The position numbers were made by a program, and so were the translations under genes. Of a stretch of DNA of 41,594 bases, positions 1 through 41,594 are shown piece by piece. The first letter of the stretch is position 1; every line of letters starts with the position of its first letter. This DNA is from Sulfurimonas sp. (GTDB lineage: Bacteria > Campylobacterota > Campylobacteria > Campylobacterales > Sulfurimonadaceae), in NCBI RefSeq assembly GCF_028694895.1, contig NZ_JAQVKA010000006.1, forward strand, positions 1-41,594, in the 5' to 3' direction. The notes beneath the pieces are model-generated. The model saw only the letters and a program-made list of their open reading frames with translations. It was not told where the DNA came from and made no database searches.

Positions 1-1109
1 TCACTTAGTCTGTTTGCCACAACAACATCACTTATCTTTTTAAATTCATCCAAATATTTTATAACTCTTGAGTTGAAAAATTCACTCTCTTCAAGTACCG
101 GCTCATATATAACAACCTCAACACCTTTTGCTTTTATACGCTTCATGATTCCTTGAATAGCCGAGCTTCTAAAGTTATCACTCCCACTCTTCATCACAAG
201 TCTATATACGCCAACTATCTTTGGTTTTTTTGCCAAAATGCTATCTGCGATAAAATCTTTTCTAGTGCTGTTTGATTTTACAATAGCTTCTATCATGTTC
301 GATGGTACATTTGCGTAGTTTGCTAGGAGCTGTTTTGTATCTTTTGGCAGACAGTATCCACCATATCCAAAAGATGGGTTGTTGTAGTGCGTCCCGATTC
401 TTGGATCTAGCCCAACGCCTTGTATGATTTGTCTAGTATCAAGCCCATGAGCTTGTGCATAAGAGTCAAGCTCGTTAAAGTAGGCTACTCTCATGGCAAG
501 ATAAGTGTTTGCAAAAAGCTTTATCGCCTCAGCTTCTGTTGAGTCTGTAAAAAGGATTGGTATATCTTTTTTAATCGCTCCACCGGCTAATAAATCTGCA
601 AAAACTCTAGCTCTCTCGCTTTGCTCTCCAACGATGATTCGGCTAGGATAAAGGTTATCATGAAGAGCCAAACCCTCTCTTAAAAACTCAGGTGAGAAGA
701 TGATGTTTTGAGTTTTGAACTTCTCTTTTAAGCTATTTACATAACCAACTGGAACGGTAGATTTTATAACCATAACCGCGTCTGGATTTATACTCAAAAC
801 ATCAGCAATTACATACTCGATGGATTTTGTATTAAAGTAGTTTGTCTGCGTGTCATAATCTGTGGGTGTCGCGATAATAACATAAGTTGCACCCCTGTAA
901 GCATCCTCTTTATCTAACGTCGCGCGAAAGTTTAAATCATCACGTCTTAGATACTCCTCTATCTCTTTATCTTCAATAGGAGAGATTTTTTTGTTTAGCA
1001 TTTCAACTTTTGTAGCGATGATATCAAGGGCTACAACTTCATTGTGTTGTGATAGAAGGATTCCATTACTAAGCCCAACATATCCAGTTCCTGCTATCGC
1101 TATTTTCAT
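1..1109 (-). CDS. ugd: UDP-glucose 6-dehydrogenase, 3' end cut by the window edge
   Basis: Oxidises UDP-glucose to UDP-glucuronate with two NAD+, feeding surface polysaccharide synthesis in the cytoplasm. The N-terminus has the Rossmann motif [10 protein letters not shown] (residues 7-16). The central region has STVPVGY and the substrate-binding stretch SPEFLREG. The catalytic-cysteine motif [10 protein letters not shown] is complete, with the nucleophile at C253. 369 codons are present; the E. coli-type enzyme is about 388 residues, so roughly 20 residues lie outside the window. The start is the ATG at 1107-1109, directly before the GTGYVG fold, and no earlier start is needed. The short E. 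coli-like form, rather than the 430-450 residue form, is what the spacing suggests. A GDP-mannose dehydrogenase is less likely because the whole N-terminus matches the Ugd pattern. Confidence 0.93.
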
Positions 1110-1235
1110 CTTTTTTAGCCTTTTATAATATTTCTTATTCTATAAAGTTTCTACTTTAAAACCACTTACAAAGGCGTGTTTTAGTCTTTTATCGCTAAAA
1201 TATGTTTTTAAAAATTTATTGTAAAAGGCTTTAAA

Positions 1236-1679
1236 ATGGTAACTTATTTTAAAGATGCGCAGAGCCATATTTTGGCATATAGAACAAAACTTCAAGAACA
1301 CAACATGGTTATGGACAAGACAACTCTTCTGTTTTTAAATCTTATTTTGGATATATTGGAGTACTTAGGCACAGAAGACCCCGATAAACTTGATGAACTT
1401 TGCGAGTACAATGTCTTAACAATGCGCGGGGAGTTTGATGCAGTAATAAAAGGTGACTCGGTAAATGAAAAAGTGCAAGCAACCCTGCTTATATTTTTTC
1501 TACGAATCGCTAAAGAGATGGATATAAAGTATAAAACCATCGAAAACAAACATCTAAAAAAACTATACACTCTAGTAACGTCAAAAGATTTCAAATACCC
1601 AAGCTATATAAAAAATCAAAAGGTATTTGCACTTGAGAGCATGCCTGAAAATATAAAAAGAATGCTCTACATGAAGTAG
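1236..1679 (+). CDS. Hypothetical cytoplasmic protein, 147 aa
   Basis: I do not recognise this protein. It is predicted to be soluble and largely helical, with charged and Leu-rich segments, no signal peptide, no membrane segment and no cysteine motif beyond a single Cys near residue 57. It is a lone plus-strand gene between ugd and the aldolase gene. Its stop lies only 6 bases from the stop of the convergent aldolase gene, so there is no room for a separate terminator. The ribosome-binding site is weak (AAAGG about 9 bases before the ATG). It is taken as real because the frame is open for its whole length, it fills the gap exactly, and the antisense frame shows no recognisable protein. Confidence 0.72.
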   Translation: MVTYFKDAQSHILAYRTKLQEHNMVMDKTTLLFLNLILDILEYLGTEDPDKLDELCEYNVLTMRGEFDAVIKGDSVNEKVQATLLIFFLRIAKEMDIKYKTIENKHLKKLYTLVTSKDFKYPSYIKNQKVFALESMPENIKRMLYMK

Positions 1680-1685
1680 ATAGAA

Positions 1686-3647
1686 TTAAATTATTCTATC
1701 ACTTCCGCCGTCAATTGCAACCTGAGCGCCTGTTGTTTTTGCAAAAGGTTTTCCAGCCATTGCACATACTAGTTCTGCTACATCATTTGAGCAGATTTCA
1801 GTCTTTAGTACATTGTTCGTTTTATACTCCTCAACACTCATGCCATAAGCTTTCGCGCGATTTGCCAAAACCTCTTCAGTCCAAATAGCTGTATCAAAAA
1901 CTGCATGAGGATGGATAGTGTTTACTCTTACTCCAAACTCACCAAGTTCTAGTGCTGCGATACGTGCGAGTTGAGTCTGTCCAGCCTTTGCAACTGAGTA
2001 AGCCGCCGCACCTTTTCCCGGAGCTGGAAAGTTTTTTGAAGCTACCATAACCACAGCTGCATCGATTCCAAGTTTTAAAAATGGTGCTGTATATTTGAGC
2101 AGTTTTTGGTGTGAAGTAAGATTTATATCCATACTTTTTTTCCAGTTATCATCACTCAGTTCATCAAGGTTCTCACTCGGTGTGAAGATTCCAGCGTTGC
2201 TTACAACTATGTCGATTCCACCAAAACTCATGATGGCTTTTGAGATTGCTTTTTTGATATCATCGCTACATGTAAGGTCACAACGTACGCCTATCGCATC
2301 GGCTTTATTAAATATTTTCTCAACATCAGCATTTATATCAAGAGCAACTACTGCTGCACCTTTTGCGTTGAGCATCTTAGCGATTGCTAGGCCTATACCA
2401 CTAGCCGCCCCAGTTACAAGAGCAATCTTTCCACTAAATTCAGACGCTTTTGCACCACCTTTTAGCTTTGCTTGCTCAAGCGACCAGTAACCTACTTCAA
2501 AGATTTTTGCAGGGCTTAGTGCTTTGTATCCGCCAAGTTTCTCAGCTCTTAGGATTGCCTCATAAGTATGCTCATTTATATCTTTGATGATATTTGCGTC
2601 TTTTGCATTATCTCCAAAAGACAGTGCTCCATTGCCTCTTAAAATCGCATAATTTGGGGCAGGGTTTAACATTGTTTCGTTTGTTTTATTCGCCTCAAAA
2701 TAGGCTTTATACGCTTGTGTATAGTTTGCTAAATCACTCTTAAAATCATCTCCCAAAATAGCAGGAACTCTTTTTGTTCTTATAACATGATCAGGTGTTA
2801 AAGGGCCTTGCATGGCTATTTTGTCGATGTTTTGTTTTGAGAAATGAAGCGCTAAATCACTATCATTAAAGATTGAGATAGTTGCCTTGCCTCTTAGGTT
2901 TGAGACCTCTTTTCGGATTTTTGCAAGAGTAAGTATCTCCACATCGGCACTGCTTTTTTCTATATGCAGTTCAGCACCATTATCTTTGAGGTACTTCTCT
3001 GCCTTATCAACAAGTTCTATAGTTTTCTCATACGACTCTTTTGCGTCATCACTAAATGTGAATAGTCCGTGATTTAGCAGAACCATTCCCTCTAGCTTGC
3101 TCCAATCAACATTTTTTGTCATCTCATAAACCAACTTCGCAAGAACAAATCCAGGCATGATATATGGAATAACAAAAACGCTATCACCATAAAGCTCACG
3201 TAATCTCTCTTGGCCACCAAGAGTATTTGTGATAGTTACAACCGCATCGGTATGAGTGTGATCAACAAACTTAAAAGGGATAATCGCATGTAAAATAGCC
3301 TCTACTGAGGGATTTGGTGCAGATGGATTTGTCATGGCTAGACGTTGATACTTTACCATATCTGTATCGCTTAACTCTTCAAGCTCCGCCATCTTTAATA
3401 GCATATCCATCTTGACAGGAGCAAAACCCTCAGCCTCGATAGTTGCCAAATCCCAACCACTCCCTTTTACATAAAGAATCTCTTCGCACTCGCCAAAAAG
3501 GTTTGTAGCAGTTGATTTTACAGAGGTATTTCCTCCACCATGAAGTACTAAAGAGCTATCTCTCCCAAGTAGTCTTGAGCTATAAACCCTCAAATCCAAA
3601 TCTGTTTTATAATTTTGCGCTTCTTTGTTATCCCATAAACTTTTCAA
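1686..3647 (-). CDS. Bifunctional class II aldolase / short-chain dehydrogenase
   Basis: Two enzymes fused in 653 residues. Residues 1 to about 380 form a zinc class II aldolase of the FucA/RhaD type: phosphate-binding HGGGNTS (36-42), catalytic Glu116, zinc ligands His130 and His132 (DHTHTD) and His193 (LNHGLF). Residues about 404-653 form a classical SDR: TGAASGIG (412-419), NAG (484-486), Ser537, and Tyr550/Lys554 of YxxxK. The same architecture is known from rhamnulose-1-phosphate aldolase/lactaldehyde dehydrogenase fusions. Here it follows mtnK and mtnA by 4 bases. I therefore infer that the substrate is 5-methylthioribulose-1-phosphate or 5-deoxyribulose-1-phosphate, split to DHAP plus an aldehyde that the SDR domain then oxidises or reduces. 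The start is a TTG (3645-3647) with AGAGGA inside the end of mtnA. Substrate is uncertain; domain assignment is secure. Confidence 0.9.
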   Translation of the reverse strand: MKSLWDNKEAQNYKTDLDLRVYSSRLLGRDSSLVLHGGGNTSVKSTATNLFGECEEILYVKGSGWDLATIEAEGFAPVKMDMLLKMAELEELSDTDMVKYQRLAMTNPSAPNPSVEAILHAIIPFKFVDHTHTDAVVTITNTLGGQERLRELYGDSVFVIPYIMPGFVLAKLVYEMTKNVDWSKLEGMVLLNHGLFTFSDDAKESYEKTIELVDKAEKYLKDNGAELHIEKSSADVEILTLAKIRKEVSNLRGKATISIFNDSDLALHFSKQNIDKIAMQGPLTPDHVIRTKRVPAILGDDFKSDLANYTQAYKAYFEANKTNETMLNPAPNYAILRGNGALSFGDNAKDANIIKDINEHTYEAILRAEKLGGYKALSPAKIFEVGYWSLEQAKLKGGAKASEFSGKIALVTGAASGIGLAIAKMLNAKGAAVVALDINADVEKIFNKADAIGVRCDLTCSDDIKKAISKAIMSFGGIDIVVSNAGIFTPSENLDELSDDNWKKSMDINLTSHQKLLKYTAPFLKLGIDAAVVMVASKNFPAPGKGAAAYSVAKAGQTQLARIAALELGEFGVRVNTIHPHAVFDTAIWTEEVLANRAKAYGMSVEEYKTNNVLKTEICSNDVAELVCAMAGKPFAKTTGAQVAIDGGSDRII

Positions 3648-3651
3648 TATC

Positions 3652-4731
3652 TTATCCTCTAAATTTTTCTTTTATTTCATTAAAATCTGCTCTGCAAACA
3701 CCTTTGTTTGTTATAAGAGCTGTAATTAGCCTTGCTGGTGTTACATCAAAACCGTAGTTTTTTGCAGGCGAATCCTCAGGAGTTATACGCACTCTTCGCA
3801 AAACTCCATCTTCATCCACTCCTCTTATAAACTTAACCTCATCGCCACTTCTCTCTTCGATTGGTATCTCTACTGCGCCATCTATTATCTCAAAATCAAA
3901 AGTGGAAGCAGGAATCGCCACATAAAAAGGAACATCGTTATCATGCGCTGCTAACGCCTTTAGATAAGTTCCTATCTTGTTTGCCACGTCTCCATTTGCA
4001 CTAACTCTATCAGCTCCAACGATTACCATATCAACATCGCCTCTTTGCATCAAAAGTCCGCCCATGTTATCGGCTATGATAGTATGCTCAATGTCACTTT
4101 TAGAGAGTTCCCACGCGGTAAGTGAAGCTCCTTGATTTCTTGGACGTGTCTCATCAACCCAAACGTGAACATCAATTCCTCTTCTTTTTGCCTCATAGAT
4201 GGGTGCAAGCGCTGTTCCCTCATCTATAACAGCCAACCATCCAGCATTACAATGAGTTAAAATGTTTATCTTTGTTTTGTTTTTTTTCTTTAGTATCTCT
4301 TCTATTATATCACAGCCAAACTCAGCTATCTTTTGACTCTCTAACGCTTCTTCATCATTTAGTTTTATAGCAGCTTCTCTTGCATCTTCTATGATATTTT
4401 CAGAGTTTTTTAAAAGCTCCATCATCTTATCAACTGCCCACATGAGGTTTATTGCAGTTGGACGAGACTCTCTTATAAGTGCCGCTTTTTCTTTAAGTAA
4501 CTCATAATCGCCCTCAACCTCTATCGCTGCGATATATATTCCAAAAGCCGCAACGCTTCCTATAACTCCTGCCCCACGCACAGTCATATTTTTTATAGCA
4601 GTCACAAGTTCTTCGGTTGTAGTTAGGTGTCTTGTATCATAGATAAAAGGGAGCAATCTTTGATCGATTACCTCCAAACACTCATCAAAGAGGTCATCAT
4701 TTAGCCATAGCGCTTTGTAGTTACCTTGCAT
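3652..4731 (-). CDS. mtnA: S-methyl-5-thioribose-1-phosphate isomerase
   Basis: Converts 5-methylthioribose-1-phosphate to the ribulose form; several family members also accept 5-deoxyribose-1-phosphate. It belongs to the eIF2B-alpha/MtnA family. The 359-residue length is typical. Visible motifs are the substrate loop VRGAGVIG (51-58), THCNAG with catalytic Cys161, and the catalytic acid Asp241 in VGADRVSANGD. NKIGTY follows, as in the family. The start ATG overlaps the 3' end of mtnK by 11 bases, and the fused aldolase gene begins 4 bases after its stop, so the three genes are almost certainly cotranscribed and translationally coupled. A GGAG is placed before the ATG, inside mtnK. Confidence 0.95.
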   Translation of the reverse strand: MQGNYKALWLNDDLFDECLEVIDQRLLPFIYDTRHLTTTEELVTAIKNMTVRGAGVIGSVAAFGIYIAAIEVEGDYELLKEKAALIRESRPTAINLMWAVDKMMELLKNSENIIEDAREAAIKLNDEEALESQKIAEFGCDIIEEILKKKNKTKINILTHCNAGWLAVIDEGTALAPIYEAKRRGIDVHVWVDETRPRNQGASLTAWELSKSDIEHTIIADNMGGLLMQRGDVDMVIVGADRVSANGDVANKIGTYLKALAAHDNDVPFYVAIPASTFDFEIIDGAVEIPIEERSGDEVKFIRGVDEDGVLRRVRITPEDSPAKNYGFDVTPARLITALITNKGVCRADFNEIKEKFRG

Positions 4732-5941
4732 CTTTTACTATCTCCAATATCTCATCACAATTTTGTATATTTTTATAACTCATTAAAAACTCTCTTGCTA
4801 TTTTTAAAACTATCCCCTCGGCCTCAGCTCTTAAGTTAACATCTTCTATTCCTCTTATCTCTTCTACTCCAGCAACGCCATAAACTCTTCTGGAGAGCTC
4901 ACAAGCTGCAAAACCGACACTATCTCTAAAAATCTCTTTTATAAATTTCACTTTGTACAATTCAATAGTAGCATTATCTAAATATCCATCCACTAATAGT
5001 GCAGAGCTAGCAGACTCACTCCAAAAGTTTAAAAACTTAGCTTGAAATTTTGATAGAAACTCTTTTATACTCAAAAGAAGCCACTCTTTATAAGCATCAT
5101 CTTTTGTAACTACGCTGTGATAAACATAGCTACTTACTAAGTTTGCAAGTAGCACACCTATATCAAAACCAAAAGGCCCAACAAAAGCAAACTCAGGATC
5201 AATCACACAAGTCTCAGAGTCGTTAATCATAATTGAGCCAGTATGCAAATCTCCATGCAAAAGTGCATCATTTTGTGTCATAAATTTATACTTTAGCTCT
5301 AAAATCTTCTCTTTAAACTCCACATCTAAAAAAAGTTTCTTTGCGCATTCATCATCTTTTGTATTGATATTAGTTTCATGCTCCATAAAAGCAAAGCTAA
5401 AAACCAAATCCTCGCTTAGTTTACATAGTTCTACATTAGAGTTAAACCTATCAATAAGCGCTCTCTTATCAGAAGAACTTAAGTGCAAAGAGGAGGTATA
5501 AAAAAGTGTAGCAGCCATAAATGTAGACATCTGCTCACTAAAATTTTTATACTCTACTTTATTTAAAAGACCTTTTCTCATAATGATATGTGAGTCTAAA
5601 TACTCCATAATAACCAAACTCATATCCTCATTTGCATGATGCACCTTTGGAACAAAACTTGGAAATATTGCGTAAAATTTTTGTAGTGCTCTTATCTCAT
5701 AGTTCATTCTCTCTCTGCCAAGAGGGAACTCTTCTCCAACACAACGTAGATATGGAACAGCTTGCTTTAAAATAAGAGCTTTTTTTGGGTCTTGAAGCGA
5801 GGTGATTTTATATACATAGTTTAAGTTACCATCTCCTATCTCATCGGCTTGCAACTCATCTTGGCCAAAGTAGTTCATAACACTTTTAACATCTGAAATA
5901 TAATCTAATACAGTTGATTTATCTAGTTTCTTATAATTCAT
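4721..5941 (-). CDS. mtnK: S-methyl-5-thioribose kinase
   Basis: Phosphorylates 5-methylthioribose (and in some organisms 5-deoxyribose) at C1 using ATP, the entry step of the salvage operon. It has an aminoglycoside-phosphotransferase-like kinase fold: glycine-rich GDGNLNYVY (36-44), catalytic loop HGDLHTGS (229-236; base Asp231), and metal-binding Asp248 and Glu250 in IDPEF. Length 406 is normal for MtnK. It is the first gene of the operon, with a strong purine-rich GGGGGAG before the ATG at 5941. Use of a kinase rather than the phosphorylase MtnP implies that a nucleosidase (Pfs/MqnB type, elsewhere in the genome) first cuts methylthioadenosine or 5'-deoxyadenosine. No riboswitch-like structure was seen in the roughly 100-base leader. 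Confidence 0.94.
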   Translation of the reverse strand: MNYKKLDKSTVLDYISDVKSVMNYFGQDELQADEIGDGNLNYVYKITSLQDPKKALILKQAVPYLRCVGEEFPLGRERMNYEIRALQKFYAIFPSFVPKVHHANEDMSLVIMEYLDSHIIMRKGLLNKVEYKNFSEQMSTFMAATLFYTSSLHLSSSDKRALIDRFNSNVELCKLSEDLVFSFAFMEHETNINTKDDECAKKLFLDVEFKEKILELKYKFMTQNDALLHGDLHTGSIMINDSETCVIDPEFAFVGPFGFDIGVLLANLVSSYVYHSVVTKDDAYKEWLLLSIKEFLSKFQAKFLNFWSESASSALLVDGYLDNATIELYKVKFIKEIFRDSVGFAACELSRRVYGVAGVEEIRGIEDVNLRAEAEGIVLKIAREFLMSYKNIQNCDEILEIVKDAR

Positions 5942-6040
5942 TGCTCCCCCTTAAATAAAAACTCTGATTTAAAATTTATTTTGTATTTTAAAAAATTGTA
6001 GCATAATTAGATACGACATTTATAAGATAGGAGGCCATTT

Positions 6041-6241
6041 ATGGGATGGACATGCCAGCATGACTACAATGGTTACTGCAAACTTATCAAAAAAGCCTGT
6101 GTTCCAGGTATGAAGGGATGTGTACTAGTCAGCAGTGAGTACATCTTTAGTACAGGTAGTTTTGAAGATGATAAAAAAGCTCAAGATGACAAAGAACAAA
6201 AAGAGGAGATAGACTTCGCAGCATTAGCTAGAAGTAATTAG
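6041..6241 (+). CDS. Small four-cysteine protein, 66 aa
   Basis: I cannot name a function. The N-terminal 30 residues hold four cysteines (C5, C13, C20, C27) in the pattern C-x7-C-x6-C-x6-C, with HDYNGYC and PGMKGC. This suggests a small metal-binding knuckle or iron-sulfur site. The C-terminal half is a charged, probably flexible tail rich in Lys, Asp and Glu. There is no signal peptide. The ribosome-binding site is excellent (ATAGGAGG, 7 bases before the ATG), stronger than most in the window, which argues for a real and well-translated gene. It is divergent from mtnK and overlaps the convergent Rossmann-fold gene by 4 bases at the stops. Confidence 0.82.
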   Translation: MGWTCQHDYNGYCKLIKKACVPGMKGCVLVSSEYIFSTGSFEDDKKAQDDKEQKEEIDFAALARSN

Positions 6242-6933
6242 CTCCAAAACTCAAGTGGATTTGGGTGCAAAAAAGTGTATCCAAGCTCACCCATAACTTT
6301 TTTGGATGAGATTCTACGTTTTGAAAATCCATCAAACACTCCAACTTCTCTCTCATGCTTCTTACTATTTTTCTGATGTATCTCTTTGCGCGATGGATGC
6401 ATCGGTGCGACAAGATTATAAACTCCGATACGTACTCCCTCGTGTATCATTTTATCTATGATTGCTATTGCGTCATCTCTATGGATATAGTTTACAAAAC
6501 CATCGCTAAAAGAAGACACGCTCTTCCAGACACCGGCAACTCTATCCTCTCCCATCAAGCCGCCAAGTCTTAAAATCAAAACTCTCTCTCTTGAGCCTAG
6601 TAGTAACTCCTCAGCTTCTTTTATAAGCGAGTGCTTTGTGATAGAGGCACTCTCATCAACATCTTCATCAAACTCTTTATAAACAGAGGTTGAACTCATT
6701 AAAATAACATCAGAGGTTGGATTTGTAAGCGTTGCTATTTTTTGAAGTGTTGTGAGATAGTTATCTTTTGTATGAATAGCGATAATTATAATATCACTCT
6801 GCCAAAAAGAGGCATTATCAGGAGTCTTCTCTCGTGAGAAACACTCTACGTTAAAACTCTTTTGAAGCTTCAAACAAAGAGGTTTTCCAAGCCAGCCACA
6901 GCCAACAATACCTATACTTTTACTTTTTCTCAT
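6238..6933 (-). CDS. NAD(P)-binding Rossmann-fold protein, YeeZ-like atypical SDR
   Basis: A 231-residue protein with an N-terminal dinucleotide-binding motif GIVGCGWLG (residues about 8-16). An SDR-like core follows: a strand ending in MSSTSVY (Tyr as the possible catalytic residue), LRLGGLMG, and NYIHRDD. This is the signature of the YeeZ-like extended/atypical SDR family, whose substrates are mostly unknown. The usual YxxxK Lys is not evident after SSTSVY, so catalysis may be altered or absent. It is the last gene of a four-gene coupled chain: its ATG lies within the 3' end of the preceding membrane-protein gene (14-base overlap). Its stop overlaps the convergent small Cys protein gene by 4 bases. 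Family confidence is good; function is unknown. Confidence 0.82.
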   Translation of the reverse strand: MRKSKSIGIVGCGWLGKPLCLKLQKSFNVECFSREKTPDNASFWQSDIIIIAIHTKDNYLTTLQKIATLTNPTSDVILMSSTSVYKEFDEDVDESASITKHSLIKEAEELLLGSRERVLILRLGGLMGEDRVAGVWKSVSSFSDGFVNYIHRDDAIAIIDKMIHEGVRIGVYNLVAPMHPSRKEIHQKNSKKHEREVGVFDGFSKRRISSKKVMGELGYTFLHPNPLEFWS

Positions 6934-7222
6934 CTTTAGATTTGTTTGTGTTAAAACTTTTTTTGATAGTAATCATCTCATAAACAGAAACTTCAGGCAT
7001 TGCTTCTTCGATTAGTTTGTCAGTATCACTATAGACGCCCTTTATCTTCTCTATCTCTTTGTATCCAAGCGGCTTTACTTCACTTGTTGCCAAACTAAAA
7101 CTTCCAGCCCAAAAAATTACAATCATAAGCCAAACAGTTTTTTTAGCACCTGTATAAACACCTAAAAAATGAAACGCTACGCTTAAAACTATTGCTATGA
7201 TTAAAAAAATGCTCAAACTCAT
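6920..7222 (-). CDS. Small membrane protein, 100 aa
   Basis: Not recognised. Two hydrophobic segments (residues about 3-23 and 29-46) are followed by a polar region of about 50 residues that ends in a Lys-rich tail. It is predicted to sit in the inner membrane as a hairpin, with the C-terminal part on one side. Its ATG overlaps the stop of the upstream 53-residue gene in an ATGA, and its 3' end overlaps the Rossmann-fold gene by 14 bases, so it belongs to a translationally coupled chain running from 7784 down to 6238. No cysteine, heme or metal motif was seen. Confidence 0.75.
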   Translation of the reverse strand: MSLSIFLIIAIVLSVAFHFLGVYTGAKKTVWLMIVIFWAGSFSLATSEVKPLGYKEIEKIKGVYSDTDKLIEEAMPEVSVYEMITIKKSFNTNKSKDEKK

Positions 7223-7380
7223 CTTACTAAATTTTCCCCTCTTGGTTGCATCTCAATTCCCGTTCCTTCAAACATTTTATTACCTAATTTTTCTACACCC
7301 AATGTCGCAAGAAGCATCAATAAAGATATAGCCAGAAGAAAAATTATTGCTAATCCATATCTCTTAAGAGCCTCTTTCAT
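7219..7380 (-). CDS. 53-residue single-pass membrane protein
   Basis: A short frame beginning MKEALKRYGLAIIFLLAISL and ending ENLVR. Residues about 9-27 form one membrane helix, with a positively charged N-terminus and a polar tail of about 25 residues. It is supported by context: its ATG overlaps the stop of the 135-residue gene as ATGA (7377-7380), and its TGA overlaps the ATG of the next gene in the same way (7219-7222). Double ATGA coupling across exactly the gap between two genes is hard to explain by chance. Function unknown. Confidence 0.72.
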   Translation of the reverse strand: MKEALKRYGLAIIFLLAISLLMLLATLGVEKLGNKMFEGTGIEMQPRGENLVR

Positions 7381-7784
7381 TCGCTTTTATTCTCATCTTT
7401 ATAAATATCATCACTTCCTATCCAATCGACACATCTTGAGCTATGAAAATCTCTCTCATACTCATCATGTTTAAATAGATGGTCCTCAAGTCTCCAACCC
7501 AAGCTTTTAGATAAAAGTACAGATTTTGCAATTGTTCTATGCATCTTATTTTCACAAATAACAGTTTCTCCGTTATTGAAAATCTCTTCAACTCCATGTA
7601 TTCTTTTTATTGTAATTGTGTAGTGAAAACCAACCATTAAAATAATTGCACCTAAAACGCCTATCATGCCCTTTTTAAAAGCACCTTTTGGCATAAAATC
7701 TCTAGTTGTAACAACTGCTGCAATAACTAGGAAGAAAACTCCTATAACTAAATAAACTATTTCTAACTCAAAAAAAAGTCCCAT
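7377..7784 (-). CDS. Membrane protein of unknown function, 135 aa
   Basis: Two membrane helices (residues about 7-25 and 39-56) flank a short loop, followed by a C-terminal domain of about 78 residues containing two cysteines (in VICENK and SRCVDW) and several His residues. The tail contains HRTIAKSVLLSKSLGW and ends in a charged stretch. I do not recognise the family. It heads the four-gene coupled chain 7784-6238 and begins 15 bases after the stop of nirDL, so it may be read from the same FNR-controlled promoter. A denitrification-linked or respiratory-membrane role would fit that position but is not shown by the sequence. Confidence 0.72.
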   Translation of the reverse strand: MGLFFELEIVYLVIGVFFLVIAAVVTTRDFMPKGAFKKGMIGVLGAIILMVGFHYTITIKRIHGVEEIFNNGETVICENKMHRTIAKSVLLSKSLGWRLEDHLFKHDEYERDFHSSRCVDWIGSDDIYKDENKSE

Positions 7785-7799
7785 ATCTATCCTTTAATT

Positions 7800-8801
7800 T
7801 TATAAATTGCTATATCTGTTTTCCCAAGTTTCAAACTCTGGAGCAAAATACTCTATTCTAACCTTCTTGAATTCTCTTGAGCTGTAAAGTGGCATATAAC
7901 TCTTTGAGTCAATTTCAGACGCCATATCTTCTATAATTGCGCTTGTCTCTTCAACGTTTTTACCATGCACCATAGTAAAAAGGTTATATGGCCAATTCGG
8001 ATATTTTGGGCGAAGATAACAGTGTGAAACTGCACTAAAAGCGGCAGCCTTCTCTCCAACTGCTTCTCCTTTTTCTTCATCTACGTCCCACACAACCATA
8101 GCATTAGCACTAAAGCCTGCTTTTCTATGGTTAAGGATTGAAGCAAATCTTCTCATAACACCTGCTTCTTGAAGTTCGTTTAAAATCTTAAAAAATGTAT
8201 CATAATCGATATTTAACTCTTCTATCATCGCCCCAAAAGGCTCTTTTACCATCTCTATATCATATTGAGCTAGTCTGATTATTGAATGATGAAGAGGTGT
8301 AAGTTCAATATCTGTATGCTTTACTTTTTTAACCTCTTCTTTCTTTTCGTCCTTACCAGTAGTGTTGAGCTTAACACTAATCTTAAAGAGCTTAAGCGTT
8401 GGAAGCATAATATACTCTTCAGCCTGAGTCGCTTTTGCAAGTATCTCAAGTGTTTTTTCAAGCCCAAACTTAGAATTTGGAGCAACTGCTAATGTAAACC
8501 AGATATTAAAATCATGATTTCTCTCATAGTTATGTGATATTCCAGGGTGAGAGTTAATGATTTTTACAGCATCACTTATTTTATCAGCTGCTACTTTAAA
8601 AGCAACAAGCGAAGAGACATATCCAAGTCTCTTTGTATCAAAGATTGCTGATGTCTGACGTATAATATTAGCCTTCTTTTGCTCTTGTAAAATATCAAGA
8701 ACTTCATCTTCACTCATACCAAGTTCATCCGCTATTACCTTAAATGGTCGCGCGACCAATGGAAATTTTTTCTGAATACGCGATAATATTTCATCTTTCA
8801 T
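7800..8801 (-). CDS. nirDL: Siroheme decarboxylase, fused NirD-NirL type (heme d1 synthesis)
   Basis: Removes two acetate carboxyls from siroheme to give 12,18-didecarboxysiroheme, the third step of heme d1 synthesis. 333 residues contain two tandem Lrp/AsnC-like repeats: a winged HTH at about 8-50 followed by an effector-type fold carrying HNYERNHDFNIWFTL (90-104), then a second HTH at about 165-217 with SHCYLRPKYPNW and PYNLFTMVHG (259-280). The YxRxxxxNxWF pattern is that of NirD/L/G/H and the archaeal AhbA/B enzymes rather than of DNA-binding Lrp. The two halves correspond to the separate subunits of Pseudomonas and to the fused protein of Paracoccus; no separate nirG or nirH is present. 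It diverges from the siroheme synthase gene across the FNR-type box at 8866-8879, with a TACAAT -10 element at 8843-8838. Confidence 0.92.
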   Translation of the reverse strand: MKDEILSRIQKKFPLVARPFKVIADELGMSEDEVLDILQEQKKANIIRQTSAIFDTKRLGYVSSLVAFKVAADKISDAVKIINSHPGISHNYERNHDFNIWFTLAVAPNSKFGLEKTLEILAKATQAEEYIMLPTLKLFKISVKLNTTGKDEKKEEVKKVKHTDIELTPLHHSIIRLAQYDIEMVKEPFGAMIEELNIDYDTFFKILNELQEAGVMRRFASILNHRKAGFSANAMVVWDVDEEKGEAVGEKAAAFSAVSHCYLRPKYPNWPYNLFTMVHGKNVEETSAIIEDMASEIDSKSYMPLYSSREFKKVRIEYFAPEFETWENRYSNL

Positions 8802-8865
8802 CTATAGTATTGTCCATTTCTCTAATTAATTTGTTTGATTGTAATCTAATTTCAATTAATCCTAG

Positions 8866-8879
8866 TTGATTTCCATCAA
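8866..8879. promoter_or_regulatory. FNR/CRP-family box shared by two divergent genes
   Basis: The palindrome TTGATTTCCATCAA matches the FNR consensus TTGAT-N4-ATCAA at all ten positions. Its centre (8872.5) is about 41.5 bases upstream of a predicted start near 8914 on the plus strand (-10 TATTAT at 8903-8908). It is the same distance from a predicted start near 8831 on the minus strand (-10 TACAAT at 8843-8838). This is the class II activator geometry in both directions. A poorer second match, TTGAT-TGTA-ATCTA, lies at 8835-8848. An NO- or O2-responsive FNR-type regulator is expected; which one cannot be told from the site. Confidence 0.82.
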
Positions 8880-8941
8880 CAAGAGATTTTAAAAAAGTAT
8901 GATATTATACCACTCAACTAAAGAGATAAAAAAGAGAAGTT

Positions 8942-9508
8942 TTGAGCTATTTTCCAGCCTTTTTAAACCTTGAAGATAAAAGAGTTTTACTTGTTGGAGG
9001 CGGAGAGATTGCCCATACAAAACTTGTTCATCTTTTAGATTTTACCTCTGAAATCTCTATAATTGCACAAGAGTTATCTGAGAAGACAAAAGCATTAGCT
9101 AAAGAGAGAAATCTTAGCGTTATGCAAAGAGCATACAGCAGAGGGGATATAACAAATTTTGATATTGTTATTGTTGCAGTTGATGACATCTCTCTTCAAG
9201 TGAAGATTTTTGAAGAATCAAAACAGTACAATTGCCTTTGCAGTTGCGTTGACTCTTCAAAACAGAGTGATTTTATCTTTGGTTCTTATATCAAAAAAGA
9301 TGACTTAACAATAGCAGTATCAACATCTGGTGCTTCTCCTGCACTAGCAAAAGAGATAAAAAAGTATCTTTTAAATCTAATTCCAGATGATATAGGTGCT
9401 TTTTTACAAGAGATGAAAAGTTTAAGAGAAACTCTGCCAAAAGGTAAAGATAGAATGAAAATGTTTAAAAAACGAGCAGAAGATTATATAAAAAGATGGA
9501 GTAATTAA
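8942..9508 (+). CDS. Precorrin-2 dehydrogenase / sirohydrochlorin ferrochelatase (CysG N-domain, Met8-like)
   Basis: Oxidises precorrin-2 with NAD+ and inserts Fe2+ to give siroheme, which NirDL then uses. The 188 residues match a stand-alone CysG N-terminal module: FPAFLNLEDKRVLLVGGGEIA (NAD-binding GGGEIAHTK near residues 19-27), IVIVAVDD, CVDSSKQSDFIFGS, and TIAVSTSGASPALAKEIK. The methyltransferase half is absent and is supplied by the separate nirE gene at 20177. Translation starts at a TTG (8942-8944) behind AGAGAAG; no upstream ATG fits. The gene is transcribed divergently from nirDL from the shared FNR-type box, and abuts the next gene with no gap. Confidence 0.9.
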   Translation: MSYFPAFLNLEDKRVLLVGGGEIAHTKLVHLLDFTSEISIIAQELSEKTKALAKERNLSVMQRAYSRGDITNFDIVIVAVDDISLQVKIFEESKQYNCLCSCVDSSKQSDFIFGSYIKKDDLTIAVSTSGASPALAKEIKKYLLNLIPDDIGAFLQEMKSLRETLPKGKDRMKMFKKRAEDYIKRWSN

Positions 9509-9886
9509 ATGAACGTAAAGAAAGCTTTAATATTTGGGTTTTTCACAGCCTTTTTAATACTAGGAATCGTCTCAATGCAGCGAGCTGTTCCAGATCCTAA
9601 AGAGGATCGTATCTACTTGGCTATAAAAGAGTATAGTCCCTACTATATTGAAAAGAGAATTGGTGGGCTTACTATTTTAGACAAAAGAAGCGATAAAAAA
9701 GAGAAGCCTGACTCAAGTGATTTTTTTCACAGACTCGATGAACTTGAAAAAACATGGGGCAAAGAACACTTAGTAGTTGAGAATAACGAGCTAATAGTTA
9801 TGGGTGAGAACAACCAAAGCGTCGCTAGAATTATGATTGAAAATGAAAAAGAGAGAGCTTTTCTTAAAGAGTTTTTTGGAATCTAA
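9509..9886 (+). CDS. Membrane-anchored hypothetical protein, 125 aa
   Basis: Not recognised. One N-terminal membrane helix (residues about 5-22, ALIFGFFTAFLILGIVSM) is followed by about 100 polar residues, so the protein is probably anchored with its body in the periplasm. There are no cysteines or heme motifs. The ATG follows the stop of the siroheme synthase gene directly, so the two are cotranscribed from the FNR-type promoter. The stop is 5 bases from the stop of the convergent MFS gene. A role in the nir pathway is possible by context only. Confidence 0.75.
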   Translation: MNVKKALIFGFFTAFLILGIVSMQRAVPDPKEDRIYLAIKEYSPYYIEKRIGGLTILDKRSDKKEKPDSSDFFHRLDELEKTWGKEHLVVENNELIVMGENNQSVARIMIENEKERAFLKEFFGI

Positions 9887-9891
9887 ACTTT

Positions 9892-11103
9892 TTAAGCACT
9901 CTCTTTTAGCTTAAGTGATAAAAGCAGTGCTATAAAAAGTGTGCCAAGCGATACCCAGTAAAGTACAAAATAACTAAAAAAGTGTAAAACAACGCCACCT
10001 AAAATTGAGAAAAACATCCCCAAAGATACTATATTCATCTGAAGAGCTATATATATCGGCCTTTTATCTGCTGGAGCAATTTTAAGGACAAGATTACTAG
10101 AAGCTATACGACTTCCATCCATAGACGCACCTACTAAAAAGAAAATAGCTATATACTCATAAAGAGAAGATGCATTAAACGCTAAACTAATTGCAATTAT
10201 TTGAAAGAAAATTACTGCTTTTGCGATTAAGATATTTTGTCCATTACTACTAAGGCTTCCCCATAAAAAATTGCTAAGCATTGCACCAACCATTTGCGTT
10301 GTTATAAGCCAACCAATTGCCACACCATCTAAATCTATTTTTTGCTGAGCGTCAAGTATTATAAATGGTAGCGCTATTAAATATCCGTATGCCAAAAAAA
10401 ATGTGCCTACTTGAATCTGAAAGCCTTTATCCGCTTTTAATATAGCATAAGAGTTTTTTAAAAATTTACCAAAACTACTCTCTTTTTTTGAGATCTCTTC
10501 TTTAATTGGCTCATCAACCAAAGAGAATGATATATATCCAAGTGCCATAACAAAAGAACTAATTATAAAAAGATACCCATAACTTTGTGGAGCTTCAAAT
10601 GACTCAAGTATCCAAGCAGCCAAAGCGCCACTAAGTAGCCCGCCAACTGCGCTAAAAAACTGTCTATAAGCCATTGTTTTACCGCGAAATTTATGAGAAA
10701 ATATTTTTGCCATTATTTCTCTAAAATAGATAGCCGCAAAACCTGCACTAAAGGAGAATACAAAAAGTCCTATACCTATTGAAGCAAGAGTTATATCTGG
10801 ATGATTTTCGCCAAAAATTATAATAGTTATACCAATGAAAAACCATGATGAAAATCTTATAAAAAAGACTTTACGAAGATATGGCATCATAAGCTTGTAA
10901 CTCTGAGCATGAAAAGCTGCAAATAGTTGTACAAGTACTCCTCCACCTCTAAGAAGAGAGGCAAAAAAGCCTACAAGCATAGAACTTCCGCCAAAGTAAT
11001 TTACAATAAGTGGTAAAATTGTTGATGGTTCGGCAATCGTCGTTCCAATTGCCAAAAAGAAGCCATGTAAAATATTTTTTATATGGCTTGAGAATTTATC
11101 CAT
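9892..11103 (-). CDS. Major facilitator superfamily transporter
   Basis: 403 residues, strongly hydrophobic throughout, with about 12 predicted membrane helices in two halves separated by a charged loop (DEPIKEEISKKESS, about residues 197-210). HKFRGKTMAYRQ in the first half, at a cytoplasmic loop, is in keeping with the MFS loop pattern; no substrate-specific signature was seen. It overlaps the 3' end of the TrpD2-like gene by 8 bases, so the two form a coupled pair. Placement inside the denitrification region might suggest nitrate or nitrite traffic, but the NarK signature motifs are not evident and I do not assign a substrate. Confidence 0.85.
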   Translation of the reverse strand: MDKFSSHIKNILHGFFLAIGTTIAEPSTILPLIVNYFGGSSMLVGFFASLLRGGGVLVQLFAAFHAQSYKLMMPYLRKVFFIRFSSWFFIGITIIIFGENHPDITLASIGIGLFVFSFSAGFAAIYFREIMAKIFSHKFRGKTMAYRQFFSAVGGLLSGALAAWILESFEAPQSYGYLFIISSFVMALGYISFSLVDEPIKEEISKKESSFGKFLKNSYAILKADKGFQIQVGTFFLAYGYLIALPFIILDAQQKIDLDGVAIGWLITTQMVGAMLSNFLWGSLSSNGQNILIAKAVIFFQIIAISLAFNASSLYEYIAIFFLVGASMDGSRIASSNLVLKIAPADKRPIYIALQMNIVSLGMFFSILGGVVLHFFSYFVLYWVSLGTLFIALLLSLKLKESA

Positions 11104-11992
11104 TTAGTTTTTCGTAAGCTTCTTCAATACTCTTTGCTTTTTGTGTAACAAATAGGTAAACAGCAGCATTTAAGCGTGCTAGTTTTAAGAATTCATTAGA
11201 TGGGTTATTAACCTGTTCTATTGACTCTTCAAGAGTTATCTTCTCCCAAGATTTTGTATAATTAATACCATAATACTCAGGGTCAATTATCATCTCTTCA
11301 ACCTCGCCTCCATTAACTAGCCACAATCTACCTTTACTAAAGAGCTCAGGAGTCCCTTCATTTCCTTGAATAAGCGCAAATCTTTTATATTTATCTGAAA
11401 AAACTTCTACATATTTACTCAAATAAGGCTTATGAAAAATTCCCGTAATTGCAAATTCGCTAGAAGCAACCCTTGTTAGTTTTTCAATAGTATTAATACC
11501 TGTGCGAAGTCCTAAGCGCATGCGCATTGGCGTTATGTCGTGCATCTCTTTAAAAAAATCTGCTCTATCGAAATAGTGGATATTCTTCTCTAACTCTATA
11601 CTTGTTGCTACTTCTTTGAGTGTAATTCCAGGTTTAGCCGGTGCTAAATCATCGCCAACAACCACAAGTTCTAGATCAAAATTTTTAAGTGCCTTTGCTA
11701 CAAGAGGAAAGATAAAAGGATTATTTACTTTCCCATCAAATGGATATCCAAGTTCTATTGAATTTGCTATTGGAGTTCTTTTTATAAACCCATCACAAGC
11801 ATCAACAACTCCTTTAAACTCCTCATTTGTCTCAGGTTTGAGTCGCCATCCAAGTAAAAAAGCTGCTGCTTGTTCTGGATAAACATCTTGTTTTAAGATA
11901 CGTTCCATCATATCCTTTGCCTCTGCATGGCTCAAATCTCTATTAGTTTTCTCGCCTGTTCCTACTGCATGTATATACTTAAAAAAATCCAT
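11096..11992 (-). CDS. TrpD2/YbiB-type glycosyl transferase family 3-like protein
   Basis: 298 residues resembling anthranilate phosphoribosyltransferase but of the TrpD2/YbiB branch. The N-terminal helical domain has LSHAEAKDMMERIL and PEQAAAFLLGWRLKPET, the usual TrpD opening. The GTGGD PRPP loop of true TrpD is missing and is replaced by GYPFDGKVNNPFIFPL. A later RLGLRTGINTIEKL corresponds to the YbiB LGLRTxxNTxEKL stretch. Known YbiB binds nucleic acid rather than acting in tryptophan synthesis, so a catalytic role should not be assumed. It is followed by an overlapping MFS gene. The upstream region (11993-12060) is very AT-rich, with TATAAT-like sequences on the minus strand, and no FNR box was seen. 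Confidence 0.82.
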   Translation of the reverse strand: MDFFKYIHAVGTGEKTNRDLSHAEAKDMMERILKQDVYPEQAAAFLLGWRLKPETNEEFKGVVDACDGFIKRTPIANSIELGYPFDGKVNNPFIFPLVAKALKNFDLELVVVGDDLAPAKPGITLKEVATSIELEKNIHYFDRADFFKEMHDITPMRMRLGLRTGINTIEKLTRVASSEFAITGIFHKPYLSKYVEVFSDKYKRFALIQGNEGTPELFSKGRLWLVNGGEVEEMIIDPEYYGINYTKSWEKITLEESIEQVNNPSNEFLKLARLNAAVYLFVTQKAKSIEEAYEKLNG

Positions 11993-12105
11993 CTTTGTTC
12001 TCTTCTTTATAATATTTTTAGTTCGTATAATATAATGATATTATTAAAATGAGGTAACAAAAGTGCTTTATACGATGAAAAGAAGTTTTGGCTGTGAAGA
12101 TTTTT

Positions 12106-12142
12106 AAAAAAAGATATTTGCCTAGCATCAGTGCTAGGCAAA
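12106..12142 (-). terminator. Rho-independent terminator of the lipoprotein gene
   Basis: A perfect 11-base-pair stem (12117-12127 with 12132-12142, arm TTTGCCTAGCA) closes a four-base TCAG loop. Read on the minus strand, it is followed after a short TATC by a run of seven T (12112-12106). It lies 20 bases beyond the stop of the lipoprotein gene at 12162, which it should terminate. It also separates that gene from the TrpD2-like gene's promoter. Confidence 0.85.
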
Positions 12143-12161
12143 AGGTGTAGAAGATTAAAGA

Positions 12162-12533
12162 TTAATACTTTTTAGCTTGTAACTCATCTATAATTGCGTA
12201 TCTTAGCGCCTTTAAATCATTTTGAGATGCTTTATCTTTATCACACATAATATGCTCTTTTGCAATCACTATTGTAGTTGAGTATGTCTCAGATCCGATC
12301 TCCTTCTCAGCAATAATAGAGTTTGTTTTAAACCCTGTCATTCTCCATCCCTCTTTTGCGCCTGCACTCTCTACCGCATTTAAAACGCTTTTTGTACTAC
12401 GATCACCTACATATATAGCTGTTTTACAAATAGTTGCATCCCCTGTTTCTAAACCTGCTGAAACTTCTTTTGTTGTACTACAACCACTCATTAATGTAAG
12501 TGTTGCAACAGTTATCGACACAATTTTTTTCAT
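12162..12533 (-). CDS. Putative lipoprotein, 123 aa
   Basis: A type II signal peptide is visible: KK near the start, a hydrophobic core, and lipobox LMSGC with the lipidated Cys at residue 18. The mature part of about 105 residues contains two further cysteines (TICKTA and IMCDKD), which may pair, and KEGWRMTGFKTNSI. I do not recognise the family. It stands alone, with its own terminator downstream and a divergent small membrane-protein gene upstream. The leader holds a GGGGAAAG ribosome-binding site about 6 bases before the ATG. Confidence 0.82.
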   Translation of the reverse strand: MKKIVSITVATLTLMSGCSTTKEVSAGLETGDATICKTAIYVGDRSTKSVLNAVESAGAKEGWRMTGFKTNSIIAEKEIGSETYSTTIVIAKEHIMCDKDKASQNDLKALRYAIIDELQAKKY

Positions 12534-12643
12534 ACTATCTTTCCCCTTGTTTTGTATTGAATTAATTCTATCATTAAAAAGTTAATTAATCAATGATATA
12601 ATATTAATTACAAAATTAAATTTAATATTAAGAGTATATAAAA

Positions 12644-12838
12644 ATGGTAGTAAAAGATTTAATAATAATCGGTGTAATGAGCGTTCCTATGTTAATGTTT
12701 TCAATTTTTCCAGGTATTTGGCTAAGTGACTATCTTGAACAAAAATATGACTTTATAGAGAAGCACAAACGTATAGTGCTCGTTGGCACAACTATGGTAT
12801 TTGCACTAACTCTTTCATCGCTTCTTCATTTCTTATAA
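12644..12838 (+). CDS. Small two-helix membrane protein, 64 aa
   Basis: Not recognised. Two membrane helices (residues about 6-28 and 44-63) are joined by a charged loop (DYLEQKYDFIEKHKR). The ribosome-binding site is weak (AAGAG about 9 bases before the ATG). It lies divergent from the lipoprotein gene and 195 bases upstream of the nor genes. That gap contains an FNR-type box reading toward nor, so this gene probably has separate control. Short length lowers confidence, but the clean two-helix pattern favours a real gene. Confidence 0.62.
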   Translation: MVVKDLIIIGVMSVPMLMFSIFPGIWLSDYLEQKYDFIEKHKRIVLVGTTMVFALTLSSLLHFL

Positions 12839-12949
12839 TATATACAAAACATATTAGCAGTAACTGAAAATTATGTATTTTTTTAAAAATGTTTCGTTTA
12901 GTTACATAAATAATAAAACAAACCTTAATTTTTTAATTACGTAAAAAAA

Positions 12950-12963
12950 TTGATATATGTCAA
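12950..12963 (+). promoter_or_regulatory. FNR/CRP-family box upstream of the nor genes
   Basis: TTGATATATGTCAA matches TTGAT-N4-ATCAA at nine of ten positions. The centre (12956.5) is 41.5 bases before a predicted start near 12998, whose -10 element would be TAAACT (12986-12991), and about 77 bases before the first ATG (13034). The geometry is that of a class II FNR-type promoter. It is expected to drive the small membrane gene, norC, norB and the 56-residue gene, and perhaps nirS. Confidence 0.75.
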
Positions 12964-13033
12964 CAGCTTTTAAAGTAATTCAGACTAAACTTCTCTTGAT
13001 TCTGAAAAATAATACGAACATAGGAGAAATAAA

Positions 13034-13360
13034 ATGGTTGATGGAGCTTTGATGTCGCGAGATATTCTTGTTGATGATTTTTTAACAATCTTTATATCTT
13101 CTACTCTTGTATTAATATTTGGAGGATTCTATGTTGGTATATATACGGCTGTAAAAGTTAAGCTTCTGAAAAATTGGATGATGCCTCTTGGCTACTTTTT
13201 TTGGATTTTAACTGCTTATTGCTTGTATTTAATGGGAAGTTTGATGCATGTAAACGAACTTACGGCTAAAGCTTTAGTTGTTGCTGCAATTGGATTGTTA
13301 CTGCTTCCACATGCAGTCTATTACATGCAAGATCATGTTCATCAAGAAAATGAACATTAA
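13034..13360 (+). CDS. Three-helix membrane protein heading the nor operon, 108 aa
   Basis: Not assigned to a named family. Three membrane helices are predicted (residues about 17-39, 48-68 and 76-96), with a His-rich C-terminal tail (LLLPHAVYYMQDHVHQENEH) that might bind metal. It has a good AGGAG ribosome-binding site and is the first gene after the FNR-type box. Forty bases separate it from norC. Position suggests an accessory role for NO reductase, for example in cofactor insertion or assembly, but no motif proves it. It does not resemble the usual nor accessory proteins NorD, NorE, NorF or NorQ closely enough to name it. Confidence 0.8.
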   Translation: MVDGALMSRDILVDDFLTIFISSTLVLIFGGFYVGIYTAVKVKLLKNWMMPLGYFFWILTAYCLYLMGSLMHVNELTAKALVVAAIGLLLLPHAVYYMQDHVHQENEH

Positions 13361-13399
13361 TTTTTATATATATTGACCCATAATTTATAGGAGGTTATA

Positions 13400-14086
13400 G
13401 TGGCTAAAAAATCCGTATGGAGCGATAATCGCTTCTGGCAACGCACAGCAGGCTGGGTTACAGGTTTTGCTTCAGTTCTACTTATTTGGTTGACATTTGA
13501 CACAAGTGCACAAATATCAATGGGAACTGATACAGACTTACAAAATGGTGTAACTAAAAGGGTTCCAGGACCTACAGTTATTAATTACAAAATCGCTTAT
13601 GAATTCAACAAGAAGCGTCAGCATGAAATTCCAGTAATTGGTGGAATGAATTCAGAAGGAACTTCAGCTTTCCAAGAAAAAGAGAAGTTTTTTGGTAGAG
13701 ATGATTGGTCTGAAGAAGAAGCGGAAAGCTTACTTCACCTTGGTAAGCTAGCTTCTCAAACTAAGAACTGTATGAACTGTCATACTCTACTTGGAAATGG
13801 TGGATACTACGCTCCAGACTTAACAAAAGCTTGGTTAGATCCAGCATGGGGGCCAGAAGGTTCAATGCAAGCAATGACATCTAAAGAGACTAAAGAAGAA
13901 GCGATGGCGGAGTTTTTACAAAATCCATCTCAATATCCAACTCATGCTCGTATGATGCCAAATCTTGGTATTACTGCTGAAGAGGCTAAAGGTTTAGTTG
14001 CTTTCTTAAAGCATCTATCATCTATAGATACGAATGGTTTCCCAAGAAACTTTGGAAAAATTCAAGGAGCAGTAAATGGCAAATAG
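13400..14086 (+). CDS. norC: Nitric oxide reductase cytochrome c subunit
   Basis: Electron-entry subunit of cNOR. One membrane anchor (residues about 15-33) is followed by a periplasmic domain with a single heme c site CMNCH (Cys124, Cys127, His128) and the likely Met ligand in ARMMPNLG (185-186). At 228 residues it is longer than the usual NorC of about 150: some 80 residues between the anchor and the heme site (about 35-115) are extra, including GTSAFQEKEKFFGRDDW. The start is GTG (13400) behind a strong AGGAGG. The 3' end overlaps norB by 11 bases. Confidence 0.95.
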   Translation: MAKKSVWSDNRFWQRTAGWVTGFASVLLIWLTFDTSAQISMGTDTDLQNGVTKRVPGPTVINYKIAYEFNKKRQHEIPVIGGMNSEGTSAFQEKEKFFGRDDWSEEEAESLLHLGKLASQTKNCMNCHTLLGNGGYYAPDLTKAWLDPAWGPEGSMQAMTSKETKEEAMAEFLQNPSQYPTHARMMPNLGITAEEAKGLVAFLKHLSSIDTNGFPRNFGKIQGAVNGK

Positions 14087-15500
14087 TTATTCAAAATCTG
14101 AATCTAAAAAATTAGCAACATGGTATTTTACAGTTGCAGCAATTCTTTTTGGAGCACAGTTACTTTTTGGTCTCATAGCGGCTACTCAGTATGTTATGCC
14201 AGGTTTCTTGTTTGAAATCCTAGATTTCTCTGTAGCTAGAATGGTACACATTAATGCACTTGTTGTATGGATGGTTTTTGCTATGTTTGGTTCTGTTTAT
14301 TGGTTATTACCAGATGAAACTGGAATTGAAACTGTTGGTATTGGTCTTGGAAAATTACTTTTCTGGGTATTTACTGCAGCCGTAACAGTTGTTGTTCTTG
14401 TATACTTATTCGTTCAAGTTGGGCCTGCTGATGAGACATCACTCTGGTTTATTCATGAAGGTAGAGAGTATATTGAAGCTCCACGTTGGGCTGATATTGG
14501 TATTACAATTGTAGCATTAGGTTTCGTTGCAAACCTTTACATGACAGGTATTAAAGGTAACCGTTCTGGTATCGTTACTGTTCTTATGGCAGACATGATT
14601 GCTTTTGCTGGTCTTTACCTAACTGGTATGTTCTATACTGATAATATTTCTGTTGATCAATACTGGTGGTGGTGGGTTATTCACCTTTGGGTTGAAGCTA
14701 CTTGGGAAGTTTTCGTTGGCGCACTAGCTGCTTATGGTCTAATCACTATGATTGGTGCGCACCGTAAAGTTGTTGAAATGTGGTTATGGATCGAAGTATC
14801 TATGCTATTTGGTTCAGGTATCCTTGGTATGGGTCACCACTACTTCTGGATTGGTACACCTGAGTACTGGTGGGAAATTGGAGCACTATTCTCTGCGCTA
14901 GAGCCATTACCACTTGTTGCGATGTTTATCCACGTTCTTTATGACTGGGGTAAAATGCAAGGTGAAGAGGATGCAAAAGGTTTACCACATACTGTTGTAA
15001 ATAATAAACCAGCGTTTACTTGGTTTATCATGAATGCACTTGGTAACTTTTTAGGTGCTGGTGTTTGGGGATTCTTCCACACAATGCCACAAGTTAACCT
15101 TTATACTCACGGAACACAGTTTACATCTGCTCACGGACACTTAGCGTTCTTTGGAGCTTATGCAACGATTCTTATTGGTATGATGTATTTAGCTGTTCAA
15201 GGTAAAAACAATATCAAAATACTTAACCACACTAAGTCGTCTATTTGGGCGGTAAGCATGGTTGTTGGTGGTGTTGTTGGTATGACTGTAGCACTTACAC
15301 TCGCTGGTTATTCAGACGTTATTATATCTCGTGCACAAATGGGTGCTACATGGGCTGGTTATTTTGATGCTCAAAGCACAACTTGGTTAGTACAAGGTTT
15401 AGTATGGAGACTTATAATGGGTGTTATTACTTTTGTAGGTTTCATATTCTTAATTAAAGATTTGTTGAGTATCGGTAAAGCTACTCACCACGTAAGATAA
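14076..15500 (+). CDS. norB: Nitric oxide reductase catalytic subunit, cNOR type
   Basis: Reduces two NO to N2O at a heme b3/non-heme iron centre in the inner membrane. 474 residues with about 12 helices. All expected ligands are visible: His58 (low-spin heme b, helix II), FeB ligands His203, Glu207, His254 and His255 (HLWVEATWEVF and GMGHHYFW), heme b3 ligand His353 and heme b ligand His355 (SAHGHLAFFG). Spacing matches Pseudomonas NorB (His60, His207, Glu211, His258, His259, His347, His349). There is no N-terminal quinol-oxidase extension, so this is the cytochrome-c-dependent form, consistent with the adjacent norC. Confidence 0.97.
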   Translation: MANSYSKSESKKLATWYFTVAAILFGAQLLFGLIAATQYVMPGFLFEILDFSVARMVHINALVVWMVFAMFGSVYWLLPDETGIETVGIGLGKLLFWVFTAAVTVVVLVYLFVQVGPADETSLWFIHEGREYIEAPRWADIGITIVALGFVANLYMTGIKGNRSGIVTVLMADMIAFAGLYLTGMFYTDNISVDQYWWWWVIHLWVEATWEVFVGALAAYGLITMIGAHRKVVEMWLWIEVSMLFGSGILGMGHHYFWIGTPEYWWEIGALFSALEPLPLVAMFIHVLYDWGKMQGEEDAKGLPHTVVNNKPAFTWFIMNALGNFLGAGVWGFFHTMPQVNLYTHGTQFTSAHGHLAFFGAYATILIGMMYLAVQGKNNIKILNHTKSSIWAVSMVVGGVVGMTVALTLAGYSDVIISRAQMGATWAGYFDAQSTTWLVQGLVWRLIMGVITFVGFIFLIKDLLSIGKATHHVR

Positions 15501-15511
15501 GGAGATACACA

Positions 15512-15682
15512 ATGATGAACGCAATGTTTGAGCCATTTGTAGATGTAGTACCAAGTTTCTTTGCTACTTTATCTCAAGGGCCAATGACTCTAACTATTTT
15601 CTTGCACACTGTAATTATACTTCCAATGTTTTGGATTTATAAGCAAGAAAAAGCTCGTTTAGAGCAAGAAGAGGGTAACTAG
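15512..15682 (+). CDS. 56-residue membrane protein following norB
   Basis: A short frame starting MMNAMFEPFVDVVPSFFATL, with one membrane helix at about residues 25-42 (PMTLTIFLHTVIILPMFWIY) and a charged tail ending EEGN. The ribosome-binding site is strong (AAGGAG, 7 bases before the ATG) and the gene begins 11 bases after norB. I infer a small accessory or structural subunit of NorCB, comparable in size and topology to CcoQ in cbb3 oxidases. There is no direct sequence match to show this. The hairpin region before nirS follows. Confidence 0.8.
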   Translation: MMNAMFEPFVDVVPSFFATLSQGPMTLTIFLHTVIILPMFWIYKQEKARLEQEEGN

Positions 15683-15687
15683 TTATC

Positions 15688-15751
15688 GAAACACTATCAG
15701 GGCCCAACAGGGCCTTGAAGTTTCAATATGTTCCGGATCTAAAAAGATCCG
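15688..15751 (+). promoter_or_regulatory. Two consecutive hairpins between nor and nirS
   Basis: The first hairpin (15688-15724) has outer arms GAAAC/GTTTC and an inner nine-pair stem (15697-15705 with 15710-15718, one G-U pair) with an AACA loop. The second (15734-15751) is a perfect CGGATC/GATCCG stem with a TAAAAA loop. Neither is followed by a good run of T, so they look more like attenuating, processing or mRNA-stabilising structures than a full terminator. No promoter is obvious between them and nirS, so nirS may be read through from nor. Confidence 0.6.
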
Positions 15752-15782
15752 TTGATTTGTCTATTTTAGAAGGAGAAATAAA

Positions 15783-17423
15783 ATGAGATTAAATAAATTA
15801 GTATTATCAGTAACTGCGATGACAGTTATTGGTTCAGGGATGTTAGCTCAAGCAGCTGCTTTTGATGCTGAGACTGTTTTTGAAAAAGAGTGCCAAGGGT
15901 GTCATGGTCCTAACCTAGAGGGTGGTGTTGGTTCTGACTTACGTCCTGCCATTACTGCTAAGAAAAACTCTTATGAGTTGGCTGAGACAGTTTTAAATGG
16001 TCGTGCAGGTACTGCTATGCCTTCATTTAAAGATAAGATTACTAAAGATCAAGCTGATGCAATAGTTGATTATATTCAACACTTTAAAGGTAGAATAATT
16101 AAGCAATTAACTCTTGATACAGTTAAAGCTGGTTGGAAACCTCTTAATGACAGAATGGCATTTTTCACAAAATATCCAGACCCTTCTGATGTTAAGAAAA
16201 ATACAGATATTTGTTTCGTAACTGAGCGTGATGCTGAGCGTGTTACGTTTGTTGATGGAACAAGTGGTAAAATTTTATCTAGACACCCAGCTGGTTTCGC
16301 AGTTCACGTAACTGTTACAAACAAGCGTCAGCCTCGTTATGCTTACTCAATCTCTCGTTCAGGTTTAGTAACAATGTTTGACCTTAATACTCCAGGTCAG
16401 CAAAAAATTGCTGAAGTTCAAGTTGGATCAGACTCTCGTGGTCTTGCAGTTTCACCAGATGGTAAATACCTAATGGCTGGAAACTATGTACCAGGCGGTG
16501 CTGTACTTATGGATGCTATGACTCTTGAGCCATTAAAAGTTTATCCAACGTCAAGCGTTATTAAGCCAAATGGTGATATTGATTCATCTCGTGTAGCTGG
16601 TATTTTCGACACTCCATATGGTCCTTATTTTGCATTTGCACTTAAAGATGGTGGTCACGTTTATATCGTAGATTATTCTAAGCCAACTTTCCCAATCGTT
16701 GGAGATATTCCAAACATTGGAGACATTCTTCATGATGGTTTCTTAAATGAAGGAAAAGAGATTGGTCGTTACCTATTTATCGCTTATCAAGGAAGTGACG
16801 TTGTTGGTGTTGTAGACTTTAAAACTAAATCTTTAGTAACAAAAATCTACACAGGTCCAGCATCTAAACCACACCCAGGTCAAGGTTCTTCTTGGTTTAA
16901 TGAGGGTCTAGGCCAACAACTTGGTGCTACTGTTAACATGAACTTAGGTCAAGTAACAATTTGGGATAATCATTTCGATGTTATCCGTCAAATCCCAACT
17001 GGTGGTGGTGGACTATTTGTTGGAACATCTGAGCATACTCCGTTTATTTGGGCGGATAACGTTCTTGGTGGACCAAGTTCTTGGAATCAAGTTCACTTGA
17101 TTAACAAGCAAACTCTAGAGTTAGATAGAATCATCACTGTGGGTACATCTGAGGGTACTGTTACAGATCCTGTAACTCATAAAGTACTTTACAAATGGTC
17201 TGTTCCAACTGTAAAAGATGATAAAGGTGTTGTTGTAGTACCTCGTATACTTCACGCTGAGCCAGCAAATCACGGTCACTGGACTATGATTTCTGAGTGG
17301 AATGCTGGACGTATTGGTATTTATGAAGCTAAAACAGGTAAATTTGTTAAATACATTACTGGTTTAACAACTCCTACGTTTACTTACTCTATCGAGCACA
17401 GACAAACTATTCCAGGTGCATAA
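15783..17423 (+). CDS. nirS: Cytochrome cd1 nitrite reductase
   Basis: Periplasmic enzyme reducing nitrite to NO with heme c and heme d1. Residues 1-26 are a signal peptide ending AQAAA. A cytochrome c domain follows with CQGCH (Cys37, Cys40, His41) and TAMPSFKDK carrying a likely Met ligand. From about residue 105 onward is the eight-bladed d1 propeller, starting FVTERDAERVTFVDG and containing HPAGFAVHVT with the probable proximal heme d1 His, and HAEPANHGHW with the distal histidines. Length 546 is typical. The ribosome-binding site is strong (AGAAGGAG). Codons look optimised, as in norB. It is preceded by two hairpins and followed by another. Confidence 0.97.
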   Translation: MRLNKLVLSVTAMTVIGSGMLAQAAAFDAETVFEKECQGCHGPNLEGGVGSDLRPAITAKKNSYELAETVLNGRAGTAMPSFKDKITKDQADAIVDYIQHFKGRIIKQLTLDTVKAGWKPLNDRMAFFTKYPDPSDVKKNTDICFVTERDAERVTFVDGTSGKILSRHPAGFAVHVTVTNKRQPRYAYSISRSGLVTMFDLNTPGQQKIAEVQVGSDSRGLAVSPDGKYLMAGNYVPGGAVLMDAMTLEPLKVYPTSSVIKPNGDIDSSRVAGIFDTPYGPYFAFALKDGGHVYIVDYSKPTFPIVGDIPNIGDILHDGFLNEGKEIGRYLFIAYQGSDVVGVVDFKTKSLVTKIYTGPASKPHPGQGSSWFNEGLGQQLGATVNMNLGQVTIWDNHFDVIRQIPTGGGGLFVGTSEHTPFIWADNVLGGPSSWNQVHLINKQTLELDRIITVGTSEGTVTDPVTHKVLYKWSVPTVKDDKGVVVVPRILHAEPANHGHWTMISEWNAGRIGIYEAKTGKFVKYITGLTTPTFTYSIEHRQTIPGA

Positions 17424-17433
17424 TTAGCACTTT

Positions 17434-17458
17434 TTCTCTCCCTAATATAGGGGGAGAA
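17434..17458 (+). terminator. Hairpin downstream of nirS
   Basis: A ten-pair stem (17434-17443 with 17449-17458, one T-G pair) with a five-base AATAT loop starts 11 bases after the nirS stop. Only a weak T-containing tail follows (CCTCTTAT), so it may act as a partial terminator or a 3'-end stabiliser that leaves nirS transcript more abundant than the heme d1 genes downstream. Confidence 0.5.
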
Positions 17459-17546
17459 TCCTCTTATAACTACTCATTACTATCTGGTAACAAATAAATT
17501 TTTTGTATCAAACATCACTTTACATAAATTATGAAATAACCTTTTT

Positions 17547-17589
17547 TTGACATTTATAAGCCATAATTCAAGCTTATTTAGGCTAAAAT
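17547..17589 (+). promoter_or_regulatory. Possible promoter of the nirC-nirJ-nirF-nirE unit
   Basis: The 190-base gap before the cytochrome gene contains a consensus -35 hexamer TTGACA (17547-17552), but no -10 sits at ideal spacing; TTATTT (17574-17579) and TAAAAT (17584-17589) are both too far. An inverted repeat ATAAGC/GCTTAT (17556-17561 and 17572-17577) lies between and could be an operator. No FNR-type palindrome was seen here. This is a weak call. Confidence 0.35.
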
Positions 17590-17613
17590 AAAAAGAAAGT
17601 AAAAAGAGAATAT

Positions 17614-17919
17614 ATGAATATAAAATTATTAATAGCGCTATTATTAGCTTCATTTTTATCTGCCCAAGACTCAGAAGGTAAGAAAGTTTTTGAGACTTAC
17701 TGTTGGGGTTGTCATCATCAAACATCAGAAGCATTTGGCCCTCCATTTAAAGAAATAGCACAAAAGAGAACATCAGATGAGATACAAGCGTACATTATTG
17801 ATCCAGAATCAATGTATAAAGCATTTGGCTATAAAAGAACTGTTATGACAAAATTAAAATTAACTGATAAAGAAAGAGAAGATATAGCTAAGTATATTCT
17901 CACATACAAAGGCAATTAA
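17614..17919 (+). CDS. nirC: Periplasmic monoheme cytochrome c, NirC-like
   Basis: A 101-residue protein with a signal peptide (residues 1-17, ending FLSA) and one heme c site CWGCH (Cys30, Cys33, His34). A Met in the C-terminal half (VMTKLKL) is the likely sixth ligand. It is the size of NirC and NirM-type cytochromes, and sits between nirS and nirJ, so it should pass electrons to NirS or act in heme d1 maturation. Sequence alone does not separate NirC from a c551-like donor. Its stop codon directly abuts the nirJ ATG. Confidence 0.8.
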   Translation: MNIKLLIALLLASFLSAQDSEGKKVFETYCWGCHHQTSEAFGPPFKEIAQKRTSDEIQAYIIDPESMYKAFGYKRTVMTKLKLTDKEREDIAKYILTYKGN

Positions 17920-19041
17920 ATGTTTAGGTTATCAAATCTTATCCACTCCGTATTAGAAGATAAACCAGAGAGAGTTCTTAATGGCTCTATTGCTATATGG
18001 AATTTTACAAACCGTTGTAATCTATCTTGCCTACACTGTTACTCTAAATCAACTCTTGATGAAGTAGATACTCTAACAACTGCACAGATAAAAAAGACTA
18101 TTTTAGAGATGAAAGCAAATGGTGTAAAGTTTATAATTTTTTCTGGAGGAGAGCCACTTACTAGAAAAGATCTCTTTGAGATTGCAGATTTCTGTAGAGA
18201 TAATGGAATTATAACTTACCTCTCAAGCAATGGTTTATACTTTACAAAAGGCAATGTTAAACGTATAGTTGACACTTTTAACTATGTAGGTATTAGTATA
18301 GATGGTGATGAGCCGACACATGATCATTTCCGCGGTTTAAAAGGCGCATTTAAAGAGACTCTTAAAGCTGTTCGCCTTGCAAATGAGCATGGTGGTAAAG
18401 TTGGTATCCGCTTTACTATAACAAAAGAGACACTTGGTTCTTTAGAGTATATCTTTGATTTAGCAGAAAAAGAGGAAATCTCAAAAATATATATTTCTCA
18501 TCTTGTATATTCTGGCCGTGGGCTTGATAATCTTAAAATGGATTTATCAAAAGAGCAAAGAAGAAAGAGTGTTGAGTTTATACTAGATAAAGCATTCGAG
18601 TATTATGAAACAGGTAGAGATATAGAGATAGTAACTGGAAATATGGAACAAGACGCAATACTCTTTTTAAATAGATTTGCTCTTAAATACCCAGATTTAA
18701 AAGATAAGATGCGGGATCGTCTTGTTTCATGGGGTGGAAATAGTGCTGGGCGTAAACTATTGAACATAAATAGCGAAGGCGATGTTCGTCCAGATCCATT
18801 TTTTCCACTTACAGTTGGAAACATAATAGAGAAAAACTTTGGCGATGTTTGGCAAGGTGGCGAGCTATTAGATCAGCTTCGTATCCACCCAAGAAAACAG
18901 ATAAGCGGTATCTGTGCTGATTGTGAGCAGATTGATATCTGTAATGGCGGTTCAAGATCTAGAGCGTATGCTATAACTGGCGACTTATGGAGTGAAGATC
19001 CATCATGTTATTTAACTGAACAAGAGAGAAGGAGAGATTAA
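17920..19041 (+). CDS. nirJ: Heme d1 biosynthesis radical SAM protein
   Basis: Replaces propionate side chains of didecarboxysiroheme during formation of heme d1. 373 residues. The radical SAM cluster motif is CNLSCLHC (Cys33, Cys37, Cys40), followed by the SAM-binding GGEP (76-79). The C-terminal region holds a second cysteine set (Cys332, Cys335, Cys341, Cys363) for an auxiliary iron-sulfur cluster, in the SPASM-like arrangement known for NirJ. The gene starts right after the nirC-like stop and shares TAATG with nirF, so nirC-J-F-E are translationally linked. Confidence 0.93.
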   Translation: MFRLSNLIHSVLEDKPERVLNGSIAIWNFTNRCNLSCLHCYSKSTLDEVDTLTTAQIKKTILEMKANGVKFIIFSGGEPLTRKDLFEIADFCRDNGIITYLSSNGLYFTKGNVKRIVDTFNYVGISIDGDEPTHDHFRGLKGAFKETLKAVRLANEHGGKVGIRFTITKETLGSLEYIFDLAEKEEISKIYISHLVYSGRGLDNLKMDLSKEQRRKSVEFILDKAFEYYETGRDIEIVTGNMEQDAILFLNRFALKYPDLKDKMRDRLVSWGGNSAGRKLLNINSEGDVRPDPFFPLTVGNIIEKNFGDVWQGGELLDQLRIHPRKQISGICADCEQIDICNGGSRSRAYAITGDLWSEDPSCYLTEQERRRD

Positions 19042-20177
19042 TGTATATTAGTAAATTTTTAGTAAGTGTTTCTTTGGTGGTGGCTATTGCTACAACTATC
19101 CAAGCAAAAGGAGTAAATCCAGTGCTTGCATCAATCAATACAGATGAGAAAATCTTTGTTGTTGAGAGAGAAGACAAATCACTTGCTGTGATTGAGCAAG
19201 GCATGACAAAAGGCCATATAGAAGGCATGCATGACATGAATCATGGTGTTGTAAAGTTTTATGATAATGATGGTTATGTGATCTCTCGTGATGGATATAT
19301 AATAAAATTTGATCCTATAAATGAGAAAGTTTTAAAAGAGTACAAAACAAGTGATAGTGCGATTGGTTTTACAGTTGAGAAAAACTACATTGCTGTTGCA
19401 AACTATGCTAAAAAAAGTGTTGATATTCTTGATAGAGATTTAAATCCTATAAAATCTTTTGAGACTGGCTCTAAAAATGTTGGTATCAAAAAATATAAAG
19501 ATTATCTTATTTTCTCTCAAATGAATAATGACAAAATCACTGTTTTAAAAGATAAAAATGAGGGTAAAGGCCTTCCTGACTTTGAAATATTCAAAGAGTT
19601 TGAAAATGTTGGAGTTATGCCTTTTGATGCAATGATTAAGAACAATAATTTTATTACTGGATTTTTTAAGAGTGATTTCTTTGGCGTTGTAAATCTAGAC
19701 ACAATGGAGTACTCAAAAATAGATATTTTACTAGATGATAGAAAACCTGTGCTCAAAGTTCCTCACTTTGGTTTTTGGAGCATTAGTGAAGGAAATGTTT
19801 TTATTCCTGCTGTTGGAAACAATAAGGTTTTAGTATATACATCTGATTTTAAATTTGTTAAAAATATTGAAGTTGAGGGTTTACCAGTTTTTACGGCTCT
19901 TAGCCCTGATCAAAAATATATGGCAGTTACTTTTAGTGGAGACAAGTTTCCAATTATGCAAATCATAGATACCAAAACTCTTGAAGTTATTAAAAGATTT
20001 GAATTTGATGGAAAAGTTCTACATGTTAGATGGTCAGAAGATCGTCCTAATCTTTATGTATCTGTAAACGACACAAATAAAGTAGCAGTTATAAACACTA
20101 AAGAGTGGTATTTGGCTCGTGAAATGTTTAATATCACAAAGCCATCTGGCATATTTCTATACAAAGAGGCTAAATAA
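19041..20177 (+). CDS. nirF: Heme d1 biosynthesis protein NirF
   Basis: Catalyses or assists the last dehydrogenation to heme d1. It is a propeller protein related to the d1 domain of NirS but without a cytochrome c domain. An N-terminal signal-like segment (residues 1-22, ending IQAKG) predicts export to the periplasm. Family-like stretches are FVVERED, MNHGVVKFYD, YVISRDGYIIKFDP and LSPDQKYMAVTFSGD. At 378 residues and lacking CxxCH it fits NirF and not NirN. Stop and start codons overlap as TAATG at both ends. Confidence 0.9.
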   Translation: MYISKFLVSVSLVVAIATTIQAKGVNPVLASINTDEKIFVVEREDKSLAVIEQGMTKGHIEGMHDMNHGVVKFYDNDGYVISRDGYIIKFDPINEKVLKEYKTSDSAIGFTVEKNYIAVANYAKKSVDILDRDLNPIKSFETGSKNVGIKKYKDYLIFSQMNNDKITVLKDKNEGKGLPDFEIFKEFENVGVMPFDAMIKNNNFITGFFKSDFFGVVNLDTMEYSKIDILLDDRKPVLKVPHFGFWSISEGNVFIPAVGNNKVLVYTSDFKFVKNIEVEGLPVFTALSPDQKYMAVTFSGDKFPIMQIIDTKTLEVIKRFEFDGKVLHVRWSEDRPNLYVSVNDTNKVAVINTKEWYLAREMFNITKPSGIFLYKEAK

Positions 20178-20917
20178 TGGGCAAAGTTCATCTGACTGGA
20201 GCTGGTCCTGGAGATATAGAGCTACTTACACTTAAAGCACTTAGAGTAATTAGAGAAGCCGATGTAATTATTTACGATCGTCTAGCAAATCCAGATATTT
20301 TACAAGAAGCAAAAAATGGTTGTGAGTTTGTTTATGTTGGCAAGGAAGATGGTAAACATATAATTCCTCAAGATGATATAAACGAAGTTATCTATCAAAA
20401 TGCACTCAAACATGACATTGTTGTTCGTCTAAAAGGGGGAGATCCTTTTGTATTTGGACGTGGTGGAGAAGAAGCCCTATATCTTAAAGAGCGCGGCATT
20501 ACTTTTGATGTAATTCCAGGAATCACCTCTGCGATAAGTGGACCTGCATACGCTGGTATCCCTGTAACTCATAGAGGTGTTTCTGTAAGTTTTAGAGTTG
20601 TAACTGGACATGAGTCTCCAAACAAAAAAGAGTCTCAGATTCCTTGGAATACCTTTATAACAGACGATACAATCGTATTTTTAATGGGTCTTCATAACCT
20701 TCCAAAGATAAGTAAAAAACTCATTGAGCTAGGCAAGCCAAAAGATTATCCATGTGCTGTAATTTCAAGAGGTACAACAAAAGATCAAAGCGTTGTTGTT
20801 GGTACTCTAGAAAATATAGTTGAAAAAACCAAAGATGTTCCAACTCCTGCACTTATAGTTGTTGGCAAGGTTGTTGAACTTAGAGAACAACTACAATGGT
20901 TTGAGGGAAATGAGTAA
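20177..20917 (+). CDS. nirE: Uroporphyrinogen-III C-methyltransferase
   Basis: Uses two SAM to make precorrin-2, the first committed step toward siroheme and heme d1. 246 residues with SUMT motifs: VHLTGAGPGDIELLTLKALR at the N-terminus, RLKGGDPFVFGRGGEE, PGITSAISGPAYAGIPVTHRG, and FLMGLHNLPKI. It is a stand-alone CobA-type enzyme; the partner dehydrogenase/ferrochelatase is the separate gene at 8942. Located as the last heme d1 gene, so NirE is the fitting name. The ATG overlaps the nirF stop, and its own 3' end overlaps the start of the kinase gene. Confidence 0.94.
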   Translation: MGKVHLTGAGPGDIELLTLKALRVIREADVIIYDRLANPDILQEAKNGCEFVYVGKEDGKHIIPQDDINEVIYQNALKHDIVVRLKGGDPFVFGRGGEEALYLKERGITFDVIPGITSAISGPAYAGIPVTHRGVSVSFRVVTGHESPNKKESQIPWNTFITDDTIVFLMGLHNLPKISKKLIELGKPKDYPCAVISRGTTKDQSVVVGTLENIVEKTKDVPTPALIVVGKVVELREQLQWFEGNE

Positions 20918-22436
20918 GCTACTAAACACATCTGAAGCTATACTCATTGCACCAAACATCTACTGGGTTGGTATGCATTTAAAAAATGACCCATTCCAGT
21001 GCCACCCATATCTAATCAAAAATAAAAATGAATCTATCTTAATAGATCCAGGCTCCATGATTGAGTTTGAAGAAACTGTTAGAAAAATTAAAACTCTAAT
21101 AGATATGAAAGATATAAAATATATCATCCTTCATCACCAAGACCCAGATTTAGCAGCTGCTGTACCTGAGATAGAAAAATTAATAAACAGAGATGACCTC
21201 TTAATCGTTACACACTCAAGAATGTCTCTTCTCGTAAAACACTATCTTATAAAATCAAACTATTATGAAATAGATAAAGAAGATCATAAACTAATAACTA
21301 CCAATGGCTTTAGACTTGATTTTCTTACCACTCCATATTGCCACTCACCTGGAGCTTTTGTGAGTTACGAGCCAAGCTCAAAAACCTTATTTTCGGGGGA
21401 TATTTTTGGTGGTATAGAGCACTCTTGGGATTTTTATGCAGATGAGACTTACTTTTTAAAAGCTAAACTTTTTCATCAAGAGTATATGCCTAGCAAAGAT
21501 ATTTTCAACTACGCACTTGGCAAGATAGAAAAGCTAGATATTGATCTTATCGCTCCACAACACGGCTCAATAATAAAGAAAAAATATATAAACAAACTAA
21601 TTGAAGATATGAAAAATCTTGATTGTGGATTATATATTGAAGAGAAGTATAATCGTGAATTAATAGATACTATAAAAGAGCTTCAACAAAAAGAAGTGGC
21701 ATTAAAAGAGCGTGATTTACTAATTTTTGAACAATCAAAAAGAGCAGAGATTGGCGAAATGATTGGAAATATTGCGCATCAATGGCGTCAACCTTTGGCA
21801 ATAGTTAATACTTCAATCGCGATACTCCAAGAAAAAAACAGATTATCTTCTCTTAGTCAAGAAGAATTATCGCAAAAGTTAGAAAAAATAGAAAAACGTG
21901 TTATGTATATGTCCGAGACGATAGAAGATTTTATGAACTACTATAGCCCTGATAAAGAGAAATCTTGGTTTAAAATCTGTGATGCAATAGATAGAAGTCT
22001 AGATATTATGAATATGCAAGAAGAAAATACTCATGTTAAAGTGACTCTTCTTTTTGAAGAAGAACATAGATATTTTGGATTTTTTAACGAACTTGTTCAA
22101 GTATTGGTTTCAATAATCTCAAACATAAACGACATAATTAAAATTAAAAACTTAACAAATATAGTCATTTCTATTTCCATATATAAAGAGAGTGATTATA
22201 TAGTTATCTCTATTTTTGATAATTGTGGCGGTATAGATGATGAGAATCTCAGCAAGATATTTGACCCATACTTTAGTACAAAACACAAATCAATAGGAAC
22301 TGGTCTTGGACTTCATATAGCAAAAAAGATTGTTGAAGAGAATATGCAAGGCCACTTGAGTGCAAAAAATATTTATGATCAAAAGAGTAAAAAAATTGGT
22401 GCAGAATTTACAATAAAGGTAAAAAATGAAAGTTGA
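20910..22436 (+). CDS. Histidine kinase with N-terminal flavodiiron/ODP-type di-iron domain
   Basis: A 508-residue soluble sensor kinase. Residues about 1-235 form a metallo-beta-lactamase fold of the flavodiiron/ODP branch: HQDPDL with candidate ligands His76, Asp78 and Asp80, CHSPG with His145, FSGDIFGG with Asp164, and PQHGS with His218. No flavodoxin domain follows. Instead a coiled-coil linker (about 250-280) leads to a HisKA domain with AHQWRQPL (phospho-acceptor His290) and an HATPase domain with IFDNCGG, FDPYFSTK and GTGLGL (463-468). There is no membrane helix. The start is ATG 20910, overlapping the nirE stop; an earlier ATG at 20859 would lie inside nirE. It probably senses NO or O2 at the di-iron site. 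Confidence 0.9.
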   Translation: MSKLLNTSEAILIAPNIYWVGMHLKNDPFQCHPYLIKNKNESILIDPGSMIEFEETVRKIKTLIDMKDIKYIILHHQDPDLAAAVPEIEKLINRDDLLIVTHSRMSLLVKHYLIKSNYYEIDKEDHKLITTNGFRLDFLTTPYCHSPGAFVSYEPSSKTLFSGDIFGGIEHSWDFYADETYFLKAKLFHQEYMPSKDIFNYALGKIEKLDIDLIAPQHGSIIKKKYINKLIEDMKNLDCGLYIEEKYNRELIDTIKELQQKEVALKERDLLIFEQSKRAEIGEMIGNIAHQWRQPLAIVNTSIAILQEKNRLSSLSQEELSQKLEKIEKRVMYMSETIEDFMNYYSPDKEKSWFKICDAIDRSLDIMNMQEENTHVKVTLLFEEEHRYFGFFNELVQVLVSIISNINDIIKIKNLTNIVISISIYKESDYIVISIFDNCGGIDDENLSKIFDPYFSTKHKSIGTGLGLHIAKKIVEENMQGHLSAKNIYDQKSKKIGAEFTIKVKNES

Positions 22437-23115
22437 AAAAATCAGAGATATATCTATTTTACTAGCAGAAGATGAGAGTGAACTCCGCGAACTATTACAT
22501 GAATACTTACAACTATTTTTTAGCCGAATTTATACCGCTGCAAGTGGCGATGAAGCTTATGACATATACTTGCAAAAAAGACCAAAAATCATTCTAACAG
22601 ACTTAAGCATGCCAAAGCTTGATGGATTAAAGATGATAAGTAAAATAAGAGAAAATGATAAAGAGACCAAGATCATAGTTATGAGCGCTCACTCTGAACA
22701 AGAAAAGCTTCTTCTTGCTATCAAACTTCATCTTGAGGCATACCTCATCAAGCCAATAAAAACAGAAAATTTAAAGACTATTTTATTTGATATTGTAAAA
22801 CAGATAAAAGAAGAATCACACCGTACATACGTTGAAGAAAATATATATTGGGACCATGACACTAGCACACTTTGGAGAGATTCTAGAGAGATAAAACTAA
22901 GAAAGATGGAGAGTATGCTACTAAGACTTCTTTTTTCAAAACCAAATGAGATTTTTTCTACAAAAGAGATTTTTGATTATTTACATACAGAAAAAGATGA
23001 TAAAGAGTTCTCAGTTCACGCGGTAACTTCTCTTATGAAAAGACTTCGCGCAAAACTTCCTGATGAAGTGATTCACAATATTTATGGCTCAGGATACAAA
23101 GTAATACCTATTTAA
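22426..23115 (+). CDS. OmpR-family response regulator
   Basis: 229 residues: receiver domain (about 8-125) with acidic Glu15/Asp16, phospho-acceptor Asp59 (LTDLSMP), Ser87 and Lys109 (LIKP). A winged-helix DNA-binding domain follows (about 135-229), with KMESMLLRLLFSKP, KEIFDYLH and the C-terminal IYGSGYKVIP typical of the Trans_reg_C fold. The gene overlaps the kinase gene by 11 bases, so it is the cognate partner. Placement at the end of the nir operon predicts control of nir, nor or detoxification genes. The stop overlaps the convergent Sel1-repeat gene by 4 bases. Confidence 0.93.
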   Translation: MKVEKIRDISILLAEDESELRELLHEYLQLFFSRIYTAASGDEAYDIYLQKRPKIILTDLSMPKLDGLKMISKIRENDKETKIIVMSAHSEQEKLLLAIKLHLEAYLIKPIKTENLKTILFDIVKQIKEESHRTYVEENIYWDHDTSTLWRDSREIKLRKMESMLLRLLFSKPNEIFSTKEIFDYLHTEKDDKEFSVHAVTSLMKRLRAKLPDEVIHNIYGSGYKVIPI

Positions 23116-23813
23116 TACTTCTCAAGCTCATATTTTTTATAGAGTATCTCTGCGTCTTTATTACCGCTATCTATAGCTCTTATCGCCCATCCTTTTGCCT
23201 TTTTAAACTCTTTTAACTCACAATATACCTGTGCTAGTGCAAAATACGCACTCTCATCACCAGCTGCGGCACTTTTTTCAAACCACTTCGATGCTTCATC
23301 AAATTTTAGAAGCTGCATATAGATATGTCCTATGTTTTGCGCTGCACTAACATGACCTTTATTTGCAGCTTCATCAAGAAGCTCTGCTGCCTTTGAGATA
23401 TCTATATCTACTCCATCACCTTTATAGTACATAAGCGCTAAGTTGTACTGTGCATTTATATTGTTTTGTGCAGCAGATTTACTAAGAAGTTCATAAGCTT
23501 TTTTGCTATTTTTTTCTACATTATTTCCATTTAGATAAAACATTCCTAAATCATACTGTGCATTTGCATCTCCGTTTTGAGCCGATTTTTCAAGCCACTC
23601 AAGAGATTTTTTGAGATCTTTTTCTATGCCTAAACCCATTGCATAAAGATAACTCAATGCACTTTGAGCTTTAGCGTCGCCATCATTTGCACTTTTTTCA
23701 TATAGTTTAAACGCCTCTGAGTAATCCTGCTTTTTAAATGCATTAAGTGCCTCATCCGTACTTGCTTCTAATGTGAGTAGTGAAAACATCACTGCTACTA
23801 TAAACTTAAACAT
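23112..23813 (-). CDS. Exported Sel1-like TPR repeat protein
   Basis: Several helical repeats of about 36 residues are visible, with the Sel1 signature of AQ/Y-LG-Y/G spacing: DAKAQSALSYLYAMGLGIEKD, NAQYDLGMFYLNGNNVEKN, NAQYNLALMYYKGDGVDID and SAAQNIGHIYMQ, then looser TPR units. I choose the inner ATG at 23813, giving 233 residues: it has AAGGA 6 bases upstream and begins a clean signal peptide (MFKFIVAVMFSLLTLEAS), whereas the ATG at 23849 would add 12 polar residues before it. Such proteins are often periplasmic scaffolds; the HcpA-type ones in Campylobacterota have Cys pairs, which are absent here. Confidence 0.85.
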   Translation of the reverse strand: MFKFIVAVMFSLLTLEASTDEALNAFKKQDYSEAFKLYEKSANDGDAKAQSALSYLYAMGLGIEKDLKKSLEWLEKSAQNGDANAQYDLGMFYLNGNNVEKNSKKAYELLSKSAAQNNINAQYNLALMYYKGDGVDIDISKAAELLDEAANKGHVSAAQNIGHIYMQLLKFDEASKWFEKSAAAGDESAYFALAQVYCELKEFKKAKGWAIRAIDSGNKDAEILYKKYELEKY

Positions 23814-23882
23814 TTTTATCCTTATAAAATTAGTATGACTATTATACATTAAGAGGTAAAAAAAGAGATAGATGTTTAACTC

Positions 23883-25103
23883 TTATTGTTTACTTTTACG
23901 CTTTAATCTCTCATCAACGATTTTTACAACAACTAAATCAGAGGTTACGTTTAATGATGTTCTTGCCATGTCTAAAATTCTATCTACTGCAACAATTAAT
24001 GCTATATACTCTAGCGCTAAACCAAATTGATTGAAAATAACAATAAGCATGACTAAAGAGGCACTTGGAAGAGCTGCAACTCCTACACTAAGAGCCACAA
24101 CTGTTACTCCTAAAATCAACTGGTCAAAGAGAGTTAAATCTACTCCACATAGGTGTGAAACATATAGAGTTGCTATTGTTAAATAGGCGGCTGTGCCATC
24201 CATGGAGATTGTTGCACCAAGAGGCAGAACAAAAGAGGCATTTTTTTTATCAACCCCTCCAACTTCTTCAACAACTCGCATTGAAACAGGAAGCGTAGCC
24301 ATACTAGAAGCAGTAGAAAATGCCATAATAGGAGCTTCACGGATTGCATTTAGATACTTAAATGGATTTATACGAGTGAAGAAAAACAAGAGTGAAGGCA
24401 GAGTTATAACTGCATGAAAAAGCAAAACTGCTATAACCATTAAAAGATATTTCCAAAGATTAACTATGACCTCAACTCCTTGATTAGCAACTACATATGA
24501 GATAAGACTAAATACTCCAATAGGAGTTAGCTTTATAACCCACTCTGCCATTACAAGCATCGCATCCATAACACCTGTAAAAAACCCAACCATCTCATGC
24601 TGTCTCTGTTTTGTCAAATGCAGTGAGGCTATTGCAAAAAGAGATGTAAAGAGGATAATTGGCATCATTGAAGCTTCTGAGAGGGAGTGAAATATATTTG
24701 TTGGAATAAAGCTTAAAATCATACTCTTAAATGAAAAAGGCACTACTTCTAAAGCCTTTTCATAGCCCAAGCCATCAACTATCATAAGCTCTCCAATAGG
24801 AACTAGATTCATAGCTATTATGGCACTAAGCACGGCTAGCGCTGTTGTTAAAACATAAAGAGAGATAACTATGATTCCAATCTTTTTAAGACTCTTTATA
24901 TCTCCTAATCCAACTATTGAAACATATATACTTGAAAAAACAAGAGGAACTACAAGCATTTTTAAAAAGCTTATAAAAATCTCTCCTATAATCTGCTGTG
25001 AGAGTGCAAGTTCTGGTGCAAAGAGCCCAAAAAAAACACCTAAGAGTATCCCCAAAAGAACTAAAGTATTTGTATTTGTATACTTTTTGATTTTTTTTAT
25101 CAT
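23883..25103 (-). CDS. Dicarboxylate/amino acid:cation symporter (DAACS family)
   Basis: 406 residues, about 8 membrane helices plus two re-entrant hairpins. The family's serine-rich loop is STASSMATLP, and the second hairpin carries LPLGATISMDGTAAY, both binding-site elements of GltP/Glt(Ph)-type transporters. FLKMLVVPLVFSSI in helix 2 is also typical. The late VDRILDMARTSLNVTSD motif has the Asp and Arg that contact acidic substrates, favouring glutamate, aspartate or C4-dicarboxylates over neutral amino acids. It starts 13 bases after the stop of mgtE and is probably cotranscribed with it. Confidence 0.92.
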   Translation of the reverse strand: MIKKIKKYTNTNTLVLLGILLGVFFGLFAPELALSQQIIGEIFISFLKMLVVPLVFSSIYVSIVGLGDIKSLKKIGIIVISLYVLTTALAVLSAIIAMNLVPIGELMIVDGLGYEKALEVVPFSFKSMILSFIPTNIFHSLSEASMMPIILFTSLFAIASLHLTKQRQHEMVGFFTGVMDAMLVMAEWVIKLTPIGVFSLISYVVANQGVEVIVNLWKYLLMVIAVLLFHAVITLPSLLFFFTRINPFKYLNAIREAPIMAFSTASSMATLPVSMRVVEEVGGVDKKNASFVLPLGATISMDGTAAYLTIATLYVSHLCGVDLTLFDQLILGVTVVALSVGVAALPSASLVMLIVIFNQFGLALEYIALIVAVDRILDMARTSLNVTSDLVVVKIVDERLKRKSKQ

Positions 25104-25116
25104 CTCTTTGCTTTAG

Positions 25117-26445
25117 TTACAACAAAATATATGTTGCAAGCCCTAAAAAGCTTAAAAACCCAATAACATCAGTTAGCGCAGTTAGCATAACAGAACTTCC
25201 TATCGCTGGGTCAATACCTACTCTTTTAAAGAAAAGTGGAATTATTGCACCAAAAAAACCTGCAATAAAAAGGTTTATCGTCATACTCAGGGCTATAACT
25301 ATGCCTAACATCTTCATACCCGACCACAAAGAAACTAAAGTTCCCATAACTATCGCAAAAAGAAAACCGTTCATAAGTGCGATCATAACCTCTTTTTTAA
25401 TAATCCTAATAGAGTCTTTTTTAGAAATATCGCTAAGCGCTAACTGTCTTACTACAACGGTTAGTGATTGTATTCCAGCATTTCCACCTATGGAAGCAAC
25501 TATTGGCATCAGTATTGCAAGTGCAACCATGTTTTGTAAGGTCTCTTCAAATTGGCTAATCACAATTGAGGCAAAAACAGCAGTAAAAAGATTTACACCC
25601 AACCATATAGCTCTTTTTTTACCAGCTTTAAAGACCTCATCATACTCCTCTGCTTCATCATCAACTCCAGCGAGGTTATACATCTGCTCTGTTGCATGCT
25701 CGTTAATAATGTCATAAATATCATCGGATGTTATACGACCTATGAGTATTCCATAAGCGTTTACGATAGGCATAACAGAGAGGTCATACTCTTCAAAGTA
25801 GCGAACAACATCTCGGATGTTTTCTCTATCTTGTGCTTTTTTTGGCTCAAAGCTCTCTTCGCTCTCCTCTATGTTTTGAATCAAAGTTTTTTTGAAATTA
25901 AAAATTAGTAAATCTTCTAGGCCAATAGAGTAAAGAAGCTTTTTATCATCGTTTGTAATAAAGAGATTTTGAACGTTTTCTATAAGTTTCGCGCGTCTAA
26001 GCTTTGCAAATCTCTTTATTACATCGTGCACTATCTCATCTTTGTCAGCCGTAAATATTTCAAGCTGCATATATGCGCCGGCTTCATCTTCTTTATACGT
26101 CTGAAGCTTTATAATCTCTTTTTTATCATTCTCATGAAGAGTATCAAAGACTTGTGAAGCTATATCTTCATCAATATCTTCAATCCCTTGTAAAAAATCA
26201 ACCTGATCATCTGATTCAAGCCCAGTTACGGCATGACTTAGTTCATCAACACTTAAGTTCTCAACAAAATCATCAAAATATCTCTCTGGAAGGGCTAGTG
26301 CTATATCTCCTATTAAATCTTTAGGAAGAAGCTTCAAAGCAGCTGCAAAATCATTATCATCTAACTGCTTAAGTATTTTTGCTATATCTGATGGGTGCAT
26401 CTCACTTAGTTCATGAGCGCTTAAGTACTCTTGGAGTTGATTCAT
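25117..26445 (-). CDS. mgtE: Magnesium transporter
   Basis: 442 residues in MgtE domain order: N-terminal superhelical domain (about 10-125, with repeated DxxDDQVDFLQGI-type segments), two CBS domains (about 130-250, including DLSVMPIVNAYGILIGRITSDD), a plug helix, and five membrane helices (about 275-440). The pore region has GNAGIQS and the last helix LTDVIGFLSFLG with the conserved Asp that binds Mg2+. Mg2+-dependent gating by the cytosolic domain is known for the family. It follows the YceI gene by 12 bases and precedes the symporter gene by 13. Confidence 0.94.
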   Translation of the reverse strand: MNQLQEYLSAHELSEMHPSDIAKILKQLDDNDFAAALKLLPKDLIGDIALALPERYFDDFVENLSVDELSHAVTGLESDDQVDFLQGIEDIDEDIASQVFDTLHENDKKEIIKLQTYKEDEAGAYMQLEIFTADKDEIVHDVIKRFAKLRRAKLIENVQNLFITNDDKKLLYSIGLEDLLIFNFKKTLIQNIEESEESFEPKKAQDRENIRDVVRYFEEYDLSVMPIVNAYGILIGRITSDDIYDIINEHATEQMYNLAGVDDEAEEYDEVFKAGKKRAIWLGVNLFTAVFASIVISQFEETLQNMVALAILMPIVASIGGNAGIQSLTVVVRQLALSDISKKDSIRIIKKEVMIALMNGFLFAIVMGTLVSLWSGMKMLGIVIALSMTINLFIAGFFGAIIPLFFKRVGIDPAIGSSVMLTALTDVIGFLSFLGLATYILL

Positions 26446-26457
26446 ATTTGTACTATA

Positions 26458-26982
26458 TTAAAATGTAGCTTTGATCAGTAACTCTACTTGATCATCAACA
26501 CACATAAACATCAAACAAGGCGCTTTGACTCCATAGTTGCTCATCAAAATAACAGAAGAAGCATCTATATTCAAGTTAGTATCTGTAGTAATTATTTTAG
26601 CATTTGCACTAAGCTCTTTTTTCTCTCCATGAAAGTCAAGTGTACCATTTATAATATAACTATCTTTACCATCAGTTTTTTTAACATCAGATATAGTGTA
26701 TGTAGCTAGCTTAAATTTATCTGTTTGTATCTCTTTATACATGTTCTTATCTCTATCGATATTATCACTTGTAAAGAGAGTCATCTCAACCCAAAACTTT
26801 CCTTTAATGGTAGTAATGTCATTATTCTCTATTGTTATATCAGCGTGAAGATAGTTATTTGTAGGGTCAATAGTTTTATCCATTAGCATCTGGGTGTGTG
26901 CACTAACATAACCGCTTTTTAACTCTAGATTGGTTGCCAAAAGTGGAATCGCTAAAAGCAGCGTTATAAATATTTTTTTCAT
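26458..26982 (-). CDS. Periplasmic YceI-family protein
   Basis: 174 residues with a signal peptide (residues 1-16, FITLLLAIPLLATN). The mature part has the lipocalin-like YceI pattern of alternating strands: KGKFWVEMTLFTSDNIDRDKN, IINGTLDFHGEKKELSANAKI and a C-terminal VELLIKATF. The family binds polyisoprenoid lipids in the periplasm; its exact physiological role is usually unclear. A C-terminal CLMFMC pair of cysteines is noticeable. It heads a unit with mgtE and the symporter. Confidence 0.85.
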   Translation of the reverse strand: MKKIFITLLLAIPLLATNLELKSGYVSAHTQMLMDKTIDPTNNYLHADITIENNDITTIKGKFWVEMTLFTSDNIDRDKNMYKEIQTDKFKLATYTISDVKKTDGKDSYIINGTLDFHGEKKELSANAKIITTDTNLNIDASSVILMSNYGVKAPCLMFMCVDDQVELLIKATF

Positions 26983-27027
26983 TATATAATCCTTCTACCA
27001 AAAATTAGCACAATTTTAGCACATATT

Positions 27028-27936
27028 TTAATGTATTGCTCTTGAGAGTGCAAGCGCTAAACCAAGACCAGATGCTATCCAGCCAACAAAAATCATCATA
27101 AATGCAAGTTTAGTTATGCTTGCTTCTTTACTCAATGTCATAAAGACTGACACGTTATAGTATGAGATTATAAAAGGATAAATCATAGCTAAAACAAAAC
27201 TCCACTCAAGATAGGAAAACATATAACTTAAAGTAAAAATAACAGCTATAAAAACATGTTGTTTTGTTTTTGATATCTTAAAATAATAGGCAGCTATAAG
27301 GCCAAGGAGGTGAAATATTATAATGATAAAAGTATATTTAGACCAGATATCCAAATCTTCATGCCTTGATAGAGTTTCAAAAAGGTTAGAGTCTAAAAAT
27401 ATCCATAGCATCAGAGGTAAATACTGTAAATATGGATGTGAAATCTTCTTTGAATCTATTTCAACAACATAATTTCTAAGCATCAATGTACTTAAGAGTG
27501 CAATTGCCGTAAATATAAGTGCCATAAAAATTCTGCCATTAGGATCATAGGTAAAAAAATAAGTACCTATTGTATAGGCAATTGCAAGTGCAAAAAGCAA
27601 CTCTTTTTGTTGCTTAGCTTTAAAGAGATAAATACCCAAAGGAGCCATTACACCTACAGACAAGCCTAAAAGAAATAAAGTAAAACTATTATAATAAGGG
27701 TAGAAAAACGATAAAACTAACTGAAGGCTTAAGGCAGTCATTATCTTATATATAGGGTTTTTGATTCCTCCCCAAGAAAAACCACCCAAAATAGTTCCAA
27801 TAACACCGCCCATAAACATAGGAAATAGTATTATCAAATCAGAACTATAGTGTGCAACCACACCTGTTTGAACTATCAATAGATAGTAAGATAACTCAAA
27901 CCCAAGAAGTAAAATAAGTGCTATAGAGTAGATCAT
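27028..27936 (-). CDS. Polytopic membrane protein, about 10 helices, unknown
   Basis: 302 residues, hydrophobic throughout, with about 10 predicted helices. FPMFMGGVIGTILGG and LFLLGLSVGVMAPLGIYLFKA resemble transporter-like glycine-rich helices, so it could be a distant MFS-like or other carrier protein. I see no named family motif. It is the last gene of the coupled five-gene operon starting at 31618; its ATG overlaps the stop of the heme-copper-oxidase-like gene in an ATGA. It should therefore work with that protein and the ABC exporter. Confidence 0.75.
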   Translation of the reverse strand: MIYSIALILLLGFELSYYLLIVQTGVVAHYSSDLIILFPMFMGGVIGTILGGFSWGGIKNPIYKIMTALSLQLVLSFFYPYYNSFTLFLLGLSVGVMAPLGIYLFKAKQQKELLFALAIAYTIGTYFFTYDPNGRIFMALIFTAIALLSTLMLRNYVVEIDSKKISHPYLQYLPLMLWIFLDSNLFETLSRHEDLDIWSKYTFIIIIFHLLGLIAAYYFKISKTKQHVFIAVIFTLSYMFSYLEWSFVLAMIYPFIISYYNVSVFMTLSKEASITKLAFMMIFVGWIASGLGLALALSRAIH

Positions 27937-29474
27937 AAACGGCTTTTAAAGATTAGATATAAAAGAGCGTATGCTATATCATAAAGCCCTACAAGAAGCC
28001 CAAGTGCATCTATTGTTCCCACATAAAACAAAGACAAGAAGATAGTTCCTGTGATAAGACGAGCCATTGAAGTCAAGTATGCTAAAAAATGAGTCTCTTT
28101 TTTTACTCCTATGAGGTGTAAAATACCAACAAAGCCCATAAACCCAAATACTAGATAATAATACGAAATAAAATGAAATCCTAAAATCCCAAATAGTAGC
28201 GGAGCGCTTAAAAAAAGAAGTAGCGCCCCAACTCCATCAGATAAAAAGCCATTTAGATGATAAAGTTGCAGATAAGATAGTTTTGGAAATTTCATCTTCT
28301 TTCCAATAAAATAGAGCAACCCGACAACGCCTATAACTCCGCCAAAAAGACGAATTTCCCACATAGAGATAACATTAATGGCAAACACATTAGCCTCATC
28401 AAATCCAGCAAGTGAGAGTGATATAAAAATAACTCCTATAACAAAAAGCCAAAAAGTTAAAAACTTATCTGGAATTTTATAAAAATACTTCAAAACACTA
28501 AGTGCCATAAAAAATATACCAAGACCAATCGCCACATGAGCATGTGCAATAATCAAATCATTTCTGTGAAAAGGCCAGCGTATCTCTGGAATAAAGAGTA
28601 TATTTCCCTGAATCATTACAAACAAAAATGCCCAGATAGATACAACTAGATAAGGTGTAGATTTTATAGTTATCTTTGCATCCATGCACCACTTAATCAA
28701 CAGCGGAGCATAAGCAAAAGTTAGCCACTGATATATCCACTCTTCAGAGTATGATAACTCTCCTCTAAATATACGAGTTGCAACAGAGATGGCATATCCC
28801 ACCAATGGGATAATCCAAAACAGATTCCATTTTGGAGTAAAGTTCTCTTTTGTATGCAGCTTTATCATAAGGTAAAAAAGAGGAATGATTGTAAAACTCA
28901 TCCCTAAAGTATTGTCACCGTGAGGACCTATTAATGTTTTTTCAACTTGCCCATAAGTAGGATTCATCAAAACTAAAAGTGAAATAGGTGCTATAAAAAG
29001 TAATATTTTAGATACTTTTACCCAGAGTGGTACAACTTTATACTGCTTGATAGTTCTAAAAATAGCAACTATATAAAAAATACCAGAAGATGCCAATATA
29101 AAATTTAACTCATAGGCAAAGTCATAAAATGGAAGAGCTCTTTGAGCGCCCAAAGAGATAGATACAACAGCCATAAATAAAAATAGATGCCATAGTAAAA
29201 AGTAGTTTCTAAGAGGTTCATATGCTACATCAAGATTTAGCTTATCTTTTGCAAAAAGAGCAAATGGAAGAAGAGAAAGAGCAAGCATAATCGGACCATA
29301 TAGCATTAGTGTAATATGTAAAGAACGCGTAGTTTGTGCATTTAAAAGCGTCTCATCAAAAAAAGAGAACCCAAGCATCTGTGCAGCATATACTACTCCG
29401 ACAAAGATAGAACCTAAAAATATAAAAGCCCAAATAGGGACAACGCCATTTATTAATTTATAAAATTTGTCCAT
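27933..29474 (-). CDS. Heme-copper oxidase-like membrane protein lacking the copper-site histidines
   Basis: 513 residues with 12 or more membrane helices. Comparison by eye with CcoN/NorB shows a helix II heme ligand (His53 in RSLHITLMLYG) and the paired helix X ligands (His311 and His313 in IIAHAHVAIGLG). The CcoN stretch GHNAVGFFLT is represented by GDNTLGMSFT, putting Asp187 where the first CuB His should be. The helix VII His-His pair is absent (region 225-240 reads GYAISVATRIFRGEL). It should thus hold hemes but not a normal binuclear centre, and is unlikely to reduce O2 or NO in the usual way. Its 5' end overlaps the ABC ATPase gene by 17 bases. Helix alignment is my inference. Confidence 0.72.
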   Translation of the reverse strand: MDKFYKLINGVVPIWAFIFLGSIFVGVVYAAQMLGFSFFDETLLNAQTTRSLHITLMLYGPIMLALSLLPFALFAKDKLNLDVAYEPLRNYFLLWHLFLFMAVVSISLGAQRALPFYDFAYELNFILASSGIFYIVAIFRTIKQYKVVPLWVKVSKILLFIAPISLLVLMNPTYGQVEKTLIGPHGDNTLGMSFTIIPLFYLMIKLHTKENFTPKWNLFWIIPLVGYAISVATRIFRGELSYSEEWIYQWLTFAYAPLLIKWCMDAKITIKSTPYLVVSIWAFLFVMIQGNILFIPEIRWPFHRNDLIIAHAHVAIGLGIFFMALSVLKYFYKIPDKFLTFWLFVIGVIFISLSLAGFDEANVFAINVISMWEIRLFGGVIGVVGLLYFIGKKMKFPKLSYLQLYHLNGFLSDGVGALLLFLSAPLLFGILGFHFISYYYLVFGFMGFVGILHLIGVKKETHFLAYLTSMARLITGTIFLSLFYVGTIDALGLLVGLYDIAYALLYLIFKSRL

Positions 29475-30087
29475 CTTTTAGCCTAATTATTTGTGTCGCA
29501 TACTCTTCTATACGCATATCATGGGACGCAACTACAACTGTAGTACCTCCCTTTAGAGCCTCTGCTAAAAGCTCATAAACTATTATCGAGTTTTTTGAGT
29601 CTAAACTACCAGTTGGCTCATCGGCGAATATAATTTTTGGCTCATTTACAAGCGCTCTTGCAAGTGCAACGCGCTGTCTTTGCCCGCCTGAAATCTCATT
29701 TGGATAACGTGATGAGAGTTCTAAAATACCTAGCTTCTTTAGTATCTCATTTATATTGTGCTTTTTATCATCCAAAGCGGCTAACGCTATGTTTTCATAA
29801 ATGTTTAGATAATTAATAAGATAATGAAACTGAAAAACAAACCCTATCTTGCTTTGGCGAAAATAGTCTATGTTCTTAATTTTATCAACTGATTCGTCAT
29901 CTATTAAAAGCTCTCCCTTTGATGGTTTAAGCAAAGTTGAAAGGATAGAGAGAAGTGTTGATTTTCCGCTTCCACTCTCACCACTCAAAAAAAGAAACTC
30001 ACCACTTTTTATCTCAAACGAGAGGTCAAAGAGGACTTGCTCCTTGCCATAATAATGAGAGACATTGGATACTTTTATCATGCACAT
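29458..30087 (-). CDS. ABC transporter ATP-binding protein, LolD/MacB type
   Basis: 209 residues with Walker [10 protein letters not shown] (about 37-45), Q-loop in FVFQFHYLI, signature [14 protein letters not shown] (about 133-146), Walker [10 protein letters not shown] and the switch His in VVASHD. The length and the [10 protein letters not shown] sequence are those of LolD/MacB/FtsE-class ATPases that pair with FtsX-like permeases. Two in-frame ATGs (30087 and 30081) are possible; the second is better placed behind AGGGA. It overlaps the permease gene by 10 bases and the downstream oxidase-like gene by 17. Confidence 0.93.
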
Positions 30088-31151
30088 CCCTGATTTATCA
30101 GAAGGATAGGATCGGTTTTAGAAGCTATCCATGCGGGTATTAATGAGCCTAAAAGAGCCATAAAAATAGTTGAAGTTAACACGTACATAGCAGTAGAGAG
30201 TGATAGTGTGCCGTTTACATATCCTTGGAGCATATCTATATGTGGAAGTATCTCTAAAATACCAATGCTTATAAGAAGTGCAAAAATATAAGCAGAAGTG
30301 CTCATAATAAGTGTCTCAAAAAAGAGGTTTTTTATAATAAAGAGTCGGCTTTTACCAAGAGCGCGCATAATTCCAAACTCCTCTTTTCTTGAGTTTACAA
30401 TCATACTCATAACCGAAGCTATCCCCATCAAACCCATTGCAAAAGCAAGTGTTGAGATAACAAAAGATGAATTTTTTATGATTTTAAACTGGTTATACTC
30501 TTTTACGAAATTTTGTGTTGTTTTTACTTCTATCTCGCTAGAGAGCGTGCTTAACGCCTTTACAATCTCATCAGTTTTACTAGGCGAAGTAGATGACACC
30601 AAGATAAAAGAAGCTGAGCGGTTAAAGAGTTCCCCCGCATCTCCTATATTCATAACTACCCCACCCTCTTCAAAACCTATACCACTGCTAAATATTCCAG
30701 AGATTTTAAAACGTTTGTTTCCTATGTTTACACTTCTTGTAGCAAATTGTTTTGCCAGATTTGTGCCTAAAATCACCTCACCATCTTTTGGATATTCTCC
30801 CTTTGTGAGTTTGTAATGAGGAAAATGGTTGGCTGTTGTACCGTAAATTCCAGCTATTGGAATATGGCCTATTGGAGAAGCTCCAACTATCATGCCATAG
30901 CTTGATGCTACATGCTCTAAGTTGTCTATCTTTTGAATCAAACCTATATCTACATTTGAGAAAAAGGTATCAGAGATTCCCTTTTGCGTAATAATAATAT
31001 CCCCATCTGTCTTAATCATTTTCGAATACATCCCAATCACACCTTGAGAGACAGAACTGATGAGGAAAATAGCCATAACAGCTATAGTAATAGATGAAAA
31101 TATCAAAAGACTTTTAAGCGGATTTTTGCTGAGAGCCTTTAATGATATCAC
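30078..31151 (-). CDS. ABC transporter permease, FtsX/MacB type
   Basis: 357 residues with one N-terminal membrane helix (about 15-37), a periplasmic domain of about 200 residues (MacB_PCD-like, including GEYPKDGEVILGTNLAK and FKISGIFSSGIGFEEGG), and three C-terminal helices (about 230-350) containing NSRKEEFGIMRALGKSR, the coupling segment of FtsX-domain permeases. Such transporters act on periplasmic or membrane-extracted substrates by mechanotransmission rather than by classical import. Overlaps on both sides with neighbouring genes (ATGA with the secreted-protein gene; 10 bases with the ATPase). Confidence 0.92.
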   Translation of the reverse strand: MISLKALSKNPLKSLLIFSSITIAVMAIFLISSVSQGVIGMYSKMIKTDGDIIITQKGISDTFFSNVDIGLIQKIDNLEHVASSYGMIVGASPIGHIPIAGIYGTTANHFPHYKLTKGEYPKDGEVILGTNLAKQFATRSVNIGNKRFKISGIFSSGIGFEEGGVVMNIGDAGELFNRSASFILVSSTSPSKTDEIVKALSTLSSEIEVKTTQNFVKEYNQFKIIKNSSFVISTLAFAMGLMGIASVMSMIVNSRKEEFGIMRALGKSRLFIIKNLFFETLIMSTSAYIFALLISIGILEILPHIDMLQGYVNGTLSLSTAMYVLTSTIFMALLGSLIPAWIASKTDPILLINQGCA

Positions 31152-31618
31152 TTCTCGATCGCCGCTTTTAGTTCTTGTTGCGAAGAGATTAATGTTATCT
31201 CTTTTATTTTTGAATCCTCTATACGAAGTAGAGTGATTTTCCCATCTTTATTTGAAATCATATCTTGGAACTTATCACCATAGTGCAGATATATAAGATG
31301 CTTATATTTTTGAAGTTTTGGTAGTGCAAACATACTTGTAATAATAGATGGCATCTTATGTATATCTGCTATAAAAATAGAGTTATTTTTTAAAAGATAA
31401 AACTTGCTTTGAGTATCAAGATACTCATTAACTAAGGCTCCAGTATCTTTTTCAAAAGCTACTATTACCAACTTTGTTTTTTGTGGTATCTTCATTTGGC
31501 GCCCTGTTGGCGTCTCATACTTAAAGTTATCTAGTGTATCAAGAGCAGAACCTATTTTAATAGAATCTGCACTCAAAAACAGAGAACTCAAAATTAAAGC
31601 TGATAAAAATTTATTCAT
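31148..31618 (-). CDS. Secreted protein, first gene of the ABC/oxidase-like operon, 156 aa
   Basis: Signal peptide of about 16 residues (MNKFLSALILSSLFLSADS) and a mature domain of about 140 residues with mixed strands and helices, such as KLVIVAFEKDTGALVNEYL, IFIADIHKMPSII and IYLHYGDKFQDM. This looks like a thioredoxin-type fold without any cysteine, but I am not sure. I start at ATG 31618, with AAGGAA upstream; the frame stays open to 31846 but that extension would lie inside the metallophosphoesterase gene. Its stop overlaps the permease start in an ATGA. Confidence 0.8.
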   Translation of the reverse strand: MNKFLSALILSSLFLSADSIKIGSALDTLDNFKYETPTGRQMKIPQKTKLVIVAFEKDTGALVNEYLDTQSKFYLLKNNSIFIADIHKMPSIITSMFALPKLQKYKHLIYLHYGDKFQDMISNKDGKITLLRIEDSKIKEITLISSQQELKAAIEK

Positions 31619-31661
31619 TTTTTTCCTTGAATATTTAAAATAGGATTGTACTACTATTGTA

Positions 31662-32408
31662 TTAATTAATAGTAAAAACTGGTATCTCTGATGAGACCTT
31701 ATATCTAACATTAACACCCCAATACCCAACTCCTCTACAGACATAAAGAAGAGTATTTTCATATCTATAAAGTCCTGATATATAAGGCTGAAAATATTTA
31801 ACAATGATGCTAAAAGGATAAATCTGCCCACCGTGAGTGTGACCACTTAGCTGGATATCTATACGAAAACCATTTACGTGTGATATATCCTTTGGCTGAT
31901 GTGTAAGCAATATAGTTGATAATTTAGGGTTTAGTCTGGAGAAAAGCTCCTTTATAGGACGTTTAATTCCGCGGATAAAACCATATCTATCGCTTAAGCC
32001 AACTAGTTGCAAAATAGAACCTTTTATATCTATCTCTACTATTTTATTATCAAGACAGATTACGCCATTATCTTGCATTATACTCTTTAGATGTTTGGTA
32101 CCATAAAAAATATCATGGTTTCCACTTACATAATAAGACGGTATTTCAAGCTTTTTAAAACAATCTAACTGCTCTTTTACACGTAGTGCAGAAGTTTGAA
32201 GTATATCCCCGCTAAATAGCAACAAATCGGGCTTTAGCTTGTTGATTTTTTCTACAAGGGTACTTAAATAATCAACTTTTACATCCTTACCAAGGTGCAG
32301 ATCTGAGAGTTGTACAATACGAAGCCCGCTTAAAGAAGCACAAAAGGTATCACTCTTTAGAGTAACTTCATCAAACCCAAAATGCTTCCAACCAACCTGT
32401 AAGGGCAT
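31662..32408 (-). CDS. Metallophosphoesterase, YkuE/YaeI-like
   Basis: 248 residues with the calcineurin-like metal motifs in order: LSDLHLG (D-x-H), FSGDIL (GD), VSGNHD (GNHD), LLTHQP (H) and LSGHTHGGQ (GHxH). The family contains membrane-associated phosphodiesterases, including lipid A pathway UDP-2,3-diacylglucosamine hydrolases of the LpxG/YaeI class and other phospholipid phosphoesterases; which reaction applies here cannot be told. No signal peptide or membrane helix is obvious. It begins 11 bases after the lipoprotein gene and precedes the secreted-protein gene by 43. Confidence 0.9.
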   Translation of the reverse strand: MPLQVGWKHFGFDEVTLKSDTFCASLSGLRIVQLSDLHLGKDVKVDYLSTLVEKINKLKPDLLLFSGDILQTSALRVKEQLDCFKKLEIPSYYVSGNHDIFYGTKHLKSIMQDNGVICLDNKIVEIDIKGSILQLVGLSDRYGFIRGIKRPIKELFSRLNPKLSTILLTHQPKDISHVNGFRIDIQLSGHTHGGQIYPFSIIVKYFQPYISGLYRYENTLLYVCRGVGYWGVNVRYKVSSEIPVFTIN

Positions 32409-32419
32409 CTTTTTTAAAC

Positions 32420-33076
32420 CTATTTTGAAAAATAATTTCTAATATGCGCTATCCATGAATCAAGAGCTGGTTTGATTTCTCTAAACTCAAGAGCATCACT
32501 ATTTAGTATAATCTTCTCATCTTTTACTATGTTCATACTCTCAGCAAGTATCTCACCAGTTGCAGCATCAACAATACGCTTCTCACCTAATACTCTTACA
32601 TTTTCATCTATATATGAGTTGTAAGATGTTACTGTAATATCCATTGCAATTGGCGAGAACTGATTCCATTTTTCATCCTCAAAATGCACCTCTACAGTTG
32701 AAACTGCTGTTTCAAGTATTAACGTATCAGCTCCTTTTGTCTCAACTAGCTTATATCTCTTAGAGCTTTGAATCTCTCTTTTGTATCCATCGCTTAAATA
32801 GTCTGAAATCTCTTTATATAACTTTTTTTGAGAAGGTGTTTGCTGCTCAATAGAAATTGCAGGTATTACAAGAACTGGAGCTATTAAAATAGTTTTATAC
32901 TTTGACATATCAAACTCTTTTAAACTCTTTTGTGCGCTATAGTTATCACTACTATGAAGCTCATCATAATCTTTAAAAAAACCACTGTTTTTTACATCTA
33001 TTCTCTTACCAGCACAACCACTCATTAAAAGTGCTAAGCCAAGAAGAGTCACACCAAATATTGCTTGTAGTTTCAA
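32420..33076 (-). CDS. Lipoprotein, DUF3313-like
   Basis: 218 residues from a TTG start at 33076, which has AAGGATT 7 bases upstream and gives a compact lipoprotein signal (MKLQAIFGVTLLGLALLMSGC, lipidated Cys at 21). The ATG at 33127 in the same frame adds 17 polar residues and has no ribosome-binding site. The mature part begins AGKRIDVKNSGFFKDYDEL, the usual GFLxDYSxL opening of DUF3313 proteins, and continues with YKTILIAPV and a C-terminal LDSWIAHIRNYF. Function of the family is unknown; it is anchored in the outer membrane or inner membrane. Confidence 0.82.
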   Translation of the reverse strand: MKLQAIFGVTLLGLALLMSGCAGKRIDVKNSGFFKDYDELHSSDNYSAQKSLKEFDMSKYKTILIAPVLVIPAISIEQQTPSQKKLYKEISDYLSDGYKREIQSSKRYKLVETKGADTLILETAVSTVEVHFEDEKWNQFSPIAMDITVTSYNSYIDENVRVLGEKRIVDAATGEILAESMNIVKDEKIILNSDALEFREIKPALDSWIAHIRNYFSK

Positions 33077-33226
33077 TTTAATCCTTTGTTGGCCAAATGC
33101 CTCTTGTCGTTTGTAAAATAATAGCATTTTAGATTAAAATCTGCCTACACTTCAAAACTTATCTATTTTAGTAAATTATGTTATTATTATTGACAAAATA
33201 AAGAGCCTCTGCTCAAGGTTGGCGTA

Positions 33227-33817
33227 ATGAAACATTTAAAATTAGTTCTTGCTCTACTTCTTATACTTGTTGTGTTTTCAGGATTTTGGTCTGGAAAAAG
33301 CAAGAAGGAGATAAAAGAGGATAATCGAATAGAGAGAGTTGAGCGCATTAAAACAAATAATAAAACGCTACAACTTCTTTATAAATACGCTCCTGAGGCA
33401 AAAGAGATACTATTTCGTTCATATGGATATGCAACATTTAGCAATGTAGGAGTGAATCTTGTTCTACTCTCAGCAGAAGGTGGAAAAGGTTTGGCTCACT
33501 CTAACGCGACTGGGATAAATACCTATATGAATATGGGCTCTGGCGGACTTGGCTTTGGGCTCGGTGTTAAAGATTTTAGAGCTGTTTTTTTATTTGAGAA
33601 TAAAAAAGTATACGATAGGTTTGTAAATTCTGGATGGGAAGCAAATGCTCAAGTTGACGCAGCTGCAAAATATGAAGAAACTGGAGGTTCAATAAATGCT
33701 GCTGAGACAGTTGCTCCTGGAGTAAGGCTCTACAAACTTACACAAAATGGTCTCGTACTTCAAGCAACAGTTCAAGGGACAAAGTATTGGAAGGATAAAG
33801 AGCTTAACAAATACTAA
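33227..33817 (+). CDS. SYLF-domain (YSC84-like) lipid-binding protein
   Basis: 196 residues with an N-terminal hydrophobic signal or anchor (residues 5-22) and a SYLF/YSC84 domain: SYGYATFSNVGVNLVLLSAE, GGKGLAH, GSGGLGFGLGVKDFRAVFLF, FVNSGWEANAQ and TVQGTKYWKD at the end. Such proteins bind phosphoinositide-like lipids in eukaryotes; bacterial members are secreted or periplasmic and of unclear role. It opens a plus-strand run of envelope-protein genes, divergent from the DUF3313 lipoprotein gene. Confidence 0.88.
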   Translation: MKHLKLVLALLLILVVFSGFWSGKSKKEIKEDNRIERVERIKTNNKTLQLLYKYAPEAKEILFRSYGYATFSNVGVNLVLLSAEGGKGLAHSNATGINTYMNMGSGGLGFGLGVKDFRAVFLFENKKVYDRFVNSGWEANAQVDAAAKYEETGGSINAAETVAPGVRLYKLTQNGLVLQATVQGTKYWKDKELNKY

Positions 33818-33880
33818 TACTAATACTCACTTAAGCAAACAAATCATACAATAATCGCATCTTAATTTTGAAGGATGTTT

Positions 33881-34327
33881 ATGAAAAAGATTTTAGTTAG
33901 TATTGCTGCGGTTGTAGCACTTAGTTCTTATGCGATGGCAGGTGTTAACTCTCAAACTGGTTGTGGTTTAGGTTCAATAATCATTAAAGATGATTCTACA
34001 GCCATAATGTTGGCACTACAAGCTACAACAAACGGTACTTCTGGAAACCAAACTTTTGGTGTTACTTCAGGAACTTCTGGTTGTAAAAAAACTCAGTTCG
34101 TTATGAATGATAGAGCTGAAGAGTTTGTTGCTTCAAATATGGATCAACTTGCAAAAGAGATTGCACAAGGTTATGGCGAGAGTGTTGATACTTTAGCAGA
34201 ACTTTTAGAAGTATCTGACAAAGCGACTTTCTCTGCTGCACTTCAATCAAACTATAACAGTATCTATACAAGCCAAAATGCAAAAATGGCTGATGTTTTA
34301 GATAATATCTCTACAACTTCTCTTTAA
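33881..34327 (+). CDS. Exported DUF3015-like protein
   Basis: 148 residues from ATG 33881, which lies 6 bases after AAGGA; the ATG six bases earlier touches that ribosome-binding site and is unlikely to be used. Signal peptide of about 20 residues (MKKILVSIAAVVALSSYAMA). The mature protein starts GVNSQTGCGLGS and has TSGTSGCKKTQFVMN, the two Cys-containing segments typical of DUF3015 proteins, then a helical tail. Function unknown; periplasmic. Followed by a strong hairpin. Confidence 0.85.
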   Translation: MKKILVSIAAVVALSSYAMAGVNSQTGCGLGSIIIKDDSTAIMLALQATTNGTSGNQTFGVTSGTSGCKKTQFVMNDRAEEFVASNMDQLAKEIAQGYGESVDTLAELLEVSDKATFSAALQSNYNSIYTSQNAKMADVLDNISTTSL

Positions 34328-34333
34328 TAAACC

Positions 34334-34364
34334 ATCAAAATGGATGCTTTGCATCTGTTTTGAT
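34334..34364 (+). terminator. Hairpin terminator after the DUF3015-like gene
   Basis: A 14-pair stem (34334-34347 with 34351-34364, two G-T pairs) with a three-base TTT loop starts 7 bases beyond the stop codon. The right arm carries TTTT and the left arm AAAA, the form of a short A-tract/T-tract terminator, though no longer T-run follows. Confidence 0.62.
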
Positions 34365-34388
34365 TAAACTCTCTCTTAGGAACTTCCA

Positions 34389-36215
34389 ATTTTAAATCGT
34401 CTTCTTTTTTTAATAATTTTTTTATCCCTTGCTCTAGAAGCTTCTTCTGAGCTATACAAAAAAAAAGCAGATGAGTTAAAATTAGCAGATTCACGGTATT
34501 GGAAGATTCTTCTTCATATGGAAGATGGTGTAAGCCAGATTGATGATGAGAGTTTTTTTCTCTCTAAAGATGGCAAAACAGATGCAAAAAGCGAACTAAA
34601 TGCCACAATAGACTCTCTTTTAAATGAGACTCATTTTGATGATAATGCAACTGCTTGTAGATTTCCTGCAAGAGCCGCTTGGCTTAAAGAAGAACTTGTT
34701 GATATTGAACTACCAAAAGTTACATGCAGCGAATATGATAAAATTCTCTCAAGATTAAATCCAAAATCAGTTACACTTGTTTTTCCATCAGCTCATATAA
34801 ACTCTCCAGCTTCGATGTTTGGGCATACCTTTTTACGCATTAATTCTCAGTATGATTCTAAACTACTCTCTTATGCTGTAAATTATGCAGCAGATGCCAA
34901 TCCAGATAAAGAAAACGGTGTTGTCTTTGCTATAAAAGGTCTCTTTGGAGGTTACTTTGGCAAATACTCTTTACTTCCTTATTATGATAAATTAAAAGAG
35001 TATAGAGATAGCGAGCAAAGAGATATTTGGGAGTATGACCTAGATTTGACTCAAGAAGAGACTCTTAAGATGGTTCGACATATCTGGGAGCTTAACGATA
35101 CACACTCTTATTACTATTTTTTCACTGAAAACTGCTCTTATAATATGTTGTGGTTTTTAGAATCAGCCAGACCTTCTCTTGATCTAAGACAGTACTTTAC
35201 TTATCAAGTGATTCCGCTTGAAACCGTTCATGCGTCAAAGAGTGAGAACATTATTAAAGATAGTTCATATAGACCATCAAAAAGAACGCTACTTTTAAAA
35301 TACGAAGAGCTACTTGATAAAAAGAATATAGCTTTTCCTTCTATGCTTATAAAATCAAAAATAGCTCCAACTCAGATAGTTGAAGACACTAAGATTGAAA
35401 CTCAGCAAAAAATGTATATCTTCGAAGCCGCAATTGAGCTTTTAGAGTACAACTTTAGTAAAAGCAAGATAACAAAAGAGCGTTATTTAGAGCTTTTTCA
35501 CTCTCTCTCCAAAGAGAGAGCATCTCTTGGATTAGGAGAAAAGATAGAGATAAAAACTCCAAACAATCCACTTCAAAGCCATCAAGCTATAAGAGCAATG
35601 ATTGGACTTGGCGCTAAAGAAGGCAAAAGTATCCAGTATTTAGGAGTTCGTCCTGCTTATCATAGTTTAGAAGATAGTAATTATGGGTTTTTAAGAGGCA
35701 CTCAAATTGAGTTTTTAAACCTAGAGCTCTCTTATTCTGAACATAAAGTAGAAGTTGAAGATGCAACAATTTTATCTATTGTCTCTATTGCACAACGCTC
35801 CTATTTTTTTGATAACTTATCATGGAGAACTAAATTTGGTTGGGATAGAGATTCTCTAGATTCAAGTGCTAACTTTACAGGAACTGTAGGTATTGGCCTT
35901 AGCTGGGGAAATGAGTTAGGTTATAGCTATATAATGGCAGACCCGCTCTTTTACCTAGACGATGGTTTTAAATCAGCTATTGGTAGCTCTATTGGATTTG
36001 TTTTTGATAAATATAACAATATAAATACTAAAATAGAGCTTACAAAAAGATGGTACGATGTTGGAGAAGCACAAAATTTATTTGAATTCTCACAAGGTTT
36101 TAGACTCTCCAAAAATACACAACTTAGATTTAACTATGATTACAAGCAAAGAGATAACAGAGCAAAAGAGAAGCTTGAGAGAACTATAAAGTGTTATTTT
36201 AACTACTATTTTTAG
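34389..36215 (+). CDS. DUF4105-like outer-envelope protein, no standard start codon before the signal peptide
   Basis: From ATG 34518 the protein has 565 residues and no export signal. The frame is open upstream to a TAG at 34377, and the extra codons encode LNRLLFLIIFLSLALEASS followed by ELYKKKADELKLADSRYWKI, a clear signal peptide and the usual beginning of DUF4105 proteins. No ATG, GTG or TTG exists in that stretch. The best candidate is an ATT at 34389 with TTAGGA about 7 bases upstream, giving 608 residues. Other features are HINSPASMFGHTFLRIN, FTENCSYNMLWFLE (papain-like His and Cys motifs of the family) and a C-terminal strand-rich region ending KCYFNYYF, which suggests outer-membrane insertion. 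Start is uncertain. Confidence 0.78.
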   Translation: MLNRLLFLIIFLSLALEASSELYKKKADELKLADSRYWKILLHMEDGVSQIDDESFFLSKDGKTDAKSELNATIDSLLNETHFDDNATACRFPARAAWLKEELVDIELPKVTCSEYDKILSRLNPKSVTLVFPSAHINSPASMFGHTFLRINSQYDSKLLSYAVNYAADANPDKENGVVFAIKGLFGGYFGKYSLLPYYDKLKEYRDSEQRDIWEYDLDLTQEETLKMVRHIWELNDTHSYYYFFTENCSYNMLWFLESARPSLDLRQYFTYQVIPLETVHASKSENIIKDSSYRPSKRTLLLKYEELLDKKNIAFPSMLIKSKIAPTQIVEDTKIETQQKMYIFEAAIELLEYNFSKSKITKERYLELFHSLSKERASLGLGEKIEIKTPNNPLQSHQAIRAMIGLGAKEGKSIQYLGVRPAYHSLEDSNYGFLRGTQIEFLNLELSYSEHKVEVEDATILSIVSIAQRSYFFDNLSWRTKFGWDRDSLDSSANFTGTVGIGLSWGNELGYSYIMADPLFYLDDGFKSAIGSSIGFVFDKYNNINTKIELTKRWYDVGEAQNLFEFSQGFRLSKNTQLRFNYDYKQRDNRAKEKLERTIKCYFNYYF

Positions 36216-36222
36216 AGCCTTT

Positions 36223-36921
36223 TTACTTTAGCTCTATTAGATAGCCTTCAGATATTTTTCTGAAACTATATTTATAATGACCATCAAGTTCAACTACAAC
36301 TCTATAAAATTTGTCATGATTTCCAACTCTTATCTCTTTGAAAATAGAATCAATATCTTTTCTTACATAGTTTTTAACCTCTGCATCACTGTTGAAATCT
36401 ATAACTATTCTATGTGGGTCTGCTAGTAAAAAGTTTCTTATAGCTTCATGCTTTGTTGATAGTTTCAATGTTTTTCCAGATACAAGTATGGACAGATATT
36501 CAAGTATTACATTATCGTTGCAAACTGCTTGCGTTTTTATAGGTTTAGCTATCTTTATCTCTGGTTTTTTATTTATTACTGGTTCAACTTTACTCTTTTT
36601 TTCAGCTTCACTTTTAGTTTTATTTTCTGTTTGCAAAGAATCTTGTGATATAAAAATAGGAAGATGCCAATCAATAGAGTTATCCAGAGAAATGCTCTTT
36701 CTCTCAATAGAGCCATCAAGATTTTTGTACTCTATTGTTACTTTTTGCAAAATTCTAGCTTGATTAGGAACGGAGATAGAAACTTTTTTGAGTGGTGCTT
36801 TGGATGTGTCTTCATTTGTTGTTAAAACAATATCTTTTTCACCCTCTAAAGGGAAGAATGGATTTTCACGAGCATTTAGTGTTAAAAATAGTAAAGTAAA
36901 AATAATTAAAACTTTAATCAA
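36223..36921 (-). CDS. AMIN-domain periplasmic protein
   Basis: 232 residues: a signal peptide (1-17, LIIFTLLFLTLNA), ENPFFPLEGE, a low-complexity Lys-rich linker (about 95-130), and a C-terminal AMIN domain (about 140-232) with KLSTKHEAIRNFLLADPHRIVIDF and a final YRVVVELDGHYKYSF. AMIN domains bind peptidoglycan or septal sites. The position behind eno and the FtsB-like gene is that of Campylobacter Cj1670c, so this is the orthologue by synteny. The stop is 7 bases from the convergent DUF4105 gene. Confidence 0.85.
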   Translation of the reverse strand: MIKVLIIFTLLFLTLNARENPFFPLEGEKDIVLTTNEDTSKAPLKKVSISVPNQARILQKVTIEYKNLDGSIERKSISLDNSIDWHLPIFISQDSLQTENKTKSEAEKKSKVEPVINKKPEIKIAKPIKTQAVCNDNVILEYLSILVSGKTLKLSTKHEAIRNFLLADPHRIVIDFNSDAEVKNYVRKDIDSIFKEIRVGNHDKFYRVVVELDGHYKYSFRKISEGYLIELK

Positions 36922-36965
36922 AACAACCCCTAAGTATATTTACATGTATTATAGCAAGTTAGATA

Positions 36966-37244
36966 CTATTTTGCAGAAATCTCTTTTAGTTCAAAATACT
37001 CTCTTTGAAGTTCTGCATTTTCAGTCTTAAGTCTCTCTATATCTATTTGCAGGTGATTTTGGTAATCACTCAAACCCATATAAACTTGTAATGAATTTTC
37101 TCCATAAAGAAGTAGCCCAATATAAACGCCCATACCTAAAACTAAAAAAAGTAGAAGAGAGAACTTTGAAAATGATAACCCAAAGTATCTTTGTGTAATA
37201 CTCTGTTTATCTTCAATTTGGCTAAAAAGTTCCTCTCTTTGCAT
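36966..37244 (-). CDS. FtsB/DivIC-like septum protein
   Basis: 92 residues with a cytoplasmic N-terminus, one membrane helix (about 28-48, KFSLLLFLVLGMGVYIGLLL) and a C-terminal coiled coil (about 60-92) rich in Leu, Glu and Lys. This is the bitopic architecture of FtsB/FtsL/DivIC. It lies between eno and the AMIN gene, as in Campylobacter, 8 bases after eno. Sequence similarity to FtsB is limited to architecture, so the divisome role is an inference. Confidence 0.78.
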   Translation of the reverse strand: MQREELFSQIEDKQSITQRYFGLSFSKFSLLLFLVLGMGVYIGLLLYGENSLQVYMGLSDYQNHLQIDIERLKTENAELQREYFELKEISAK

Positions 37245-37252
37245 AATAGATC

Positions 37253-38518
37253 TTAGTTAAAAAGCTCTGAACCTAAATACTCACCATAAACCACTTCATT
37301 TTCAATCTCTAAGAGACGATTATATTTAGCAGTTCTCTCTGAGCGCGCCGTAGAGCCTGTTTTTATCTCACCACAATTAAGAGCAACTGCAAAATCAGCA
37401 ATAAACGCATCTTCGCTCTCTCCTGAACGATGACTCATAACACATTTATAACCATTTCTTTGAGCAAGACGTACAGTTTGCATAGTCTCACTTACAGATC
37501 CGATTTGATTTGGCTTGATAAGGATTGAATTTGCGATACCTTTTTTAATCCCCTCATTTAAGATACTAGCATTAGTTACAAAAAGATCATCTCCTACAAG
37601 TTGAACTCTATCACCAAGTTTTTCAGTTAGAAGTTTCCAACCATCCCAGTCATCTTCACTCAAACCATCTTCGATAGAAACTATTGGATATTTATTGCAT
37701 AAGTCTACATAGTAATCAACAAGTTGTGCAGAAGTTACAGTTCTATTTTCGCTATCAAGTCTATATCCGCCATCAGCCACAAGCTCAGAAGCAGCAACGT
37801 CTAAGGCTATTGCCATCTGATCTCCAGCTTTGTATCCAGCTTTTGCGATTGCTTCCATTATTATCTGGATTGGCTCTTCATTTGAACCTAAATCTGGTGC
37901 AAACCCACCCTCATCGCCAAGTGCGGTATTGTGTTTTTTAGCTTTTAAAATAGCTTTTAGATTGTGATATACCTCAGCGCTTGCTTGCAGAGCAGATGCG
38001 AAATCTTCAAAGCCTATAGGCATAATCATATACTCTTGAAAATCTACTGAGTTATCAGCGTGGCTTCCGCCATTGATAATGTTTAGCATAGGAGTTGGCA
38101 TAACCATGGCATTTGCACCACCTAAATAACGATAAAGAGGGATTCCTAAACTTTTTGCAGCAGCACGTGCAACTGCCATAGAAGCACCAAGAACAGCATT
38201 TGCTCCTAAGTTTCCATAGTTATCAGTTCCATCTAGCTCTTTCATAGTCGCATCAACAACAGCTTGATTAAAAGGTGAGAGACCCATAAGAGCATCAGCG
38301 ATTTGAGAGTTTACATTTTCTACTGCTTTTAAAACGCCTTTGCCCATATATCTACTTCCGCCATCACGAAGTTCAAGTGCTTCACGTTTTCCAGTACTTG
38401 CACCTGATGGCACTATCGCACTCTCTCTTGTTCCATCACTTAATTCTACCGTTGTTTTTATTGTTGGATTTCCGCGAGAATCCATTACTTCAATCGCACT
38501 TACATTATCAATAAACAT
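37253..38518 (-). CDS. eno: Enolase
   Basis: Interconverts 2-phosphoglycerate and phosphoenolpyruvate. 421 residues with the standard markers: MDSRGNPTI near the start, [47 protein letters not shown] and the signature [14 protein letters not shown], then [17 protein letters not shown]. Mg2+ ligands fall in the [14 protein letters not shown] and VGDDLF segments. The ribosome-binding site GAGGTGG is strong. It begins 57 bases after the recA stop and is followed closely by the FtsB-like gene. Confidence 0.97.
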
Positions 38519-38575
38519 CTTTTAACCACCTCTTTTGTATTAAGTATAATATTTTATCATTTTTTTCTAGATAAC

Positions 38576-39613
38576 TTAAAGATCAACATCTTCTATATCT
38601 AAATTGTCCATTGTCATAAGATCACCTAGACCCATAGCTGATTTAATCTTCTCTTCAATTTCGTGAGCCAACTCTTTATCTTCTATAAACTTGAGCTTAA
38701 CATTCTCACGACCTTGGCCTAGTTTTGTCTCTCCATAAGAGAACCAAGCGCCACTTTTGTCAATGATGTCAAGTTTTACTCCATAGTCAACAAGTTCGCC
38801 CTCTTTTGAGATACCTTCTCCAAACATTATATCAAATTCAGCTTGGCGAAATGGAGGAGCAACTTTGTTTTTGATAACCTTAGCTTTTACACGATTACCA
38901 ATCTGGCTCTCACCCTGTTTAAGTGATGCTATACGTCTTACATCGATACGAACAGAAGCATAAAACTTTAGTGCATTTCCACCTGTTGTAGTCTCTGGAG
39001 AACCATATCCCATCATTCCGATTTTCATACGAATCTGGTTTATAAAAATAACAGTACAGTTCATTTTATGAAGTATTCCTGTTAATTTACGAAGTGCCTT
39101 TGACATTAGTCTTGCTTGAACACCAACGTTTTGATCAGACATTTCGCCCTCTATCTCAGACTTTGGAGTAAGAGCAGCAACTGAGTCAATAACTATTAAA
39201 TCAACTGCCCCGCTTCTAGCGATAGTTTCAACAATGTCTAGTGCTTGTTCACCGTAATCTGGCTGAGATACAAGAAGGTTATCAACATCAACGCCTAGAT
39301 TTTTTGCATATCCAACATCAAGGGCATGTTCTGCGTCAATAAAAGCACAAACTCCGCCAGCTTTTTGGCACTCAGCTGTTATTTGAAGAGCTAAAGTTGT
39401 TTTACCAGAACTCTCAGGCCCATATATCTCAACAACTCTGCCTTGTGGTACTCCGCCTATTCCAAGAGCTAAATCAAGCCCAAGTGAGCCTGTACTTATT
39501 GCTGCTATTGGCACAATTTCCTTGTCACCAAGTCTCATAAGAGCACCCTTACCAAATGCCTTATCAATCTGTTTCATCGCCAAGTCTAGTGATTTTTGTT
39601 TATTTGCGTCCAT
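38576..39613 (-). CDS. recA: Recombinase A
   Basis: 345 residues with the RecA core: Walker A GPESSGKT (65-72), [13 protein letters not shown] (Walker B), loop L1 region and loop L2 with [29 protein letters not shown], and a short acidic C-terminal tail ([10 protein letters not shown]). Strand exchange and DNA repair are its known roles. Classical LexA is generally absent from Campylobacterota; the long inverted repeat upstream (39648-39695) may be its control site. Confidence 0.97.
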
Positions 39614-39647
39614 GTTAGGCTCACTTTATAGTAAATTTAGACTTATT

Positions 39648-39695
39648 ATATGACAATTTAGTTTTTCAATTAAAAAATATTGCAAATTGTCATAT
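39648..39695. promoter_or_regulatory. Inverted repeat in the recA/GGDEF-EAL intergenic region
   Basis: Arms ATATGACAATTT (39648-39659) and AAATTGTCATAT (39684-39695) are perfect 12-base inverted copies separated by 24 AT-rich bases. They lie 35 bases upstream of the recA ATG. Read on the plus strand, the right arm is followed by T-rich sequence, but no plus-strand gene lies upstream to need a terminator. A dimer-of-dimers operator or a leader RNA hairpin of recA is more likely. Confidence 0.55.
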
Positions 39696-39814
39696 TATTT
39701 TTTTTATGTAAAAAACTATACATAAATTGGTGCGATTTTACCTTTTTTTTTGTTAAAACATTGTTTATAAAGTACAATATCAGCTTAAACATCTTTACAT
39801 GTAAGGTTTACATT

Positions 39815-41594
39815 TTGATCTCAAAAAAAGAACTTAACTTTTTTTCTCCAATTCCTCTAATATTAATATCAATTATTTGGTTAATTGCCGGTTTCTTTTT
39901 TATAAACTCTAAAGTTGAAACCTTAAAGAGTGAAAAATATCAACATTTAGCAGCCGAGGCAGATGACAAATTAAAAACACTTATAGATGAGAAAAAAGAG
40001 GCTCTTTTGTTTGTTACACTCCCCATGGCAAACGATATTATCATTAAAGAAGCTCTTATACAAAAAGATATAGATAGCTTAAATTTACAAAAATTTTCAG
40101 AAAATCTAAGCAAAAATACATCTTTAAAGGGTACATGGTTTCAGCTTTTAACACAAGATGGTAGAAGTTTTTATAGGAGCTGGATAACAAAAAAAGACGA
40201 CGACCTCTCACTTATAAGAGATGATGTTATAGAGATGATGAGAGATCCACATGTAATCTCTTCGATAAGTGCTGGCTTCTTTGATATAACCTTTAAATCA
40301 ATGGTACCAATCTATAAAAATGAGAAATTTATCGGCTCAATAGAGGCTATCTCTAACTTTGACTCAATTGATAAAAAGATGAAAGATGTTGGTTATGAGA
40401 TTATTTTTCTAGCAGATAAAAAATATAAAAAACTCCTACTTGACCCATCAAAAAAGACATTCGTCTCAGACTACTATGTAGCAAATTCAAACTATAATAA
40501 AGCGAATTTAGAGATTGTAAAAAGCGAAGGCATATCGCATTTTATAAGCAACATACCATTTCATGTTAACAAAGATAAAAATAAGCTTATAAATACCTAT
40601 CATCTCAAAGGAACCAATGATAAAGATATCGCATATTTTATTATATTTCAAGATTTAAACACTATCGACTTTAGCTCTATCTCTAGAGTAAGAGATAGTT
40701 TGATCTTCTTTATGTTATCTATTTTTATTTTTTTAATTATCCTCTCTTACTATATCTATTTTAAAAATGAGAGAAGAACGATAGAGCTAAGAAATATAAG
40801 CCTAGAAAAAGAGGTTCAAACAACGGTTAATGAGCTTGAGCATCGATCTCGCCATGATACTCTAACGAATCTTCCAAACAAACAACTACTTATTAATAGA
40901 CTTGAACACAGTATAAATATAGCAACTAAAAATGCGCAAAAAGTATCAATCCTTTTTTTAGACCTTGATAGATTTAAAGAAATAAATGATACTTATAGCC
41001 ATAAAGTAGGCGATATTTTATTAAAAAAACTCTCTAAAAGATTAAAGAAAATTATAAAAAAAGAAGACACAATTGGAAGATTTGGTGGAGATGAATTTGT
41101 AATCATTCTAAATAATTCAAACGAAGCTCAAACGATTGAAGTAGTTGAAAATATTATGAACGCTATGGATGAACCAATCAACATAAATAAAGTCAAAATA
41201 CATACAACTTTTAGCATTGGCATTAGTATTTTTCCTGATGATGGAGATAGTAGAGATATTTTAATCAGAAATGCCGATACAGCAATGTATGAAGCCAAGA
41301 GTAATGGCAAAAATAGATACCAATTCTATAATATAAGGATGACAGAACTAGCGCTTGAGAGAGTTACTCTTGAGAGCGACTTAAGAAGAGCTATCCAAAA
41401 CAGTGAGTTTGAAGTCTATTTTCAACCTAAAATGGATGCTAGAGTTGATAAGGTTATAGGACTTGAAGCACTAATCCGTTGGAATCATCCAGACCTTGGG
41501 CTTATTTTACCAATAAAATTTATCCCTTTTGTAGAAGATATTGGACTAATTATCGAAATTGACAAATGGATGTCGAGAGAGGCTGCTAAGCACG
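39815..41594 (+). CDS. Membrane sensor GGDEF-EAL protein (c-di-GMP turnover), 3' end cut
   Basis: 593 codons are present and the frame runs off the window. From a TTG start (39815-39817, AAGG about 8 bases upstream) there is a membrane helix (about 13-33), a periplasmic sensor region of about 250 residues with a Cache-like pattern (GTWFQLLTQDGRSFYRSW, FKSMVPIYKNEKFIGSIEAI), a second helix (about 293-315), then a GGDEF domain (about 345-500) with RFGGDEF intact at 424-428. An EAL domain begins EVYFQPKMD with EALIRWNHP at 551-559. No RxxD inhibitory site precedes GGDEF (KKED there). Both catalytic signatures visible so far look intact. Confidence 0.92.
   Translation, partial: MISKKELNFFSPIPLILISIIWLIAGFFFINSKVETLKSEKYQHLAAEADDKLKTLIDEKKEALLFVTLPMANDIIIKEALIQKDIDSLNLQKFSENLSKNTSLKGTWFQLLTQDGRSFYRSWITKKDDDLSLIRDDVIEMMRDPHVISSISAGFFDITFKSMVPIYKNEKFIGSIEAISNFDSIDKKMKDVGYEIIFLADKKYKKLLLDPSKKTFVSDYYVANSNYNKANLEIVKSEGISHFISNIPFHVNKDKNKLINTYHLKGTNDKDIAYFIIFQDLNTIDFSSISRVRDSLIFFMLSIFIFLIILSYYIYFKNERRTIELRNISLEKEVQTTVNELEHRSRHDTLTNLPNKQLLINRLEHSINIATKNAQKVSILFLDLDRFKEINDTYSHKVGDILLKKLSKRLKKIIKKEDTIGRFGGDEFVIILNNSNEAQTIEVVENIMNAMDEPININKVKIHTTFSIGISIFPDDGDSRDILIRNADTAMYEAKSNGKNRYQFYNIRMTELALERVTLESDLRRAIQNSEFEVYFQPKMDARVDKVIGLEALIRWNHPDLGLILPIKFIPFVEDIGLIIEIDKWMSREAAKH

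Follow-up and report, generated by a model that had tools for sequence, protein, structure and literature searches.

In a window of 41,594 nucleotides (contig NZ_JAQVKA010000006.1, from a Sulfurimonas-like draft genome of 1.89 Mb in 159 contigs), six genes, here called A to F, form a dedicated set that joins an FtsX-type ABC transporter to a protein, D, of predicted haem-copper-oxidase (HCO) fold. The set was conserved in five families of the order, in sulfur-oxidising bacteria of the Campylobacterota. HCOs are regarded as terminal oxidases and NO reductases; a family with one copy per genome, present in five bacterial families and carrying haem ligands without CuB beside an ABC transporter, would show this fold doing other work. 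The set may handle membrane lipids or quinones, and "heme or lipid handling", one of the functions suggested by an earlier sequence-only reading of this DNA, remains the best direction. It would also provide a transport system, open to testing, for a YceI protein of Campylobacterota. In the literature searched, no paper contained both "heme-copper" and "YceI", and neither an operon joining these genes nor the combination of a CuB-less oxidase-like protein, an ABC transporter and a lipid-carrier candidate was described.

Layout and conservation of the gene set

Genes A to E occupy the minus strand from 31618 to 27028, with overlaps at every junction of 4 nt (A/B, GTGA), 10 nt (B/C), 17 nt (C/D) and 4 nt (D/E), and F follows E after 45 nt (Table 1). 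The sequence-only reading had described a unit of five genes with ATGA or longer overlaps. The genes and overlaps were confirmed, except that A/B is not ATGA, but the unit was incomplete: F, which is part of the conserved set, had been missed. The minus-strand run comprises the DUF3313 gene, a phosphoesterase gene, A to F and then an MgtE-like gene. Since this run is longer than the set, the functional unit was drawn from the comparison between genomes rather than from the strand run alone. Promoter and terminator scans of the locus gave counts near the shuffled expectation.

Table 1. Features of the window, with positions counted from its first nucleotide
Feature	Position	Strand	Remarks
A, small secreted protein	31148..31618	-	156 aa, no Cys, signal-peptide-like start
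B, FtsX/MacB-type permease (predicted)	30078..31151	-	357 aa, GTG start
C, ABC ATPase, FtsE/LolD/MacB-like	29458..30087	-	209 aa
D, protein of predicted haem-copper-oxidase fold	27933..29474	-	513 aa
D codon H53	29316..29318	-	aligned to TM2 low-spin haem ligand of CcoN
D codons H185, G186, D187	28914..28922	-	GPHGDNTLGM motif; D187 on TM6 CuB histidine of CcoN
D codons H311, A312, H313	28536..28544	-	aligned to TM10 H-x-H, high-spin and low-spin haem ligands
E, membrane protein of predicted MFS fold	27028..27936	-	302 aa, modelled with 11 helices
F, secreted divergent YceI-family (lipocalin-like) protein	26458..26982	-	174 aa
Calcineurin-like phosphoesterase, YaeI/LpxG-like	31662..32408	-	frequent seventh partner; family matches below curated cut-offs
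DUF3313 gene	32420-33127	-	part of longer minus-strand run
NorC-like	13400-14086		translation reading
NorB	14076-15500		translation reading and COX1 match at 14109
Cytochrome cd1-like protein	15783-17423		translation reading

Similar overlaps recurred in related loci far beyond chance (A/B in 33 of 34, B/C in 67 of 67, C/D in 68 of 68 and D/E in 60 of 61), in counts where some species are represented by two loci and where script-chosen starts make single values approximate. D was present in 49 of 151 genomes of the family, in 24 of 249 genomes of the class sample and, by profile search, in 34 of 298 genomes of the phylum sample, one copy each; these samples overlap and hold related genomes, so the counts are not independent. 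Outside the phylum, the scan for D used the peptide patterns of one sequence only. No D relatives were borne on plasmids, and the closest D on record was that of a Sulfurimonas crateris MAG.

Gene order differed between lineages. A-B-C-D-E-F was found in Sulfurimonas and most loci of genus g14, B-C-D-E-F-A in family f7 and genus g55, E-F-B-C-D-A in loci L037 and L038 (recorded as Sulfurovum), L090 and L114, and B-C-D-E-F in genus g39, where A was not found. A or F was not found in some loci of the set, and in one genome (locus L041) E-F lay 3.8 kb away from A-B-C-D. The order B-C-D stayed constant even where the other genes were permuted, F adjoined E in nearly all loci, and A adjoined the set in Sulfurimonas, a Sulfurovum-like genus, f7 and others. 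Being kept through reordering marks these genes as a functional set and speaks more strongly for a shared function than an operon of unchanging order would. The dedicated association proposed from the sequence was thereby borne out: the neighbourhood check that had been set as its refuting test found the block in five families, in shuffled order.

Within the family, E occurred in all 49 genomes with D and in 3 of the 102 without it (Fisher p 1.5e-36, relatedness not corrected), the 49 including one genome in which D is a gutted remnant (G142). D was found only together with the set, which in turn nearly always included it. A phosphoesterase gene adjoined the set in Sulfurimonas, f7 and g39 loci; in other lineages a gene for a metallo-beta-lactamase-fold hydrolase recurred beside it. 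This comparison establishes the gene set itself, and the mechanism proposed below is our interpretation.

Regulatory genes were observed near some loci. In f7 and g55 (L082, L083, L084, L085 and L089), a response regulator and a histidine kinase (clusters c8 and c9) follow the phosphoesterase and perhaps regulate the set. Elsewhere in the window, a gene at 20859-22436 appeared by eye to encode a metallo-beta-lactamase-type domain fused to a histidine kinase, and overlaps a response regulator gene (22426-23115, Pfam). In one g14 genome (L047, about 11060-12241), two F-like YceI genes of 176 and 176 aa stand in a row after E.

Three genomes in which D was lost or gutted retained B, C, E and F, and A was of full length in two of these genomes. 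In G142 an in-frame internal deletion has cut D to 86 aa (L057:8655-8891, on one contig). In G034 the other five genes are intact, and all that is left of D is scraps within a 147-base spacer (L111:8967-9114). In G054, a fragmented draft, C is directly followed by E (L112:7203-7206) and A looks truncated. The third E-positive, D-negative genome, G118, held a fragment of E only. One of the three D losses could be an assembly error; that all three are is less likely. With B, C, E and F kept, D is a separable part, which fits a redox or sensing add-on and not a core component. D is not obligatory, and the ABC, MFS and YceI part of the set can persist without it.

D of the window (27933-29474) shared 91.9% DNA identity with the S. 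crateris copy (L025:8001-9542), compared with 70–78% for A, B, C, E and F. The jump in identity was sharp at about the ends of D (150-base steps of 88–99% inside and 66–82% outside), as if D alone had been exchanged by recombination.

Predicted fold and haem ligands of protein D

As a single sequence, D of the window fell below the threshold for Pfam COX1 (E 0.07), but 25 of 25 aligned relatives matched COX1 at E ≤ 0.1 (best 2.4e-9), and the D profile matched CcoN in a search of the PDB (E 4.5e-5). No NCBIfam model matched D. The AF2 model (pLDDT 81.6, pTM 0.78) aligned with the NO reductase cNOR (4xyd; Z 25.3, rmsd 4.7, 382 residues) and with cbb3 oxidase (9g6b; Z 24.9). This alignment spans residues 1–400; residues 401–513 form extra helices outside it. 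Judging from the model, D has the 12-helix COX1 fold of the HCO superfamily. The earlier description of D as oxidase-like thus stood with the support of the relatives and the fold, window D alone being sub-threshold.

CcoN was used as the reference for the ligands of D (single profile comparison, E 2.8e-5, probability 74%) because the NorB profile alignment covered just part of D, and the putative haem pocket was judged by alignment alone. H53 aligned to the haem ligand on TM2 and H311 and H313 to the H-x-H on TM10; H53 and H313 would be the low-spin haem pair and H311 the high-spin haem ligand. All three were kept in 62 of 62 distinct D sequences, as were H185, D187, H303, N305 and D306, and the motif GPHGDNTLGM at the TM6 place was invariant or nearly so. 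The TM6 histidine of CuB aligned to D187, and the TM7 His-His of CuB was absent from all 62 sequences. A gap beside D187 leaves H185, two residues off, possible as the TM6 ligand, which limits the surviving CuB histidines to one of three at most.

By this alignment, D keeps the ligands for two predicted haems and is without the CuB site, for which we found no described parallel among its relatives in the literature searched. The missing CuB ligands argue that D is no ordinary oxidase or NO reductase. Additionally, no CXXCH motif of a c-type cytochrome was found in A to F of any locus. Across the family, nosZ and norB showed no positive association with D (Fisher odds 0.39 and 0.44, weakly negative), and within the genus no association was found. 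An orthodox cbb3 or NO reductase subunit was rejected on the absent CuB ligands and cytochrome c partner, and a denitrification accessory on the lack of a positive nosZ or norB (cNorB) link. On the same three observations, D as the respiratory subunit of the sequence-only reading is not supported.

The window does contain a denitrification cluster (13400-17423), recognized by reading of the translations and by a COX1 match (Table 1). A second NorB-like protein, 39% identical to NorB of the window and carrying HH and HLWVE motifs, is encoded at G000:C130:2384-3727 (L002). Many genomes of the family also have such a protein, and the first NorB is lacking in some of these.

Partner proteins and possible function

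B matched Pfam MacB_PCD (E 4e-15) and FtsX (E 1.5e-14), and its hydropathy profile has four hydrophobic segments with a periplasmic core between the first and the second. C matched ABC_tran (E 2.7e-35), and the FtsE, LolD and DevA models of NCBIfam tied near 181 bits, all below cut-off. The FtsX domain, the periplasmic core after TM1 and the FtsE/LolD/MacB-like ATPase place B and C, by their sequences, as an FtsX/MacB-type (type VII) ABC transporter; among the genes of the set, neither LolA nor MacA had a homologue that could be seen. E, which had been left as an unclassified 10-helix membrane protein, models with 11 helices (AF2, pTM 0.90) and aligned with MFS transporters over residues 1–302 (Z 22–24.6), in keeping with an MFS fold. 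F matched Pfam YceI with 50 bits (E 5e-13, cut-off 23.7) and is distinct from the canonical YceI found elsewhere in most of these genomes, which scored about 150 bits. It is probably a lipid-carrier protein, although with so divergent a YceI sequence lipid binding is not assured. A gave no significant family match and no PDB match worth trusting, and a thioredoxin-like sequence pattern in it was seen by eye only; scattered weak matches of A and E were taken as chance. F and the phosphoesterase gave no match to the PDB in a phmmer search.

Our leading interpretation, held tentatively, is that the set encodes an inner-membrane machine dedicated to a hydrophobic cargo in the periplasm; the likeliest cargo is an isoprenoid quinone or a membrane lipid that has been damaged. 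A B2C2 complex would pull the cargo from the inner membrane using ATP and present it in the periplasm, in the manner of YbbAP or LolCDE, and F would be its carrier, the role that YceI proteins have for ubiquinone or octaprenyl compounds. D, in the place held elsewhere by cytochrome b561 beside YceI proteins, would exchange electrons with the cargo via two haems, by quinol/quinone chemistry. E may flip or import a related molecule, and A may be an accessory to the periplasmic domain of B. Beyond the protein families, we infer every step, that is, extraction by B and C, carriage by F and electron exchange via D. This lipid or quinone machine is supported by the permuted six-gene conservation, the co-occurrence of D and E, the fold and haem ligands of D, the domains of B, C and YceI, the recurrent hydrolase neighbours, and the YbbAP (PMC12646458) and YceI (PMC9113575) precedents. 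Against it stand the divergence of F, the lack of a visible LolA or MacA homologue in the set, and the chance that E imports a soluble compound instead. Since three genomes keep the rest of the set with D lost or gutted, the redox step cannot be central; D would add it to a machine that persists without D. It is conceivable, though we regard it with some doubt, that a mechanical ABC transporter has taken over the HCO fold, minus the copper site, as its redox or sensor subunit, so that its lipid or quinone handling is coupled to electron flow.

The conservation of residues in D could also be read as that of an enzyme with an altered site, holding another metal at H185/D187 or using haem alone, which reduces NO, O2, peroxide or another small molecule while the ABC, MFS and secreted proteins act as assembly or cofactor-delivery factors. 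H185 and D187 in 62 of 62 sequences within a near-invariant motif, the kept high-spin ligand H311 and the service of the MFS transporters CcoA and CalT in HCO biogenesis elsewhere (PMC10588857) would all agree with this. We nevertheless consider it unlikely, as the genomes that lost or gutted D keep B, C, E and F, which is unexpected for assembly factors of D alone, no positive nosZ or norB association was found, and E of the window is without CalT motifs. Kept haem ligands with CuB lost, the separability of D from the transporter, and a B-C-D order held while other genes moved would likewise be compatible with D as a haem-based sensor of redox state or gas, acting as a switch that gates the ABC transporter and not as an electron carrier. 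Nothing speaks directly against this; so many helices would be unusual for a sensor and no precedent was found in the literature searched, and we judge it improbable.

The iron locus around P19 of Campylobacter jejuni combines FtsX-type permeases and an ATPase with thioredoxin-like proteins, a make-up that recalls the present set and would suit the import, export or insertion of metal or haem, as around P19 or for oxidase copper. CcoA, an MFS copper importer (PMC10588857), points the same way. The absence of Cys from A of the window, of an invariant Met from E and of CalT motifs from E of the window, together with the lipid binding of the solved YceI proteins (PMC9113575), leaves metal or haem handling quite improbable. 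Least credible to us is that D is a passenger, co-transcribed with the transporter and sharing no function with it. The three genomes in which D was deleted or gutted beside intact B, C, E and F would allow for a passenger, but the overlapping B-C-D adjacency persists across families and changes of gene order, and D occurs only with the set, which nearly always includes it.

Comparison with known systems

LolCDE, a type VII transporter, pulls hydrophobic molecules from the inner membrane. The set is like LolCDE-LolA in that the best NCBIfam match of B was lolCE and F is a candidate periplasmic lipid carrier, but it has one permease gene instead of two, B scored 59.9 bits against a lolCE cut-off of 362.45, and no LolA was seen in the set. 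Unlike in MacAB-TolC, B and C are separate genes and not fused, and no MacA adaptor was found among the conserved partners.

With CcoN of cbb3 oxidase and NorB of cNOR, D shares the predicted fold over residues 1–400 and three haem-ligand histidines. It differs in the absent TM7 His-His (62 of 62 sequences), the alignment of the TM6 histidine to Asp and the extra C-terminal helices, and its set encodes no c-type cytochrome subunit. The predicted MFS fold of E beside an oxidase-like gene recalls CcoA and CalT (PMC10588857), whereas the MXXXM and HXXXM motifs of CalT are absent in E of the window and not conserved among 24 E sequences; E as a copper importer for an oxidase was rejected on this ground.

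The type VII transporter YbbAP reportedly extracts hydrophobic compounds on behalf of a hydrolase (PMC12646458). As in YbbAP-TesA, an FtsX-type permease and an ATPase occur here with periplasmic partners, and a hydrolase gene often adjoins. By family match, the neighbouring hydrolases are of the calcineurin-like or metallo-beta-lactamase-like kind and not TesA, and the candidate haem protein D, the MFS protein and the YceI protein are extra. YceI lipocalins bind isoprenoids, ubiquinone-8 and octaprenyl compounds, and their genes are linked to the dihaem membrane cytochrome b561 in lipid-radical defence (PMC9113575). In the lipid peroxyl radical system LcoA-BcnA (PMC9113575), as here, a YceI lipocalin gene is linked to that of a membrane protein which has two haem sites (predicted here), but the membrane partner D is of predicted COX1/HCO fold and not a cytochrome b561, and the ABC and MFS parts are extra. 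The set thus resembles both YbbAP-TesA and LcoA-BcnA and is identical to neither.
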